64,000 nt of DNA from Ruegeria lacuscaerulensis (GTDB taxonomy: Bacteria; Pseudomonadota; Alphaproteobacteria; Rhodobacterales; Rhodobacteraceae): positions 62,001 to 126,000 of the forward strand of contig NZ_WPZL01000010.1 in NCBI RefSeq assembly GCF_013031245.1, given 5' to 3'. The notes beneath the pieces are model-generated. The model was not told the origin of the DNA. It did no database searches and was given only the letters and a program-made list of their open reading frames with translations. The translations under genes were made by a program, and so were the position numbers. Positions 1-64,000 of this stretch are shown one piece after another (position 1 is the stretch's first letter; each line of letters starts with the position of its first letter).

Positions 1-491
1 TTCCAGATTACAGACGCGCCAACGAATGAGATTGCCATAGGCATAAAAATCAGCGATTTCGCGATGTTGCCCCACCGGATACGGTCAGTAAGCTGCGCTG
101 CCAGCAAGCCAAACCCGGTCGAGGCTGCAGGCACAACCAACAACCAAAGCATGTTGTTGCGCATCGCCTCCCAGAATTTTCCCTCAGACATCATTAGGGC
201 GTAGTTGTCGAAGCCGACGAATTCATACCCTCCACCCGGAGCGCGCTCCGTGAGAGATAGGCGCAGGGTTTCGATGACCGGGTAGACGAGGTAAAGGCTC
301 AGCGCGAGAAGCGCAGGAGCCAGAAACAGCCAAGGCCGCACCATGTTGGCGCGATTGATATTGGTCCCCGCATTGGGGCCTTTGTTCGGGAAGATAACCT
401 TATCGAGTATAAGGTTCGATCCGTAGAAATAGAGAAGACAAAACCCAACGCCAAGCGCGATGGTCATGATGCCCAAAATTGCCGGATGCAT
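1..491 (-). CDS. aglF: Sugar ABC transporter permease, AglF/MalF type (partial)
   Basis: Inner-membrane permease of a binding-protein-dependent sugar importer. The gene runs off the left edge, so only about 163 N-terminal residues are present. It reads MHPAILGIMTIALGVGF (a first hydrophobic helix), a linker, then WLFLAPALLALSLYLVYPVI, a typical MalF-family membrane segment, followed by FVGFDNYALM, a motif common to sugar-permease N-termini. It lies 96 bp downstream of the binding-protein gene on the same strand, the usual aglE-aglF order. The alpha-glucoside assignment rests on similarity remembered for the AglEFGK family and on the neighbouring binding protein; the exact sugar is inferred. 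Confidence 0.8.
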   Translation of the reverse strand, partial: MHPAILGIMTIALGVGFCLLYFYGSNLILDKVIFPNKGPNAGTNINRANMVRPWLFLAPALLALSLYLVYPVIETLRLSLTERAPGGGYEFVGFDNYALMMSEGKFWEAMRNNMLWLLVVPAASTGFGLLAAQLTDRIRWGNIAKSLIFMPMAISFVGASVIW

Positions 492-587
492 GGGTTTCCC
501 TCTCTTTAAGTCAAGGTTGTGAAGAAAGGCCTGACCTCAGGTAAGTTCGGTGCCCGCTTTAAGAAACAGCGGGCACGGGGTATTTGC

Positions 588-1946
588 TTATTTCAAAGCA
601 TCCCACGACGCCTGAATTTCGTCGGCAACATCCTTGACGGGTTTACCACCGGTATAGTCAACCATACCCGTCCAGAAGGTGCCTGCACCGACACCACCCG
701 GCATCAGATCGGAACCGTCAAAGCGGAAGGTCGTCGCGCCCAGCAAGATTTCACCCAGGCCGCGCAATGTGTCGTCTTTATAAGCTTCCACATTCACGCC
801 GCTATGTGGTGTCAGGAAGCCGGTCTGCGCCATCATGACTTCATGGCTGATCGGCAGGGTAAAGAACTTCATTAATTCCGATGTGCCATCCGATGGGCTG
901 GTGATTGCCATCAGCGTACCACCACCCAGAACCGGGTTGCCCAGATCTTTATCGGCGTAAGACGGCATATAGAAGAAATCGGTATCTACACCGAACTCAA
1001 CATCTTCGGGAAAGAACGCCGGAACGAAGGACGCCTGACGGTGCATGTAGCACTGCGGCGGAGAGGTGAAGAGGCCCTTGGGGCTATCACGGAAATCGGT
1101 GGACGCGACTGCGCCTGCACCGCCCGAAACCTTGGCATCATCCAAAGCGAACCAACCAAATTCTTCGATTGCGGCAATCACACGTTCATCGTTGAACGGA
1201 ATCTCGTTGGTGGTCCACGCATCATAGACTTCTGGCGGCTGTGTGCGGAGCATCATGTCTTCGACCCAATCCGTCGCTGGCCAGCCGGTCGCGGCACCAG
1301 AACCCAGGCCGATGCACCAAGGTGTCTCACCATCAGCCACGATCTGCTCGGTTAGGGCTTTCAGGTCTTCCATGCTCTCCGGCACGTCATAACCGGCATC
1401 CTCAAAGTTCTCTGGGTTGTACCAGACCAGCGACTTGACGTTCACGTTGTAGAAGAAGCCATACATCTGGTCGTTGCCATCCGCATCGGGGTAGGTGCCC
1501 AGATCGACCCAGGATTGGCCAGCGGCATAGTTGTTGGCCACCCAATCGGCCGACCCATCAGCCAGCGGGTAAAGCTGGCCCTTGGACGCCATGACGGCTG
1601 CCAAACCTGGCTGCGGGTAAACAGCGATATTGGGCGCGGAACCGGCTTCGGCATCGATCACGATCTGCTGCTCAAAGCTGTCCGATCCAGTATAAACCAC
1701 ATCCGCTCCGGTCGCTTTTTCGAAATAGGCCAGCGCATTGTTGAAGAAGCCGTCTTCAGGTGAAAGCCAAGGGCCGGCAATTGTGATGGTCTGTCCGCTC
1801 AGATCCGGCGCAGCTTCGGCCCATGCGTTATAGCTGTCCCAAGTGAATGGCCCGTCGCCCGGCGCAAAGATCAGCCCGTCATCGGCCAATGCAACGGTGC
1901 TTGTCAGAGCAGAGACTGCCACACCCAACATCAGTGACTTTTTCAT
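588..1946 (-). CDS. aglE: Periplasmic alpha-glucoside-type sugar-binding protein
   Basis: Extracytoplasmic solute-binding protein of about 452 residues, family 1 type. The start at 1946 is chosen because GGAGG lies seven bases upstream and the product begins MKKSLMLGVAVSALTSTVALA, a clean Sec signal peptide; an upstream in-frame extension to 2039 lacks this. Motifs such as TITIAGPWLSPEDGFFNNAL and DWVEDMMLR fit the AglE branch. It is first in the operon with the permease gene and divergent from the LacI-type repressor. A perfect 18-bp palindrome 50 bp upstream is the likely operator. Transport of an alpha-glucoside such as maltose, trehalose or sucrose is inferred from the family. Confidence 0.85.
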   Translation of the reverse strand: MKKSLMLGVAVSALTSTVALADDGLIFAPGDGPFTWDSYNAWAEAAPDLSGQTITIAGPWLSPEDGFFNNALAYFEKATGADVVYTGSDSFEQQIVIDAEAGSAPNIAVYPQPGLAAVMASKGQLYPLADGSADWVANNYAAGQSWVDLGTYPDADGNDQMYGFFYNVNVKSLVWYNPENFEDAGYDVPESMEDLKALTEQIVADGETPWCIGLGSGAATGWPATDWVEDMMLRTQPPEVYDAWTTNEIPFNDERVIAAIEEFGWFALDDAKVSGGAGAVASTDFRDSPKGLFTSPPQCYMHRQASFVPAFFPEDVEFGVDTDFFYMPSYADKDLGNPVLGGGTLMAITSPSDGTSELMKFFTLPISHEVMMAQTGFLTPHSGVNVEAYKDDTLRGLGEILLGATTFRFDGSDLMPGGVGAGTFWTGMVDYTGGKPVKDVADEIQASWDALK

Positions 1947-2000
1947 ACTCATTCCTCCCTTTGCGCCAAAGGCGCTCAAACTCCAGCGCTCAGCGAATCT

Positions 2001-2018
2001 ATTCAAAGCGCTTTGAAT
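2001..2018. promoter_or_regulatory. LacI-family operator 1 (agl)
   Basis: ATTCAAAGCGCTTTGAAT is a perfect 18-bp palindrome with the central CG typical of LacI/GalR operators. It sits about 50 bp upstream of the binding-protein start, in the divergent region shared with the LacI-type gene, so it probably represses the transport operon in the absence of inducer. Confidence 0.75.
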
Positions 2019-2164
2019 GCACATTGTTATCCCTAACATTCGGTGCCTGTCAATGATCAGAATTCCCTTGACTAGGGCACCATTTGGCCTTCAAAACCAT
2101 TGGAACGCAAAAAGGCAGACAGTTTTATAGCGGTTTTGACTCTCGAAACTGTCGAATCTCGAAT

Positions 2165-2180
2165 TTGAAGGCGCTTTGAA
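2165..2180. promoter_or_regulatory. LacI-family operator 2 (autoregulatory)
   Basis: TTGAAGGCGCTTTGAA repeats the right half of the upstream palindrome exactly (GCGCTTTGAA) with a degenerate left half. It ends 5 bp before the start codon of the regulator, so bound repressor would block its own expression. The two sites lie about 163 bp apart, which would allow looping. Confidence 0.6.
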
Positions 2181-2185
2181 TAACT

Positions 2186-3217
2186 ATGAACCTCAAGCAG
2201 CTATCGGATATTCTGGGTTTGTCCCAAACCACGGTCAGTCGCGCACTGAACGGGTATCCCGAGGTCAGAGAGGAAACCCGGCTCAAGGTGCAAGCTGCAG
2301 CCGAAAAACATGGGTACCGCCCCAACGTACGTGCCAAAGGGCTGGCCACCGGCCGGTCAATGGTTATTGGGCATGTGATCCCCAGCTCTTCTCAGCACGA
2401 GATGGTAAACCCGATCTTCGGTGACTTTGTTGCCGGCGCGGCAAAAGTCTATGCCGAGCACAATTATGACATGATGTTCACCAACGCGCCGGATACTTCG
2501 ATTGAGGCAAGCTATCGAGACCTTTTTGCGCGTGGTGCCGTTGACGGTGTGATTATTCAGGGACCGAAAGTTGACGAACCCAGAATTCGCACGCTGTCTC
2601 GCTTGGGCGTGCCCTTTGTCGTGCATGGCCGCTCAACGGGCGCGACCGATGAATATGACTGGATCGACATCAACAACCAGCGATCTTTTCAAAGAGCCAC
2701 TCAATTCCTGATCGACCTCGGGCACCGTCGCATCGCTCTCATCAACGGATTGGAATACATGGACTTTGCCCAACGCCGTCGCAACGGGTACTTGGCCGCC
2801 CTGAATGAAGCTGGCATCGCGCATGATCCCTCATTGATGCGAAGCGCCGAGATGACCGAAATCTATGGCCACGAAGCTACGCAAGCCTTGTTGGCACAAG
2901 GAACCCCGCCGACAGCGATTCTGGTATCATCCATCATTTCTGCCATCGGCGTACGTCGCGCTTTGGAAGAAGCAGGATTGAAAATGGGTCGCGACGTTTC
3001 CGTCATCACCCATGACGACGCTCTTTCCTACATGCAGAATGGTCGGGATGTCCCAATCTTCACCGCAACGCGTTCGTCCGTGCGACACGCCGGAGAGATT
3101 GCGGCCGAAATGCTCATCGCGCGAATAAACAATCCTGCCGCAGCTCCGAGCACACAATTGTTGGAAGCTGAACTCGTATTGGGACGCTCCACCGGCCCAG
3201 CACCAAACAAGGCTTAG
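2186..3217 (+). CDS. aglR: LacI-family transcriptional repressor, AglR type
   Basis: 343-residue sugar-responsive repressor. The N-terminal helix-turn-helix reads MNLKQLSDILGLSQTTVSRA followed by LNGYPEVREETRLKV, the canonical LacI hinge-helix layout. The rest is a periplasmic-binding-protein-like effector domain (VIGHVIPSSS, VDGVIIQGP, HRRIALING). It is divergent from the binding-protein/permease operon, and operator-like palindromes lie before both genes. It likely controls that operon and itself. The gene immediately downstream is a broken glucosidase that was probably once co-transcribed. Confidence 0.88.
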   Translation: MNLKQLSDILGLSQTTVSRALNGYPEVREETRLKVQAAAEKHGYRPNVRAKGLATGRSMVIGHVIPSSSQHEMVNPIFGDFVAGAAKVYAEHNYDMMFTNAPDTSIEASYRDLFARGAVDGVIIQGPKVDEPRIRTLSRLGVPFVVHGRSTGATDEYDWIDINNQRSFQRATQFLIDLGHRRIALINGLEYMDFAQRRRNGYLAALNEAGIAHDPSLMRSAEMTEIYGHEATQALLAQGTPPTAILVSSIISAIGVRRALEEAGLKMGRDVSVITHDDALSYMQNGRDVPIFTATRSSVRHAGEIAAEMLIARINNPAAAPSTQLLEAELVLGRSTGPAPNKA

Positions 3218-3218
3218 T

Positions 3219-3420
3219 ATGAAAAACAAACGCTCCGAATTTCCCGAAGGTTTTTTTGTTTGGAGTCGCCACCTCTGCCTATCAGATTGAAGGCCACGTC
3301 TTTGGCGGTGTAGGTGAAACCCATTGGGATAGTTTTGCCCGCACAACCGGCAATATTGTGCGGGCAGAAAACGGTGATCGGGCTTGCGGTCACTATGCGC
3401 GATACGAAGCCGATTTGGTT
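3219..3420 (+). pseudogene. GH1 beta-glucosidase fragment (frameshifted and truncated)
   Basis: The ATG at 3219, directly after the repressor stop, opens KNKRSEFPEGF and then runs into a seven-T tract (3251-3257). Reading continues as glycoside hydrolase family 1 only after a +1 shift: LFGVATSAYQIEG, then GETHWDSFA and YARYEADL, the standard GH1 N-terminus. Six T would restore the frame. Recognisable homology stops near 3420, and a transposase remnant starts 50 bp further on, so only about 65 of roughly 450 residues remain. Its position suggests it was the hydrolase of the agl regulon. The gene is dead whether or not the T-run is a sequencing slip. Confidence 0.8.
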
Positions 3421-3469
3421 GTGTCGCAAAACTTCGGAAAGGTTGAAATTAGCCTTCGCTTTGACGCAC

Positions 3470-4100
3470 CTATCCAGCGAGCTCAGAAAATAGCCGAAAG
3501 CCTGAGGTCGTAGCGTTGGGGATTTGCCTCTTTCGGATCATTTTTGCGATCTCGATCCCATCTAAGGTGGCCGACGCGGCTTCGAATGATTTGAACCCGC
3601 ACATGTGTCGAACACGCCGCTTTATGAACCGATGATCCCACTCGATCATGTTATTCAGAAACTTGGACCTGATCGTTTGTATTTTGGCGGAACAGCCAAA
3701 TCGCTTCAAGATCTTGTTCACTTCCCGAATACCGGCCGCATTGGCTCCGCTCTTGTCAATCACGATCTTGTCCGGGATCTCATTGGTGGACAGCGCTTTG
3801 GCAAAGAACCTGGTCGCCGCTGAACCGTTCCTGCGCTCAGACCGCATAAAATCAAGGGTATTTCCTGCCTTGTCGACAGCTCGATAGAGATACACCCACT
3901 TGCCACGCACACGCAGATAGGTTTCGTCCATACGCCAAGACTTTAGCGTTGGGCGCTTCTTCGATTGCGCTCGCGCTGCGATCAGCGGAGAGTACGTCAC
4001 CACCCACCTAATCAGAGTGGCGTGGTCAACCCGTACACCACGTTCCGCCATTATCTCCTCTAAACCGCGCTAGGACACAGTGAACCGAAGATAGAAAAAC
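3470..4100 (-). pseudogene. IS6-family transposase remnant
   Basis: The minus-strand frame gives MAERGVRVDHATLIRWV, WRMDETYLRVRGKWVYLYRA, IVIDKSGAN and a C-terminal DHRFIKRR, the DDE layout of IS6/IS26-type transposases. The intact stretch begins at 4051, but the same frame continues upstream as FFYLRFTVS, then a TAG stop at 4070-4072, then RGLEEIM, matching the family N-terminus (usual YRDLEE). A second stop (TGA) lies at 4115-4117. The N-terminus is therefore broken and fused near 4100 to a fragment of a different transposase. I found no convincing terminal inverted repeats. Confidence 0.8.
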
Positions 4101-4280
4101 ACTGTAGTAACCGCTCAGATGCGGCAGTTCATCGTCCTCGAAACGGTTCCGCTTGATCTCCCGTTAGACGGTTGAACGATGCCTTCCGATCTCGGCCGCG
4201 ATCTTGCTTACGGGCATCTTTGCGTTCAGCATGTCCTCAATTGCGCGCCGCTCGCGCAGGTCCAGCTCCGTGTTGGTCAA
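4101..4280 (-). pseudogene. IS30-family transposase N-terminal remnant
   Basis: From a TTG at 4280 the minus strand reads LTNTELDLRERRAIEDMLNA, then AEIGRHRSTV, a TAA stop at 4164-4166, and REIKRNRFEDDELPHLSGYY. This is the helix-turn-helix N-terminus of IS30-type transposases (usual RSTVYREIKRN), with tyrosine replaced by a stop. The catalytic domain is missing: homology ends near 4100, where the IS6-type fragment starts. It appears to have inserted into a now decayed ABC-transporter gene whose sequence resumes at about 4376. Confidence 0.75.
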
Positions 4281-4375
4281 TTTCTGTTCTCCTCGCTTTT
4301 CAGCAAGATAGGGGATTTGTCGCAACCCAGTTTAGAATGTGCCAAAATTGGCACCAAAATCGCAGAAGCTAAATT

Positions 4376-4845
4376 ATGGTAAAAGTAGTCGCGCCATTGG
4401 GGTTGGCCAATGCCGTAGTACCGCCGCTCGGGATAGTCAGGCTGATCTCATTCAGGGTCGACGCGTCACCGTTCCGGTATGAGACCTCATGCACCTCGAC
4501 CGTCAGGTGCTCGCCTAAAAGAATCGAAGTCGGAAAAAGCAAACTGCCCGCATTATCGATGTAACTGTCAGCGGTGTGGTTATATGCATAAGCCGCGCCA
4601 TGATCGACTGCCCGCGACCAAAAACCCCTGGCAGTCGGCGCGCGTATCGGCAACTGAACGCTATCAATCGGAGACGGTGCAATCGCATTGACAGCGCTGG
4701 CAACCAGCACGCGTAGAAAGGCTACCGGCCCGACCGGTGCAGCGGACACCGACTTCGGCAATGCGACCGGCGACAGAACGGTCAGGAAAACTACACGATG
4801 CGGATCGCCCAGGCTGATCGAGTCATCTCGCCCCAGCGCAAGCAC
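4376..4845 (-). pseudogene. Decayed iron-chelate ABC permease (FecCD type) fused to ATPase N-terminus
   Basis: One open minus-strand frame of about 157 codons holds two degenerate pieces. The first, MLALGRDDSISLGDPHRVVF then GPVAFLRVLVASAVN, resembles the C-terminal part of FecCD-type siderophore permeases. The second, LTVEVHEVSYRNG, LNEISLTIPSG and TTALANPNGATTFT, resembles an ABC ATPase N-terminus whose Walker A (GPNGAGKST) has been destroyed. The frame ends about 100 bp from the IS30-type fragment. The most likely reading is a mutated permease/ATPase pair cut by an insertion. The family assignment is by eye and moderate; no functional product is expected. Confidence 0.5.
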
Positions 4846-5306
4846 ATCCAGCCGCCCGCGCTGGCCACAACCGTGCCCTGATCATCTTTGTCAGAATGCT
4901 GGCCCGCGGAAAAGTCAAGTTGACCGGAATGATACCCACGAAAGCGCCCTGCCGTTTGCCCACCGTCAGAGGCTCGACCTAGCGCACCCGAGTCAGCAAT
5001 TGCAACACCGCCCTGGAAAAGACCTCATGCAACACATTTTCGATGGCCAGCTGGTACTCTGGATCGGCTGCGCGGCTTCAACGCGACCAAGATACTGGTC
5101 AATTACGCCTCGTTGAAGTCTCCTGCACAGACTCCGAGGTTCAGGATTACGCAATTTCAATTTCAAAGGTTGGGCTCTCAACAGGCCTTCGTCGCGCGAG
5201 GTTTGAACGGCTGTTCCCGGCTTAGCGTAGGATTTCACACTCTCTCGCAATGGACCCCAGATAGTCCTGCATTCGAACAGCAACTACCCTCAGCCTGCGC
5301 GATCAG
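4846..5306. other. Stretch with no recognisable gene
   Basis: 460 bp between the decayed ABC gene and the MarR gene. Short open frames exist on both strands, but none shows a ribosome-binding site or a family motif I recognise. It is probably further remnant of the decayed uptake locus. Confidence 0.5.
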
Positions 5307-5783
5307 TCAGGCGCTTCGGTGTACAGGTCGCGGCATTCGACCGCGCTCCAGCAAGACGCCAACCGCGTTGTGTTGCAGCTTTTTCAGCGTGTTCAAAAAA
5401 GAGCTAATTTCGGTCTGGTTTAGGCCGCCGAAAAGCTGTGAACGCGCCGCATCGACATCCGCAGTGCAGGCTTTCAGTATTTCAAGCCCGGCCTCGCATA
5501 GGGAAACCTGCGAGAACCGCCGGTCATCGGGCATTTGTTCCTTGGCGACGAACCCCTTCTCTACCAAACGGTCCACCAGCCGACTGGTGGCTGTTCGTTC
5601 GATCACCGCCAGCGAAGCCAGATCGCAAACTGACAAGGCGCCCTGATCCGAGAGACATTGAAGCAACCGCCATTCGACCAGCTTCAATCTATGTGGCCGC
5701 AGTACCGCGTTCATCATCTCGCGAATCTGCATGTTGAGCGTTGTCAGATGGTATTCGGGCGGATCTGTGTCTTCGATATTCAT
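5307..5783 (-). CDS. MarR-family transcriptional regulator
   Basis: 158-residue winged-helix regulator. The core reads WRLLQCLSDQGALSVCDLAS, TATSRLVDRLVEKGFV and DDRRFSQVSLCEAG, the recognition helix and the basic wing of MarR proteins. AAAGGG lies seven bases upstream of the ATG at 5783. It is divergent from the flavin monooxygenase gene, with a TGTGC/GCACA inverted repeat in the shared 113-bp region. By analogy with BadR/MarR regulators of aromatic-CoA pathways it probably represses the catabolic operon until an aryl-CoA ligand binds; the ligand is inferred. Confidence 0.85.
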   Translation of the reverse strand: MNIEDTDPPEYHLTTLNMQIREMMNAVLRPHRLKLVEWRLLQCLSDQGALSVCDLASLAVIERTATSRLVDRLVEKGFVAKEQMPDDRRFSQVSLCEAGLEILKACTADVDAARSQLFGGLNQTEISSFLNTLKKLQHNAVGVLLERGRMPRPVHRSA

Positions 5784-5856
5784 GATACCCTTTCTGCGCC
5801 AACTGAATACATCGTTTTCAGCATAGCAGAAACTTTATACTTAAACCATTTCATTT

Positions 5857-5876
5857 TATGTGCTATTGCACACATA
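5857..5876. promoter_or_regulatory. Candidate MarR operator
   Basis: An inverted repeat TATGTGC-TATT-GCACACATA (core TGTGC-N4-GCACA) lies 21 bp before the monooxygenase start, in the region divergent with the MarR gene. Position and symmetry fit a MarR operator that would occlude the promoter or the ribosome-binding site. Confidence 0.5.
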
Positions 5877-5896
5877 TCACATCCGGAGGAAAAGAC

Positions 5897-8248
5897 ATGA
5901 AGATCACAGTGATCGGCGGCGGCCCGGGCGGGCTTTACACCGCGCTGTTGACCAAAAAAGCACGCCCGGATTGGGAAATCGAAGTGTTCGAACGCAACCA
6001 GGCCGACGATACCTTTGGTTTTGGCGTGGTGTTTTCAGACGAAACGCTGGACGAATTCCTGAGCCGCGACAAACCTGTATTTGACCGTATCAAGGACGAA
6101 TTCGCCTATTGGGACGACGTCGCGATCCACTTCAAGGGCCACGAGATGCGCTGCGCGGGAAACGGATTCTGCGGCACCTCGCGTCAGACACTGCTGAGCA
6201 TCCTTCAGGACCGCTGCAGGGAACTGGGCGTCAAAATGGAATTTGGGGTCGAAATCAAGCCAGAGGACCTCAAGGTCCGGTTTGCAGAGTCGGACGTGAT
6301 CGTTGCAGGCGACGGCATCAACTCGGCCATTCGCACCTACTACGAAGACGGCTTCCAGCCCTCAACTACATGGAAATCAAACCGGTTCTGCTGGATGGGG
6401 TCGACCCGTCCTATGGAGGAATTCAACTATTTCTTCCGCGAAACCGAACACGGACAGATAGTGGCGCATTGCTATCAATACGAAAAAGACCATTCGACTT
6501 GGGTGTTCGAAATGGACGAGGCCACCTGGCAGGGTCACGGTTTCGAGGAGTTTGACGAAGAAGGCTCGAAAATAAAGCTGGAGGAGATCTTTGCCGAAGA
6601 ATTGCAGGGCCATCCCCTGCTTCTCAACCGGTCCAACTGGCGCAACTTTCCGCGCGTGTTCTGCGAAAACTGGTATGTCGACAATATCGTCATTCTGGGT
6701 GATGCCAAAGCGAGCGCGCATTTCTCGATCGGGTCGGGTACCAAACTGGCCATGGAATGTGCCATCGCCCTGTCGGATGCCCTGCTGAAACATGCCGAAG
6801 ACGACGTGCAAGCGGCATTCAATGCCTACGACGACGCGCGCCGAACGCCCTGCCAGATCATTCAGCATAACGCCGATGTCTCGCTGGCCTGGTTCGAACA
6901 TATGAACCGGTCCTGGGACATGGACCCCTATCAGTTTGCCATGGTCGTTATGTGTAGGGCCAAGTCGATCACCTATGACAATCTGGTTGTCCGCGACCCC
7001 GAATTCGTGCGCCAGGCCGACGATGAATGGTATGCCCGCCATCTGCGCGAAACCGGCGAGGACCTGCGCGAGACACGCCCAACACCCATGTTCTCAACCT
7101 TCAAGCTGCGCGACCTGGAATTGATGAACCGCGTGGTGATGTCGCCCATGGCACAATACAGCTGCGATGGCGACGGTGTGCCCAATGACTGGCATAAGGT
7201 GCATTACGTTGGCCACGCCCATGGCGGTGCAGCCATGATTTATACCGAAATGACCTGTACCTCACCCGACGCTCGCATCACCGAAGGGTGTCCGGGCATG
7301 TGGAACGATGAACAGGAAGCCGCGTGGAAAGAGATTGTGGATATGATCCACGCGACCTCAGGCGCGAAAGTGACATTGCAGGTCGGCCATGCGGGTCGCA
7401 AAGGCTCAACGCAGCTGGGCTGGGAAAAGATGGACCATCCCATCGCGAATGCGGAATCCAACTGGCCGCTTGTCTCGGCCTCTCCTATTCCGTGGTTCGA
7501 CGGCATCAGCCAGGTCCCGGTCGAGCTGGACCAGCCGGGCATGGACCGGATCAAGGTTGATTTTGAGAAGGCCACGGAACGCGCCATACGCGCCGGGTTT
7601 GACATGGTCGAGCTGCACTGCGCCCATGGTTACCTGATGGGGTCTTTTCTGTCGCCACTTACCAACCAGCGTAGTGATGAGTATGGCGGCAGTTTGGAAA
7701 ACCGCCTGCGCTATCCACTGGAAGTGTTTAAAGCGATGCGTGCAATCTGGCCTGCCGAACGCCCGATGGCGGTCCGCGTTTCGGGCACCGACTGGAAAGA
7801 AGGCGGGTTGACCGAGGCGGACCTGATCGCCGTTGCCGAAGCATTCCGCGATGCGGGTTGCGATCTGATCGACGTATCCGCCGGGCAGACCATTCCGGAT
7901 CAGGAACCGGTCTATGGCCGGATGTTCCAGACCCATCTGGCCGAAGCCGTGCGCAACGTGCCCAAAATTGCCTCGATGGCGGTGGGCGCAATCACCGAAG
8001 CGGCGCAGGTCAACACCATCCTGCACACGCGCCGGGCCGATCTGGTCGCCATTGGCCGCCCACATTTGTGGAATCCGTATTTCGCCAATCAGGCCGCCGC
8101 GTGGTATGGCGCGGTAAACAAGCGGGCCTGGGCCAAACAATACGAAAGCGGTGCTATGCAAGCTTTCCGAGAGGCCGAAAAGAGCCGCGAGAAGACCCTG
8201 GACTTACAACGCAAGGCGGCCCCGGGGCGGCATACCCGCACCGGTTAA
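5897..8248 (+). CDS. Fused FAD monooxygenase/old-yellow-enzyme, anthraniloyl-CoA (or salicylyl-CoA) type
   Basis: 783-residue bifunctional flavoenzyme. Start ATG 5897 follows GGAGGAAAAGAC. Residues 1 to about 390 form a PHBH-type monooxygenase (ITVIGGGPGGLY dinucleotide motif, VIVAGDGINSAIR, ILGDAKASAHFSIGSGTK). Residues from about 395 form an FMN old-yellow-enzyme barrel (FKLRDLELMNRVVMSPMAQY, AGFDMVELHCAHGYL, GGSLENRLRYPLEV). This FMO-OYE fusion is characteristic of 2-aminobenzoyl-CoA monooxygenase/reductase, which hydroxylates and then dearomatises the ring. The same fusion is often annotated as salicylyl-CoA 5-hydroxylase. The neighbouring kynureninase and aryl-CoA ligase favour anthraniloyl-CoA. 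Cytoplasmic. Confidence 0.85.
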   Translation: MKITVIGGGPGGLYTALLTKKARPDWEIEVFERNQADDTFGFGVVFSDETLDEFLSRDKPVFDRIKDEFAYWDDVAIHFKGHEMRCAGNGFCGTSRQTLLSILQDRCRELGVKMEFGVEIKPEDLKVRFAESDVIVAGDGINSAIRTYYEDGFQPSTTWKSNRFCWMGSTRPMEEFNYFFRETEHGQIVAHCYQYEKDHSTWVFEMDEATWQGHGFEEFDEEGSKIKLEEIFAEELQGHPLLLNRSNWRNFPRVFCENWYVDNIVILGDAKASAHFSIGSGTKLAMECAIALSDALLKHAEDDVQAAFNAYDDARRTPCQIIQHNADVSLAWFEHMNRSWDMDPYQFAMVVMCRAKSITYDNLVVRDPEFVRQADDEWYARHLRETGEDLRETRPTPMFSTFKLRDLELMNRVVMSPMAQYSCDGDGVPNDWHKVHYVGHAHGGAAMIYTEMTCTSPDARITEGCPGMWNDEQEAAWKEIVDMIHATSGAKVTLQVGHAGRKGSTQLGWEKMDHPIANAESNWPLVSASPIPWFDGISQVPVELDQPGMDRIKVDFEKATERAIRAGFDMVELHCAHGYLMGSFLSPLTNQRSDEYGGSLENRLRYPLEVFKAMRAIWPAERPMAVRVSGTDWKEGGLTEADLIAVAEAFRDAGCDLIDVSAGQTIPDQEPVYGRMFQTHLAEAVRNVPKIASMAVGAITEAAQVNTILHTRRADLVAIGRPHLWNPYFANQAAAWYGAVNKRAWAKQYESGAMQAFREAEKSREKTLDLQRKAAPGRHTRTG

Positions 8249-8277
8249 GCCAAACGGCCTCCTGCGCGCCGGAATCG

Positions 8278-8601
8278 CGCAGCTTCGCCGAAGCCATAAA
8301 TGCCAAACTCCGGGCGCTGCAAAGCTTTTTCAAACACGTGCTGGAAACCCGTGGCAACTGAGGCCAGGACGCGCAGAACGCAATTCTGAAAGCGGGCTAC
8401 ACTCAGACGCAGGTCGTGGAGGTAATGATTGACTTGCCGATGAATGCCCTTTCGAACAGCTTCTTCCGCATGTTCGTCGGGTCGATGGAGGACGTACTAG
8501 TTGGCACGGCAAGGGACGGCAACTGCAAGGACTGGCTACCACAAGAATCGGCCGCTGAATTGCTGCGAAATTTCCTGACTGACCCGTGGCCACTTAGCTA
8601 G
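8278..8601 (+). pseudogene. Carboxymuconolactone-decarboxylase/AhpD-like fragment with internal stop
   Basis: One frame reads AINAKLRALQSFFKHVLETR GN, a TGA stop at 8359-8361, then QDAQNAILKAGYTQTQVVEV and PMNALSNSF. This order (KLRAL, ETRG, AGYT, Q/EVV, LSN) resembles the C-terminal half of CMD/AhpD-like peroxidase-related proteins. There is no N-terminal half and no catalytic CxxC, and the frame is interrupted, so it is a relic. It lies immediately downstream of the monooxygenase gene. Family assignment is by eye. Confidence 0.5.
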
Positions 8602-9164
8602 CACTCAATAAATTAGACCGGCGTTTCGATTTTGAAACAGCTGTAATTCACGGCTGCACCTACACCAGACCACGTTCGGGAAAATGCACATTTCTAACGT
8701 CGCCAGTGATTGAGACGAGGCAAAACAAGCAGTGGCGTTACGATAGGCCCTCTTGATGTGCGAGCGTCGCGGGTGAAAATCAGAGTGTGACGGCCTGGCT
8801 CTCGTCCACTTCCCTGATCCAAATTTATTTGTTCATACTTGTAAAAATACTACATAAAATATTTAAGCTTGAAATATTTAACGAACTCAGCTACGACTAA
8901 ACCCATCAAAGGGCGGGTAACTGTCGCTGCGAAAGGGAGGGTGCATTGCGTAATTCTTGCCTGTTCGTTGGGCGCGCCAAACTCATCTTTTTCCGGCAAA
9001 TCACTATACCTAAAGGCACTTTGCGCGCCGTCAGGCAGAGATAATCCTGTGTATGGTTGGCCCAGGAAAACACACCAGTGTGACAGCAAATGTAGTGTTT
9101 TGGCCTTGTTCAGATGCGGCGCTCTCCGACAACGACCATACACTTACTTTCTCAGGGGCGAACA
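8602..9164. other. Intergenic stretch, promoter region of second MarR operon
   Basis: 560 bp without a credible gene. It includes an AT-rich patch near 8820-8880, and the 3' end must hold the promoter for the downstream MarR-led operon. I see no clear operator palindrome. Confidence 0.5.
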
Positions 9165-9641
9165 ATGAACTCCGAAAAACAGCCTGACCCCGCAAGCGAA
9201 CCCATCTCAAAGTCACGTCTTCGTCTGTGGCTCAGCCTGCTGAAGACCAGCAGCATGATCGAGGACGAAATCCGCAGACGCTTGCGCAGCGAACTGGACT
9301 GGACGTTGCCCCGGTTCGACGTGATGTCCACCCTGTCCCGCCGCCCCGAAGGTTTGAAGATGAGCGAAATCTCAAAAATGCTTCGAGTCTCCAACGGCAA
9401 TATCACCGGAATTGTTGATCGGCTAACGCACGAAGGACTTGTGCTGCGCATTGCCTCACCCAGCGACCGACGTGCCAACCTGGTGCGCCTGACGCCAAAA
9501 GGGGAACAGGTGTTTGCCGAACACGCGACGACACATGAAGCCTGGATCGACGAGATACTCAGTGGCCTGAATGCCAACGACATCGAAGGCATGATGTCGC
9601 GGCTCGATCATCTTGCTAAATTTCTGGAAAGTCAGGATTGA
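9165..9641 (+). CDS. MarR-family transcriptional regulator (operon leader)
   Basis: 158-residue winged-helix regulator starting at ATG 9165 (MNSEKQPDPASEP). The core reads FDVMSTLSRRPEGLKMSEIS, NGNITGIVDRLTHEGLV and SPSDRRANLVRLTPKG, a complete MarR helix-turn-helix plus wing. It is the first gene of a tight unit with the crotonase gene 3 bp downstream, and so on to kynureninase. It is a different protein from the divergent MarR at 5307-5783. It likely senses an aryl-CoA intermediate or anthranilate and autoregulates; the ligand is inferred. Confidence 0.87.
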   Translation: MNSEKQPDPASEPISKSRLRLWLSLLKTSSMIEDEIRRRLRSELDWTLPRFDVMSTLSRRPEGLKMSEISKMLRVSNGNITGIVDRLTHEGLVLRIASPSDRRANLVRLTPKGEQVFAEHATTHEAWIDEILSGLNANDIEGMMSRLDHLAKFLESQD

Positions 9642-9644
9642 AAA

Positions 9645-10445
9645 ATGCGTACGGACGTCACTCATTTCAGCTGTTCAGTTGCCGATGGCATCGCCGAAGT
9701 CGCACTGACGCGCCCCGAGCGCAAAAACCCTCTGACCTTCGAAAGCTATGCTGAGATACGCGACTGGTTTCGCGATCTACATTATGACGATACCGTCAAA
9801 GCGGTGATTTTTGCGCCGAGCGGCGGTAATTTCAGCTCGGGCGGTGATGTGCATGACATTATTGGACCGCTGACCAAGATGAACATGAAAGAACTGCTGG
9901 CCTTCACCCGCATGACCGGCGACCTGGTCAAGGCGATGGTGAACTGTGGCAAACCAATCATCGCAGTGGTGGACGGTGTTTGCGCCGGTGCAGGGGCCAT
10001 CATTTCGATGGCATCGGATTTGCGCATCGCAACGCCAGAAGCCAAAACAGCGTTCCTTTTCAACCGCGTCGGTCTGGCAGGGTGCGATATGGGTGCCTGC
10101 GCAATCCTGCCGCGCATCATCGGGCAGGGTCGCGCTGCCGAGTTGCTGTATCTGGGCCGCTCAATGAGTGCCGAAGAAGGCATTGCCTGGGGTTACTTCA
10201 ATCGCGTTGTTCCTGCGGATGAGCTGTTGGCAAATGCACGGGACCTGGCGCGGCGTATCGCGGACGGGCCGAATTTCGCCAATATGATGACCAAGACGAT
10301 GCTGGCGCAGGAATGGTCCATGTCGATCGAACAAGCCATCGAAGCCGAGGCGCAGGCGCAGGCCATCTGCATGCAGGGTCAGGATTTCCACCGGGCTTAT
10401 CACGCCTTTCTCGCAAAAGAACGGCCGGTTTTTGAGGGGAACTGA
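9645..10445 (+). CDS. Crotonase-family enzyme (enoyl-CoA hydratase/isomerase-like)
   Basis: 266-residue crotonase fold acting on a CoA thioester in the anthraniloyl-CoA route. The oxyanion-hole segments are visible: [10 protein letters not shown], and [20 protein letters not shown]. The two glutamates used by classical enoyl-CoA hydratase seem absent: GAGAIISM replaces the usual GGCELAM, and LFNRVGL replaces the usual QPEILLG. Instead an aspartate occurs in GLAGCDMGA (Asp148). The reaction may therefore be isomerisation, ring hydrolysis or another crotonase chemistry rather than simple hydration. It is encoded between MarR and the acyl-CoA dehydrogenase, probably in one transcript. Confidence 0.82.
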
Positions 10446-10447
10446 CC

Positions 10448-10498
10448 ATGCAAGCGCAAGATTTTTCGGCGCAAAATCCGGAGGTGCTGGATGGCTGA
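10448..10498 (+). other. 16-codon ORF overlapping the acyl-CoA dehydrogenase start
   Basis: ATG at 10448 encodes [16 protein letters not shown] and stops at 10498, after the ATG of the next gene (10491). It spans the GGAGG used by that gene. It may act as a translational-coupling ORF or be chance; there is no strong ribosome-binding site of its own. Confidence 0.2.
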
Positions 10499-11645
10499 CC
10501 GAAGCTTTCTGAACTGGCCTTTCTTTGAGGATCGCCACCGCGATTTGGCCGAGGCGCTGGACGGGTGGGCCACGTCCAACCTGCGCAGTGTCAATCATTC
10601 CGATACCGATGCGGCCTGTCGTAAGCTCGTGAAGATGCTGGGCGACGTAGGGTTTCTGACCCATTCGGCAAGCGAGGAAGGGCCGTTGGATGTCCGCAGC
10701 CTGTGTCTGATCCGCGAGACACTGGCACGTCATGACGGGCTGGCCGATTTTTCCTTTGCCATGCAAGGTCTTGGCACCGGGGCAATCTCGCTTTTCGGCA
10801 CGCCCGAGCAAAAGGCCGCATGGTTGCCGAAGACCAGGTCGGGACAGGCGATATCAGCCTTTGCCCTGACCGAGCCGCAATCGGGCTCGGACGTGGCAAA
10901 CTCGACCATGACGGCAGTTCTGGACGGCGACGAATATGTTCTGAACGGTGAAAAAACCTGGATCTCGAACGGAGGCATCGCGGATGTCTATTCGCTGTTT
11001 GCCCGCACGGGCGAGGCACCCGGCGCCCAGGGACTGAGTGCCTTCATTTTCACCCCTGACACGCCGGGTTTCGAAGTTGTCGAACGGCTGGACACCATTG
11101 CACCCCACCCGTTGGCAACCTTGCGGTTCACGGATGCCCGTGTGCCGGCAACGTCTATGCTGGGTGCACCCGGTCAGGGGTTCAAAATCGCCATGTCCGT
11201 TTTGGACGTATTCCGTTCCACGGTCGCGGCTGCTGCACTGGGTTTTGCACGGCGCGCGCTGGACGAGGCTCTGGCACGTGTCACTACCCGATACGTCCAA
11301 GGCGCTCCGCTGTTTGATCTGCAAATGGTTCAGGGGCATATCGCCGACATGGCGCTGGATATCGACGCGGCCGCGCTGCTGGTCTATCGCGCGGCCTGGA
11401 CGAAGGATTCCGGTGCCCCCCGCGTCACCCGCGAGGCAGCGATGGCCAAGCTGTTTGCAACCGATCAGGCACAACAAATCATCGACAAGGCCGTCCAGCT
11501 GCATGGCGGTGACGGTGTCCGGTCCGGTGAGACCGTCGAGCAACTTTATCGCGAAATCAGGGCCTTGCGCATTTACGAAGGCGCATCAGATGTCCAGCGC
11601 GTGATCATTGCCCGTCAGACACTTGCGGCACAACAGGGAAGCTGA
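10491..11645 (+). CDS. Acyl-CoA dehydrogenase
   Basis: 384-residue FAD-dependent dehydrogenase. GGAGG is six bases before ATG 10491. Family signatures are [17 protein letters not shown] in the middle domain and [20 protein letters not shown] then [10 protein letters not shown] at the C-terminus. The glutamate in IYEGASD (about residue 363) matches the usual catalytic base. In this cluster it likely oxidises an alicyclic or open-chain acyl-CoA made after ring reduction by the FMO-OYE enzyme, passing electrons to ETF. Its exact substrate cannot be read from the sequence. It lies in a tight operon between the crotonase and the CoA ligase. Confidence 0.88.
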
Positions 11646-11649
11646 AACC

Positions 11650-13269
11650 ATGCTCAAGCCTTCTGCGCATACGGATACTTTCACCCGCGACAACCTGCCT
11701 CCCGCTGAGAGCTGGCCGGACTTGTTGTTGGACGGGTTCGACTACCCTGACCAACTGAATGCCGCGGTGGAGTTGACGGACGCAATGGTCGCGGCTGGTT
11801 TTGGGGATCGCACGGCCTTGATCGGGAACGGACGCCGGCGCACCTACAAGGAACTGACCGACTGGACAAACCGGCTAGCTCACGTGTTGGTAGAGGATCT
11901 GGGCGTCAAACCCGGCAATCGCGTCATGATCCGTTCCGCCAACAACCCCGCCATGGTGGCTTGCTGGCTGGCTGCAACCAAAGCTGGTGCGGTCGTCGTC
12001 AATACCATGCCGATGTTACGCGCAGCGGAACTGGGAAAATACGTCGAGAAGGCCGAGATTACGCACGCTCTGTGCGACACACGCCTGATGGACGAAATGG
12101 CGGCCTGTGCCAAAAGCAGCAAGTTTCTTAAAACGGTGATCGGCTTCGACGGCACTTCGAACCACGATGCCGGGCTTGACCGACTGGCGTTAGAAAAACC
12201 CGTTGAATTCGATGCGGTCCAGACATCGCAGGACGATGTCGCTCTGATTGCGTTCACTTCCGGGTCAACGGGCAATCCGAAGGCCACTATGCATTTTCAC
12301 CGCGACCTTCTGATCATTGCAGACGGCTATGCAACCGAGGTTTTGAACGTTCAGCCCGATGACGTCTTTGTCGGTTCACCACCATTGGCCTTTACCTTCG
12401 GGCTTGGCGGGTTGGCGATCTTCCCGCTTCGCTTTGGCGCGGCTGCAACATTGCTGGAAACGGCCTCCCCGCCGAACATGATTGAAATCATCGAGAAGTA
12501 TAAGGCAACGGTCTGCTTTACAGCGCCCACCGCATATCATGCCATGATGCGCGCAATGGATGAAGGCGCGGATCTGTCGTCCCTTCGCGCAGCCGTGTCC
12601 GCAGGCGAGACCCTGCCCGCGCCCGTCTATGACGAATGGATGGAAAAAACCGGCAAACCCATGCTGGATGGCATCGGCGCGACCGAAATGCTGCACATTT
12701 TTATTACCAACCGGTTCGAAGATCATAAGCCGGCCTGCACCGGGAAACCCGTTTCGGGGTATGAGGCAAAGGTCATTGGCTCAGATGGAACGGATGTCGT
12801 GTCCGGAGAGGTAGGCCGCCTTGCTATACGCGGTCCGACCGGCTGTCGCTATCTGCGCGGTGAACGTCAGGACGAATATGTTCAAAACGGCTGGAATATT
12901 TCGGGAGATGCATTCTCCTTGGATGAGGACGGGTATTTCAGGTTTGCCGCCAGAAATGACGACATGATCGTGTCATCCGGCTATAACATCGCCGGACCCG
13001 AGGTCGAGGCCGCCCTATTGGCACACGAGGCGGTGGCGGAATGTGCGGTGATCGGCATACCGGATAGGGATCGCGGGTCCATCGTTCAGGCGCATGTGGT
13101 TTTGTCGTCGGACGCTGTTCCCGACGATTCTCTCGCCCAACTTCTGCAAGATCACGTAAAGGCCTCTATAGCCCCTTACAAATACCCCCGCTCAGTCGTC
13201 TTTGCCAAAACCCTGCCTAAAACCGAAAGCGGCAAAATTCAGCGTTTCAAGCTGAGGGAAACCAAATGA
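11650..13269 (+). CDS. 2-aminobenzoate/benzoate-CoA ligase
   Basis: 539-residue adenylate-forming enzyme. ATG 11650 lies 5 bp after the dehydrogenase stop. Motifs are IAFTSGSTGNPKATMHFH (the A3 phosphate-binding loop), DGIGATEML (A5), NDDMIVSSGYNIAGPEVEAA (A8) and KTESGKIQRFKL with the C-terminal catalytic lysine. The MHFHRDLL and AFTFGLGG segments are typical of the benzoate/anthranilate-CoA ligase branch. It would activate anthranilate produced by kynureninase, feeding the FMO-OYE monooxygenase. Its stop overlaps the next start (ATGA), so it is translationally coupled to the tryptophan dioxygenase. Benzoate specificity is the main alternative. Confidence 0.85.
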   Translation: MLKPSAHTDTFTRDNLPPAESWPDLLLDGFDYPDQLNAAVELTDAMVAAGFGDRTALIGNGRRRTYKELTDWTNRLAHVLVEDLGVKPGNRVMIRSANNPAMVACWLAATKAGAVVVNTMPMLRAAELGKYVEKAEITHALCDTRLMDEMAACAKSSKFLKTVIGFDGTSNHDAGLDRLALEKPVEFDAVQTSQDDVALIAFTSGSTGNPKATMHFHRDLLIIADGYATEVLNVQPDDVFVGSPPLAFTFGLGGLAIFPLRFGAAATLLETASPPNMIEIIEKYKATVCFTAPTAYHAMMRAMDEGADLSSLRAAVSAGETLPAPVYDEWMEKTGKPMLDGIGATEMLHIFITNRFEDHKPACTGKPVSGYEAKVIGSDGTDVVSGEVGRLAIRGPTGCRYLRGERQDEYVQNGWNISGDAFSLDEDGYFRFAARNDDMIVSSGYNIAGPEVEAALLAHEAVAECAVIGIPDRDRGSIVQAHVVLSSDAVPDDSLAQLLQDHVKASIAPYKYPRSVVFAKTLPKTESGKIQRFKLRETK

Positions 13270-14105
13270 ACACCGAAGCTTACAACCCCGGTACAGACGG
13301 CGCGAAAATGACGTTCGCAGATGCGATGTCTTACGGCGACTACCTTAAACTCGACACCCTTCTGGCACAGCAGCATCCGCAAAGCACCGCACATGATGAG
13401 ATGCTTTTCATCATCCAGCATCAGTCAAGCGAACTTTGGATGAAGCTGGCAATTCACGAACTGGCCGCGGCACGTAAAGCTCTGCGCACGGGTGACACAG
13501 CGCAGATGTTCAAAATGCTCGCGCGCGTCAGCCGCATTTTCGAACAGTTGAACAACGCCTGGGACGTCCTGCGCACTATGACGCCTGCGGACTACACAAC
13601 CTTTCGCGAGGCATTAGGCCCGTCATCTGGTTTCCAGTCCTATCAGTACCGGATGATCGAATACGTGCTGGGGAACCGAAACCCCAACATGCTGAAACCG
13701 CATGAGCATTTACCCCACGTCCATCAGATACTGGCAGAAGAACTGGCGCGCCCGAGTTTCTATGACGAAGTTGTGCGTGTGCTGTTTCGCACAATCGACG
13801 GGCATGAGGACCATGTGCCGCCGCCGCAGATCGACACGCCACACAGCGCCGTGCCCGAAATTCAGGCGAGATGGAAAATCGTCTATGAGGATATCGACGA
13901 ATACTGGTCGCTGTACGAGATGGGTGAAAAGCTGGTCGATCTCGAAGATTATTTCCGGCGCTGGCGCTTCAATCATGTAACGACGGTTGAACGGGTGATC
14001 GGGTTCAAGCGCGGAACCGGTGGCACATCTGGTGTGCAGTACCTGCGCAAGATGCTGAGCGTCGAATTGTTTCCCGAACTCTGGAATCTGCGCGGAGAAC
14101 TTTGA
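13266..14105 (+). CDS. kynA: Tryptophan 2,3-dioxygenase
   Basis: 279-residue haem enzyme converting L-tryptophan to N-formylkynurenine. Signatures are MLFIIQHQSSELWMKLAIHE, SSGFQSYQYRMIEYVLGNRN and RRWRFNHVTTVERVIGFKRG followed by GTGGTSGVQYLR. The histidine in FNHVTTVERVIG is the expected proximal haem ligand. Length is normal for the bacterial enzyme. ATG 13266 overlaps the ligase stop, and kynureninase starts 3 bp after its own stop, so the three form one translational block linking tryptophan breakdown to aryl-CoA catabolism. Confidence 0.95.
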   Translation: MNTEAYNPGTDGAKMTFADAMSYGDYLKLDTLLAQQHPQSTAHDEMLFIIQHQSSELWMKLAIHELAAARKALRTGDTAQMFKMLARVSRIFEQLNNAWDVLRTMTPADYTTFREALGPSSGFQSYQYRMIEYVLGNRNPNMLKPHEHLPHVHQILAEELARPSFYDEVVRVLFRTIDGHEDHVPPPQIDTPHSAVPEIQARWKIVYEDIDEYWSLYEMGEKLVDLEDYFRRWRFNHVTTVERVIGFKRGTGGTSGVQYLRKMLSVELFPELWNLRGEL

Positions 14106-14108
14106 CTT

Positions 14109-15296
14109 ATGGTCCTACCTAAAAAGCACCTTTTCGACCTTCCGGACGACGTAATCTATCTGGATGGAAACTCCCTGGGTGCCCTGCCCCGTGGCGCGGC
14201 AGAACGTGCCACCGACGTGATACGTAAGGAGTGGGGCGGCGAACTGATCAAGGCATGGAACTCAGCAGATTGGATATCGCTGCCAAAGCGTGTGGGCGAC
14301 CAGATTGCCACCCTCATCGGTGCACCTGCGGGTTCGGTCGCCACGGGTGATACGCTTTCCATCAAAGTGTATCAGGCGCTGGCCGCCGGTTTGAAGTTGC
14401 GCCCGGACCGAAAGGTTATCTTGTCAGACAGCGGCAACTTTCCCACCGATCTCTACATGGCCCAGGGTTTGATCGACACGATCGACAAGGGTTATGAGCT
14501 GCGTGCTCCGGCGCCCGAAGATGTCATCGCGTCAATTTCTGAAGAAGTCGCTGTCGTCATGCTGACACAGGTCGACTATCGATCCGGTCGACTGCATGAC
14601 ATGGATGACATCACACGCCGGGCCCACGATGCCGGGGCAATCATGATCTGGGATCTGGCACATAGCGCCGGTGCCGTTCCTGTGGATTTGACCGCCTCAA
14701 ACGCTGATTTTGCGGTCGGCTGCACATACAAGTACCTGAATGGCGGCCCGGGCGCCCCTGCCTTCATCTATGCGCGTCCGGATGTCGTTGGCGATGTCCA
14801 GGCCGCTCTTGCGGGGTGGATGGGGCATGATGCGCCTTTCGCGATGGAGCTGGGCTATCGCCCGGCGATGACAACTGAGCGCCTGAGGGTCGGAACACCG
14901 CCGATCGTGCAACTTTCCATCCTGGAACAAGCGCTGAAAGTTTGGGACGGCGTCAGCATGGAAGAAGTTCGCGCCGCCTCGATAGAACTTAGTGAAACCT
15001 TCATCTCGGAGATAGAAGCCCGTTGTCCGCAGGTTACGCTTGCCTCACCTCGGGATGCGTCGCAGCGCGGCTCGCAAGTCTCGTTTGCCTTCGAGCACGG
15101 TTACGCCGCCATGCAGGCGTTGATCGATCGCGGCGTGATTGGTGATTTCCGTGCGCCCGATATCATGCGGTTCGGTTTTACACCGCTCTATCTGGATAAA
15201 AACGATGTCCTTCGCGCTTGCGAGATCATGGAGGATGTCCTGAACGGTGAACTTTGGCGTGATCCGAAGTACCAGGTGAAATCGCGCGTGACCTGA
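14109..15296 (+). CDS. kynU: Kynureninase
   Basis: 395-residue PLP enzyme cleaving kynurenine to anthranilate and alanine. Features are IYLDGNSLGALP near the N-terminus, DSGNFPTDLYMAQGL, IWDLAHSAGAVPVDL with the PLP-binding aspartate, and GCTYKYLNGGPGAPAF with the Schiff-base lysine. Length is standard. It directly follows kynA. No kynurenine formamidase (kynB) lies between or near them, so that step must be supplied from elsewhere or occur spontaneously. Anthranilate would be passed to the CoA ligase in the same operon. Confidence 0.95.
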   Translation: MVLPKKHLFDLPDDVIYLDGNSLGALPRGAAERATDVIRKEWGGELIKAWNSADWISLPKRVGDQIATLIGAPAGSVATGDTLSIKVYQALAAGLKLRPDRKVILSDSGNFPTDLYMAQGLIDTIDKGYELRAPAPEDVIASISEEVAVVMLTQVDYRSGRLHDMDDITRRAHDAGAIMIWDLAHSAGAVPVDLTASNADFAVGCTYKYLNGGPGAPAFIYARPDVVGDVQAALAGWMGHDAPFAMELGYRPAMTTERLRVGTPPIVQLSILEQALKVWDGVSMEEVRAASIELSETFISEIEARCPQVTLASPRDASQRGSQVSFAFEHGYAAMQALIDRGVIGDFRAPDIMRFGFTPLYLDKNDVLRACEIMEDVLNGELWRDPKYQVKSRVT

Positions 15297-15314
15297 ACGA
15301 AGAAAGGAAGAAAC

Positions 15315-15476
15315 TTGGCTTGTCTTATTGTTCAGATCCGCTGTGGACCGGGCACGACCAACAAGGCCGCTGAGCAGATCGGCCGGGATGACCTTTTTCC
15401 GCGTTACTCCGAAGTGATCAATGATGGCATCAAGGCCATAAATAGCGACATGCTGGCCCAAGGACATGCGCAATAA
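15315..15476 (+). CDS. Small protein, possible truncated Lrp/AsnC ligand-binding-like domain
   Basis: 53 residues from TTG 15315, preceded by AAGGAAG. It reads MACLIVQIRCGPGTTNKAAE QIGRDDLF and ends MLAQGHAQ. The N-terminal strand VQIRCGPGTT recalls stand-alone AsnC/Lrp ligand-binding-like proteins of about 80 residues (usual form VQIRCKPGTTY), but the second half does not match, so it may be a decayed copy. It sits between kynU and the RidA gene in the same direction. The family match is weak. Confidence 0.35.
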   Translation: MACLIVQIRCGPGTTNKAAEQIGRDDLFPRYSEVINDGIKAINSDMLAQGHAQ

Positions 15477-15503
15477 TATCTATAAAGTCATGGAGGAGAC
15501 CGC

Positions 15504-15905
15504 ATGACACCTCGGACTATTCATCCCGAAGGATGGGCCCCTGCACTTGGCTATGCAAACGGCATGTTGATGGCCGACGGAACTTTGCATATCGGCGGAC
15601 AGATTGGCTGGAACAAGGACAAGGTCTTTGTGGCCAAGGATTTTATCGGACAGATGGAACAAGCTTTGTCCAACATCGCAGAGATTGTTCGCGCTGCTGG
15701 TGGCGACGTGACGGATATCGGACGGCTGACATGGTTTGTGAAAGACAAATATGAATACCTCGCCAGGCAGCGCGAAGTCGGTCAGGCATATCGCCGGGTC
15801 TTCGGCAAACATTTCCCGGCCATGTCGATGCTGATCGTCAAGGACCTCGTCGAGGATGAAGCCCAGATCGAAATCGAAGCAACGGCATTTATTTCGCAGG
15901 GTTAG
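15504..15905 (+). CDS. RidA-family enamine/imine deaminase
   Basis: 133-residue YjgF/YER057c/UK114 protein. ATG 15504 follows GGAGGAGACCGC. Motifs are LHIGGQIGW, QMEQALSNIAEIVRAAGGDV, RLTWFVKD and PAMSMLIVKDLVEDEAQIEI, the standard chorismate-mutase-like trimer fold. RidA proteins hydrolyse reactive enamines or imines to ketones plus ammonia. At the end of an aminobenzoyl-CoA cluster it could deaminate the 2-amino alicyclic product formed after ring reduction. That role is inferred. Probably in the kyn operon. Confidence 0.85.
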   Translation: MTPRTIHPEGWAPALGYANGMLMADGTLHIGGQIGWNKDKVFVAKDFIGQMEQALSNIAEIVRAAGGDVTDIGRLTWFVKDKYEYLARQREVGQAYRRVFGKHFPAMSMLIVKDLVEDEAQIEIEATAFISQG

Positions 15906-16419
15906 AGGCATAGACGCACTTGTTTTCGGCACCTCTCCTTCACTCACCGGGCGCTCTCGTCGATACGGCAGATGATCCGGCGGCGTCGCTGATAAAGGCG
16001 TTGATGAATGATAACCCGAATGTGGGCAGGTTCACGTTGAATGACGTCTCACTGTGTGCACCAACCGGGCGGGTGATAACAACCGCATTCGGCGGGGCAA
16101 TGCGGTCTAGGATACGACCATCGGCTGGGTCTTTGAGGTTACAATAACGCGCGGTACGGAGCCGAGCCCACGCAGGAAACCGTGCGCCCGGCCGATGCCC
16201 CGGAAAGGGCATTAAAACACCTTTGAAACGAATGAGTATAGGCCCAGGCGCCATATGGCATCCAACTGCTGGTTCATGAACTTCGATAAGTCGTGGATGA
16301 CGCACAAGCCTGTTTTTTTGGCATCAATTTACGATTCAGCTATCCCCTTCAATGCGAAATCATGCATTCTGGAAACCAGAGCAGACAAATTGGGGCGGTT
16401 TTCGGCAAGGACACGTGCT
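15906..16419. other. Stretch with no recognisable gene
   Basis: About 510 bp after the RidA gene. A minus-strand open frame (15940-16305) has no family motif or ribosome-binding site I can support. The 3' end carries AAGGA at 16407-16411, which serves the following gene. Confidence 0.45.
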
Positions 16420-17349
16420 TTGAGATCATTTCTGGTGTGCATTGCGCTTTTGACCAGTTGCTTTGCCCCTCCTTCAGCAGCGCAGGATATTAAACCGGAC
16501 GCCTCGGAAGCCGCCGCCCGCGCGGCCCTGTCAGTTCTGGGGATAGCGGCGACGCCAAATGAAACTCTGCCGTCCTTTTCGTTTTTGCGGGCCACAGGAA
16601 ACACAAAAAGTCTCAGATCCACACAGTTACGAGGCGGCTACCTCCCGTTTGACAATGGCCTCTATATCGAGGGGCTGGCGGCATATCAGAAATACAATCC
16701 TGTGCTTCTTTTTCCTGAAATAGCACCCGGGACCAAAGTGGACGTAACCTGGGCAAGCGTGGCTGCAACGGTTGGCATTGGCTGGGAATTCCCTTTGCCC
16801 AACGACTGGACAATTCGCCCCGCAGGGCATTTGTCGTTAGGTCACGTCGCGGGCGATGCCTTTCTGGATGGTTTTGAGGTTTTTTCGATCCGGTCGGATT
16901 CGTCACAAGCAGTCGATGGCGACCTGACCGCTTTCGGAGTTGGAGCGTCGCTTAGCATTATTCGAGAGGCACAGATCGGACTATGGCAATCTGAATACCG
17001 GATTCGACAAACCTATCTTGAATTTTATCCGATAAACGAACCGCTTGCCGGAAATGCTGAGGCCAACTCCAACCAGACGAATTTGTTCACACGATACCGG
17101 TATCCACTTTATGGTGTCAGATTTTTCCACCTGCCAACCAAACTCGTTCTAGACTCGGGTTTGGTTTTCTACCATGGCGATGGCGCAAATGTTCTGGATA
17201 CCGAATGGTTGGCGACTGCTGGCGTGGGTATTGAAATTGAGACCGACCAGACGGGACTACCCGGTGTCCGCGCCGGCCGGATAATGTTGAACGGAGTCGT
17301 CGCCGAAAAATTCGACGGCTTCTCCATTGGACTTGGTCTCCGGTTTTAA
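16420..17349 (+). CDS. Putative outer-membrane beta-barrel protein
   Basis: Start TTG 16420 is preferred over the longer frame from 16255: AAGGA lies eight bases upstream and the product begins MRSFLVCIALLTSCFAPPSA AQ, a good Sec signal peptide with cleavage after SAAQ or nearby. The mature protein of about 285 residues alternates polar and hydrophobic residues in short strands (GGYLPFDNGLYIEGLAAYQ, VAATVGIGWEFPL, HLSLGHVAGDAF) and ends LGLRF, the terminal phenylalanine expected for BAM-dependent barrels. I do not recognise a specific family. It has no operon partner: long empty stretches lie on both sides. Confidence 0.6.
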   Translation: MRSFLVCIALLTSCFAPPSAAQDIKPDASEAAARAALSVLGIAATPNETLPSFSFLRATGNTKSLRSTQLRGGYLPFDNGLYIEGLAAYQKYNPVLLFPEIAPGTKVDVTWASVAATVGIGWEFPLPNDWTIRPAGHLSLGHVAGDAFLDGFEVFSIRSDSSQAVDGDLTAFGVGASLSIIREAQIGLWQSEYRIRQTYLEFYPINEPLAGNAEANSNQTNLFTRYRYPLYGVRFFHLPTKLVLDSGLVFYHGDGANVLDTEWLATAGVGIEIETDQTGLPGVRAGRIMLNGVVAEKFDGFSIGLGLRF

Positions 17350-18114
17350 CCGGTTGGGTCGAATGTTCCGGCGCTACTGTGCTGTTTTTCAAAGCCTTCC
17401 ATTTAGACCAGAGCCTCTTGCCATTAATTACGCTGGGGATCCGGGAGGTGTAGATCGGCAACGCAGCATCCGGTTGCCCGCTGATATCCTCTGCAAGATT
17501 GGGACCATGTGCCATCACCCCAAGCTCTGTTTACTGTCGGAGGGACCATGTGTCGAAATAGAAGCTTCATCCCACCTGTCGACCAGCTCCTCAAAAACCG
17601 TGACGCTGTTGAATTCGGGATCTTGTTAAGTGTGACTACTGCGACGCCGCAATTGGCGCGTCGTAGACTGTTGTGTCTGACGCCAGACGTTTTGGGCCTG
17701 AAAGTGGCCTGAACTAATAGAGGATCTGGCTCATCTGGTTGTATTGATTATGCAGCGGAATCCGAAAGAGACAATTCCCTGGCGCAGCGGCATCTGGATA
17801 TCGGCTTTTATCGAACTCGCAGGATAGGCGCGCCCAAACAAAGGCCCTTGCCACCAACTCAAGAATTTTACGACACAAACCGCGCCATACGCTCAGCTTT
17901 ATCATAATCCGGAAAAACGCAAGCTACTGCACAGACCCTTGTTGCGATTCAACCAATGCTGCATGGTTCGAAGCATGGAAGTAAGGATGCCCACTCGCAG
18001 CCTGATTAAGCAGCATTATTTGGCTTGGAAAATGCCTATCTTATTGTCGATGAAATCACTTTGCGCCACCCGAAGGAATGCTTTCACTAGTTCGGCAGAG
18101 GGCTACTGAAAAAC
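17350..18114. other. Stretch with no recognisable gene
   Basis: 765 bp between the barrel-like gene and the antiporter. Open frames here (for example 17327-17629 and 17714-17905) show no motif, signal peptide or convincing ribosome-binding site. Promoter elements for the antiporter should lie near the end; none is obvious. Confidence 0.5.
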
Positions 18115-20631
18115 ATGGACATCTGGGTCATCATCTCTGTTATCGCTGTGCTGTTCTTTGTGACGGGTCTTGCCGAACCCCTGGCTGCTAAACTGCGGCT
18201 GCCCTTCACCGCGATCATTGCCTTGTTGGGTATTTTCATTGGCCTGGCCGCGAGCGCCTTTTTGCGAACTGATTTGACGGATGCGTTAAATCCAGTTGCA
18301 GAGGCCATTCTCGGCCTGCCGATCCGCAGCGACATCTTTATCTACGTATTCCTGCCCACCTTGCTGTTTCAGGCAACGATCGGAATGGATCTGCGCCAAA
18401 TGATAAGAGACGGCGTACCGATTGTGGTACTGGCCGTGGTCGCGGTTGTGGTGGCAACCGGATTTGTCGGTTACGCCCTTTATGGAACCAGTGGATTGCC
18501 CTTAACTGCCTGTCTGCTGATTGGCGCCATTGTATCCACCACGGACCCATCGGCGGTGGTAAGCATCTTTCGTTCCATTGCCGCGCCCCAGCGTCTTACG
18601 CGGATTATCGAAGGTGAAAGCTTGCTGAATGACGCAGCCGCGATTGCCCTTTTTGGCCTCTTTCTGGGGTTCGTCACAATCGGCATACCGGATCCATCTT
18701 TGGGAACCGCGTTGTCCGGATTTCCACTGCTCATTGTTGGCGGTGCGGTGACGGGCTGGCTGGCGACTCGTTTCGCGGTGTGGATCATGAGTCTGTTTCC
18801 TGATTTCATTCTTGCCCAGCTGTCGATTTCTGTCGCCCTGCCCTACCTGGCATTCATCATGTCCGAACAGGTGCTGAGCGCGTCGGGAGTGATTGCCGTG
18901 GTCGCGGCGGGGCTTTCACTGCATCTCACTGCCCCCGGACGTCTGTCGCCTCAGGCCTGGGAAAAACTGCGCGAATCCTGGGACTTGCTGGCGCATTGGG
19001 CCGGGGCTTTGATCTTCGTGCTCGCTGCATTGTTCATCCCTCGTCTTCTGCAAGAGATACGGCTAAGTGATTTTGGTCTGATCCTGGTTGTCATTGTCGC
19101 CGCCATCGTGGCCCGCGCGCTAATACTTTTTGTGCTGATGCCGGTACTCACCGGCCTACGCGTCTCACCTGCCATTGACCGAAGTTTTCGCTTTGCAATC
19201 CTCTGGGGCGGCCTGCGTGGCGCTCTGACATTGGCGTTGGCGCTGGCCGTGACCGAAAATCCAATGATCCCGCATGAAACCAAACGCCTCGTCGGCATTC
19301 TGGCCACCGGGTTCACTCTGTTCACCCTGATCGTGCAAGGTACCACTCTGCGCCGAGTGATTAGAAAACTGGGGTTGGACAGGCTTTCTTCGTTCGACGC
19401 CGCCATTTCGCAACAAGCCGTCGCCGTTGCTTTGCAGACCGTGCGCGAGGACGTCGCTGATGTTACTCAATCCTACCGCCTGAATCATGAGACCGTGCGC
19501 TCCGAAGCCAAAAGCTTTGGCAACAGGCTGGGTGAAGCTGTTCGGGTCGCCGAAGAAACCACGGGATTGCTCGACAAGGACCGTGTCAAGCTGGGACTCG
19601 TGTCGCTGGCTGCCGCGGAACGCGAGTTGGCGCTCAACCAGATGCGCGAGCGCCTGGTTTCCATTCGTGTGGCTGAGCGGCTGATCACCAACGCCGACAG
19701 TTTGATTGAAGCTGTCCGGACAAAAGGCCGGGCCGGATACCGCAGGAGCGCCGGCGGAATGCTGGCATATGGCCCCGGTTTTCGTATGGCTCTTGCGCTT
19801 CATAACCGGCTGCGCGTGTCGGGACCACTAAGTAAACTGACTGCGGACCGGTTCGAATTCATGCTGTCACAACGGGTCATTCTGGAGGATCTCGGTGTTT
19901 TCATTGACAGTCGTATCCGAAGGATTCACGGCAAACGTGTCGCACAGCTTCTGCATGCGACAGTCGCGCGGCGTGAAAATGCGTTGTCCGCCGCACTGGA
20001 TGGATTACGTCTGCAATATCCCGGCTATGCAGAAGAGCTGGAACGCCTCTTCATCCGTCGCGCCGCTCTGCGGTTTGAGGAACGCGAGTACCGGTCTCTG
20101 CACGAAGACGGCCTGATCGGCACCGAAGTGTATACGGCCCTACTACAGGACTTGCTTGCGCGAAGGGCCGCGCTGGACAGCCGACCAGGTTTGGATGTTG
20201 CGGTTCAACGGGCGGAGCTTATCCGTCGGTTGCCCTTTTACGCCTCCCTTGATCGCCGCAATCGAAGAAGGCTCCAACGCAGTCTCAAATCCATCTTCGT
20301 CAATGCCGGCGATAAGGTGCTGACAGTGTCGGCCACGGGAAAGAGTGTGTATTTCATCGCGTCGGGAGCCATTGAGGTGACCCGCGCCGGTCGCACCTCG
20401 CGGTTGGGGAGGGGAGACATGTTTGGCCATGATACAATGTTGAACCAGGAACTACGCCCTGCCCAGGCTCGGGCAATTGCGCCGTCGGTTTTGCTGGCGC
20501 TTCGCGAACACGAGTTCCGAAAACTGTTGCAGCGCAGCGCCGCTTTACGCGACGTGGTGCATTCCAATATGAACGAACAGAAACTCAACCCGTTGCCGCT
20601 TCCAAATTTCAGGCAGGATTCCGGGAACTGA
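18115..20631 (+). CDS. CPA1-family cation/proton antiporter with C-terminal cyclic-nucleotide-binding-like domain
   Basis: 838-residue inner-membrane exchanger. Residues 1 to about 410 hold 11-13 membrane segments with the CPA1/NhaP signatures FLPTLLFQATIGMD, GAIVSTTDPSAVVSIF (the ND/DP ion-site region), IIEGESLLNDAAAIALF and RFAILWGGLRGALTLALAL. A long charged cytoplasmic region follows (about 420-690), rich in arginine and probably helical. Residues about 705-820 (LPFYASLDRRNRRRLQRSL, AGDKVLTVSATGKSVYFIAS GAIEV, GRGDMFGHD) form a Crp/CAP-like cNMP-binding fold. It presumably exchanges Na+ or K+ for H+ under nucleotide or redox control. The ligand is unknown; the canonical phosphate-binding arginine motif is not clear. 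Confidence 0.88.
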   Translation: MDIWVIISVIAVLFFVTGLAEPLAAKLRLPFTAIIALLGIFIGLAASAFLRTDLTDALNPVAEAILGLPIRSDIFIYVFLPTLLFQATIGMDLRQMIRDGVPIVVLAVVAVVVATGFVGYALYGTSGLPLTACLLIGAIVSTTDPSAVVSIFRSIAAPQRLTRIIEGESLLNDAAAIALFGLFLGFVTIGIPDPSLGTALSGFPLLIVGGAVTGWLATRFAVWIMSLFPDFILAQLSISVALPYLAFIMSEQVLSASGVIAVVAAGLSLHLTAPGRLSPQAWEKLRESWDLLAHWAGALIFVLAALFIPRLLQEIRLSDFGLILVVIVAAIVARALILFVLMPVLTGLRVSPAIDRSFRFAILWGGLRGALTLALALAVTENPMIPHETKRLVGILATGFTLFTLIVQGTTLRRVIRKLGLDRLSSFDAAISQQAVAVALQTVREDVADVTQSYRLNHETVRSEAKSFGNRLGEAVRVAEETTGLLDKDRVKLGLVSLAAAERELALNQMRERLVSIRVAERLITNADSLIEAVRTKGRAGYRRSAGGMLAYGPGFRMALALHNRLRVSGPLSKLTADRFEFMLSQRVILEDLGVFIDSRIRRIHGKRVAQLLHATVARRENALSAALDGLRLQYPGYAEELERLFIRRAALRFEEREYRSLHEDGLIGTEVYTALLQDLLARRAALDSRPGLDVAVQRAELIRRLPFYASLDRRNRRRLQRSLKSIFVNAGDKVLTVSATGKSVYFIASGAIEVTRAGRTSRLGRGDMFGHDTMLNQELRPAQARAIAPSVLLALREHEFRKLLQRSAALRDVVHSNMNEQKLNPLPLPNFRQDSGN

Positions 20632-20724
20632 GTTGCTCAAACACGACGGGCATCAAAGCCACCAAAGATAAGGCCAATCCATTTTTGTGCAATTTCACTT
20701 CTCGGCACAAATTACCGCAAGACC

Positions 20725-21693
20725 TCAGCCCTGCTTCTCACGCTCGTCAGAAATCACTCTGGTGCGTGGGTTTGCTCCCACTTCCTTTAACATTTCTATC
20801 ACTTCGACCTTCCAGCCCGCTCTGATCTTCAGGGCCAAACGCGAAGGCGGACGATGCTCAGGCTTAAGGATCGCGTACTCATACCTGAGGGGATCATCAA
20901 AAGGGAGAAATATGACCCTGCCGTTGGAAAGGTTCAGTTCCCGCTCGGTCGCAACGGTCAATGGGTCAACAATCGTGCAACATTGGCCCGAACTGACAAA
21001 AGGAATAAGTGGCAGAAAGTACTGGCAAGTTACGTTTGGGTTATAATTGGCGGATACGGCCTGAAATTGCTGTCTCACCTTGCTTTGAAAAGGGTGTGTC
21101 GTGTGCAACCCACCCATCGGAACGCCGTCCAGATCAGAGATTTTGACACTGTTCTTGGCGGCCAAAGGATTTTCCCGATCCAAAGCGCAAAAACAATCGC
21201 CGCAGATAATTTCGGCCGAATATTGTGATTGCCTGCCTGTCGAGAACTCAAAATCGGCGAATCCGAAATCGATATTCTGAGTGCCGGCCAGTTCCATGAT
21301 TTGCGGGGAACTGCGCGTGGACAGCGTGATGCGAATATCGGGATTTTCGCCAACTGATTCGCTGATGAATCGCGGAAACAGAAAGGCGGAGGGACCGGGC
21401 ATAGTAGCAATATTCAAACTGCCCGAATGACCCTTGATCAAGCCCGCCATAGTATTGGAAATGGTCGAGAGCCGGTCCAGAATATCCGTGGTTTCAGCCA
21501 GTAAATAATGGGCTTCCGGAACCGGGACCAGCCGTCGCCCCTTGCGTTCAAACAAAGCCAGACCAAGACTTTTTTCCAGGTTCTTTAACGCCAGACTGAT
21601 CGCCGGTTGTGTGCGGTTCAGTTTCCTGGCGGTCTGAGAGATGGAGCCTGTCTCCATCACTTCGCGAAATACGGTGAGCTGCGTGAGGTTCAT
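20725..21693 (-). CDS. LysR-family regulator, NocR/OccR-like
   Basis: 322-residue LysR regulator. The helix-turn-helix reads MNLTQLTVFREVMETGSISQ, TARKLNRTQPAISLALKNLE, followed by a LysR substrate-binding domain (IDFGFADFEF, VPMGGLHTTHPF). It is divergent from the TAXI-TRAP operon and 130 bp from its first gene, so it likely activates that operon with a transported amino-acid-like co-inducer. The N-terminal 45 residues closely resemble those of the other LysR in this window (35318-36232), suggesting paralogues. Confidence 0.88.
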   Translation of the reverse strand: MNLTQLTVFREVMETGSISQTARKLNRTQPAISLALKNLEKSLGLALFERKGRRLVPVPEAHYLLAETTDILDRLSTISNTMAGLIKGHSGSLNIATMPGPSAFLFPRFISESVGENPDIRITLSTRSSPQIMELAGTQNIDFGFADFEFSTGRQSQYSAEIICGDCFCALDRENPLAAKNSVKISDLDGVPMGGLHTTHPFQSKVRQQFQAVSANYNPNVTCQYFLPLIPFVSSGQCCTIVDPLTVATERELNLSNGRVIFLPFDDPLRYEYAILKPEHRPPSRLALKIRAGWKVEVIEMLKEVGANPRTRVISDEREKQG

Positions 21694-21732
21694 CCTTGCT
21701 ATATAAGTTAAACTTTTGTTTTGTGAAATATA

Positions 21733-21742
21733 ACAAATTTGT
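21733..21742. promoter_or_regulatory. Candidate LysR binding palindrome
   Basis: ACAAATTTGT is a perfect 10-bp palindrome in an AT-rich stretch about 40 bp upstream of the LysR start and 80 bp upstream of the TRAP operon. It has the size and place of a LysR recognition site. Confidence 0.35.
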
Positions 21743-21822
21743 ATTTATGAAATTTGCTTCTAGGCTTGCAGGATCGAAGTTCGGAGGAGCCGAATCCGAG
21801 GATTCAAAACTGGGAGATGACA

Positions 21823-22830
21823 ATGAAATTTATGAAAAGCCTCACTGGCCTTGCATTGGCTGGTGCTCTTGCGGCACCTGCCCTAGCTCAGGACCCAACC
21901 TTCTTTCGCATCGGAACCGGGGGCGCAGGCGGAACTTACTTCCCGATCGGCGGAACCATTGCCAACGGCATCTCTGCCCCTCCGGGCTCGCGCCCTTGTG
22001 AGGAAGGCGGCCAATGTGGCGTGCCGGGCCTGATCGCAATTGCGCAGTCTACGACCGCGTCGGTCTTCAACAATGCTGCCGTTCAAAATGGTGAACTTGA
22101 AGCAGGGCTTGCTGCGGCGGATGTCACCCGCTCGATGTATCTGGGTGAGGGCAAATTCGAAGGCAAGCCGCATCCAAACCTGCGCATCGTCGCCAACCTG
22201 TTCCCTGAAGACCTGCATCTGGTGCTGCCAGCCGGGGCCACGATTAATGATCTGGGCGACTTGGAAGGCAAACGCGTTGGTATCGCGCAGGCGGGATCGG
22301 GCACGCAGGTCGCCGTGCTTCAAATGCTGGATGCCTGGGGTGTCAACCGTGACAACATGGATGAAGCCGAACTGAACAATAGCCAAAGCGCCGAGCGTTT
22401 GGCGGACGGTCAACTGGATGCCTATTTCTATGCTGCGGGCTGGCCGGTTGCCGCGATGGTGCAGCTGTCCTCGACCAAGGGGATGAACCTGCATTCGTTC
22501 TCGGATGAAGATCTGGCAAAGATCAACGAGATCATTCCGGCTTATATCCCCTCGGCCATTCCGGGCGGAGTTTATGAAGGGATCGACGCGGAAACCAAGA
22601 CCCCTGCGGTCAGTGCGATGCTGGTTGTATCCTCGGACTTGTCGGACGACCTTGTCTATCAGCTGACCAAAGCGCTGTGGAATGACAACACCCGCAAGCT
22701 GCTGGATAATGGCCATGCCAAGGGTAAGCAGATCACGCCTGATACCGCGCTGGACGGCGTCGAAGCTCTGGGTGTTCCGCTGCATCCGGGTGCCGAGAAG
22801 TTCTACAAAGAAGCCGGACTTCTTCAGTAA
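21823..22830 (+). CDS. TAXI-type TRAP transporter solute receptor
   Basis: 335-residue periplasmic receptor. The start at ATG 21823 is chosen because GGGAG lies six bases upstream and the product begins MKFMKSLTGLALAGALAAPA LAQ, a clear signal peptide. FFRIGTGGAGGTYFPIGGTIANG is the hallmark of TAXI receptors, and CEEGGQCGVPGLIAIAQSTT continues the family pattern. It captures a small carboxylate or amino acid and delivers it to the fused permease encoded next. Two tandem hairpins follow its stop and may boost receptor over permease. The substrate is inferred from the downstream enzymes to be an amino-acid-like compound. Confidence 0.92.
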   Translation: MKFMKSLTGLALAGALAAPALAQDPTFFRIGTGGAGGTYFPIGGTIANGISAPPGSRPCEEGGQCGVPGLIAIAQSTTASVFNNAAVQNGELEAGLAAADVTRSMYLGEGKFEGKPHPNLRIVANLFPEDLHLVLPAGATINDLGDLEGKRVGIAQAGSGTQVAVLQMLDAWGVNRDNMDEAELNNSQSAERLADGQLDAYFYAAGWPVAAMVQLSSTKGMNLHSFSDEDLAKINEIIPAYIPSAIPGGVYEGIDAETKTPAVSAMLVVSSDLSDDLVYQLTKALWNDNTRKLLDNGHAKGKQITPDTALDGVEALGVPLHPGAEKFYKEAGLLQ

Positions 22831-22878
22831 TCAGACCGCAGTCTGATTGGTACGTTCGGTGCCCCCGCGGGGGCACCG
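22830..22878 (+). promoter_or_regulatory. Two tandem hairpins between TRAP receptor and permease genes
   Basis: The first is ATCAGAC-CGCA-GTCTGAT (22830-22847). The second is CGGTGCCCCC-GC-GGGGGCACCG (22857-22878), a perfect 10-bp GC-rich stem followed by a TTTTT a few bases later. They follow the receptor stop codon directly and precede the permease gene by 34 bp. This layout fits partial termination and 3'-end protection, giving much more receptor than permease mRNA. Confidence 0.7.
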
Positions 22879-22911
22879 CATTCTCAATTTTTGCAAAATC
22901 AGGGGGCCATC

Positions 22912-25125
22912 ATGTCCGAGACTCAGAATCTTGATGACCACGAACTTACAGCCGAAGAACTGGCAGCCATCGAAGAACAGTTCGACGAAGGCGCCGCTGT
23001 CCGGCAGGTAACACCAACGGCCGGCAAGGTTCTGCGCGTTGTCGCCCTGATCTTTGCGTTCTACGAGTTCTTCACTGCCGGGTTTGGCTTGCCTGCCGAC
23101 CACTGGCACATGGGTATCTATCTGACCTTTCTGTTCATACTGGTCTACGCGACGATACCCGTGATCGGTGCCAAAAGCCTTTATGCGCTCAAGATCAGCC
23201 GGTTCCGGATCGGCAATATTCCATTATATGATCTGGTCTTCATGGCGCTTGGCATCATCGCAGCGCTGTATGTCGGCATTGCCTGGCGCGGCATTCCCTT
23301 TCTGGGGATTGAGGAACAAACCTTTCGTATGGGCAACCCTAACGGTTATGACGTATTTCTGGGCGTCGTCATCATCCTGCTGGTGCTGGACATTGCCCGC
23401 CGCACGCTGGGCTGGGTGCTGCCGCTAATCATCTGCGTCTTTATCTCTTATGCGTTGCTAGGCCCCTATTTCCCCGGCTTGCTGCAACATCCGGGCGTGA
23501 ACTTCAAAACCTTTGTCTCGTCGATGTATTTCCCGCAGGAAGGCATCTATGGCGTCACTTTGTGGGTCGTTTCGACCATCGTGTTCCACTTTGTGCTGTT
23601 CGGCGTCATCGCGCAGCGAACCGGGTTGGGACAACTATTCATCGATAACGCTACTATTTTGGCGGGCCGCTATACTGGCGGTCCGGCAAAAGTGTCGGTG
23701 GTATCCTCGGCCTTCTTCGGCACGATCTCGGGTTCTTCGGTGGCCAACACCGTTTCAACCGGCGCGCTGACAATTCCCAACATGAAGCGTCTAGGATACC
23801 CCGGCCATTTTGCCGGCGGCGTTGAGGCCGCGTCCTCGGCCGGGGGCCAGATCACCCCGCCAATCATGGGAGCCGCGGCCTTTATCATGGCCGAGTTTCT
23901 CGAGGTGCCCTACACCACCATCGTGATCGCGGCGATCTTCCCTGCTCTGCTGCACTATGTCGGCGTGTTTGCTGTCGTGCACCTGATGGCGCGCAAGCTG
24001 AACCTCAAGGGTCTGGCCAAGGAACAACTGCCGCAGCTTAAAGCCGTCTGGGCCGAAGGCTGGGCCAATATCGTGCCTCTGATCGGGCTGCTTGTGGTTC
24101 TGTTCACTGGTTACACGCCCTTCATGTCGGCCTTCTGTGGTATTTCACTGGCCGTAATCGCGGGCATGTCGCGCCTGAGACAACCCCCGACGCTGATCTA
24201 TGCAGCGGCGTTCCTGGCCTTTGTGCTGTGGAAATTCTCAGACGGCGGGTTCGACCTGACCATGACGGCGATCCTGTGCGGTTTGTCTGTGGTCGCCACG
24301 CTGAACCCGCAGAAACGGATCGAAGTGCCCGAGATGCTGCAGGCGGTCGAGCTGGGCGTGAAATACTCGCTGGCGGTCGGTGCGGCGGCGGCTGCCGTGG
24401 GCATCGTGGTTGGTGTAATCAACACAACTGGGATCGGCTTCCGTATCGGCTTCATGGTGACACAGGGTGCCGGGAATCTTGCCTCGGACCTGTACAACAT
24501 GATCTCGTTTGGCAGTTTCCAACTGTTTGCCATGGAAGACCTGCAACTGTTCATCTCGCTGGTCTTTATCGCAATCGTCTGCATCCTGATGGGTGCCGGT
24601 ATTCCGACAACAGCGCTGTACATCATGCTGGTTTCGGTCGCTCAGCCTGCGCTGGCGCAACTGGGCGTTCCGCCCATCGCCAGCCACCTGTTCGTGCTCT
24701 ACTACGGCGTCGTGTCCGAAATCACGCCCCCGGTTTGCACCTCAGCCTATGCGGCGGCGGCCATTGCCAACTCGAACCCATTCAGAACCGGTTTGTCGGC
24801 TTTCACACTGGGGTTGGGGAAAGTTATCGCTCCCATGGCGTTTGTGTACGCCCCCGTACTTCTGTTCGTGTCCTCGACCGGGTTTAACCTGTGGGAATTC
24901 ACCTATACCGCAACCAGTTGCATTGCCGGGGTTATTGCCCTGTCGGCGGCAGTGGTTGGCTACTGGCTGAAACCCTTGAATTTAGCCTCGCGCATTCTGA
25001 TGGCTATCGCAGGGGTGATCTTTGTAGCTCCGTCACTGACGGCGGACCTGATCGCACTCGCTGTGGCGTCCCCTGTCATTGTCACCCAGCTAATCGCCCG
25101 CAACCGTAGCCATTCCACGGCCTGA
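22912..25125 (+). CDS. TRAP transporter fused permease (DctQM type, TAXI)
   Basis: 737-residue inner-membrane protein. ATG 22912 follows AGGGGGC, and the first 50 residues are acidic and cytoplasmic (MSETQNLDDHELTAEELAAI). An N-terminal four-helix DctQ-like part (to about residue 150) is fused to a long DctM-like part with FFGTISGSSVANTVSTGALT, EAASSAGGQITPPIMGAAAF and GAGIPTTALYIMLV, the hairpin-loop motifs of TRAP permeases. It uses an ion gradient to import the ligand bound by the TAXI receptor. It lies in the operon before the DadA-like oxidase gene. Confidence 0.92.
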   Translation: MSETQNLDDHELTAEELAAIEEQFDEGAAVRQVTPTAGKVLRVVALIFAFYEFFTAGFGLPADHWHMGIYLTFLFILVYATIPVIGAKSLYALKISRFRIGNIPLYDLVFMALGIIAALYVGIAWRGIPFLGIEEQTFRMGNPNGYDVFLGVVIILLVLDIARRTLGWVLPLIICVFISYALLGPYFPGLLQHPGVNFKTFVSSMYFPQEGIYGVTLWVVSTIVFHFVLFGVIAQRTGLGQLFIDNATILAGRYTGGPAKVSVVSSAFFGTISGSSVANTVSTGALTIPNMKRLGYPGHFAGGVEAASSAGGQITPPIMGAAAFIMAEFLEVPYTTIVIAAIFPALLHYVGVFAVVHLMARKLNLKGLAKEQLPQLKAVWAEGWANIVPLIGLLVVLFTGYTPFMSAFCGISLAVIAGMSRLRQPPTLIYAAAFLAFVLWKFSDGGFDLTMTAILCGLSVVATLNPQKRIEVPEMLQAVELGVKYSLAVGAAAAAVGIVVGVINTTGIGFRIGFMVTQGAGNLASDLYNMISFGSFQLFAMEDLQLFISLVFIAIVCILMGAGIPTTALYIMLVSVAQPALAQLGVPPIASHLFVLYYGVVSEITPPVCTSAYAAAAIANSNPFRTGLSAFTLGLGKVIAPMAFVYAPVLLFVSSTGFNLWEFTYTATSCIAGVIALSAAVVGYWLKPLNLASRILMAIAGVIFVAPSLTADLIALAVASPVIVTQLIARNRSHSTA

Positions 25126-25130
25126 ACACG

Positions 25131-26369
25131 ATGAGCGAACAAGTCACAATCATCGGCGCCGGTATCGTCGGCATCTGTTGCGCCTTGTCGCTGCAGGAAC
25201 GTGGTATTCCTGTTCGGCTTGTCGACAGGGGCGAACCTGGTCAGGAAACCTCATTCGGGAATGCCGGAGTGGTGTCGCCATGGTCGATCATCCCGCAATC
25301 AGTGCCGGGCATCTGGAAAAAGCTGCCCCAAATGTTGCTGGACCCGAAAAGCGCACTGTCTGTTCGTTTATCCTTCTGGCCAAAAATGGTACCGTGGGGA
25401 CTGCGGTTTCTTGGAAATTCCGGCGAAAAGACCGTTCGCGAGGTCGCGGACGCAATGGAATTGCTGTGCCGTCCGTCCATCGAGCTGTACCGGCGGCATC
25501 TTCAGGGAACAGGCAACGAAGACCTGATCACGGACAGTTTCTACGTTCACGCTTTCCGCCACCCGGAACAGGCCAATCTGAATGGCCTGGATTATCTGAT
25601 CCGCACGGAAAAAGGCGGCCAGCTGGAACGTATTGACGGTAATGAGTTGCACCAACTCGAACCGGCCCTGTCACGTGACTTCAAAGCGGCCGTGCTGATC
25701 AAAGGACAGGCCCGGGTCACTTCGCCGGGCCGGGTCGGTGTGGTACTGGCGAAAAAGGCACGCAGTCAGGGCGCCGAGATTTGCAGGACCGAGATTACGG
25801 GTCTGGCGCGCGCGGAAGACGGGGGCTGGAATCTGGCCACGTCAAACGAAACACTGCACGCCAAACATGTCGTGCTTGCTGCCGGTGTCTGGTCCGCGGA
25901 CCTTCTGAAACCACTCGGGTTGTCTGTACCGCTGGTGGCCGAGCGCGGATATCATGTTGAATTTCCCAACCCGTCCACCTGTCTGAACAACTCTGTCATG
26001 GATGTGGATGCAAAGGTGGTGGCAAGTTCGATGCAGGACGGTTTGCGAGTCGCGGGCACGGCCGAGTTTGCAAGCATCGACGCCCCCGTTGATCCGCGCA
26101 AAAAAACAATCCTGACGGATCAGGCCAAGGCAATGGTGCCGAATCTCGATACCAGCCAAGCGCGGTTCTGGATGGGGCGACGTCCGTCTTTCCCGGACAG
26201 CCTTCCAGCAATCGGGCAGCTCAACGGGAATTCAGGGCTTTATAGCGCATTCGGGCACTCGCATTACGGTCTGATGATGGCACCGAAAACGGGGGAGCTT
26301 GTGGCTGATCTTGTATCAGGTCGCCGCCATAACATTGATCTTGCTCCGTTTTCCCTGACCCGGTTCTAA
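25131..26369 (+). CDS. DadA-like FAD-dependent D-amino-acid dehydrogenase
   Basis: 412-residue flavoprotein. The N-terminal Rossmann motif is VTIIGAGIVGICCALSLQER, then RGEPGQETSFGNAGVVSPWS, strongly characteristic of DadA. The C-terminal FAD site is in MGRRPSFPDSLPAIGQL and SAFGHSHYGLMMAPKTGELV. It would oxidise a D-amino acid to the 2-oxo acid and ammonia, feeding electrons to the membrane quinone pool. It starts 5 bp after the permease gene. With a racemase gene following, it suggests use of both enantiomers of an imported amino acid. The substrate is unknown. Confidence 0.85.
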   Translation: MSEQVTIIGAGIVGICCALSLQERGIPVRLVDRGEPGQETSFGNAGVVSPWSIIPQSVPGIWKKLPQMLLDPKSALSVRLSFWPKMVPWGLRFLGNSGEKTVREVADAMELLCRPSIELYRRHLQGTGNEDLITDSFYVHAFRHPEQANLNGLDYLIRTEKGGQLERIDGNELHQLEPALSRDFKAAVLIKGQARVTSPGRVGVVLAKKARSQGAEICRTEITGLARAEDGGWNLATSNETLHAKHVVLAAGVWSADLLKPLGLSVPLVAERGYHVEFPNPSTCLNNSVMDVDAKVVASSMQDGLRVAGTAEFASIDAPVDPRKKTILTDQAKAMVPNLDTSQARFWMGRRPSFPDSLPAIGQLNGNSGLYSAFGHSHYGLMMAPKTGELVADLVSGRRHNIDLAPFSLTRF

Positions 26370-26417
26370 GCAATACCAACCAATTCAGCGCAATCTCATC
26401 GGAAGGACGCAACCAAA

Positions 26418-27152
26418 ATGCCGGTTTACAATGGTGGACAGAATATCTGTGGGGCTTCGATTGGCGTTCTGTGCCTAGAGAGCTACTTTCCGAAGCCTCC
26501 CGGCCATATCAAAAATCCCTCGAGCCTGCCGTTTCCGGTGCTCTATGAGATGATCGATGGCGTTACTGTTCCAAAGTTGCTGAACAACCCGACGCCAGAA
26601 CTGTTGGAGCCCTTCATCAAAGGAGCGCAACGGCTGGAAGCAGAAGGTGTACGAGCCATCACTGGCAGTTGCGGCTTTCTGGCGTTGTTTCAAAAAGAAT
26701 TGGCGGCGGCTGTTTCGGTACCCGTTTTTGCATCCAGCCTGATTCAGGTGCCGTTGGCTTTTAACATGACCGGTGCCCCGGTAGGGATTTTGACCGCTGA
26801 CGCATCGGCGCTGACCCAGCGACATTTTGAGGGTGTCGGCGCGGCGGGAATTCCGGTGGCTGTGAAAGGGCTGGAAGAGACCAGCGAATTCGCCGAAGTG
26901 ATCTTGCGCAACACGCGGACAAGAATGGACACGGACCTGATCGAATCCGAAGTTCTGAATGCCGTCCGCAATCTGAAACGCGAAGCGCCTGAAATTCGGT
27001 CGCTGGTCTTGGAATGCACCGATTTGCCACCATACGCGTCACAGATACAGCAAGAACTGAAACTGCCGGTATTCGATCTCACGACACTGGCCCAAATGGC
27101 ACACAGCGTTGCGGCGCGCGTGCCATATTCAGGCATCATGCCCTGGGGTTGA
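26418..27152 (+). CDS. Aspartate/glutamate/hydantoin racemase-family protein
   Basis: 244 residues, PLP-independent racemase fold. The two expected active-site cysteines are visible in AITGSCGFLALFQ and in SLVLECTDLPPYA. The N-terminus contains ICGASIGVLCLESYFPKPPG. GGAAGGAC-like sequence (GGAAGGACG) precedes the ATG. It lies between the DadA-like and TauE-like genes in the same direction. Such proteins interconvert enantiomers of amino acids or hydantoins, which would fit supply of a D-isomer to the oxidase upstream. The specific substrate is not readable. Confidence 0.75.
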   Translation: MPVYNGGQNICGASIGVLCLESYFPKPPGHIKNPSSLPFPVLYEMIDGVTVPKLLNNPTPELLEPFIKGAQRLEAEGVRAITGSCGFLALFQKELAAAVSVPVFASSLIQVPLAFNMTGAPVGILTADASALTQRHFEGVGAAGIPVAVKGLEETSEFAEVILRNTRTRMDTDLIESEVLNAVRNLKREAPEIRSLVLECTDLPPYASQIQQELKLPVFDLTTLAQMAHSVAARVPYSGIMPWG

Positions 27153-27276
27153 AGGCTCACTGGCCTTATATGGGCAATGGATGGTTTCCGGCGTTTAGGA
27201 AACAAGATAGACCAAAACCCAATTCACTGGGTGCCTGCATCCTGCGAGGGACCGAATGTGCCGATGAGGGTTTGAG

Positions 27277-28005
27277 TTGTCCGTGGAATTGTCCATCCTA
27301 ATGCTCGCGATCTGTTTGGGTGCAATGCTTCAGGTTGGGATCGGCATCGGTTTCAGCATTGTCGCTGGTCCGCCGATGATGATCCTGTTGGGCACCGCGA
27401 CCGCTGTCCCGGTCCTGTTGCTATTGAACACCATCGTGTCAGCAGTGGCGACTGACTGGCGCATTCTCACTGAAGAGCGAAAAACCATATCTACGGCAGT
27501 CTCGGGGTGTCTGGTTGGCGTGGTACTCGGATTGGCCATTTACCCCATGCTGAGCGAACCCTTTGTGCTGGCATTGACCGGTTGCCTGTTGCTGATCGGA
27601 CTGTTGACGACCCTTGTCCCGACGCATGCCGTAATCGGCACATCGGGTTTTGCGGCGGTCTCGGGATTATCTGGTTTGGCGACGGTCTGGGCCGCAACTC
27701 CGGGGCCTCTTATGGTGTTTGGGTTGATTGCAAAAGGTCGTTCGGCTCGCGCGGTTGCAAGATTGGTTCAACCCATTGCCCTCGTGGCGTATGGGATCGC
27801 GTTTCTGTTGCACAGCCTGTCAGACTGGCAATCCATCCCGCTGGGACTACAGCTTTGGGCCTTCGTCGGGGTAACGACAATCGGCAGCTTATGCGGTCGT
27901 GCCGCTCGTCCTTACCTGCCACAATCCCTCATCAAAACCGCAATTCGGGTAATTTCCCTTGTGGCTTGCTATGTTCTCTTCCAACGCGCCTATGTGATGG
28001 CGTAA
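27277..28005 (+). CDS. TauE/SafE-family anion exporter
   Basis: 242-residue membrane protein with about seven or eight hydrophobic segments and two internal repeats, starting at TTG 27277 (GTG 27283 is an alternative). GIGIGFSIVAGPPMMILLGT, SGFAAVSGLSGLATVWAATP GPLMVFGL and CGRAARPYLP fit the TauE/SafE family. Family members export sulfite, sulfoacetate or other anions. Next to a lyase of the D-cysteine desulfhydrase/cysteate sulfo-lyase superfamily it could remove sulfite released during catabolism. That link is inferred. Confidence 0.8.
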   Translation: MSVELSILMLAICLGAMLQVGIGIGFSIVAGPPMMILLGTATAVPVLLLLNTIVSAVATDWRILTEERKTISTAVSGCLVGVVLGLAIYPMLSEPFVLALTGCLLLIGLLTTLVPTHAVIGTSGFAAVSGLSGLATVWAATPGPLMVFGLIAKGRSARAVARLVQPIALVAYGIAFLLHSLSDWQSIPLGLQLWAFVGVTTIGSLCGRAARPYLPQSLIKTAIRVISLVACYVLFQRAYVMA

Positions 28006-28018
28006 CTCCAATGGGCGG

Positions 28019-29032
28019 ATGATGACTCAAAACGATATTTTGGCCAGGTTTCCCAGGGCCCAGTTCATGTCCGGTGCGACACCACTGGAGCGGCTTGACA
28101 GGTTGTCCGAAGAGCTTGGGATCGATCTCTGGCTGAAACGCGATGACCTGACAGGGCTTGGATTCGGTGGCAATAAAACAAGACAACTTGAGTTTTATTT
28201 CGGCGATGCACTGGCACAAGGCGCAGATACAGTCCTGATCACCGGTGCGGTTCAGTCAAACTTTGTTCGTTCCGCCGCCGCGGCGGCCGCGCGGCTGGGT
28301 ATGAAGGCTGTTCTTCAGCTTGAAGAGCGTGTCCCGAACATGGGGCCGGAATACTACAAGTCCGGAAATGTGCTACTGGCCAAAATCTTGGGCGCAGAGC
28401 ACATGAGCTACCCTGTTGGTGAGGACGAGGCTGGCGCGGACGCCGCGCTGCATGCGCGCGCTGATGAGTTGAAGGAGCAAGGACGTAAGCCTTACGTCAT
28501 TCATCTGGGGCTGAACCATCCACCACTTGGCGCACTTGGCTATGTCGCTGCAGGTCAGGAACTGTGCAAGCAGATGCAGGATTTTGATACCGCAGTCGTC
28601 CCATCCGGCAGCGGCGCGACGCATGGTGGTCTTCTTACCGGGATAGCGTTGTCGACGGTGCCCGCTCAGGTATTCGGAGTTTGCGTTCGACGGGACACCG
28701 AAAATCAGCGGACGCGCATGACCGTCGTATTGCAAAAGCTAGCGGACATGCTGAGCATCGATCCCGGTTTGTTACTGGAAAAAATAGAAGTTTGGGATGG
28801 CGCGCTGGCGCCGGGATACGGCCAAATAGGCCCGAAGACGCAATCGGCGCTGGAAAAGATGGCCCAGACCGAAGGTATATTCCTCGATCCTGTCTATTCT
28901 GCAAAAACGTTCGCCGGGCTTCTGGATATCGTTCGAGAAGGACAAATCAAACCAGGGCAGAAAGTCGTCATGATCCATACCGGCGGGTTGCCGGCTTTGT
29001 TTGGTTATCAGAACGAACTGACGCACAATTAA
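28019..29032 (+). CDS. D-cysteine desulfhydrase/ACC-deaminase-family PLP lyase
   Basis: 337-residue fold-type II PLP enzyme. LGIDLWLKRDDLTGLGFGGNKTRQLEF carries the expected Schiff-base lysine (GGNKTR). VPSGSGATHGGLLTG and VMIHTGGLPALFGYQ complete the cofactor site. The usual QSNH or QSNQ motif is QSNF here, so the residue after the conserved Ser-Asn differs from classical D-cysteine desulfhydrase, cysteate sulfo-lyase (CuyA) and ACC deaminase. It is the last gene of the operon, after a TauE-like exporter, and a strong terminator follows. It probably eliminates a beta-substituent (thiol, sulfite or similar) from an imported amino acid. Confidence 0.82.
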   Translation: MMTQNDILARFPRAQFMSGATPLERLDRLSEELGIDLWLKRDDLTGLGFGGNKTRQLEFYFGDALAQGADTVLITGAVQSNFVRSAAAAAARLGMKAVLQLEERVPNMGPEYYKSGNVLLAKILGAEHMSYPVGEDEAGADAALHARADELKEQGRKPYVIHLGLNHPPLGALGYVAAGQELCKQMQDFDTAVVPSGSGATHGGLLTGIALSTVPAQVFGVCVRRDTENQRTRMTVVLQKLADMLSIDPGLLLEKIEVWDGALAPGYGQIGPKTQSALEKMAQTEGIFLDPVYSAKTFAGLLDIVREGQIKPGQKVVMIHTGGLPALFGYQNELTHN

Positions 29033-29048
29033 GGACCCGAGAATGAGT

Positions 29049-29082
29049 AAACCCACATGACTACAAAAGGTCATGTGGGTTT
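29049..29082. terminator. Bidirectional intrinsic terminator between convergent operons
   Basis: AAACCCACATGAC-TACAAAAG-GTCATGTGGGTTT forms a perfect 13-bp stem with A-tracts on one side and T-tracts on the other. It separates the convergent lyase gene (ending 29032) and RidA gene (ending 29120), so it can stop transcription from both sides. Confidence 0.88.
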
Positions 29083-29119
29083 GCTCCTGTCAAATTCCTG
29101 AAATCCTGATTGTTCCAGC

Positions 29120-29464
29120 TCAGTCGTAGGCGGCAGTTACAATCATCTCGACCTTCAGCACATCACGTGCCAGTTTGGCTTCGCCGCAGGCGCGAGCCGG
29201 TGCATGTCCTTCAGGCACCCAGGCATCCCAAACCTCATTCATCTCGGCAAAGTCCGCCATGTCGGCCAGCCAGATTACACATTGCAATATCCGGGTTTTA
29301 TCGCTGCCCGCCTTGGCAAGAAGGTCTTCGACCTTAGCCAGAATGTCGCGTGTCTGGTCTGCGACAGAGGCCGCGTCAGAGGTCTGGCCACACAGGTAAG
29401 CGGTGCCGTTATGTTTGACGATCCGGCTCATGCGTTGGCCGGTTTCGATACGAGTGATCGTCAT
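29120..29464 (-). CDS. RidA-family enamine/imine deaminase
   Basis: 114-residue RidA/YjgF protein ([57 protein letters not shown]). The start at 29464 follows GGAGACATCCACC. It is the last gene of a minus-strand operon after a three-subunit amino-acid or opine dehydrogenase. That enzyme would release an imine, and RidA would hydrolyse it to a keto acid, a common pairing. It is distinct from the RidA at 15504-15905. Confidence 0.88.
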
Positions 29465-29479
29465 GGTGGATGTCTCCTG

Positions 29480-30595
29480 TTAAAGGACCTTGCGGTCAAA
29501 GCGGTCGATACGAAGAGGCGATAAATCGAAACGGCTTTGTCCACCAGTCACCAAATCGGCCATGACCTGTCCGACCACGGGGCCCATCTGAAAACCGTGC
29601 GCAGAAAAGCCGAAAGCGTGGAAGGCACGGGCAGCATTCACAGCGGGTCCGATGACCGGCAGGTTGTCCGGCATGTATGCCTCCAGCCCCGCCCACATCC
29701 GGTTGATGCTGGCCTTGCGCATGATCGGAAAGAACTCGGCCGCGGTCCGGCACGCAGCAGCCAGTTTCGAATAGTCCAACCGGGTTCGATCGTTGGCGCG
29801 ATCTGCAAACCCTTTGGCACCGCCTCCGATCAGGACCGTACCATTCTCAAACTGCTTAAAGCTGAGTTGGCGGCTGACTGCACCAACCACCGGTTTGGCA
29901 AAATGCGGCATCCGGGCCGTGATCATCAGCATGGGTGCCGCGTGGCTTAGCGGTACGTTGTCCCCGATCATCAAGGCGATCCGGTCCGCCCAGGCACCCG
30001 CACAATTGACCACAGTTTCGGCCTCGTATCGTTGCTTCCGACCTTGTGCCAGCCATGTGTTTCCAATCCGTCTGAGCCCTAGCACTTCTTCGCCTTCAAT
30101 TACTTGTGCGCCCAGTGTTTCGGCCGCTCGGCGAAAGGCAGCGGTGGCCTTGTAGGGGATCGCATAGCCATCCAATTCCGAGATCACGCCGCCCACGCAT
30201 TCGGGGTTCACATGCGGTAGGCGCCCGATCAGCTCGGTCCGGTCGATGATACGTTCATGCGTGTATCCCGCCGCGCGCATCTTGTCCTCGCGCGCCCGCA
30301 GGGTGTCCAGGTCCACCTCATTCACGGCAATGTTAATCAGGGCCTGACGGCGAAAGCCTGTCTCGTGACCCAATTCCTCATCCAGACTTTGCCACATTTC
30401 CATCGACATCTTGGACAGCGGCACTTCTGCCATGTCGCGGCCCAACAGACGCACGCCACCGGCATTGACACCCGAGGCATGACGCCCGGCATAATCCTTC
30501 TCGACCACGATCACAGATACGCCCCTGCGCGCCAGATGGAAGGCCGTGGCGCAGCCCTGTATCCCGCCGCCTATGACAAGAACATCCGCCTTCAT
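29480..30595 (-). CDS. HcnC/opine-oxidase beta-like FAD oxidoreductase
   Basis: 371-residue DAO-family flavoprotein. N-terminal FAD motif ADVLVIGGGIQGCATAFHLA, then GVNAGGVRLLGRDMAEVPLS, and C-terminal MWAGLEAYMPDNLPVIGPA and FGFSAHGFQMGPVVGQVMAD. It forms the catalytic beta subunit of heterotrimeric dehydrogenases such as opine oxidase, D-hydroxyproline dehydrogenase and hydrogen cyanide synthase. Its start overlaps the stop of the preceding alpha-subunit gene (ATGA), indicating obligate co-translation. It is probably attached to the membrane side and passes electrons to quinone. Substrate unknown; not expected to make cyanide, since many such complexes oxidise secondary amines. Confidence 0.85.
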   Translation of the reverse strand: MKADVLVIGGGIQGCATAFHLARRGVSVIVVEKDYAGRHASGVNAGGVRLLGRDMAEVPLSKMSMEMWQSLDEELGHETGFRRQALINIAVNEVDLDTLRAREDKMRAAGYTHERIIDRTELIGRLPHVNPECVGGVISELDGYAIPYKATAAFRRAAETLGAQVIEGEEVLGLRRIGNTWLAQGRKQRYEAETVVNCAGAWADRIALMIGDNVPLSHAAPMLMITARMPHFAKPVVGAVSRQLSFKQFENGTVLIGGGAKGFADRANDRTRLDYSKLAAACRTAAEFFPIMRKASINRMWAGLEAYMPDNLPVIGPAVNAARAFHAFGFSAHGFQMGPVVGQVMADLVTGGQSRFDLSPLRIDRFDRKVL

Positions 30596-31989
30596 TCAGC
30601 AGCCTCCGCCTGAACGGCGCCATACCGGCTCAATTCATCCAGCGTCAGCAAGCGCTGTGGGCTGCGCAAGCGGTAATATCCTACTGTTTCCGGATTCTCG
30701 CCGCGCCATTTTGCCAGTAACCCGGCCACCACGTGACCACATTGCCGACCCTGACACGGCCCCATTCCGCAGCGGGTCAGTGATTTCAGTGCATTCGGGT
30801 CACGCGCGCCCTGTTCGAACCCCTTTCGCAGATCGTCCAGGGATTGCTCTTCACAACGGCAGACCAGTGTTTCCGGGTCGCGCGGCAGGCGCAACGCATC
30901 GGTTGGGTGATAGAGGCAATCAATGAAACGTCGAAACGGTTTCAGGGAAGACAAATAGGACAGGTCTTTGTCCGCTTTTTGATCACGCTCGACCTGCGAC
31001 AAATGGCCAAGGCGGTTAAGGATATTCAGCGCGACCAGCCGACCCGCAGCCTGTGCACCATCGGCACCGACAATGCCCGCGCTATCGCCTGCCACTGACA
31101 CGTGTGCAATCGAGCTTTGACCGAAGTCATCAACGGAAACCTGCCAGCACATTTGCTCAGGATTCCAGTGGTGGTCCAGATCCATCGCCCGCGTCATGTT
31201 CAGGTTAGGCTGCACGCCATGGTGCAGAAATACAGTGTCGGCGGCGATCTCGTGATGTTTGCCTGTCGCGACAAACCTGACCCCTTCGGCCTTATTGCCA
31301 CCGATCACCTCAAGCCGTTCAGCAAATTGATGGACCGCGACACCCGAGGCGCGGATTTCCCGCAGCAAAGACAAGCCTTTACTCAGCTGCCTGATATGCC
31401 CCAACGCCCGGAACATTTGTGGCGCAGCATCAAAATAGTGCCGCCGAGGCGTCGTATCGACCAAAGCCGCCACAGGCACTCCAAGGCGCAGGTACTGCGC
31501 CACGATCAGATAGAGCAACGGGCCGGAACCAGCAAAAACCGCTCCTTCGGCCACAACCGCATCTGACTTCAGCATCACTTGCGCCGCACCGGCAGTCATA
31601 ACGCCGGGCTTTGTCCACCCGGGGATCGGCATGGGCCTTTCCATGGCACCGGGACAAAGCAGCATTTCACGGCAGCGTAATTCTCGCGTGTCGCCCTCGT
31701 GTGAAAAGAGAATGCGACCGTCATCGCCCAGATGCCACGCGTCCGCGCCAGCGAAATGCGCAGCACCAGATTCTTCAAATCTGGAAATCAGTGCCGCCCC
31801 TGAACTATAGTCAGAACCGAGGGCCGCTACATCCGGAACCGGGCTGTTCGCGGCCGAGCGGAATACCTGCCCCCCTGCCCTTGGCGCACGGTCCAGAACC
31901 GCCACTTGAACGCCCGCGCGCGCCAGCACTATGGCGGCGGACATGCCTGCCGGGCCTGCCCCTACAATCGCGCAATCAAAGGCCTGCAT
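30592..31989 (-). CDS. HcnB/opine-oxidase alpha-like FAD/NAD(P)-fold oxidoreductase with BFD-like [2Fe-2S] domain
   Basis: 465 residues from the start at 31989. The N-terminal dinucleotide fold is CAIVGAGPAGMSAAIVLARA, and there is a second fold at GAVFAGSGPLLYLIVAQYL. The C-terminal domain has LVCRCEEQSLDDL and LKSLTRCGMGPCQGRQCG, the CxC and CxxxxC pattern of bacterioferritin-associated-ferredoxin-like [2Fe-2S] domains. It is the middle subunit of the HcnABC-type complex. It overlaps the small ferredoxin-like gene by 14 bp upstream and the beta-subunit gene downstream. Confidence 0.85.
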   Translation of the reverse strand: MQAFDCAIVGAGPAGMSAAIVLARAGVQVAVLDRAPRAGGQVFRSAANSPVPDVAALGSDYSSGAALISRFEESGAAHFAGADAWHLGDDGRILFSHEGDTRELRCREMLLCPGAMERPMPIPGWTKPGVMTAGAAQVMLKSDAVVAEGAVFAGSGPLLYLIVAQYLRLGVPVAALVDTTPRRHYFDAAPQMFRALGHIRQLSKGLSLLREIRASGVAVHQFAERLEVIGGNKAEGVRFVATGKHHEIAADTVFLHHGVQPNLNMTRAMDLDHHWNPEQMCWQVSVDDFGQSSIAHVSVAGDSAGIVGADGAQAAGRLVALNILNRLGHLSQVERDQKADKDLSYLSSLKPFRRFIDCLYHPTDALRLPRDPETLVCRCEEQSLDDLRKGFEQGARDPNALKSLTRCGMGPCQGRQCGHVVAGLLAKWRGENPETVGYYRLRSPQRLLTLDELSRYGAVQAEAAE

Positions 31990-32287
31990 CGCTCGCCTCG
32001 GAGTCTTCTGCAATATGTTGAGTGGTGACGTTCATACCTTCCGACACACGTCTCAGGCAGGCTTGCTGATTTGGAAGCCCGTCGATGTTCACCATGCATT
32101 CGAAACAGACACCCATCGCGCAATACGCGCTGCGCGCATCGCCTGACAGTGCTGCTTTACGGGTCTCGACCTGGCCGCTGACTGCCATGGCGGACCACAC
32201 GGTCTGGCCCTCGCGCGCGGCCACTTGCTGGCCATTAATGGTCAGCGTCACCCGGTCGCGATTGTGATCTTGCAAGGATCTGAACAT
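31976..32287 (-). CDS. HcnA-like small [2Fe-2S] subunit
   Basis: 103-residue ferredoxin-like subunit. ATG 32287 follows GGAGA, and the product begins MFRSLQDHNRDRVTLTINGQ. The cluster ligands are in YCAMGVCFECMVNIDG, with a fourth cysteine in NQQACLRRV (C-x4-C-x2-C...C). It transfers electrons within the three-subunit amine or opine dehydrogenase. A stem-loop lies between the upstream TRAP receptor gene and this gene. Confidence 0.85.
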   Translation of the reverse strand: MFRSLQDHNRDRVTLTINGQQVAAREGQTVWSAMAVSGQVETRKAALSGDARSAYCAMGVCFECMVNIDGLPNQQACLRRVSEGMNVTTQHIAEDSEASDAGL

Positions 32288-32310
32288 TAGAGATTCTCCG
32301 TCGGAATACA

Positions 32311-32342
32311 GGGCAAGGCGCTGGGAAGAGCACGCCTTGCCC
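32311..32342 (-). promoter_or_regulatory. Stem-loop after TRAP receptor gene
   Basis: GGGCAAGGCG and CGCCTTGCCC form a perfect 10-bp stem with a 12-nt loop, 11 bp downstream of the receptor stop and 24 bp before the dehydrogenase small-subunit start. No U-run follows on the minus strand, so it looks like an mRNA-stabilising or partial processing element rather than a full terminator. Confidence 0.65.
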
Positions 32343-32352
32343 AGGTTCAGGG

Positions 32353-33345
32353 TTATTCGCCGATCTGGTCGAGAATGCCCTGACCCCAATCCGGACCAAC
32401 GTCCTGCAGGACCTGCGGCCAGACTTGTGCGCGCACATGGGCAGCGGTGGCGGCAAGTTCTTCATCCGTCAGCGAAACGATCGTAGCCCCGTTGTCGGCC
32501 AGCTTTTGTTCAAATGCGCCCTGATCGGCCTCGGCTGTTTCCCAACGCGTGGCTTCGAACTCCAGCGCGGCTGTTTCCAACGCAGCCCGATCTTCGTCAC
32601 TCATGTCGGCCAACGTGCCCGAATTGATGATCATGTACCAAACTTCGAAATGCGTATTGACGGGTACATATGACGTGGTCACATCGCGGAACGAAGCATA
32701 ATACCCCTCGGCCCCCGACCCGACGACGCCGTCAACAACGCCGGTTTGCACCGCTGTAAACGCTTCCGAGAACGGGATCGGCGACGAGATATAACCCAGA
32801 GCGTCAGCAGTCAGCTGGAAGCTCTTGATGCCGGGCACACGCACCTTGATGCCCTTGGCAGAGGTCGGATCGCCCGGGTTCACCGCGTCGGTGTTCAGCG
32901 CAACGCCGCCAAAATAGACCGGATAGGCTGCCAGCATGGTGATGTCCTGCTTGGCATAAAGATCCTTCATCGCACCGTGAATCGCACCGCCGGGGCCGTA
33001 AATCTCTTTCGCCTCAGCCCAGTTTGCAGCAACGTAGGGGAATGCCGAGATCTGCATGCGGCGATCAACAGCAGTGGCAGCGGGTTGCACGGCCATGTCG
33101 ATAGCTCCGACCGAGATACGCTCCTGAACCGAGGTATAGTCTCCTAGCGCCGAAGCCGGGAACAGGTTCAGTTCAACCGAGCCATCCGTCGCGGTCTTCA
33201 ACTCGTCCGCAAAGGCGCGCAGTTCGTTGTCGATTGTTGCGCCTTGGGGGCGGATATGGCTGATCTTCAGCGTATCCGCAGCAGCGATACCGGCGGATGC
33301 CACAACGGCAGCGGCCATACAGGTGGATTTCAGAAAGTTCATCAT
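32353..33345 (-). CDS. DctP-type TRAP solute-binding protein
   Basis: 330 residues with signal peptide MMNFLKSTCMAAAVVASAGI AAA. DTLKISHIRPQGATIDNELR, NLFPASALGDYTSVQERIS and KIKVRVPG-like GIKVRVPGIKSFQLTADALG match the DctP fold, including the arginine segment that binds the ligand carboxylate. GGAGGAG precedes the start. It is encoded after the DctQ and DctM genes and before the dehydrogenase subunits. The ligand is probably the secondary amine or opine oxidised by that enzyme; inferred. Confidence 0.9.
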   Translation of the reverse strand: MMNFLKSTCMAAAVVASAGIAAADTLKISHIRPQGATIDNELRAFADELKTATDGSVELNLFPASALGDYTSVQERISVGAIDMAVQPAATAVDRRMQISAFPYVAANWAEAKEIYGPGGAIHGAMKDLYAKQDITMLAAYPVYFGGVALNTDAVNPGDPTSAKGIKVRVPGIKSFQLTADALGYISSPIPFSEAFTAVQTGVVDGVVGSGAEGYYASFRDVTTSYVPVNTHFEVWYMIINSGTLADMSDEDRAALETAALEFEATRWETAEADQGAFEQKLADNGATIVSLTDEELAATAAHVRAQVWPQVLQDVGPDWGQGILDQIGE

Positions 33346-33381
33346 GGATAAGTCTCCTCCGTGAGTGATGAAATGGGCGGC

Positions 33382-34680
33382 TTAGTAGCCAAAGAAGCGG
33401 GGCAGCCACATCGACAGGTCCGGCCAGAAACTGGTCAGGAACACGACGGGCAGATAGCCGAGCAGGATCAGGGTCATGGCGGGGCGGATCACTTTAGTGA
33501 CCGGCACCTGACCGATGCGCGCGCCCAGATAGAGGATCGAGGCATAGGGGGGTGTCACACCCCCCATGGCGGTGTTGACCCCCATGATCGCAGCAAACTG
33601 GATCGGGCTGACGCCGATGGCCTGCATCAGCGGCAGCAAGAGCGGCGCGATCAGGATGATGGCGGTGACGTCATTGACAACCATCCCGACGAGAAACAGC
33701 AGGATGTTGATCAGCACCAGCAGCAGCACTTTGTTTTCGGTCACCGAAAAGATCGCCTGCACGATGGCTTGCGGTATGCTTTCCAGTACGAACATCTGGC
33801 TGAGGATCATCGAGAACAGGATCATCAGCATGATCGCCCCGACCGAAGTGGCTGCTTCTCTTCCTGCGCCTAAAAAGGTGCGTACATCCAATCCTTTGTA
33901 GATCAGGAATCCTACCGGGATTGCATAGATAACCGCCACCGCGGCCGCCTCGGTGGGGGTCATGATGCCACCATAGATACCACCCAGAATGATCACCGGC
34001 ATCAGCAAAGCAGGCGTGGCCTTGAATCCGCGCTGGGTTGCTTCGGTCATGAAGGCCGAGCCTTTGAGCGGTTCGTTCAGTTGCAGGGGGAACCTGCGGG
34101 CCATCCGGATGTTGACCGCTGAAAAACTGGCCATGATCAGCAGGCCGGGCCCCAGTGTCGCCAGGAAGCAGGCCAGGATCGACGTATCCGTCACCCAGCC
34201 ATAAACGATCATTGTCACGGAAGGTGGGATCAGCAGGCCCAGAAGCGATGCATTTGCGATCAACGCCGTCGCGTATTCGCGGGGATAGCCTTGTTTCTCC
34301 ATCTCAGGGATCAGCAGAGGACCGATCGCGGCGACACCGGTTAAGCCCGAACCAGAGATAGCTCCGATCAGGGCGCAGGACACGGTGGCCACAACGCCCA
34401 GACCTCCGCGCAGGTGACCGATGAAGATGTTCACGAAGTTCAGCAGACTTGCCGCAATACCCGATACGGACATGATCGTACCGGCAAGAACAAACAGCGG
34501 AATGGCCAGCAGCACCGGATTTCCAAGCTGCTGGAACCCCCACAGCATATTGCCCTTCATGACTACGTCTCCGGCGAAATACATCACCATCAGACCCGCA
34601 CCGAAACAGTACGGCAGCGGAACGCCAAGCGTCAGCAGGATGACCAGAACCAGTACGGCGAAAAGCGCAATCTCGATCAT
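33382..34680 (-). CDS. dctM: TRAP transporter large permease (DctM)
   Basis: 432-residue permease of about 12 helices (MIEIALFAVLVLVILLTLGV, GAISGSGLTGVAAIGPLLIP, LLIPPSVTMIVYGWVTDTS, GVNTAMGGVTPPYASILYLG). Two inverted repeats with the SGSG/GxTPP hairpin motifs are visible. Its start overlaps the DctQ stop (ATGA). It drives secondary uptake of the ligand bound by the DctP-type protein encoded downstream. Confidence 0.92.
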   Translation of the reverse strand: MIEIALFAVLVLVILLTLGVPLPYCFGAGLMVMYFAGDVVMKGNMLWGFQQLGNPVLLAIPLFVLAGTIMSVSGIAASLLNFVNIFIGHLRGGLGVVATVSCALIGAISGSGLTGVAAIGPLLIPEMEKQGYPREYATALIANASLLGLLIPPSVTMIVYGWVTDTSILACFLATLGPGLLIMASFSAVNIRMARRFPLQLNEPLKGSAFMTEATQRGFKATPALLMPVIILGGIYGGIMTPTEAAAVAVIYAIPVGFLIYKGLDVRTFLGAGREAATSVGAIMLMILFSMILSQMFVLESIPQAIVQAIFSVTENKVLLLVLINILLFLVGMVVNDVTAIILIAPLLLPLMQAIGVSPIQFAAIMGVNTAMGGVTPPYASILYLGARIGQVPVTKVIRPAMTLILLGYLPVVFLTSFWPDLSMWLPRFFGY

Positions 34681-35171
34681 TTCAGGCTTCCTTCAATGGC
34701 GGGTTCGGCAACTGGGGAGAACAGAGCACGCAGATGCATCAGCAGATGCCAGGCGGTGAAGATCATCATCAGGACCAACCCGACAAACAAAGCGACATCG
34801 ACATAGAAGGTCGGCAGGTACAGCGTCGGACTCTCGCGCCAGACACGCATCGAGTACGTGGTGAAGTCCCAGGCCCAGGAGGTCAGCCAGATACCTACGA
34901 TCAGGCTGATGACCTCACCTATGACCGCCAGAACCTGATGCTGGCGCTCGGTGGACAGAAAGATTTCCAGCACATTGGCGCGGATATGCGTGTTCTCGCG
35001 CGAGGCATTGACCGCCCCCAGCATGTACAGCCACAAAGTGGGGTAAAGCAGACTTTCCTCCAGCCCCATGACCGGAATTTCCAGCACATAGCGCGTGATC
35101 ACCTGCACGAATTGCCCAAGAGCAACCAGGCAGATCAGGATTGTCAGCAGGACACTTGCAAAGCGTGTCAT
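34677..35171 (-). CDS. dctQ: TRAP transporter small permease (DctQ)
   Basis: 164-residue four-helix subunit: FASVLLTILICLVALGQFVQ, YVLEIPVMGLEESLLYPTLW, QVLAVIGEVISLIVGIWLTS and FYVDVALFVGLVLMMIFTAW. It is the first gene of the minus-strand operon and is divergent from a LysR gene 146 bp away. The operon order QMP, then three dehydrogenase subunits, then RidA indicates uptake coupled to oxidation. Confidence 0.9.
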   Translation of the reverse strand: MTRFASVLLTILICLVALGQFVQVITRYVLEIPVMGLEESLLYPTLWLYMLGAVNASRENTHIRANVLEIFLSTERQHQVLAVIGEVISLIVGIWLTSWAWDFTTYSMRVWRESPTLYLPTFYVDVALFVGLVLMMIFTAWHLLMHLRALFSPVAEPAIEGSLK

Positions 35172-35317
35172 TTCCCCCCTCCGTCATAGCGAATGCAGGC
35201 GGTGCATTCTTGGAGAGCAAAATCACGGGCCGGGATCATCAAGTCAAAACGATTAAATTGATTGTGGAATAGAGTTACTTTATATGATGAGGAAAAGATG
35301 AGGATTAACAACAGCGC

Positions 35318-36232
35318 ATGAATCTCAGTTTTCGCCAATTGCAGGCTTTTCGCGAGGTCATGCGGACGGGTTCGGTGTCTGATGCCGCCCGAATCCTCGG
35401 CCGCACCCAACCCGCCGTCAGTGCTTTGATTGCAAACCTAGAGGCCGAATTGAGCATCGCCCTCTTCCGCCGGCAGCGCGGGAAAATGGCCCCTACCCCC
35501 GAGGCCCAGTATTTCATCACCGAGGCAGAAGCGATTCTGGATCGCCTGTCGCTTTCGACCCGGACAATGCGCGAGATTGGGGCGCTGACAAAGGGTCGCC
35601 TGAACATCGCCTGTATGCCAGCCGCCGCCAGCCTGTTGATGCCGCAGCTACTGGGTGAGTTCCTGGTGGACAAACCGGATGTGCGCGCGTCACTGATGAT
35701 GCGCGCATCCCCGGTAATCGAGGAATGGGTGGCCTCGCAGCAATATGACATTGGATTGGGCGAAACCCCTAAATCCACCGCTGCGATTGAAACCGTCGAC
35801 TTTGATATGAGATGCGTGTGTGCGATCCCGGCAGGTGATCCACTGGCCGAACTTGATACGGTTGATGCGCATCACCTGTCGGGACGTCCGATGGCTGGGT
35901 TGCAAGAGGGGCATCCAAACCTGATTGCGACCCTCAGGGCGTTTGCCGGTCAAAAGGCCCGGTTCGAACATCGGTTCGAACTCAGAACCTTTCACCCGGC
36001 TTTGACATTGGTGGAAAAGGGGCTGTGCTATTGCATCTGCGACCCGATCACCGCAGCCGGATACGTCAATATGCGGCCTGAACCCCGTCCGGTCGTCTTC
36101 CGGGCATTTCGCCCAGATGTAGTTCTAAAAGTTTCAATCATGCGGCCCGCACACCGCCCCCCGTCAGCGCTTGCAAGCGAGTTTGCCCAGCTATTGGGGT
36201 CGGCACTTGAAAGCATCAACAAGCAGTTCTGA
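35318..36232 (+). CDS. LysR-family regulator, NocR/OccR-like
   Basis: 304-residue LysR protein: MNLSFRQLQAFREVMRTGSV, SDAARILGRTQPAVSALIAN, then a co-inducer domain (LLMPQLLGEFLVDKPDVRAS, CDPITAAGYVN). It is divergent from the TRAP/dehydrogenase operon it probably activates. Regulators of this branch include NocR/OccR, which control opine oxidases, consistent with the HcnABC-type enzyme alongside. It is similar over the N-terminal domain to the LysR at 20725-21693. Confidence 0.88.
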   Translation: MNLSFRQLQAFREVMRTGSVSDAARILGRTQPAVSALIANLEAELSIALFRRQRGKMAPTPEAQYFITEAEAILDRLSLSTRTMREIGALTKGRLNIACMPAAASLLMPQLLGEFLVDKPDVRASLMMRASPVIEEWVASQQYDIGLGETPKSTAAIETVDFDMRCVCAIPAGDPLAELDTVDAHHLSGRPMAGLQEGHPNLIATLRAFAGQKARFEHRFELRTFHPALTLVEKGLCYCICDPITAAGYVNMRPEPRPVVFRAFRPDVVLKVSIMRPAHRPPSALASEFAQLLGSALESINKQF

Positions 36233-36530
36233 GGACTTTGGCATGCTCAAACGCATGTGTTTCCAATCCAGCGAACCTCTTGGAATGCGATCTGTTGCTA
36301 GTTTTGGTGATCTTTCGCTAAGTTGAAACCATCGTGCCAATTGCAACGCGGGTTTCAACACCGGGTAGGACCTCTGAGGACCCCATCCATCAGATGCTGG
36401 GGTTGATCGCCCAGGGTTAAATGCACCGCTCTGACAAGATTTCCAAAATTATGCTAACCTTGGCTGAAGGCATTATTCATCGGGTTGCATCCATCGCGCC
36501 CTTGTCCTGACTTTGAACGAACTTATAGCC

Positions 36531-37517
36531 ATGGAACTTGCTATCGCAATTGGCCTGATCGTCCTGAAGGTCGCCATCCTGATCGCGGCTCTGCTGCTGC
36601 TGCCGCTACCGCTGGTCTGGCTTGAACGCAAGATCGCCGGGCACATCCAACAGAGAATGGGTCCAATGCGTGTTGGGTGGCACGGTTTATTGCAGCCATT
36701 GGCCGACGGCATCAAATTGTTGACCAAAGAGGATCATATTCCCGCAGATGCCGATCGGCTGATATTCAAACTCGCCCCGGTTCTGGCAATGCTGCCGCCG
36801 TTTGTCGTGTTCGTCGCGATACCCTTTGGCGAGAGCGTTTCGGTATTGGGTCACGAAATCACGTTGTACGTCTCGGACATGAATGTGGCCCTTCTGTTCG
36901 TCTTCGCGGTGATCGGGATCGAGGTCTATGGGGTCATTTTTGGTGGTTGGGCTTCCAACAGCAAATACTCCGTTCTGGGTGGGCTGAGAACCTGCGCCCA
37001 GATGATCAGCTATGAGATTCCGATGGGCTTTGCCGTCATCGGCGTGGTGATGCTGGCACAGTCCATGAGCCTGCTCGATATCGTGCGCGCGCAGGCGGAT
37101 ATGTGGAACGTGGTGTATCAGCCTGTTGGGTTCTTCGTCTTCTTCGTTGCCGGGTTGGCCGAGGCTCAGCGCATTCCCTTTGATCTGGCCGAGGCCGAAG
37201 GCGACTTGGGTGCGGGATTTCACACAGAATACAGCGGCATCCGGTTCATCTTCTTCATGGTCAGCGAATATGTGGTGATGGTACTGGTCTCGGTCCTGAC
37301 GGTCATTTTGTTCTTTGGCGGCTGGAACGGCGTGCTAATCCCCTTGCCGCCGATCCTTTGGTTCATACTGAAAGTGGCCTTTTTCATCTATGTCTTTATG
37401 TGGTTCCGCTTCACTTTCCCGCGATACCGCTATGATCAGTTGATGGAGATCGGGTGGAAAGTCTTGCTTCCGCTATCACTGGCGAACATAATGATAACCG
37501 GGGTTGTTTTCCTATGA
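36531..37517 (+). CDS. nuoH: Complex I subunit NuoH
   Basis: 328 residues from ATG 36531 (TTG 36513 is an alternative; neither has a good ribosome-binding site). This membrane subunit forms part of the quinone channel: PLPLVWLERKIAGHIQQRMG P, QPLADGIKLLTKED, VYGVIFGGWASNSKYSVLGG, RTCAQMISYEIPMG, and AEAEGDLGAGFHTEYSGIRF. The AEAExxL..GFHTEYSG loop is conserved, though with Gly-Asp where Ser/Ala-Glu is common. nuoH and nuoI stand alone here on the plus strand, opposite the other twelve nuo-type genes. The stop overlaps nuoI. Confidence 0.93.
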   Translation: MELAIAIGLIVLKVAILIAALLLLPLPLVWLERKIAGHIQQRMGPMRVGWHGLLQPLADGIKLLTKEDHIPADADRLIFKLAPVLAMLPPFVVFVAIPFGESVSVLGHEITLYVSDMNVALLFVFAVIGIEVYGVIFGGWASNSKYSVLGGLRTCAQMISYEIPMGFAVIGVVMLAQSMSLLDIVRAQADMWNVVYQPVGFFVFFVAGLAEAQRIPFDLAEAEGDLGAGFHTEYSGIRFIFFMVSEYVVMVLVSVLTVILFFGGWNGVLIPLPPILWFILKVAFFIYVFMWFRFTFPRYRYDQLMEIGWKVLLPLSLANIMITGVVFL

Positions 37518-38092
37518 GGGCAACCATGATCGACGATGTAGACAAGCGGCAAGGCTGGATTGGGTGGGCTTTCTTCGCCGACCTTGGCGATGCGCTGGTG
37601 CTGACGTTCAGCTATATGCTGTCGCGACCGGTGACCGAGCAATATCCTGACAAGGAAAAATGGCTACCCTATTCGCGCTATCGCGGCCACCATTTCCTCA
37701 AGCGTAACGAAGAAGGTGAGATAAACTGCGTCGCCTGTGAACTTTGCGCCAAAATCTGCCCCTGCGATTGCATCACCGTTGTTCCCTACGAGGACGAAAA
37801 CGGTGCGCGCCACCCCAAGGTGTTCGACATAGATACGGCGCGGTGCCTGTTTTGCGGGCTTTGCGAGGACGCCTGCCCGGCGGACGCCATCGCGCTGGGG
37901 CAACAGTACGAATTTTCCAGCTACGACTCGGCCCAACTGGTGGTGGATCGGGATACGCTCCTGACGAAGCCCGGCAAGGCTGAAACCGGCGGCGGTGTAG
38001 TAAACGCACGTCTGGAAACCATAGACGGGGTTCACGTGAAGACCGCGCAGGAGGCCGGATACAATTGGTGGCGGAATATTCGTCGCAAATGA
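37514..38092 (+). CDS. nuoI: Complex I subunit NuoI (2[4Fe-4S])
   Basis: 192-residue peripheral ferredoxin subunit carrying clusters N6a and N6b between NuoG/NuoB and the membrane. The two motifs are INCVACELCAKICPCDCITV and ARCLFCGLCEDACPADAIAL. ATG 37514 overlaps the nuoH stop by four bases; an internal ATG at 37526 is a possible alternative. The C-terminus (WWRNIRRK) is basic. Next downstream is a CBS-domain gene. Confidence 0.93.
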   Translation: MRATMIDDVDKRQGWIGWAFFADLGDALVLTFSYMLSRPVTEQYPDKEKWLPYSRYRGHHFLKRNEEGEINCVACELCAKICPCDCITVVPYEDENGARHPKVFDIDTARCLFCGLCEDACPADAIALGQQYEFSSYDSAQLVVDRDTLLTKPGKAETGGGVVNARLETIDGVHVKTAQEAGYNWWRNIRRK

Positions 38093-38168
38093 AGATCCGC
38101 GGCGCCGGGCACGAGGATACAGAAACGCGCATTTGGCAACTGGCGGGAACACCGCCAAGGAGGTATGG

Positions 38169-38609
38169 ATGTTCGTTTCCGACATTTTGCAGTTGAAAGG
38201 CTCAGAGGTGATTTCGGTGAGCCCGGATACAACGATGGTCGAGGTGCTTAGACTCTTCCACGAAAATCAAATCGGCCTGGGCATCGTAAGTACGACGCCG
38301 GCTCAAGTATTAGGCACGGTTTCAGAGCGTGATTTTTGCAATGCTGTGGCGCAACGTGGTGCCATGGTCGCCAATTTACCCGTGTCGGAAATCATGCGCA
38401 GCGACATATCCACCTGTTCCAAGGATGACTTGCTGCCAAAGGTTTCGGCAATAATGACCCAGGAACGGACACGGCACGTTCTGGTGATGGACGGTGATAC
38501 GCTTGCCGGGGTGGTCAGCATCGGTGACGTAGTCAAGGCGCGCCTGGACGAAGCGCTGAGGACGCAAAAAGAACTGCATGCATATATCGCGGGAACCGGG
38601 TACCACTGA
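38169..38609 (+). CDS. CBS-domain pair protein
   Basis: 146 residues from ATG 38169, four bases after AAGGAGGT. It contains two CBS motifs: EVISVSPDTTMVEVLRLFHE with VLGTVSERDFCNAVAQRGA, and DISTCSKDDLLPKVSAIMTQ with HVLVMDGDTLAGVVSIGDVV. CBS pairs usually bind AMP, ATP, SAM or NAD(H). It is the third gene of the nuoH-nuoI unit and convergent with nuoG (20 bp apart). A role in tuning this complex I to energy charge or redox state is suggested only by position. Confidence 0.85.
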   Translation: MFVSDILQLKGSEVISVSPDTTMVEVLRLFHENQIGLGIVSTTPAQVLGTVSERDFCNAVAQRGAMVANLPVSEIMRSDISTCSKDDLLPKVSAIMTQERTRHVLVMDGDTLAGVVSIGDVVKARLDEALRTQKELHAYIAGTGYH

Positions 38610-38629
38610 CCCCCACCATTTCGCGAGTT

Positions 38630-41107
38630 TCAACCGTCCGTTTTACGGACCTCGACGCGGCATGGATATTCACCATTCTTCATCAGGCTGTTGAGCCGCA
38701 AGCTCCGATAGCTTTCCGGCACAAACACCAGCCCGTCGGGAAACCGCGGATTAATCTTCAGGCGGGCCGTCAGGTGCCCTGTAGTTGACGTCACCACAAC
38801 CATTTGATTGGCTTCAATCCCCCGCTCTTCGGCTTCCCTGACACTCATCTCCACGTAAGGCTCATCTGCAACCGTAGCAAGCGTGGCCGAATGTTCGGAG
38901 AAATATCCCCCGTAAAAAAGCCCGTTTCCCGTGGCCAGCGCCAGCCCTTCCACATCTGCCCCATTGGCCGTTTCTGGGACCAAAAGCGATCTGTCCAGGG
39001 GTCGCTGCTGCGCTGATGTGAAAGCTCCATTCGGTCCAATCTGGGCGAGCGAAAGACCGGAATATGCGGGGTTCGTTCTGGTGATTTCGCCAAAAACACC
39101 TGCTTGATCAGAGACTTCCAGCGGCGTATCTCCAAGTGACGCAATCCACTCGAATATTTCAATATTGCTTTGCGCTGTGAATACCGGAGTACGGAATTTT
39201 CCAACGACCTGAACCCGTCCTTCATTGTTGGTGAAGGTTCCGGTCTCTTCTCCATGTGCCGCCGAAGGCAGAACCACGTCCGCAAGTTCGGCAATGTCCG
39301 TCTGCACCCAATCCTGTACGATCAAAAGGTCCACGTTCTTCAGCGCGTCAATAACACGGGCACGATCCGGGTAAGAACTGACAGGATCGGCCCCCGCAAC
39401 ATAAAGCGTGCTGATTTGGCCCTCGGCGCACTGGTCGAGCACTTCGCCGACCGTTGTAAGGGGTTTACCTTCTTTGCCAACTGCCATGTCCAGCGCACCC
39501 ATCTGGTTGGGGCGATCAAAAAGCCCCTGCAATGCAACGTTTTTTCCAAGTATATGCAAGCGCTGCAAAAGGCAGTGAAGCAACGAACAGACTGCTTCCG
39601 TATCCGGGTTTCTGAACAGGTCCATCCCAATAAGAACCGTTACGCTTGGGGCGGCGGATAACGCAGAGATCAGATCGCCAAGTCCTGCCTTTGCCTGCTC
39701 GTTCTGACCTCGCGCGCTTCCCGCCTCAAATTCGGAGGCGAATGGTTCGGCGTGCCCCTCGCGCCGGTCAAGCAGACCATCTAGCAACTCTGACAGAACG
39801 AAGGCCTCGGTTCCCGGAAGCATCCGCACTGAGGCGCGTGCATCTGCATCGAGCCGCGACGGGCGCGCCGACAGCAGGCAGAGTTGCGTCTCTCCACCTC
39901 GCACCGCGCCACGCAAAAGGTACTCGCTGACCGGGTTTTCCTCTGTCACATTGCTGCCGACGACAAGCGTGCAGTCGTTTTTGATAATCTCTTCGAAAGG
40001 CGCGCGCGTATAGAAATCGCGTAACAGCGGACCAAGCGCATCGGGAAAATCGAAACGCGAAGACACCGCGACCAATTCGCTGTCAAATGTTCCCTGCATC
40101 AGGCGCCCGAACTGAAACAGCGCTTCATTTGTCAATCGGGCGGAGGCAATCCCGGCCGCCCTGCCCCTGGCCCGCGACAGTCGCGTGCGCAAATACTCGC
40201 CCGCGTTCTCCCAGGACACTGGCGTCAGTGCTTCTCCCTGCCGAACCATCGGGCGCTTGACCCGGTCCGGGCTGGCAAATACGTCCATTCCGAACCGCCC
40301 ACGCACGCACAGGGTTTCCAGGTTCAGACCCTTGTCCCATTGCGACCGAACCCGCATGAATTCACCTTCGCGGGTGCCGACCGTCAGATGGCAACCGGTC
40401 CCGCAATGAGCACAGATCGTGTCAGTCTCAACCAGATCCCAAGGCCGCGATTTGTAGCGGTAGGGAAAACTCATCAGCGCCCCGACCGGGCAGACCTCGA
40501 TACAGTTGCCACATTGGTCACAACTGGCAAGGCTGCCCTCGAACCCGGTGACAGCGGTATCCATGCCTTTTTCGACGGTGCCCAGGGCCACAGCGCCGAC
40601 CACCTCTTCGCACATGCGCACACATCTTTGGCATTGGATGCAACGGTTGACGTTCATGATGACGACAGGGCTGAGCTGGATATCCTTGGAATGAAACACC
40701 CGTTTGGGATCGCGGAACATGCTTTCCCGAGGGCCATACTCCATCACCATGTCCTGCAGCTCGCATTCACCGCCCTTGTCGCAGATCGGACAGTCGAGCG
40801 GGTGGTTGGCCAGCAGCATGTCGAGCATCACCGAACGCGTTTCGGAGACCTGCTCGGTTGTTGTCCGCACCACCATTCCATCCATGACCGCCGTGGCGCA
40901 GGCGGGCTGCAGCTTGCCCTGCCCTTCGATCTCGACAAGACACATCCGGCACGAGGCCAGGACCGGCAACCGCTTCTGGAAGCAGAAGGTGGGAATGTCG
41001 ATGCCCAAGCCTTCCGCGGCGCTCAGGATTGTGGTTCCCGGCGGCACCTGCAGCTCATGGTCGTCGATGGTGATGGTCAGGGTAGTAACATCGCTGGTAT
41101 CGCTCAA
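38630..41107 (-). CDS. nuoG: Complex I subunit NuoG, FDH-like with extra N7-type cysteines
   Basis: About 825 residues. TTG 41107 is preferred: it overlaps the nuoF stop as TTGA, whereas a GTG at 41119 lies inside the GGAGGTG ribosome-binding site. The N-terminal [2Fe-2S] motif is CFQKRLPVLASCRMC with PACAT. Then come HPLDCPICDKGGECELQDMV (N5), NRCIQCQRCVRMCEEV, and CDQCGNCIEVCPVG. An additional set ICAHCGTGCHLTVG with LCVRGRFG is the FDH-type N7 site, absent from mitochondrial-type enzymes. The rest is a molybdopterin-oxidoreductase-like domain (VLPSAAHGEETGTFTNNEGR) ending with an aspartate-decarboxylase-like fold. Confidence 0.93.
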   Translation of the reverse strand: MSDTSDVTTLTITIDDHELQVPPGTTILSAAEGLGIDIPTFCFQKRLPVLASCRMCLVEIEGQGKLQPACATAVMDGMVVRTTTEQVSETRSVMLDMLLANHPLDCPICDKGGECELQDMVMEYGPRESMFRDPKRVFHSKDIQLSPVVIMNVNRCIQCQRCVRMCEEVVGAVALGTVEKGMDTAVTGFEGSLASCDQCGNCIEVCPVGALMSFPYRYKSRPWDLVETDTICAHCGTGCHLTVGTREGEFMRVRSQWDKGLNLETLCVRGRFGMDVFASPDRVKRPMVRQGEALTPVSWENAGEYLRTRLSRARGRAAGIASARLTNEALFQFGRLMQGTFDSELVAVSSRFDFPDALGPLLRDFYTRAPFEEIIKNDCTLVVGSNVTEENPVSEYLLRGAVRGGETQLCLLSARPSRLDADARASVRMLPGTEAFVLSELLDGLLDRREGHAEPFASEFEAGSARGQNEQAKAGLGDLISALSAAPSVTVLIGMDLFRNPDTEAVCSLLHCLLQRLHILGKNVALQGLFDRPNQMGALDMAVGKEGKPLTTVGEVLDQCAEGQISTLYVAGADPVSSYPDRARVIDALKNVDLLIVQDWVQTDIAELADVVLPSAAHGEETGTFTNNEGRVQVVGKFRTPVFTAQSNIEIFEWIASLGDTPLEVSDQAGVFGEITRTNPAYSGLSLAQIGPNGAFTSAQQRPLDRSLLVPETANGADVEGLALATGNGLFYGGYFSEHSATLATVADEPYVEMSVREAEERGIEANQMVVVTSTTGHLTARLKINPRFPDGLVFVPESYRSLRLNSLMKNGEYPCRVEVRKTDG

Positions 41108-42369
41108 TGAAACGGGCACCTCCCTTCGTCGATATGGGTGACAAATTCGTCCCGGAAATGCTCCAGCGACGCCCGCAGTCCCATCGCCGCGCCATCGCCC
41201 AAAGCACAGAAAGTGTTACCGAAAATGCCGCTGCACAGCCCCTCCAACTGATCGAGGTCATTTGGCGCGCCTTCGCCCGCCTCGATCCGGCGCAGAATCT
41301 TGACCACCCAGTCCAGCCCTTCGCGGCAGGGTGTGCATTTCCCGCAGCTTTCATGGTGAAAAAACTCGATAATCCGGGTCGCAACCTTGACGATGCAGGT
41401 GCGGTCATCGATCACGATGACCCCCGCTGAACCCAACATGGAACCGGCGGCGGCCAGCGAGTCGAAGTCCATCCCAACATCCAGCCCGCTCTCAGGGATT
41501 AACGGCGCAGACACGCCACCGGGGATAACCGCCTTGATCCGGTGCCCCTCGGGCGGCCCTCCTCCGTAATCATCGACCAATTCACGCAGCGGGATACCCA
41601 TCGGAAGCTCGTAGAGGCCGGGCTTACGCAGATGGCCGGACAGACAGTAAAGCTTGGGTCCCGGGCTTTTCTCGGGTCCGATCCCGCGAAACCAATATGC
41701 GCCGCGTTCGATGATCGCGGGCACACAGGCCAGCGTCTCAACATTGTTGATGACCGTAGGACTTTCATATAGCCCCGCGACCGCCGGGAAGGGTGGTTTC
41801 AGTTTTGGCTGTGCGCGGCGGCCTTGCAGAGATTCCAGCATCGCGGTTTCTTCACCGCAGATATAGGCGCCGGCGCCTTCGTGTATATGGACGTCGAAAC
41901 TGAAATCCGACCCCATTATGCGGCGCCCGAGATACCCCTGTTCCCGCGCCTCCGAGATCGCTGCTTCCAAGATCCTGATCGCCTTCACGTATTCGCCGCG
42001 AACGTAGACATAAGCGGTTTCCGCCCCGATCGCGTAGGCGCAGATGGCCATCCCCTCAATCAACAGATGCGGATCCTCTTCCATGATGATCCGGTCCTTG
42101 AATGTGCCCGGCTCACCCTCATCCGCATTGCAGCAGAGGTATTTCGGCTTCTCCGCGCCTTTCGGTACAAAGCTCCACTTGAGCCCGGTCGGAAACCCCG
42201 CGCCGCCGCGCCCGCGCAGGCCCGAGTCTTTGACAATTTCTATGGTCTCTTCAGGGGTGTATTCCTTTAACACCTTGGCAAGCGCACTATACCCGCCAGT
42301 GGTCTCATAGACGCTCAACCGCTGGCTGTCGGCAATACCGACATTCTTGAGCAGGACAGCCTCAGTCAT
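41104..42369 (-). CDS. nuoF: Complex I subunit NuoF (NADH/FMN)
   Basis: 421-residue NADH-oxidising subunit. GLRGRGGAGFPTGLKWSFVP binds NADH, CCNADEGEPGTFKDR and GAYICGEETAMLESLQGRR bind FMN, and FFHHESCGKCTPCREG with GNTFCALGDG supplies the N3 [4Fe-4S] cysteines. It overlaps nuoE by eight bases. All catalytic residues seen argue for true NADH oxidation rather than a ferredoxin- or F420-linked complex. Confidence 0.95.
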   Translation of the reverse strand: MTEAVLLKNVGIADSQRLSVYETTGGYSALAKVLKEYTPEETIEIVKDSGLRGRGGAGFPTGLKWSFVPKGAEKPKYLCCNADEGEPGTFKDRIIMEEDPHLLIEGMAICAYAIGAETAYVYVRGEYVKAIRILEAAISEAREQGYLGRRIMGSDFSFDVHIHEGAGAYICGEETAMLESLQGRRAQPKLKPPFPAVAGLYESPTVINNVETLACVPAIIERGAYWFRGIGPEKSPGPKLYCLSGHLRKPGLYELPMGIPLRELVDDYGGGPPEGHRIKAVIPGGVSAPLIPESGLDVGMDFDSLAAAGSMLGSAGVIVIDDRTCIVKVATRIIEFFHHESCGKCTPCREGLDWVVKILRRIEAGEGAPNDLDQLEGLCSGIFGNTFCALGDGAAMGLRASLEHFRDEFVTHIDEGRCPFH

Positions 42370-42853
42370 CCCCCACCCTCCCGGTGTTTCGCAAAGCCGT
42401 CAGCAATTCGTCGATCCGCGCCGCATCGAGGTTGCCGTGGTAGTCGTCACCAACCTGCATCACCGGCGCCATCTCACACGCGCCCAGGCATTCCACCGTA
42501 GAAAGTGTGAACAGCCCATCCCCGGTCGTGCCACCCTTTTCAATGCCAAGCACCTGTTCCATATGCGCCTGCAACTCCTCAGCGCCGCGCAGCATGCAGG
42601 ACAGGTTGTTGCAAAGCTGCAAGTGGAACCGGCCCACCTGTTCTGTGTGGTAGAGTGTGTAAAAGGTGGCCAGCTCATAAACCCAGATCCGTTCCACGCC
42701 AAGGATATCGGCCACCTCTTCCAGCACCTCGCCGGTCAGAACGCCGCGCTCTTTCTGCGCGATATATAGCGCCGGCATGATGGCCGATCGCTGGTCGGGA
42801 TACCGCGCCGCCGCCGCCTCGATCCGCATACGCATGTCCATTGGAGCGTTCAC
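42362..42853 (-). CDS. nuoE: Complex I subunit NuoE
   Basis: 163-residue thioredoxin-like [2Fe-2S] subunit (cluster N1a). Ligands are in LCNNLSCMLRGAEEL and VECLGACEMAPVMQVGDDYH. The N-terminus (AAARYPDQRSAIMPALYIAQ KERG) is the usual helical module. Start 42853 overlaps the nuoD stop as ATGA. Confidence 0.94.
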   Translation of the reverse strand: MNAPMDMRMRIEAAAARYPDQRSAIMPALYIAQKERGVLTGEVLEEVADILGVERIWVYELATFYTLYHTEQVGRFHLQLCNNLSCMLRGAEELQAHMEQVLGIEKGGTTGDGLFTLSTVECLGACEMAPVMQVGDDYHGNLDAARIDELLTALRNTGRVGDD

Positions 42854-44064
42854 TTGTCGACCTCCGCCATCACCGGGTCCAGACTGCCCAGCACCGCGAT
42901 CATGTCAGCAAGGTAATGGGCGTTTTTCGTACCGTAGAGCGCCTGGAGATTGACAAAGGACGGGGCCCGAACCTTCATCCGGAATGGTTTCGGGCTGCCA
43001 TCGCTGACGATATAGAACCCAAGTTCGCCCTTCGGGGCCTCGATGGCGGAATAGACCTCGCCGGCAGGGACTTTGAAGCCATAGGCCGAAAGGTCGAAAT
43101 GCTGGATCAGCGCCTCCATCGAGTTGTGGACCTTGTCCTTGTCGACCGGGAAGGCCACTGTAGGAATATCTGCCAGAAATCGGCCTTCGGGCATCTGCCT
43201 GAGGCATTGTTCGATGATCCTGACGCTTTCGCGCATTTCTTCGACCCGACAGCGCCAACGGGCGTAGCAATCACCCTCCTCTCGGGTAATCACATCAAAT
43301 TCGACCTGATCGTAAATCTCATAGGGTTCATCCTTGCGAATGTCCCAATCCACGCCCGAGGCCCTCAGGTTTGGACCACTGAGCCCAAGGTCGATTGCAT
43401 CCTCGGGCTCAATTACGCCGATACCTCTGGTGCGTTTGATGAACATCCGGTTCTTTTCAACCAGCCGTTCATAGTCGCGGATACGGTTGGGGAAGATATC
43501 GCAGAACTCTCTGATCTTGCCCGCAAATTCCACGGGCAAATCCTCGCGCACGCCACCGACCCGACAATAAGAGGTATGCATCCGCGCGCCAGTGACCATC
43601 TCCATCAGGTCCATGATCATTTCCCGTTCGCGCATCGCGTAAAGCAGCGCGGTCATTGCGCCCAAATCCATCGGCAATGCGCCGGTGATCAGCAGATGCC
43701 CCGACAGCCGCGCCAACTCGGCCATGATGACCCGGATATACTGCGCGCGAACAGGTGCCTCAATTCCCAGCAGCTTTTCCACCGCCATCGCAAAGGCCAG
43801 ATTGTTGGACGGTGGACAGACGTAATCCAGCCGGTCGGTCAGCGGAAAGATCTGCGTATAGGTGAAGGTCTCGGACAGCTTTTCCGTGCCGCGATGCAGA
43901 TAGCCGATATGTGGGTCGACCCGCTCGACATATTCACCGTCCATTTCCAGCACCAGCCGCAGAACCCCGTGCGTACTTGGATGCTGCGGTCCGAGGTTCA
44001 GCAGCACCTCCTTGGTATCCGGCAGTCCGCCCGGTGGCGGCCTGAGTTCTGTGGCTTCGGTCAT
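42850..44064 (-). CDS. nuoD: Complex I subunit NuoD
   Basis: 404-residue quinone-site subunit, separate from NuoC. LNLGPQHPSTHGVLRLVLEM DG, HIGYLHRGTEKLSE and DRLDYVCPPSNNLAF hold the conserved HPSTHG and Tyr region; SGHLLITGALPMDLGAMTA and GPNLRASGVDWDIRKDEPYE follow. The C-terminus SLDPVMAEVDK keeps the Asp position of the ancestral Ni-Fe hydrogenase fold. ATGA overlap with nuoC. Confidence 0.95.
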   Translation of the reverse strand: MTEATELRPPPGGLPDTKEVLLNLGPQHPSTHGVLRLVLEMDGEYVERVDPHIGYLHRGTEKLSETFTYTQIFPLTDRLDYVCPPSNNLAFAMAVEKLLGIEAPVRAQYIRVIMAELARLSGHLLITGALPMDLGAMTALLYAMREREMIMDLMEMVTGARMHTSYCRVGGVREDLPVEFAGKIREFCDIFPNRIRDYERLVEKNRMFIKRTRGIGVIEPEDAIDLGLSGPNLRASGVDWDIRKDEPYEIYDQVEFDVITREEGDCYARWRCRVEEMRESVRIIEQCLRQMPEGRFLADIPTVAFPVDKDKVHNSMEALIQHFDLSAYGFKVPAGEVYSAIEAPKGELGFYIVSDGSPKPFRMKVRAPSFVNLQALYGTKNAHYLADMIAVLGSLDPVMAEVDK

Positions 44065-44612
44065 AATTTATCTCCGGTGCCGCCGGGGATGTCCTTGGTC
44101 TCAAGATCAGGCCGCGTTGGCGGCACCCCTTCAGCACCAAAGGGGTTCAACTCATCCCTGTAACCTCTGAGCGGAAAGTCCTTGCGCTGCGGAAACCCTT
44201 CGAACCCCTCCCACATATAGATGCGACGCAGATCCGGGTGGCCATCGAAGGTGATGCCATACATGTCCCACGCTTCGCGCTCGTGCCAGTTGGCGGTACG
44301 CCAGATGCTGGCGACGCTGGCGATATGGGGCGGATCGTCCAACCGGCATTTGAGGCGAACGCGCCATTTGTCGGACAGAGAATACAGATGGTAGACGACT
44401 TCGAATCTGGGCGTGTCCGGCAGGTAGTCGACCCCGCATATGTCCGAAAGAAAATTGAAGCCCAGTTCGTCCTTCAGGAAGCGGCAGATATCTACGATGA
44501 TTTCCGGTGAAACTGTAAATACATGGATTCCATGCGCCACACCGGTGTATCGAACTGTATTGCCGAACCGGGTTTCGAGCCGGGCAACAAATGGGTCCGG
44601 CGGGATGGTCAT
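44061..44612 (-). CDS. nuoC: Complex I subunit NuoC
   Basis: 183 residues from ATG 44612, which overlaps the nuoB stop by four bases. [26 protein letters not shown] and [20 protein letters not shown] are standard 30-kDa subunit motifs, and [20 protein letters not shown] follows. It is not fused to NuoD, unlike the E. coli enzyme. Confidence 0.94.
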
Positions 44613-45103
44613 GGTCCGACGGCCCGACCCAGCGGCGTATCCGCAAGCGCCTCGGATTTCTTGATTTTCTCCTGCAGCAGAAGAAAGCCGTGCATCAGCG
44701 CCTCGGGGCGCGGCGGGCAACCGGGGACATGCACGTCCACCGGCACGAAGGTCTCGGACCCCTGCACGACCGCATAGGTGTTGTAGACCCCGCCCGAGAT
44801 TGCGCAGGTGCCCATGGCGATAACCCAACGCGGTTCGGGCATCTGGTCGTAAAGGCGACGTATCACTGGGGCGAATTTTCGTGTCACCGTACCGGCGATG
44901 ATCATAACGTCGGATTGGCGTGGAGAGGGTCGAAACACCACTCCGAACCGGTCCAGGTCATAGCGCGCGCATCCGGCCGAGATCATCTCGATCGCACAGC
45001 AGGCGATGCCGAAAGTTTCGGGCCAGAGTGCTGATTTGCGGCTCCAGCGGACAATCTGATCGGTTGTGGTGAACAGCACGCTGTCACGGATTACGTTTCC
45101 CAT
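44609..45103 (-). CDS. nuoB: Complex I subunit NuoB
   Basis: 164-residue subunit holding cluster N2. Start ATG 45103 follows AAAGGAGCG. Ligands are the tandem cysteines of [26 protein letters not shown] and [15 protein letters not shown]. It overlaps nuoA by 13 bases and nuoC by four. Confidence 0.95.
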
Positions 45104-45456
45104 TCCAACGCTCCTTTCAACCAGGCGTAAGCAAACCCAACCAGCAGCAGGACAATGAAAACGAACATCTCGATATAACCGACGATGCCGATCTCTTTCA
45201 GTACGACGGCCCATGGGAAGAGAAACATCGCCTCGACATCGAAAACAACGAACAGGATCGCGATCAGGAAGAACTGCGCTTTGAACTGACCCGCAGCCGC
45301 CTCACCCGCAGGGTCCATGCCGCATTCATACGGCATGTTCTTGGCGGGGTACGGGTTGGAGGGGCGCAGCAGTGACGAAACAAAAAGCGTTGCTGTCACC
45401 ACGAGGATTACCCCGGCAACCATGATGAGAACAGGCAGAAATTCAAGTCCAGTCAT
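45091..45456 (-). CDS. nuoA: Complex I subunit NuoA
   Basis: 121-residue membrane subunit with three helices and the conserved loop [20 protein letters not shown]. Start ATG 45456 has only a weak ribosome-binding site. It is the first gene of the A-to-G block, about 200 bp after nuoN, and is preceded by a short leader ORF overlapping a hairpin, so it may have its own promoter. Confidence 0.94.
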
Positions 45457-45508
45457 ATCGCAAAACCCTGTACTCCGGACCTTGCGCTCGTGATACCTGC
45501 CCAAAGAT

Positions 45509-45528
45509 CAAGGGCTTACCAGCCCTTG
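45509..45528. promoter_or_regulatory. Perfect hairpin in nuoA leader
   Basis: CAAGGGCT-TACC-AGCCCTTG is a perfect 8-bp stem with a 4-nt loop, 53 bp upstream of nuoA. On the minus strand it covers the last codons and stop of a seven-codon leader ORF. Translation of that ORF would melt the stem, giving a possible translational switch or attenuator. Confidence 0.55.
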
Positions 45529-45539
45529 GGAAAGTTCAT
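45516..45539 (-). other. Seven-codon leader ORF (MNFPKGW) before nuoA
   Basis: ATG 45539 follows AAGGAAAGGCA, a better ribosome-binding site than that of nuoA itself, and encodes MNFPKGW then TAA. The Pro-Lys-Gly-Trp end lies inside a perfect hairpin. It may be a regulatory upstream ORF; function unknown. Confidence 0.4.
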
Positions 45540-45658
45540 TGCCTTTCCTTGTGATTAAAAGAATAACCGTGGATGTCTGTTTTTCAAATAAAAAACATGT
45601 GCGTGCAAATTAGCAGGCGGTACCGATGGTGACTTGCGTCGACGTATTCGTCCCCTGG

Positions 45659-47098
45659 TCATCCGCCCAAGACCGACATTTGCGCCAGATTCAAAAACCA
45701 CGCCGGAAGCAGACCGATCACGATGGTTCCGACGACCGCAATCGCCAGCGCCAGTTTCAAGCCTGGCGTAAACGCCAGCTCGAACTTTCCCGCCGGATCG
45801 CGCATGTAGATCACCATGACGATACGAATGTAGAAATAAGCCGCAACCACACTCAGCAGCACTGCGATGACAGAAATCGTCACATGTCCCCCTTCAATCA
45901 ATGCGACCAGCACATAAAACTTTGCAAAGAACCCCGCCGTAGGCGGAATACCGGCCAAGGCGAACAGAAACAGCAGCATCGACAGGGCAAGCGCAGGGTG
46001 CGATCTGGAAAGACCTGAAAAGTCATCAATGGCTTCACCCCGGCCAACCTCGGAACGCATCGCGATTACAGCAGCAAAAATACCGATATTCATGAAGGTA
46101 TAGATCAACAGGTAAAGCATCACACTTGCCGCACCATCCGGGCCGCCCGCCACAATGCCCAGTAAGACAAAGCCGGAATGGGCGATGCTGGAATATGCCA
46201 GCAGGCGCTTGATGTTGTCCTGAACCAGCGCCACGAAACTGCCGAGCGCCATTGTGAAAACAGCAATTACGGCAACAACAATCCAGACGTCCGTCGCAGC
46301 CAGTAGGGGGTTCAGGACAACCCGCAGGATTACAGCGAACCCCGCAGCCTTTGGCCCCACGGACATGAAAGCGGTAATGGGGGTAGGCGCACCCTCGTAG
46401 ACATCGGGAACCCACATGTGAAACGGCACCGCACCAACCTTGAAAACCAATCCAGCCACAATGAACACGACAGCCAGCAACAGACCGGGGTCGCGTTGGC
46501 TCGCTGTTACGGCTGTGGCAAGAGCATCGAGTTCCGTGGTGCCGGTCAAACCATAGATCAACGACACCCCGTACAGAAATACGCCCGTCGAAACCGCGCC
46601 CAGGATCACATATTTCAGCGCCGCTTCGTTCGAGCGCACCTCGCGCCGCAATAGCCCCGTCAGAACATAAGTGCACAGCGCCATCAGCTCGAGCCCGACG
46701 TAGATCGACAGCAAATCGTTGGCTGAGGCCATGATCATCATGCCGGACAACGCAAATAGCAGCAGCACGTTGTATTCTCCGCGCTGGACCCGTTCGATCT
46801 CGACATAACGACGCGACAGCAAGAGGGTCAGCACGGTGGAAATGTAGAAAATGGCCTTGAAAAAGGCGGAATAGCGGTCGGACGCGAACATGCCGGAATA
46901 GACCAGCAGGTTCTGATCCGCCAACGCCCAGGTCAGCGCGGCGGCGACAAGAACCACGGCAATCGCGGCCAAGTCCAGAATATACCCGCGCTCGGGGCGT
47001 ACAAACAGGCTCAGGATCAACAGAACGCAGGCCCCGGTGATCACTACGATCTCGGGCAGGCTGACCAGAACCGACTGGAGGAGTTGCGCCTGGTTCAC
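45659..47098 (-). CDS. nuoN: Complex I subunit NuoN
   Basis: 479-residue antiporter-like subunit of about 14 helices. SIYVGLELMALCTYVLTGL keeps the TM5 glutamate, and AGLVFKVGAVPFHMWVPDVY EGAPTPITAFM keeps the TM7 lysine and the HxWxPD loop. DNIKRLLAYSSIAHSGFVLL is typical. Start overlaps the nuoM stop (ATGA). It is the last gene of the J-to-N block and is followed by the nuoA leader. Confidence 0.93.
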   Translation of the reverse strand: MNQAQLLQSVLVSLPEIVVITGACVLLILSLFVRPERGYILDLAAIAVVLVAAALTWALADQNLLVYSGMFASDRYSAFFKAIFYISTVLTLLLSRRYVEIERVQRGEYNVLLLFALSGMMIMASANDLLSIYVGLELMALCTYVLTGLLRREVRSNEAALKYVILGAVSTGVFLYGVSLIYGLTGTTELDALATAVTASQRDPGLLLAVVFIVAGLVFKVGAVPFHMWVPDVYEGAPTPITAFMSVGPKAAGFAVILRVVLNPLLAATDVWIVVAVIAVFTMALGSFVALVQDNIKRLLAYSSIAHSGFVLLGIVAGGPDGAASVMLYLLIYTFMNIGIFAAVIAMRSEVGRGEAIDDFSGLSRSHPALALSMLLFLFALAGIPPTAGFFAKFYVLVALIEGGHVTISVIAVLLSVVAAYFYIRIVMVIYMRDPAGKFELAFTPGLKLALAIAVVGTIVIGLLPAWFLNLAQMSVLGG

Positions 47099-48570
47099 TC
47101 CGCACCCTCCTTGTCATGCACCTGTGTCAGCAAGTGATCGGCCGAAGTCTGGATGATGCTAAGGAATGGTTTCGGATAGAGGCCGATCCAGATCACCAGA
47201 ACGGCAAGAGGCAGGATCGAGGCAAGCTCGCGCCTGTCGAGATCCCAGAAGTCGTACTGCTCTTCCACTCGCGCGCTGCCAAGGGCCACGCGCCTGAACA
47301 TGCTCAGCAGATATGCGGCTGCCAGAACGGCCCCAAGGATCGAAATGCCCGCCAGCAGCGGATTTGCGGCAAAGGCGCCCGAAAGGATGAGCAATTCGCC
47401 GACAAATGAATTCAACCCAGGCAGAGCCATTGATGACAGCGTAAACAACCCAAGAAATATGGAGCAAAACGGCGCTACCTTCATCAGCCCGCCATAATCG
47501 GCGATGCTGCGGCTGTGCGTGCGTTCGTACATCAGCCCGACGAACAAAAACAGCGCGCCGGTGGTTATGCCGTGGTTGAGCATCTGCAGAATTCCGCCCG
47601 TAACCCCCCGGCTGTTCAGGGCAAAAATGCCGAGCGTGACAAAGCCCATATGAGAGATGCTGGAATAGGCCACCAGTTTTTTCAGATCGTCCTGCGCCAG
47701 TGCCAGCAAACCGCCATAGACAATCGCAATGGCGGACAGGATAAGCATGAAGGTGGAAAAATAGACAGACGCCTCGGGCAGCATCGGCAGGGAGAAACGC
47801 AGAAAACCGTAGGTGCCCATCTTCAGGAGAACTCCTGCCAGTATGATACTGCCTGCGGTTGGTGCCTCAACATGGGCATCGGGCAGCCAGGTGTGCACCG
47901 GCACCATCGGCACCTTCACAGCAAAGGCGATAAGGAAGGCAAAGAACAGCCAGGCTTGTGTAACGAACGCGAGATCCGCGTTCATCAGGGCGAGAATGTC
48001 AAAGGTCCTGCCGCCCTGAAAATACAGCACGATAATTCCGATCAGGAACAGCACGCTGCCCGCTAAGGTGTAGAGGAAGAACTTGAACGCCGCATACACA
48101 CGGCGTTCTCCGCCCCATATACCGATGATCGCGTACATCGGGACCAGCATCGCCTCCCAGAACACGTAAAACAGGAACAGATCGAGCGCCGAAAAGACGC
48201 CCAGCATCAGTGTCTGCATGGCAAGCAGACTGACCATGAAGGCCTTTACCATCGTCTCGATGGCATTCCACGATGCGAGAACGCAGATCCAGCCAAGTAG
48301 CGCGGTGAGAAAAACAAACAGAATTGATATGCCGTCAACCGCGACGGCATATTTGATCCCCAGCGCGGGTATCCAATTCCGCTCCTCGGCGAACTGCATC
48401 TCATGCGTGGACGTGTCGAAACCCAAAAGCAAAAGCAGACAGAGCACAAAATCGACAAGCGTGACCGCAAGCGCGGTCCATTTAATCGTCTTCGCATCCC
48501 GCATGAACAGAACAGCAACAACCCCCGCCGTCGGCAGGAAGATGATGAGGCTGAGCAGCGGAAACCCCAT
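47095..48570 (-). CDS. nuoM: Complex I subunit NuoM
   Basis: 491 residues from ATG 48570 (AGGGGGC upstream). LFLFYVFWEAMLVPMYAIIG IWGG, AFAVKVPMVPVHTWLPDAHV EAPTAGSIILAGVLLKMGTY and DDLKKLVAYSSISHMGFVTL are diagnostic for NuoM, with the key Glu and Lys intact. It lies between the MrpD/NuoL-like gene and nuoN. Confidence 0.94.
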   Translation of the reverse strand: MGFPLLSLIIFLPTAGVVAVLFMRDAKTIKWTALAVTLVDFVLCLLLLLGFDTSTHEMQFAEERNWIPALGIKYAVAVDGISILFVFLTALLGWICVLASWNAIETMVKAFMVSLLAMQTLMLGVFSALDLFLFYVFWEAMLVPMYAIIGIWGGERRVYAAFKFFLYTLAGSVLFLIGIIVLYFQGGRTFDILALMNADLAFVTQAWLFFAFLIAFAVKVPMVPVHTWLPDAHVEAPTAGSIILAGVLLKMGTYGFLRFSLPMLPEASVYFSTFMLILSAIAIVYGGLLALAQDDLKKLVAYSSISHMGFVTLGIFALNSRGVTGGILQMLNHGITTGALFLFVGLMYERTHSRSIADYGGLMKVAPFCSIFLGLFTLSSMALPGLNSFVGELLILSGAFAANPLLAGISILGAVLAAAYLLSMFRRVALGSARVEEQYDFWDLDRRELASILPLAVLVIWIGLYPKPFLSIIQTSADHLLTQVHDKEGAE

Positions 48571-48578
48571 GCCGCCCC

Positions 48579-50339
48579 CTAAAGCCACACAACGGCGAAT
48601 ATTGCGATTGCAGCGATCACGCCTGCGATCATTCCTACCGCGTAGTGAGTAACGATACCGGTCTGAACGCGACGCAGTTTCTCTCCGCCGCGCAGCACCT
48701 TGCGGGCGACACCGTTCACGATCGCATCGATCCCGCCGAGATCGGCTCGAAGCCCTGCCTGAGCCGAACGGTGCATGAAGGGCAACAGTGATTTCTCCGA
48801 CACCGCGCTTACCGCCTGCTCATAGCGCGCGAACGGTTTTTCCGCGAAGCGCATGAACGCCCGCGCGCCCTTGCGATAGAACCAATCCGTGTCGATGCTG
48901 ATCGTGTCCTCGGGGTCCAGGGCTTTCAGGAACAGTACGAAGCCAAGCGCCGTGAACATCAGGATGCCCATGCTCTCGGTCACATGCGGCCAGGTATAGG
49001 GGTGATAGTCGACCTCGTACGGCAAAAGCGCATAAAGCGGTGCGGGATAGACGCCGATGCCGATGCACAACGCTGCAGCGATGCTCATGGCGACCAGCAT
49101 GTTGCGCGGCGGCTCTGGCGGGCGCAGACCAGAATCTTTTCCAAAGAACATGTAATACGGCAGTTTCAGGCCGGTATGCAGGAATGTCCCCGACGACGCC
49201 AACGTCAGCAGCAGCATCACAACCGCCCGGTGATCGTACCCGGCAGCGGACACCACCATCGACTTGGTCACGAAGCCCGAAAAGAAGGGAAAGGCGGAAA
49301 TCGCAAAGGCCCCGATCATGTAAAGCGTCACAGTCAGCGGCATGGTCCGGTAGAGCCCGCCTAGCTCGGTCAGTTTGCGCCGTCCCGTGACATAGATCAC
49401 CGCACCTGCGCCCATGAACAGCAGTGCCTTGTAGAGGATATGGGCAAAGGCGTGGCTGGTCGCGCCATTCAGCGCCATCTCGGTTCCGATGCCGATCCCG
49501 GCCACCATGTATCCGACCTGACTGACGATGTGGTAAGCCAGCAGGCGGCGGCAATCGTTTTCCATCACCGCATAGATCACCCCGTAGATCGCCATCGCGG
49601 TGCCGAACCAGACCAGCAGTTCCGCCCCCGGAAAGCCACGGGCCAGCACGTAGACGGCGGTCTTGGTGGTGAAGGCGCTCAGGAACACTGCGCCGGTGAC
49701 GGTGGCCTCGGGATAGGCATCCGTCAGCCAGGCGTTCAATGGTGGCACGGCAGCGTTAAGTGTAAAGCCGATCAGAATCAGATAGGCGGCAGCGCCCAGC
49801 GGCCCCTCAATCGGGCCGAACATAACCGATCCGGTCGCCGCGCCATGCAGGATGACCCCGCCCAACAGCGCAATGCCCCCAGTGAGATGCACCATCAGAT
49901 AGCGGAACCCGGCCTGCACCGCCCTTTCATCACCCGCAGCGAAGATGAGATAGGCCGAGGCAAAGGCCATGCCTTCCCAAAACACGAACAGCGTCAGGTA
50001 GTCGCCGGCAAATACCACCCCAAGTGCGCTGCCGACATAGAGGAAGGCTGCAACATGCTGGCCTGGTCGCTTCAGATGCAGCGCGTAGACCATGCCAATC
50101 AGCGACATGATCGTGAAGACGCTGGCAAAGACCAGGCTGAGCTTGTCGACCCGTGCAATCAGCAGTTCCTGCCCCAGAAACCAAACAGTGCCATAGGAGC
50201 CCGGTTGCGCAATCGCAACGACGCCGATGGCAAGGGCCGGGATCAGCAGTTGCCAGAACTTTCGCACCGTACCGTTCAGAAACGGGATCACCAAGGCTCC
50301 GACGAAGAACAGGATTGTTGGGTGCACGAACTCAGTCAT
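48579..50339 (-). CDS. MrpD/NuoL-like antiporter subunit with NuoL-type C-terminal tail
   Basis: 586 residues from ATG 50339 (MTEFVHPTILFFVGALVIPF). It stands where nuoL is expected but reads like MrpD in the core: LTLFVFWEGMAFASAYLIF keeps the TM5 glutamate (E122), and SAFTTKTAVYVLARG keeps the TM8 lysine (K226). The TM7 motif is FTLNAAVPPLNAWLTDAY, so the usual K-S-A...PLHxWLPD lysine and histidine are both asparagine (about N195 and N202). The C-terminus (AQAGLRADLGGIDAIVNGVA, LRRVQTGIVTHYAVGMIAGV) resembles the NuoL lateral-helix end and last helix. Possibly a structural clamp with impaired pumping. Confidence 0.85.
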   Translation of the reverse strand: MTEFVHPTILFFVGALVIPFLNGTVRKFWQLLIPALAIGVVAIAQPGSYGTVWFLGQELLIARVDKLSLVFASVFTIMSLIGMVYALHLKRPGQHVAAFLYVGSALGVVFAGDYLTLFVFWEGMAFASAYLIFAAGDERAVQAGFRYLMVHLTGGIALLGGVILHGAATGSVMFGPIEGPLGAAAYLILIGFTLNAAVPPLNAWLTDAYPEATVTGAVFLSAFTTKTAVYVLARGFPGAELLVWFGTAMAIYGVIYAVMENDCRRLLAYHIVSQVGYMVAGIGIGTEMALNGATSHAFAHILYKALLFMGAGAVIYVTGRRKLTELGGLYRTMPLTVTLYMIGAFAISAFPFFSGFVTKSMVVSAAGYDHRAVVMLLLTLASSGTFLHTGLKLPYYMFFGKDSGLRPPEPPRNMLVAMSIAAALCIGIGVYPAPLYALLPYEVDYHPYTWPHVTESMGILMFTALGFVLFLKALDPEDTISIDTDWFYRKGARAFMRFAEKPFARYEQAVSAVSEKSLLPFMHRSAQAGLRADLGGIDAIVNGVARKVLRGGEKLRRVQTGIVTHYAVGMIAGVIAAIAIFAVVWL

Positions 50340-50586
50340 AGTAGTCTTCGGGCCGCATGAGCCCGCCCTGATGACCGAGGAATTTGGAAACAAATATGAT
50401 CGCCACGCAGGATGCGAACCCATATACTGCCGACCAGCCTGGCAATCGTTCCCATAGGTATTCAACATGTTCGCGGGGAACCAAAAAATCTGCCACGACG
50501 ATCAGTGCCAGCACAAGATAGAACAGGCGAAGGCGGAGATTGGCATATTTTGAGTCTCCAAAAAAACTGACGATACGCGCGATCAT
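50332..50586 (-). CDS. 84-residue two-helix membrane protein of the nuo locus
   Basis: MIARIVSFFGDSKYANLRLR is amphipathic and basic, followed by LFYLVLALIVVADFLVP and YGFASCVAIIFVSKFLG, two membrane segments, and an acidic tail ending RPEDYYD. The start overlaps the MrpD-like stop (ATGA) and the stop overlaps the next start by eight bases, so it is translated with them. I do not recognise it as a standard complex I subunit. It may be an adaptor holding the extra antiporter module. Confidence 0.8.
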   Translation of the reverse strand: MIARIVSFFGDSKYANLRLRLFYLVLALIVVADFLVPREHVEYLWERLPGWSAVYGFASCVAIIFVSKFLGHQGGLMRPEDYYD

Positions 50587-52043
50587 CTGACCACCTCCTC
50601 TGCCAATGTGATGAAATAGCCGGGGAAAATGCCCATCAAGAGTGACAGTATCCCTGTTGCGACCAGCGGCACCGTGACCAAGGGGATTTCACGAACGCGA
50701 CTATCCCCATCCGTTTCTTTACCAAAAAAGGCGATATAGCTGACTGGCAGGAAATAGGCGGCATTCAGGATCGAACTGACCAACAGCACGACCAGAAACA
50801 CGAATTGCCCCCCCTCGACCGAGCCCCATGCCAGATACCATTTGGATACAAACCCTCCGGCTGGCGGCACGCCGATCATGCCGAGCGACCCGACGAAGAA
50901 GGCGGCCATGGTCCAGGGCAGTTGCCGCCCGATGCCCCCCATCTCGCTGATCTTCCGTTTGCCCGTGGCGCAAAAGATCGAACCCGCACAAAAGAACAAC
51001 GTGATTTTGGAGAAGGCATGCGCGGCGATATGGATGATACCTCCGACCATTGCGACCGGCGAAAACAGGACCGCCCCGAGGATGATGTAGGACAGCTGAC
51101 TGACCGTGGAATACGCCAGCCGCGCCTTCAGATCATCGCGGGTCAGCGCGTATATCGACGCGGTCAGAATGGTGAACGAGGCCAGATAGGCCGTGGCGAT
51201 TGCAAGCCCCAGCGCGTCCATCAGCCCGGTGCCGAAAACATCGAACACCACGCGCAACACGCAAAAGACGCCCATTTTCACCACCGCAACGGCATGCAGA
51301 AGCGCACTGACAGGGGTCGGGGCCACCATCGCGGCGGGCAGCCAGGCATGTAACGGCATCAACGACGCCTTTGCGAACCCGAAGAGGTAGCAGAAATAGA
51401 CAACCGTCAGCAGAACCGGCGCGGTCTCCACCCCGGCCAGTAATCCGCCAGGAACAAAATCGAGCGTGCCTGCCAGGTGGTAGGTCAGCGCTATGGCTGC
51501 CAGCAAAGCGCTTTTTGATGCGCCCATCAGGTAGACGAGATATTTGCGGCTGCCCTCCCAGGCCTCGTCGTCCTCGTGGTGGTAAACCAGCGGATAGGTC
51601 ACGAGGCTCAACACTTCGTAGAAGATTACCAGCGTAAACAGATTGGCTGCGAACGCCCCTCCGACTGCGGCGGCAAGGCTAGCAGCAAAGCAGATGTAGA
51701 ACCGGGTCTGCGCATGCTCACCGAGGCTGCGCATATACCCGATCGTATAGATCGACGCGAAAATCCACAGCAGCGAGGAAATAGTGGCGAACACCATCCC
51801 CAGCGCGTCCACCCGGAATGCGAAATCGACCCCCGGCAGGATTTCGAAAAGAACGAGCTCATAAGTTCCGCCCGACAAAACCCGCGGCGCCATTGACGCA
51901 ACCAGTGCAAACAGCGCCACGGACGCGACGGGTGACACGAGGTCCCGTGGCCCAACGCGATCACGAAGATAAAGAACCAGACCTGACGCCAGTCCGGCGA
52001 CGGCGATGGCCAGAAGCGGCCTTATGGAAAAAACCGCCTCCAC
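50583..52043 (-). CDS. MrpD-like proton-antiporter subunit in complex I locus
   Basis: 486 residues from GTG 52043 (GAGGG five bases upstream). LFTLVIFYEVLSLVTYPLVY H keeps the TM5 glutamate (E143), and GFAKASLMPLHAWLPAAMVA PTPVSALLHAVAVVKMGVF keeps the TM7 lysine (K225), the histidine and the TM8 lysine (K256). It is closer to MrpD/monovalent-cation antiporter subunits than to NuoL, M or N. No other Mrp genes are present, so it belongs to the nuo complex. Together with the 586-residue paralogue it gives four antiporter-like subunits instead of three. Confidence 0.87.
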   Translation of the reverse strand: MEAVFSIRPLLAIAVAGLASGLVLYLRDRVGPRDLVSPVASVALFALVASMAPRVLSGGTYELVLFEILPGVDFAFRVDALGMVFATISSLLWIFASIYTIGYMRSLGEHAQTRFYICFAASLAAAVGGAFAANLFTLVIFYEVLSLVTYPLVYHHEDDEAWEGSRKYLVYLMGASKSALLAAIALTYHLAGTLDFVPGGLLAGVETAPVLLTVVYFCYLFGFAKASLMPLHAWLPAAMVAPTPVSALLHAVAVVKMGVFCVLRVVFDVFGTGLMDALGLAIATAYLASFTILTASIYALTRDDLKARLAYSTVSQLSYIILGAVLFSPVAMVGGIIHIAAHAFSKITLFFCAGSIFCATGKRKISEMGGIGRQLPWTMAAFFVGSLGMIGVPPAGGFVSKWYLAWGSVEGGQFVFLVVLLVSSILNAAYFLPVSYIAFFGKETDGDSRVREIPLVTVPLVATGILSLLMGIFPGYFITLAEEVVR

Positions 52044-52045
52044 CG

Positions 52046-52348
52046 CTACCCTCGCATGATCGTGATTTCATCGACTTTCAGCGTGGCCTTGTTCCGCACC
52101 AAGGCAACAAGGATGCCTAGAGCAATCGCAACTTCCGCTGCTGTAATCGCGATGATGAAGATTGCAAAAATACGGCCGCGGAAATCGTCGTGGAAATGGG
52201 CGAACGCGATGAAGTTGATGTTGACCGAGTTGAGCAGCAGTTCCAGCGACATCAGCACCACCAGAACATTGCGCCGTATCAGAACCCCGGCAGCGCCGAT
52301 CACGAACAGGATCACACCCAGAACGATATACCAAGACAGCGGCACCAT
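52046..52348 (-). CDS. nuoK: Complex I subunit NuoK
   Basis: 100-residue three-helix subunit. [20 protein letters not shown] and [19 protein letters not shown] carry the two conserved membrane glutamates homologous to MrpC. Start overlaps the nuoJ stop by one base, and the MrpD-like gene begins 3 bp downstream. Confidence 0.95.
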
Positions 52349-52845
52349 TAACGCGGCTCCTTCTGCGCCAACACAATGGCACCGATCAAAGCCACAAGCA
52401 GGATGACCGAGGCCACTTCGAAAGGCAGCAGGTAATCGGCAAACAGAGTCGTACCCAACTCACGAATCTCGCCGCCGGTCGTAGTCCCCGCGACGGTTTT
52501 CGGGAACCGCTGGCCCATCATGACCAGAACCAGCATCTCAATCCCTAACAGTGCCACCAGTCCGAGAGCGGCGAAGTTGCTTCCGGGCAAGAACCGCCTC
52601 AGCGACGCGTCGCGGATATCCAGCATCATGGTCACGAACAGGAAAAGGACCAGGATCGCGCCGACATAAACAAAGATCTGGATAACAGCGAGAAGCGGCG
52701 CCTGAAGCATCACGAAAATTGCCGAGATATTGATGAAACAAGCCATCAGGGCCACCGCGCTGTGGATTGGATTGCGCGCCAACACCACTCCCAGGGCCGC
52801 CGCCACGGCCCCAACTGCAAATATCAGAAAAAACCCCTGTTCCAT
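52348..52845 (-). CDS. nuoJ: Complex I subunit NuoJ
   Basis: 165 residues from ATG 52845 (GGGAG upstream). It has five hydrophobic segments: [40 protein letters not shown] and [21 protein letters not shown], including the pi-bulge helix motif [12 protein letters not shown]. It is the first gene of the minus-strand nuo run, so the promoter should lie at 52846-53180. Confidence 0.94.
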
Positions 52846-53180
52846 CGACGTCGACTCCCGACGTACGTATTCCATCCGGTCCAAAACTGCCGGAATTCGG
52901 ATTGCGGTAATGTTCAAAGTGCCCGTGAATTGTGCCTCAAATGGCGTTTTTTAACAAGAATTTCTCGGAGTTAGGCGCCCGGAACCCTTTCCACCCCGTC
53001 TTTTCATGTCCACTAAGCGAACATGCGCATTGTCTGTTCAGGGTCGCTTTTCGCCAGGTCGCGCGCTCTGGCAGGCGACCGGAAACACGCCTCGAGAACG
53101 TCGCCAATGGCACGAATCCCAGTGAACGCGGATGCTTCACACAAGGGCTTGTTGCCAATCAAGCCAACCCTACGGCTCGG
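52846..53180. other. Intergenic region upstream of nuoJ
   Basis: 335 bp without a credible gene. It separates nuoJ from the NDUFA9-like gene on the same strand and presumably holds the promoter of the nuo J-to-N block. I see no obvious operator or terminator. Confidence 0.5.
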
Positions 53181-54089
53181 TCAGACCAGGCCCAATGCCA
53201 CTGCGGATTTCGGATTGATCGCAAGATCAGAGAAATTTGCGACATTTTCCCCGACGACATTGTCCTGCTGCATCAGTGCGACCTGAGCGGGGGTGATGGG
53301 CGGCTTGGGCAAAACTGCCATCGCTGCAGCAAGAAACCACCAGAACCGGTAAGGCACGGGCAACAGCAGCCTCTTTTTGCCACTGCGTCGCGCCAATCGT
53401 TGCACTACTTCCTTGTAGGTAAACACATCCGGGCCACCCAGTTCGTATACGTGACCATGAGCTTTCTCTAAACCCAGAGCACGAACGGCCGCCTTTGCAA
53501 CATCACCTGCATAAACCGGTTGCAGTCGAACACTGCCGTCACCGAAAAGCGGCAGGATCGGCATGCGCCGAAGGATCGCCTCGAGCTCACCGAAAAACAC
53601 GCCGCTGCGACTGAACATGGCGCTTGGACGCAATATTGTGGCCGACGGAAAGGCGCGACGCACCTCATCCTCTCCTTCCGCTCTGGCGCGAACATAGGAT
53701 GATGGAGAGTTTAGATCGACACCGATCCCGGAGATGTGAACCAGATGGTCTGTACCGCCGGACGTCGCGGCCTTGGCGACCGCACGCGCTCCGGCTACAT
53801 GCACATCTCGGAAGGATTCCGTGCGGGTTTCGACGTACAGGCCGATGCAGTTGATCACTGCTGCCGCGCCCGCAAAGGAGCGCTCCAAACTACCCGGGTC
53901 AGTTAAATCACTTTGCACCACGCGAACATCGCCTTCAGGATCGCCGCCTGCCCGTGCGATCCTGTCAGGCCAGCGCGTCGCGATGCTGACAGCGAACCCA
54001 TGCTTCTTCAGTTCTTGAACGACACGGCGTCCAAGGAACCCCGTACCCCCGAGGACGACTGCCGTTTTCCCAGTCTTCGGTGTGATCAC
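53181..54089 (-). CDS. NDUFA9-like short-chain-dehydrogenase-fold protein
   Basis: 302 residues from GTG 54089 (GAGGA seven bases upstream). TAVVLGGTGFLGRRVVQELK is the NAD(P)-binding glycine motif of atypical SDR proteins. VRVVQSDLTDPGSLERSF, INCIGLYVETRTESFRDVHV and ILRPSAMFSRSGVFFGELE match the complex I NDUFA9/39-kDa family found in mitochondria and alphaproteobacteria. In mitochondria this subunit binds NADPH near NuoB/NuoD/NuoH and stabilises the complex. Its place just upstream of nuoJ on the same strand supports an accessory role. The C-terminus looks slightly short. Confidence 0.82.
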   Translation of the reverse strand: MITPKTGKTAVVLGGTGFLGRRVVQELKKHGFAVSIATRWPDRIARAGGDPEGDVRVVQSDLTDPGSLERSFAGAAAVINCIGLYVETRTESFRDVHVAGARAVAKAATSGGTDHLVHISGIGVDLNSPSSYVRARAEGEDEVRRAFPSATILRPSAMFSRSGVFFGELEAILRRMPILPLFGDGSVRLQPVYAGDVAKAAVRALGLEKAHGHVYELGGPDVFTYKEVVQRLARRSGKKRLLLPVPYRFWWFLAAAMAVLPKPPITPAQVALMQQDNVVGENVANFSDLAINPKSAVALGLV

Positions 54090-54380
54090 ATTTGCTTCCT
54101 CGTTCGGGACAAATCCACCCACCGGCCTGGATCACCCAGACCACAAGCGGCGATAAGATAAATCTGACTGGTCTTCGCCAACACCTTACAGCGATCCTGA
54201 CAATCCGACCAAAAAATGCAAAGCAGCCTGTCGGCATCCCGGTCTCGTGTCTATGCGCGTGGCACCGAAACTTGCTTCGGTCTGGTGGGCAATCTTGACA
54301 CCTGGGGAATACTCGTTGCCCGATCAGGTCTGATCGGGAACACTGCAGGTGAAAAACCCGCGTAATGGACCAGGGCTCTG

Positions 54381-57300
54381 ATGGCTGATCTTGTTGAATG
54401 GCTGGCGCGAAATAAACTCGCCAATCTGGAAGGGATACTGGTTGATAATGAAATCGACCTGGATATCCTTTTTGATCTTACGGATGCGGACATGCGCGAG
54501 ATCGGCCTTTCGCTGGGTGCGCGCAAACGGCTGCAGGCGGCTATCGAAGCAGGTGAGCCCGGTCCACCTCAGCCCGCCGTCTCGGGTTCAACAGTAGGCA
54601 GGCGCGACGCCGAGCGGCGGCACCTGACAACGCTATTCGTGGATCTCGTCGGTTCAACAGCCCTGTCAACGCGGTTCGATCCCGAAGAAATGAGCGAGGT
54701 GATCAAGCGCTATCAAAACACGGTGGCCGGTATCGTTACCCGCTATGAAGGGCATGTGGCCAAATACATGGGTGACGGTGTCCTGTGCTATTTCGGCTGG
54801 CCGGTGGCCCATGAAGACGATGCCGAACGCGCCGTGCGCTCTGGCTTGGCAATCACCCGGTCTATTACCGAGTTGCGTTCGCCTGACGGACAGGAACTGT
54901 CGGCGCGTGCCGGCGTGGCGACCGGTATGGTGGTCGTGGGTGATCTCATTGGAGAAGGTGCGGCACAGGAAGAAACCGTAGTCGGAGACACGCCGAACCT
55001 TGCCGCCCGTCTCCAGGCATTTGCCAAACCCGGACAGGTTTTGGTCCCCGATTCTACGAAACAGCTAATTCAAGACACTTTTGAGTTGGAACAGATCGGC
55101 AGTTTCGACGTCAAAGGGTTTGAAACATCTGTACCCGCGTGGCGGGTCGCCGCGGAACGCAGCCTCGAAGGTCGGTTCGAAGCCAAAGACGTCAAACCTG
55201 TCCTGCCAATGATCGGGCGCGACCACGAGTTGGGGCTGATCATGGAACGCTGGCAGCGCGCAATTTCCGGCGAGGGGCAGATCATCGTCCTGATCGGTGA
55301 AGCCGGTATCGGGAAGTCCAGATTGACACGCGCCGTCATTGATGCGGTCTCAACGCTGGATCATTTCCGGATCAACTATCACTGCTCACCCTACCATACG
55401 GATTCGAGTTTTTATCCAGTCATTCAGCAGCTTTCTCATGCCGTGGGCTTTCTGGAGACCGATTCGGCCAACCAAAAAATCGGGAAACTTCGCGAACAGT
55501 TACGTATCGCCGATCCGCGGATCATTGCGGAACTTCTTCAGATTGAAACAGATCCATCTGCTGAAAGATCGGATATGTCCCCGCAACAGCTCCGGCTCCG
55601 GATCATGGAGGAGACCTCGGCTGAAGTACAGGCGCTGTCACGGGAAAAGCCGGTTCTCCTGGTCGTAGAGGACGCGCATTGGATCGACGCCTCAACGCTT
55701 GCGATGATTGAGGCGTGCCTGGACCGGATCGTGGCCGAACGCGTCATGATTCTGATCACAGGCAGACCGGATTTTCAACACACCTTTGGAGGACATCCAA
55801 TTGTGTCAAAGCTCACCCTGAACCGGCTGGGTTCTGAGCAGACTGAAAGCGTGCTGGCAAAGAAATCAGGCGGGAAAAGCCTTCCGAGCGAACTGGTCGC
55901 TGAAATTATCCATCGGACCGATGGTGTGCCGCTGTTTATAGAAGAACTGACAAAAACCATTCTGGAATCCGGCGACCTGAAAGAAACCAAAAACGGCTTT
56001 CAACTCGTCGGTCCCATCGATCGGGTGACCATCCCGGCGACATTGCACGATTCCCTCATGGCGCGGATCGACCGGCTTCAGCCGATGAAGGAGATCGCCC
56101 AGATGGCCGCCTGCATCGGCCGCAGTTTTGACCGGGCGTCTCTGGCGAAGATAGCGCGTGTCGATGATCTGCAACTAGATGAGGCGCTTGGTCAGCTTGA
56201 GCGCAGCGAACTCGTTTTTCGACGCGGAATGTCTCCGGATGCAACATATGTTTTCAAGCATGCTCTGGTTCGGGATGTGGCCTACGAAAGCTTGCTGAAA
56301 CGCCGACGCCTGGAAATCCACCGTCGGCTCACCGACCTGTTTGAGGCTGACCCGAAAGCACCCGAAGAGTTGGTCGCACACCACGCAGCTGAGGCCGGGT
56401 TGACGGAAAGGGCCGTTCTTTTATGGGGAGAGGCCGCCAAGAAAGCCCAGGCACGACCGGCCTACGTCGAAGCAGGAAACCATCTGCGAAACGCCCTGAC
56501 ACTTGTTTCCTGTTTGATGGACAAGCCGGAATGGCGCGAACGGGAACTGGCGCTTTTGGTGCAGCTCGCCCAGGTTCATATCGCCAAGGACGGTTACGCC
56601 TCGGCCGAAGCCAGCGACGCGTTCTCGCAAGCGTTGGAACGGATAGAGGCAACCACGGATCCCGAGCTTAAGGTCGCGATCTACTATGGAACCTGGATTG
56701 CGCCTTATATCGGCAACGATCAGCACAGCGCCTTCGATCTTGTATCGAGGCTTGTCGAAGATTTGGCAAATGAACCAGACCCGGTCCCGCGGTTGATCTC
56801 GCGTCGGATGCGGGCAGCGACACTCATTGCAAAAGGCCGCTCGGCCGAAGCGCTCGAGGACCTCAACACGGCTTACGCGCTCTATCAATCGGCCGAGATC
56901 GTCGACTTTTCCACAAAGTTCGCGCAGGACCCGGGTGTTCAGATTTGGTGCTACATGTTCCTTGCACAGTGGATGTGCGGCGACGAGGACAAGGCGCGGG
57001 AGATCGCCAACAAGGCTCTGGCCCGGGCTCGCGAACTCAAACATGCCAATACGATCTGCTATGTCGGTTTACATGATGTCACTTTGTCGATCTGGATTGG
57101 CGATGTGAAAAGGGCATCCGAAATCAACGAAGAAATGCGACGCGTCTCGGAAGAGCACGACATGTCGCTATGGAAGGACTTCGTTGCCATTCACGACGCT
57201 GTCCTCGCCTGCATGACGGATGAGCCCGGTGCCGTCGACAGGCTGGACGCCGCCTTGGAAGAATATCGCGCCAAGGGGTGTTGGCTATGGGTCACGTTGC

Positions 57301-57581
57301 ATCTGGCAGAACACGCAAAAGCCCAGCTCAGGGCGGGCGATTTTGATGCGGCCCAGAAGACGGTGGATCGCGCATACCGCGAACAGGACAACACAGGAGA
57401 ACGCTGGGCCGAGGCCGAATTGCACCGCATCGAAGGTGAAATCAGAGCTGCCGTGGGAAAAACCGACGCGGCGAATACCTTCTTTGACCAAGCTGTCTCA
57501 GTGGCACAGGTCCAAAAGGCCTATGTGCTGGCTGAGCGCGCGCTCAAATCGAAACGGGCCAACAACAGCACAACTGGTTGA
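54381..57581 (+). CDS. SAM-domain/class III adenylate cyclase/AAA ATPase/TPR protein
   Basis: 1066-residue cytosolic signalling protein. Residues 1-60 form a sterile-alpha-motif-like domain (DLVEWLARNKLANLEGILVD, LSLGARKRLQAAIEA). Residues about 78-260 are a class III cyclase: TTLFVDLVGSTALSTRF with the metal aspartate, KYMGDGVLCYFGWP with the second aspartate, and VVGDTPNLAARLQAFA. The ATPase follows with Walker A GEAGIGKSRL (about 306-315) and Walker B VLLVVEDAHWID (about 427). The C-terminal 450 residues are TPR-like helical repeats. No partner genes lie in its operon. It likely makes cAMP in response to a protein or ligand sensed by the TPR part. Confidence 0.9.
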   Translation: MADLVEWLARNKLANLEGILVDNEIDLDILFDLTDADMREIGLSLGARKRLQAAIEAGEPGPPQPAVSGSTVGRRDAERRHLTTLFVDLVGSTALSTRFDPEEMSEVIKRYQNTVAGIVTRYEGHVAKYMGDGVLCYFGWPVAHEDDAERAVRSGLAITRSITELRSPDGQELSARAGVATGMVVVGDLIGEGAAQEETVVGDTPNLAARLQAFAKPGQVLVPDSTKQLIQDTFELEQIGSFDVKGFETSVPAWRVAAERSLEGRFEAKDVKPVLPMIGRDHELGLIMERWQRAISGEGQIIVLIGEAGIGKSRLTRAVIDAVSTLDHFRINYHCSPYHTDSSFYPVIQQLSHAVGFLETDSANQKIGKLREQLRIADPRIIAELLQIETDPSAERSDMSPQQLRLRIMEETSAEVQALSREKPVLLVVEDAHWIDASTLAMIEACLDRIVAERVMILITGRPDFQHTFGGHPIVSKLTLNRLGSEQTESVLAKKSGGKSLPSELVAEIIHRTDGVPLFIEELTKTILESGDLKETKNGFQLVGPIDRVTIPATLHDSLMARIDRLQPMKEIAQMAACIGRSFDRASLAKIARVDDLQLDEALGQLERSELVFRRGMSPDATYVFKHALVRDVAYESLLKRRRLEIHRRLTDLFEADPKAPEELVAHHAAEAGLTERAVLLWGEAAKKAQARPAYVEAGNHLRNALTLVSCLMDKPEWRERELALLVQLAQVHIAKDGYASAEASDAFSQALERIEATTDPELKVAIYYGTWIAPYIGNDQHSAFDLVSRLVEDLANEPDPVPRLISRRMRAATLIAKGRSAEALEDLNTAYALYQSAEIVDFSTKFAQDPGVQIWCYMFLAQWMCGDEDKAREIANKALARARELKHANTICYVGLHDVTLSIWIGDVKRASEINEEMRRVSEEHDMSLWKDFVAIHDAVLACMTDEPGAVDRLDAALEEYRAKGCWLWVTLHLAEHAKAQLRAGDFDAAQKTVDRAYREQDNTGERWAEAELHRIEGEIRAAVGKTDAANTFFDQAVSVAQVQKAYVLAERALKSKRANNSTTG

Positions 57582-58260
57582 GTAGTGCGATTCAATACGC
57601 GATCACGAGGCCCTCAAAAAACAGACCAACTGAACTGGACGTGCTTATTGAGGCCCGCAAAGCGTCTGCGTTGTATACCTTTTATGGGCCTGGTATTTTC
57701 TGAGTTTCGCTGTTGTAGCAAATGTTTCCTTACATGGGCCGCAATATCCCATTTGAACGGATGATCAGGCGTTGAAGCCGGTTCAACACAGGTCTTTGGG
57801 CGCTTTAGCCAGCTCGCGTCCACTTACTGCTGCTTGATGCTGAAAAAAGTCTGTTTACCCACGACGTGCAAAACCCGAAGCATCAGCCGCTACAACTTCT
57901 GGCATGCCCCATATCTGTTAAACCGCGACGGCAACCGGAAAGTTCAGCTGGAATTGTTCCCCGACTTGGGGACCAATGTGTCGCAATATCTCAATTGCCA
58001 GGCGTTGTTCCATGAACATCAACCACCAGCGTTCCTAACGTGGGACAGGAGCAATCAGATTTTCCCTATAGAAATCGCGTATCCCTACAGGCGCGACCTG
58101 AATGACATCGAATTTCACCTGCTGGATACTAGCAACTTCGCGCTTGTAGAATTTGGCCCGCTGATCGTAATACGTATGTCCAACTTTTTGGATCGCGTTC
58201 ACAGTTTATCCAATTGATCATTGCGGGCCACGATGCATCCAGTCGCGCGGCAACCCCGGG
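57582..58260. other. Mostly non-coding stretch with one weak 127-codon ORF
   Basis: 680 bp between the cyclase and helicase genes. A plus-strand frame at 57834-58217 encodes 127 residues (includes KVQLELFPDLGTNVSQYLN) but shows no domain, no good ribosome-binding site and no partner. It could be a hypothetical gene or a relic. Nothing else is recognisable. Confidence 0.3.
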
Positions 58261-60285
58261 CTAAGCCTTCCGTCTTTTTGGTACGGCATTTCCACCTTTT
58301 GCAGATTTTGCAGCCGCTGCGCGAGCGCGGTTTTTCTTGCTACTTGGTTTGCCCTTGGGTGGTGGTGGACCTTTAGTGGCATCACCGATGGGCTTAGAAC
58401 CACCGTCTTTGCCTGCGCTGCCGCGTGATTTGCGATTTTTCGGCTTTGCGTCCGTTGATTTGAATTTCCCCTCAGTCTTGCCTTTAGGAGCCGTGGGGGC
58501 TTGACGGTGTTCTGGCGCGAGCGCCGGAGCATCTGCCCGGGCCTTCTTAAGCTGTTTTTCCGTCAGATTGGATGGCTTGCGGCCCTCGGGCTTGGACTTG
58601 CGGCGACTGAGTGCTGGCGCGTCGCTCCTATCCACCGGCGTAGAATGACCCTTGAACGGCCGTTCTTTCCCTTTGGACGCGCGACTAGGCTTGGTTCGGC
58701 CAAATGCCGGCAAATCGGGCGCTTTATCCAATCGGACAAGGTCTTTGGAACCTTCGATTTTCAAATCCGATCCAATAGCTGCCAAAAAACCTTCAACACT
58801 GGCTTCACGGATTTCGATATAAGACACGTCATCGGCAATCCGAATGGCGCCGATGTCGTCTTTGGTAAGATCGCCTGCCTTACACACCATTGGCAGCAAA
58901 TGACGCGGAGACGCATTCTGGTTGCGCCCTTCGGATAGCGAAAACCAGACACTGGGACCAAATGCGGCACGCGGTTTTGGGCTCCGCTGATCGACCGCTG
59001 CCAGTTCCTCGGGGGCGGAATGGCGTAACTTGTATTGGCGCAGGTAAGCCGCCGCGATCTGTTCGGGGCTAAATTCTTCGATCAGTTGCTTAACCGCCGT
59101 ACGCTCACTTTCTGTGATCTCTGACTGCCAGTCATCCGATGCGAACATCCGCGTCTGATCGCGTTCATTCACCTCTTCTGCTGACGGAGCAGCCCCCCAA
59201 TCTGCAGTCAGCTTGGCGAATTTCAGAATGCGTTCCGCTTTTTTCCGCGATGACGGCTCTACAACCAATGCACTGACGCCTTTGCGCCCCGCACGGCCTG
59301 TGCGGCCAGAGCGGTGCAACAGGGTTTCATGGCTGTTTGGCAGTTCGGCATGCACCACCAGATCCAGGTTCGGCAGGTCGATCCCACGGGCGGCTACATC
59401 AGTTGCAACGCACACACGAGCCCGCCCATCGCGCATGGATTGTAAGGCATTGGACCGTTCGCTTTGCGTCAACTCGCCCGACAGAGCTACAACCGAGAAC
59501 CCGCGGTTCGACAGGCGCGTGGTCAGGCGCGACACCATTGCGCGCGTATTGCAGAAGACGATCGCGTTGGGCGCCTCGTAATAGCGCAGCACATTGATAA
59601 TTGCGTTTTCTCCGTCGCGCGGGGCAACCATCATGGCACGATAATCAATATCGGCGTGTTGGGTTTGTTCGCTGACAGTACTCACACGTTCCGCATCGCG
59701 CTGATACCGTGTCGCCAGATTGGCAATCGCACGCGGCACAGTGGCGGAAAACAGCAATGTCTGACGTTCTGTTGGCGTTTCATCCAGGATAAATTCCAGA
59801 TCCTCGCGGAACCCAAGGTCAAGCATTTCGTCGGCTTCGTCCAGAACCACAGCACGGATTGCTGTCAGATCAATCGAACCACGCATTATATGGTCTCGCA
59901 GCCGCCCCGGAGTGGCGACAACGATATGTGCGCCCCGAGCAAGTGCCCGGCGTTCATCGCGCATATCCATGCCTCCAACACAGGAGGCCAGATACGCACC
60001 CGCATCAGAATACAACCAGTTCAACTCACGCTTCACCTGCAGCGCCAGTTCCCGGGTCGGTGCAACAACCAATGCCAGCGGGGCGTCCGGCGTTCCGAGC
60101 GTTTCCTCTTCGCCTAGCAGAGTGGGCGCAATTGCCAGTCCAAACCCGATGGTTTTTCCCGATCCGGTTTGCGCGGATACCAGCATATCACGCCCTTCCA
60201 GTTCGGGCTGAGTCACGGCCAGTTGGACTTGTGTCAAAGTGTCATAGCCCTTGCGGGCAAGCGCATCTGCAATGGTTTGTTTCAC
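58261..60285 (-). CDS. DEAD-box RNA helicase with DbpA-like RNA-binding domain
   Basis: 674 residues from GTG 60285; longer TTG-initiated frames lack support. Motifs are LVSAQTGSGKTIGFGLA (I), APTRELALQ (Ia), ATPGRLRDHI, VLDEADEMLDLGF (DEAD), FSATVPRAI (SAT), and HRSGRTGRAGRKG (VI). After the core comes a DbpA/CsdA-type RNA-binding fold (about 490-560) and a lysine/arginine-rich tail of about 120 residues. It remodels structured RNA, probably in ribosome assembly or at low temperature. It is monocistronic. Confidence 0.92.
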   Translation of the reverse strand: MKQTIADALARKGYDTLTQVQLAVTQPELEGRDMLVSAQTGSGKTIGFGLAIAPTLLGEEETLGTPDAPLALVVAPTRELALQVKRELNWLYSDAGAYLASCVGGMDMRDERRALARGAHIVVATPGRLRDHIMRGSIDLTAIRAVVLDEADEMLDLGFREDLEFILDETPTERQTLLFSATVPRAIANLATRYQRDAERVSTVSEQTQHADIDYRAMMVAPRDGENAIINVLRYYEAPNAIVFCNTRAMVSRLTTRLSNRGFSVVALSGELTQSERSNALQSMRDGRARVCVATDVAARGIDLPNLDLVVHAELPNSHETLLHRSGRTGRAGRKGVSALVVEPSSRKKAERILKFAKLTADWGAAPSAEEVNERDQTRMFASDDWQSEITESERTAVKQLIEEFSPEQIAAAYLRQYKLRHSAPEELAAVDQRSPKPRAAFGPSVWFSLSEGRNQNASPRHLLPMVCKAGDLTKDDIGAIRIADDVSYIEIREASVEGFLAAIGSDLKIEGSKDLVRLDKAPDLPAFGRTKPSRASKGKERPFKGHSTPVDRSDAPALSRRKSKPEGRKPSNLTEKQLKKARADAPALAPEHRQAPTAPKGKTEGKFKSTDAKPKNRKSRGSAGKDGGSKPIGDATKGPPPPKGKPSSKKNRARAAAAKSAKGGNAVPKRRKA

Positions 60286-60559
60286 GGTGGTGGTTCTTTG
60301 TATCGGCCGGGTGATGTGAACCGTGCGGTATTGCAATCAGCGCATCATCCAAGGGTAAGGGCTGCCTCTTATAGGGAGTCATCCGCATTGTATAGCCGAG
60401 GCTGACATTATCGTCGCTAAAACTGACTTGTTCTGCCTAGGTCGGCGTATAATGACCTAAGGCTTGACCTTGCCACAGTTCACAACCCGAGCGCGGGGCC
60501 TTTTCCTGAAACGAAAATTGGTTCCTGAGTACAAGGTCATACTGATTGCCCAATTTTTC

Positions 60560-61183
60560 TTACCAATCGCCTTTGCTCGGTACCATAGTGACTGCGATTT
60601 CATGGCTCTCATTTTCTATAGGGTGCCATTGTTTTGCGATCGGCTTACAAACTCCCAGACAATCAATCGCTCGGGCCGCTATCTGCTCAATAATGTCATT
60701 CTGATCGCGCGGACCGAGGTAAAAGGCGGGCACCGGAGGCATTATCACCGCCCCCATTTCGGTCGCGGATGTCATGTTCCGCAGATGGGCTAGTGTCAGC
60801 GGTGCTTCTCGGGTCAAGAGAACCAAAGGCCTGCGCTCTTTGAGTTGGACACTCGCTGCCCTTGTCAGCAAATTGTCATCGAGACCCAGCGAGATGGCAG
60901 CAAGGGTCCGCATTGAACAAGGAGCCACGATCATACCCGCAACCGGAACCGAGCCTGACGCAATGCTGGCACCTACATCAGTCGTCGCGTGGTGACGGGT
61001 TACCAGATGGCGCAGTTCCTCCAATGCACCCTCGCCACATTCCTGCGCCAAAGTCAGGTTGGCCGCCGGGCTGACGACAAGATCAACCTCGATACCCTGC
61101 ACGGACAGGTTGCGGGCGATCGCAAGGCTCAGTGCCGCGCCTGACGCCCCGGACACTCCTAAAATGACGCGCGCTTCGGTCAT
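60560..61183 (-). CDS. ubiX: Flavin prenyltransferase UbiX
   Basis: 207 residues. VILGVSGASGAALSLAIARN is the FMN-binding GASGA motif. DLVVSPAANLTL, IVAPCSMRTLAAISLGLDDN LLTRAASV and LLTREAPLTLAHLRNM are UbiX/Pad1 signatures. It makes prenylated FMN, the cofactor of UbiD, encoded immediately upstream with an ATGA overlap. The C-terminus is about 15 residues longer than usual. Confidence 0.93.
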   Translation of the reverse strand: MTEARVILGVSGASGAALSLAIARNLSVQGIEVDLVVSPAANLTLAQECGEGALEELRHLVTRHHATTDVGASIASGSVPVAGMIVAPCSMRTLAAISLGLDDNLLTRAASVQLKERRPLVLLTREAPLTLAHLRNMTSATEMGAVIMPPVPAFYLGPRDQNDIIEQIAARAIDCLGVCKPIAKQWHPIENESHEIAVTMVPSKGDW

Positions 61184-62742
61184 CGGCTCAATTCCGGAAA
61201 AAGCCGATCCAGAAGGTCAGTCGCAAAGTCGCGGTCCACGTCAGACGTATACATAACCTCACCCCAGTCCCGACTTGTTTCGCTGCCGATCTTTGTGGTG
61301 GCGTCAATGCCCATTTTGCCCGCCAACCCCGGCTGAGGTGAGGCAAAGTCGAGATAATCCATCGGTGTATTCTCCAGCATCATCACGTCGCGGGTAGGGT
61401 CCATGCGCGTGGCCAGCGCCCAGGCGATGTCATCCCAGTTTCTTGGATCTATGTCTGAATCCACGGCCACGATCATTTTGGTGTAACTGAACTGCGGCAA
61501 CATTCCCCAAAGCGCCATCATCACGCGACGCGCCTGCCCGGGATAGCGCTTGTCGATGCTGATGACCGCTATGCGATAGGAACAGGCAGCGGGCGGCAGC
61601 CAGAGATCGTGTATTTCAGGGATCTGTGCCTGTATCGTCGGCAACGCGAGCCGGTTGAACACCTCTCCGATGATCGTCGGTTCATCCGGTGGGCGGCCCG
61701 TGTAGGTGGACAGGTACAAAGGTGCTTCTCGATGGGTTACGGCGCTGACATGCATAACGGGAAACGGCTCAGCCGGGTTGTAATAGCCGGTGTGATCTCC
61801 GAACGGACCTTCGGGCGCAGTTTCTTTTGGGGACACCCATCCTTCCAACACAATTTCGGCATCTGCAGGAACCAGCAGTGGCACAGTTTTGGCAGGCACC
61901 AACTTAGGCCGCGTGCCGTTCAAAGCACCGGCAAAGGTCAGTTCGGAAACGGTTTCCGGCAAGGGCAGCGCGGCCGACAGAAGTGTCGCGGGGTTTGCGC
62001 CAAGCACAATCGCCACGGGCATTTTCTCGTTACGCCGAGCCCAGCTCCGATGATGTGCGGCCCCGCCGCGATGCGGCAACCAGCGCATGATCAGACGGTC
62101 TTGATCCAGCACCTGGACCCGATAAACACCGGCATTGTAGCTGTTGACTGCGTCGGGCTCGCCGGCAAAGGGTCGCGTCACGACGACGGGCCACGTGATG
62201 AGTGGACCGGCGTCACCCGGCCAGTGTGTCTGAACAGGCAGTGCAGCTAATTCGACATCATCCCCTGTGTGGACCACGGATTGAACCGGTGCCGATTTGA
62301 CAACCTTTGGCCGGGTCGCAAGCGCAGCTTTCAGCATTGGCCATCTCGACAACGCATCGCGCAACCCGTCGGGCGGGTTCGGCGATCGGAGAGCGGCCAG
62401 AAACACGCCAAGTTCACTCAGCCCGTCTGTCGAAACTCCAAGCCCGGCGGCGACGCGTTCGGTGGTACCGAAGAGGTTCACGACGACCGGGATGTCCGAC
62501 CGCCTGCCCTGTCCGATCACCGGTTGGTCGAATTGCAGAACAGGCCCTTGCGCCTCCAATACAGCCCGGTGCACTGCGGTCATCTGATGGCGCACTGAAA
62601 CCGGATCTGGCACGGTTTTGAACTGACCGGTCTCCTGACACCAGTTCAGGAAATGACGAAGGCTGGGATGTGGCGGCAGGGTGCGAATGGGATTGCTCCG
62701 GTGAACATTCCTTTCCCCTATCAGCGCATCCGGGAGGCGCAC
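61180..62742 (-). CDS. ubiD: UbiD-family prenylated-FMN decarboxylase
   Basis: Up to 520 residues. The outermost start, GTG 62742, touches an FNR-like box; homology begins around HPSLRHFLNWCQETGQFKTV, so the true start may be inside. PEGPFGDHTGYYNPAEPFPV carries the E(x)P...D active region, and IAVISIDKRYPGQARRVMMA and DPTRDVMMLENTPMDYLDFA are family motifs. It likely decarboxylates 4-hydroxy-3-polyprenylbenzoate in ubiquinone synthesis. The ubiX partner is downstream, and ubiT/ubiU on the other side support ubiquinone rather than a catabolic decarboxylase. Confidence 0.88.
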   Translation of the reverse strand: MRLPDALIGERNVHRSNPIRTLPPHPSLRHFLNWCQETGQFKTVPDPVSVRHQMTAVHRAVLEAQGPVLQFDQPVIGQGRRSDIPVVVNLFGTTERVAAGLGVSTDGLSELGVFLAALRSPNPPDGLRDALSRWPMLKAALATRPKVVKSAPVQSVVHTGDDVELAALPVQTHWPGDAGPLITWPVVVTRPFAGEPDAVNSYNAGVYRVQVLDQDRLIMRWLPHRGGAAHHRSWARRNEKMPVAIVLGANPATLLSAALPLPETVSELTFAGALNGTRPKLVPAKTVPLLVPADAEIVLEGWVSPKETAPEGPFGDHTGYYNPAEPFPVMHVSAVTHREAPLYLSTYTGRPPDEPTIIGEVFNRLALPTIQAQIPEIHDLWLPPAACSYRIAVISIDKRYPGQARRVMMALWGMLPQFSYTKMIVAVDSDIDPRNWDDIAWALATRMDPTRDVMMLENTPMDYLDFASPQPGLAGKMGIDATTKIGSETSRDWGEVMYTSDVDRDFATDLLDRLFPELSR

Positions 62743-62756
62743 TTGACAACAGTCAA
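62743..62756. promoter_or_regulatory. FNR/FnrL-like box between ubiD and ubiT
   Basis: TTGACAACAGTCAA is a perfect TTGAC-N4-GTCAA inverted repeat, one base per half from the FNR consensus TTGAT-N4-ATCAA. It is centred 75 bp before the ubiT start, compatible with class II activation of ubiT at low oxygen. Confidence 0.6.
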
Positions 62757-62824
62757 TTCACCACACCCGTCCGCAGCCTAGGAAAGCAGCGTGCACATTA
62801 TTGCTGAGGCTGCAGGAGGTCTGT

Positions 62825-63370
62825 TTGCCCTATCCTCAAAACCAGATACCGCTTTGCCCCGCCCCGTTGGCGGCGGCGCTGCGGGTTATACCACTCGCGC
62901 CGCTGTCACTTTCACTGACTGTGTTTTCCCGCAAGATCGCAAGGAACAATCCCGGCTTGATCAACCGCCTCGGCGAATTTGACACCACCGACTTTGTTCT
63001 CGACCCGACTGATCTGCCGATAGTGCTGTGCCTCAACCCAAATGGAGGCCTGCCAAAAGTGAAGCTCACCCGACGACGGCAGGCAAAAGGCTCAACGCGG
63101 ATTTCCGGTCCACTGGCCGCGCTGCTTGGGCTGGTCCACGGCGCATTCGATGGCGATGCCCTGTTTTTCTCACGCGATCTCGTGGTCGAAGGCGATACGA
63201 GTGCGGCTCTGGCTTTACGCAATGCAGTTGACGATGCGGAACTGAATCTGGCCCTGGAGGCGGCATCGCTTTCGGGACCGTTTGCACGCCCGATACAACA
63301 GTTAATAGCTCTAGCAGAGCGCCAGACGGGGCTCTGCCTGACCAGGCCAGAGGACGCCGCGCTATGGTGA
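62825..63370 (+). CDS. ubiT: UbiT-like SCP2-domain lipid-binding protein
   Basis: 181 residues from TTG 62825, five bases after AGGAGG. PLAPLSLSLTVFSRKIARNN PGL, DTTDFVLDPTDLPIVLCLNP and TRISGPLAALLGLVHGAFDG DALFFSRDLVVEGDTSAAL are SCP2/UbiT motifs. UbiT binds ubiquinone precursors in the oxygen-independent pathway with UbiU and UbiV. Its stop overlaps the ubiU start. Divergent from ubiD with an FNR-like box between. Confidence 0.85.
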   Translation: MPYPQNQIPLCPAPLAAALRVIPLAPLSLSLTVFSRKIARNNPGLINRLGEFDTTDFVLDPTDLPIVLCLNPNGGLPKVKLTRRRQAKGSTRISGPLAALLGLVHGAFDGDALFFSRDLVVEGDTSAALALRNAVDDAELNLALEAASLSGPFARPIQQLIALAERQTGLCLTRPEDAALW

Positions 63371-64000
63371 TGGAAATTGTTTGCCCGGCGGGCACCCCAG
63401 CCGCACTTCGCGCGGCGGTGAAGGCAGGGGCCCACACTGTCTACTGTGGTTTCAACGACGAAACCAATGCGCGCAACTTTCCGGGCCTGAACTTCGACCG
63501 GGCGGAAATGCGCGCCGGGGTGGATTTTGCGCATGCGCATGGCTCCAAGGTGCTGGTTGCCATCAACACCTTTCCCCGCGCTGGCGATGAAGCAATCTGG
63601 CACCGCGCGGTTAGTGCTGCCGAAGCCAGCGGCGCGGACGCGGTTATTCTGGCTGACCTCGGCCTGCTGGATTATGCGGCCCGAAACCATCCCGGATTGC
63701 GTAGGCATCTTTCAGTGCAGGCCGCAGCAGCAAACGCCGATGTCATCAATTTTTACGCGGATACCTTTGGCGTAAAACGCGTCGTTCTGCCCCGCGTCCT
63801 GTCAGTGCCCGAGATTGCCGCGATCAATTGCGAAACCAAGGTCGAGACCGAAGTGTTTGTCTTTGGCGGGCTTTGCGTGATGGCGGAGGGGCGTTGCTCG
63901 TTGTCATCCTACGCCACAGGATTGTCACCCAATATGAACGGCGTCTGCTCACCGGCAAGCCACGTCGAGTACAACGAACAACAGGGCGTGCTGGATGCCC
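63364..64000 (+). CDS. ubiU: UbiU-like U32-family hydroxylase subunit (partial)
   Basis: 212 residues before the window edge. ATG 63364 overlaps the ubiT stop. MEIVCPAGTPAALRAAVKAG AHTVYCGF opens the U32 fold. ETEVFVFGGLCVMAEGRCSL SSYATG holds the first cysteines of the [4Fe-4S] site. It pairs with UbiV, presumably encoded just beyond 64000, to hydroxylate ubiquinone precursors without O2. Confidence 0.9.
   Translation, partial: MVMEIVCPAGTPAALRAAVKAGAHTVYCGFNDETNARNFPGLNFDRAEMRAGVDFAHAHGSKVLVAINTFPRAGDEAIWHRAVSAAEASGADAVILADLGLLDYAARNHPGLRRHLSVQAAAANADVINFYADTFGVKRVVLPRVLSVPEIAAINCETKVETEVFVFGGLCVMAEGRCSLSSYATGLSPNMNGVCSPASHVEYNEQQGVLDA

What the first reader, a model, noticed from the sequence alone, without database searches (positions are those of the whole stretch)
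48579..52043. No canonical NuoL; two MrpD-like subunits instead
Apart from NuoM and NuoN the locus encodes two further antiporter-like proteins (486 and 586 residues), both closer in motif to MrpD. No other Mrp genes (A, B, C, E, F, G) are present. A complex I with four antiporter-like modules would predict a changed H+/e- stoichiometry or Na+ coupling.
Basis: partly seen in the sequence, partly recalled or inferred. Interest (0 to 1): 0.82.

Follow-up and report, generated by a model that had tools for sequence, protein, structure and literature searches.

The report
Complex I with replaced distal subunit
This is a second, already described kind of bacterial respiratory complex I ("green" complex I) in which one large pump subunit is replaced by two; one of the two lacks a lysine that the other pump modules have, so the idea that it pumps extra protons is doubtful but can now be tested.

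Summary
The window encodes a complex I (NuoA-K, M, N) with no NuoL and two antiporter-like proteins, D1 (486 aa) and D2 (586 aa), between nuoK and nuoM. It is not new: it matches "green complex I" (Degli Esposti & Martinez Romero 2016, seen only through citing papers). In 77 of 80 named loci found with D2, D2 lies in a complex I operon. The genome also has a canonical complex I and a separate Mrp locus.

(1) D2 is not a plain MrpD: it aligns with NuoL end to end, including the lateral helix and last TM helix, so it probably takes NuoL's place, with D1 distal. (2) The TM7 lysine of the TM5-TM7 Glu-Lys pair is absent from D2 in 85 of 85 distinct complex-I-type copies, but present in D1 (70/70), NuoN (68/68) and NuoM (75/77). 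The second NuoM of 17 of 17 Nitrospirota "2M" loci lacks it too; one Desulfobacterota 2M locus keeps it in both. Four modules are therefore no ground for five protons. (3) An unannotated small protein, X (84 aa, two hydrophobic stretches), lies between D1 and D2 and is conserved.

Pumping was not tested; nothing found speaks for sodium.

The parts
50583..52043 (-). D1: 486-aa antiporter-like subunit (NF006236, 'putative monovalent cation/H+ antiporter subunit D'), no lateral helix; keeps TM5 Glu, TM7 Lys, TM8 His and Lys, TM10 His/His/Lys, TM12 Lys
50332..50586 (-). X: 84-aa protein with two hydrophobic stretches, overlapping the end of D1 and the start of D2; no Pfam, NCBIfam or PDB match; 'hypothetical protein' in an annotated relative
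48579..50339 (-). D2: 586-aa antiporter-like subunit (NF009310/PRK12668) with NuoL-like C-terminus
49755..49757 (-). Asn codon (AAC), residue 195 of D2 with the start Met counted, where the other antiporter-like modules have the TM7 Lys
48666..48887 (-). predicted lateral helix of D2 (residues 485-558, low confidence), followed by the last TM helix 563-585
   Evidence: coordinates computed from it
47095..48588 (-). NuoM, with TM7 Lys
45659..47098 (-). NuoN, with TM7 Lys
52046..52348 (-). NuoK
52348..52845 (-). NuoJ (start inferred)
45091..45456 (-). NuoA (start inferred)
44609..45103 (-). NuoB (start inferred)
44061..44612 (-). NuoC (start inferred)
42850..44064 (-). NuoD
42362..42853 (-). NuoE
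41104..42369 (-). NuoF (NADH/FMN)
38630..41119 (-). NuoG
36513..37517 (+). NuoH, opposite strand
37526..38092 (+). NuoI (start inferred)
38169..38609 (+). CBS-domain protein next to nuoHI; a similar gene also in 24 of 80 named loci

Best explanation
It is a green complex I: an NADH:quinone oxidoreductase kept beside the canonical one, in which NuoL is replaced by a three-gene cassette D1-X-D2 shared with an Mrp-type antiporter cluster. D2 takes NuoL's place next to NuoM, its lateral helix running along NuoM and NuoN, and D1 sits distal to D2. The redox arm works as usual. D1, NuoM and NuoN are ordinary gated proton modules. D2 keeps the proton-wire residues (TM8 Lys, TM10 His/Lys, TM12 Lys) and the TM5 Glu but has no TM7 Lys, so it cannot form the usual Glu-Lys pair and most likely passes the charge or proton signal on to D1 rather than acting as an independent gated pump; the ratio would then stay near 4 H+ per NADH. 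Shown: gene content, conservation, missing Lys, NuoL-like C-terminus. Inferred: subunit order, relay role, stoichiometry.
For: Full operon without NuoL; 77 of 80 named loci are complex-I-type and no gene in any of the 80 fetched stretches was assigned to NuoL; canonical nuo and Mrp elsewhere in the genome. D2 against NuoL by hhalign over residues 1-585, probability 100. TM15 Gly to TM16 Gln is 93 residues in D2; 86 is found in each of 12 canonical NuoL printed (three of them also show other Gly positions), against about +24 to +26 where an extra NuoM is spanned; predicted 74-residue lateral helix and last TM helix. TM7 position of complex-I-type D2: Asn in 82 and Ser or Cys in 3 of 85 distinct copies (window; 77 loci; L137; L230, L232, L234 and L253-L255; L231 and L233 left out as identical to L154 and L152). 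Controls with Lys: NuoL 30/30, D1 70/70, NuoN 68/68, NuoM 75/77, MrpD 58/58. TM7 Lys to Gln in Nqo13 abolishes NADH:UQ activity (PMC9802314, passages); opening the ion pair lowers the computed lateral proton-transfer barrier (PMC11496545, passages).
Against: No stoichiometry, structure or expression data here. TM5, TM8 and TM12 charges are kept in 77 of 77 D2 and TM10 in 76-77, which fits a working proton path. The lysine's necessity was shown in Nqo13, not in a NuoL- or D2-like module; the only NuoM of another operon (L260) also lacks it, so a module without it may work. The lateral-helix rule has an exception: L162 has the +26 insertion with one NuoM; L174 has it too but its contig ends in NuoM. 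The lateral helix is predicted at low confidence (pLDDT about 50-60) and no complex could be modelled. The tree places D2 with NuoL/MrpA, but on a long branch. Sequences are related, so 85 of 85 (84 groups at 97% identity, L231 and L233 joined to their twins) is not 85 independent events.
Confidence: 0.55

Rival explanations
1. Green complex I with four working pumps: D2 pumps too, by a path that does not need the TM7 Lys, giving 5 H+ per NADH, or letting the enzyme run in reverse toward low-potential acceptors.
For: Four antiporter-like modules are encoded; D2 keeps TM5 Glu, TM8 Lys, TM10 His and Lys, TM12 Lys in 76-77 of 77. Published proposal of 5-6 ions for such complexes (PMC9040806, section 10). 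A Desulfobacterota locus with L-M-M-N keeps the lysine in both NuoM and has the lateral-helix insertion, so four lysine-bearing modules do exist (L256).
Against: TM7 Lys missing in 85 of 85 D2 and in the second NuoM of 17 of 17 Nitrospirota 2M loci. D2 also lacks the TM6 Arg and Asp of NuoL (RVGD versus LTGG in the alignment).
Confidence: 0.25
2. Na+-linked complex I: the D1-X-D2 cassette brings Na+ (or K+) transport from an Mrp-type antiporter into complex I.
For: The same D1-X-D2 cassette sits in Mrp-type clusters; one was read in full and has MrpB, C, D, E, F, G. The host is probably a Ruegeria relative (D2 95% identical to Ruegeria sp. Ofav3-42), a marine genus (recalled).
Against: No MrpB, E, F or G in the window; many relatives are rhizobia, several from root nodules. 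No Na+ site was identified or looked for.
Confidence: 0.1
3. D1, X and D2 are an antiporter that merely shares the operon and does not belong to complex I.
For: Relatives of the pair stand in Mrp-type clusters; no close relative is in the PDB (best sequence matches MrpD 115 bits for D2 and an Mbh subunit 146 bits for D1).
Against: No NuoL in any of the 80 fetched stretches; D2 carries a NuoL-like lateral helix and last TM helix; MrpB, E, F and G are absent.
Confidence: 0.07

Closest known systems
Green complex I of rhizobia (Degli Esposti & Martinez Romero 2016, FEMS Microbiol Ecol fiw084; not held, known through PMC9040806, PMC7415380, PMC5419562)
   Same: Two MrpD-like subunits replace NuoL; second complex I beside the canonical one; same J-K-D1-X-D2-M-N-A-B-C-D-E-F-G order as an annotated Pararhizobium plasmid; D2 mostly 75-79% identical to rhizobial copies
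   Different: Host is probably a Ruegeria relative, not a rhizobium; nuoH-nuoI lie on the opposite strand with a CBS gene (their place in rhizobia was not established here)
2M complex I of Nitrospira (Chadwick et al. 2018; not held, known through citing papers)
   Same: Four antiporter-like modules; the second NuoM lacks the TM7 Lys in 17 of 17 loci, as D2 does
   Different: 2M keeps NuoL and has two NuoM; its NuoL has a lateral-helix insertion of about 24 residues
Complex_I_3 of Candidatus Manganitrophaceae (PMC9040806, section 10)
   Same: Same D1/D2 pair; D2 TM7 is Asn in L159 and L163
   Different: Adds a second NuoM (TM7 Ile) and a 26-residue lateral-helix insertion
Group 3 Mrp antiporter cluster (PMC7784846, passages: two NuoM/NuoL-like genes after mrpD); L043 here
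   Same: mrpD followed by D1-X-D2; that the published cluster is this one is inferred
   Different: Has MrpB, C, D, E, F, G and no redox subunits (L043); in the Mrp-type set 39 of 60 D2 keep the TM7 Lys (L137 moved out)

Membership tests
green complex I | nuo operon with two MrpD-like subunits in place of NuoL | tested here: met
green complex I | second operon beside a canonical complex I | tested here: met
   canonical D, E, F, G, H, I, J, K, L, M, N at G000:C1; A, B, C of that operon were not looked for
green complex I | gene order J-K-D1-D2-M-N followed by A-G | tested here: met
green complex I | additional 4Fe4S cluster in NuoG (figure legend in PMC4967309) | not tested
   PF04879 Fe4S4 domain matches NuoG 231-280, but this was not compared with canonical NuoG
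green complex I | raised expression in symbiosis (rhizobia) | not testable with these tools
   host is probably not a rhizobium; claim in PMC7415380
canonical complex I (NuoL) | NuoL above the TIGR01974 cut-off in the operon | tested here: not met
   151 and 185 bits versus 407.5
2M complex I | NuoL plus two NuoM | tested here: not met
   one NuoM, no NuoL
Mrp antiporter | full Mrp subunit set | tested here: not met
   no MrpB, C, E, F, G or separate MrpA in the window

The most novel reading that the evidence does not exclude
Added antiporter-like modules in complex I are often built without the TM7 ion-pair lysine (D2 of green complex I, the second NuoM of Nitrospirota 2M complexes, both in Manganitrophaceae), so these enlarged complexes have only three complete gated modules and would still pump 4 H+ per 2 e-; D1-X-D2, with an undescribed small subunit X, is a portable cassette that replaces a NuoL-type unit in complex I and in Mrp antiporters alike.
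Probability: 0.35. Interest if true: 0.8.

Novelty: new member of a known kind. Interest (0 to 1): 0.55.

Why it matters
Complexes with four or five antiporter-like subunits are proposed in print to pump 5-6 protons and to push electrons toward ferredoxin. If added modules lack the gating lysine, that bookkeeping is in doubt for those complexes. Natural modules with Asn, Ser, Cys or Ile in place of the lysine, set against a four-lysine 2M complex (L256), would also test what the Glu-Lys pair does. X would be a subunit missing from present models.

Tried and rejected
Rejected: "new kind of complex I" (green complex I is in print). Rejected: "every added module lacks the lysine": L256 (L-M-M-N) has Lys in both NuoM, and the single NuoM of another operon in the genome of L163 (L260) has Leu there, so loss is not confined to added modules. 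Rejected: a D2 lateral helix lengthened to span D1, as it is only about 7 residues longer than in NuoL. First assumed that D2 relatives mark complex I: of 58 loci (L040-L097) from 57 of the 67 other genomes of the host's class with a match, one was complex I and 57 were put in the Mrp-type group. Among these, L057 and L068 are short contigs with only D1-D2 and L054 shows no MrpA-like gene, so their context is not certain. One search read minus-strand loci on the wrong strand and was not used.

Counts to read with care: L137 was first put with the Mrp group by my rule and moved by hand. The two NuoM without Lys among 77 are the extra NuoM of L159 and L163. The pattern for lateral-helix length failed in 18 of 78 D2; of the other 60, 47 gave 74, 8 gave 75, 1 gave 72 and 4 (L159, L162, L163, L174) gave 100. 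It failed in 1 of 30 canonical NuoL (another gave 80) and gave 110, not examined, in 3 of 17 2M NuoL. X was found by phmmer at E<1e-3 in 66 of 72 complex-I-type and 49 of 60 Mrp-type loci; several misses look like my ORF picks in a wrong frame, others are divergent. Loci were chosen by similarity to D2, so they say nothing on how common green complex I is. D2 tree (window, 30 of the 78 complex-I-type loci and the 60 Mrp-type; midpoint root, uncertain): complex-I D2 nested among Asn-bearing Mrp-type D2, the 39 Lys-bearing Mrp-type D2 a separate clade.

Literature: in the listings of searches and the passages read I saw no mention of the missing lysine or of X, but none of these searches could rule it out, and the two papers most likely to mention them (Chadwick 2018, Degli Esposti & Martinez Romero 2016) are not held. 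Papers were seen as passages, and PMC9040806 also as section 10 in full. The helix numbers given to the first motif choices were recalled; PMC9802314 and PMC11496545 agree on TM5, TM7, TM8 and TM12.
Full report
What is there. On the minus strand the window carries, in order of transcription, nuoJ, nuoK, D1, X, D2, nuoM, nuoN, nuoA-nuoG; nuoH, nuoI and a CBS-domain gene lie beyond nuoG on the plus strand. D1 and D2 are the two proteins of the finding. Neither reaches the NuoL cut-off (185 and 151 bits against 407.5), and no MrpB, C, E, F, G or separate MrpA was found in the window. The genome (5.27 Mb, 106 contigs) holds a canonical nuo locus with NuoL, M, N and an Mrp locus on other contigs. 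D2 is 95% identical to that of Ruegeria sp. Ofav3-42, so the host is probably a Ruegeria relative.

Is it known? Yes. In 77 of 80 D2 stands in a complex I operon; in 3 (L144, L176, L178) in an Mrp-like cluster (with L137 assigned by hand). No gene of the 80 fetched stretches was assigned to NuoL. PMC9040806 (section 10) describes green complex I of rhizobia as having two MrpD-like subunits in place of NuoL, citing Degli Esposti & Martinez Romero 2016; PMC7415380 (passages) reports that work's view of it as a second complex I, upregulated in symbiosis in Rhizobium and Sinorhizobium. An annotated Pararhizobium plasmid shows the same gene order. D2 relatives also occur on 114 of 72,556 plasmid records, 96 of them Sinorhizobium, Rhizobium or Ensifer (complex I context not checked for these beyond).

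Where D1 sits. In complexes with a second NuoM the lateral helix is longer: 79 against 55 residues between fixed points in 14 of 17 Nitrospirota 2M NuoL (canonical: 28 of 30 at 55), and D2 of the two-NuoM Manganitrophaceae is 26 longer than most green D2. Green D2 itself is close to canonical length, so it should span NuoM and NuoN only, leaving D1 distal. L162, with the insertion and one NuoM, does not fit.

The missing lysine. Each antiporter-like module has a TM5 Glu-TM7 Lys pair and a terminal TM12 Lys or Glu, and NuoM-type modules a TM8 Lys (PMC9802314, PMC11496545; passages). In D2 the TM7 position is Asn in 77 of 77 complex-I-type loci, in L137, in the window and in three more Nitrospirota loci next to a NuoM hit (L230, L232, L234), and Ser, Cys, Cys in three divergent ones (L253-L255): no Lys in 85 of 85, L231 and L233 left out as duplicates. 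Lys is found in 30 of 30 NuoL, 70 of 70 D1, 68 of 68 NuoN, 75 of 77 NuoM and 58 of 58 MrpD. In the Mrp-type group D2 has Lys in 39, Asn in 20 and Ser in 1 of 60. The other charged residues of D2 are kept. In Paracoccus, K232Q at this position of Nqo13 left the enzyme unable to catalyse NADH:UQ oxidoreduction.

A parallel and a counter-example. 17 loci, one from each of 17 genomes with adjacent NuoM hits among 100 Nitrospirota genomes searched, have NuoL and two NuoM: the first NuoM has Lys in 17 of 17, the second Ile in 17 of 17. The extra NuoM of L159 and L163 also has Ile. Against this, the one adjacent pair I saw in the list of 99 genomes of the phylum of L133 has Lys in both NuoM and an extended NuoL helix (L256), and the only NuoM of L260 has Leu. 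So of three kinds of added module that look independent, two lack the lysine.

The small protein X. Between D1 and D2, overlapping both, lies an 84-aa ORF with two hydrophobic stretches. Relatives are found at the same place in 66 of 72 complex-I-type and 49 of 60 Mrp-type loci. dN/dS against eight relatives is 0.06-0.18, so it is very probably a real gene. It has no Pfam, NCBIfam or PDB match and is called hypothetical in the Pararhizobium record.

Reading. The cassette D1-X-D2 stands in for a NuoL-type unit. The conservative prediction is that D2 is a NuoL-position relay without the usual gate, D1 the distal pump, and the ratio about 4 H+ per NADH; the alternative of five protons is open. 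Nothing here measures pumping.

Noticed in passing
window 38169-38609 (+): CBS-domain protein (PF00571) beside nuoHI; a similar gene is in 24 of 80 named loci, including Acidobacteria and Aromatoleum; possibly a regulator.
   Followed up: partly
L043:2218-9855, and similar in most of L041-L097: Mrp-type clusters in which the NuoL-like part of MrpA seems to be replaced by D1-X-D2, with a separate MbhD/MbhE-like protein (read in full only in L043).
   Followed up: partly
L256 (genome of the phylum of L133; L-M-M-N): 2M-type complex I locus with TM7 Lys in both NuoM and a lateral-helix insertion: a four-lysine complex.
   Followed up: partly
L260 (genome of L163, Manganitrophaceae): NuoL-M-N operon whose only NuoM has Leu at the TM7 Lys position.
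   Followed up: no
L162 and L174: D2 with the +26 lateral-helix insertion although L162 has one NuoM (the L174 contig ends in NuoM).
   Followed up: partly
L144 (Nitrospinae MAG): D2 nests in the complex-I clade (support 0.35) but the locus is Mrp-like: possible swap back.
   Followed up: no
L176, L178 (Candidatus Methanoperedenaceae MAGs): Archaeal Mrp-like clusters with D1-D2 (X seen in L176), D2 with Asn at TM7.
   Followed up: no
window 53181-54122 (-): SDR/NAD-epimerase-like protein just upstream of nuoJ; may resemble NDUFA9-type accessory proteins (recalled, not tested).
   Followed up: no
window 35318-36232 (+): Protein that looks like a LysR-type regulator, upstream of nuoH (read from sequence only).
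   Followed up: no
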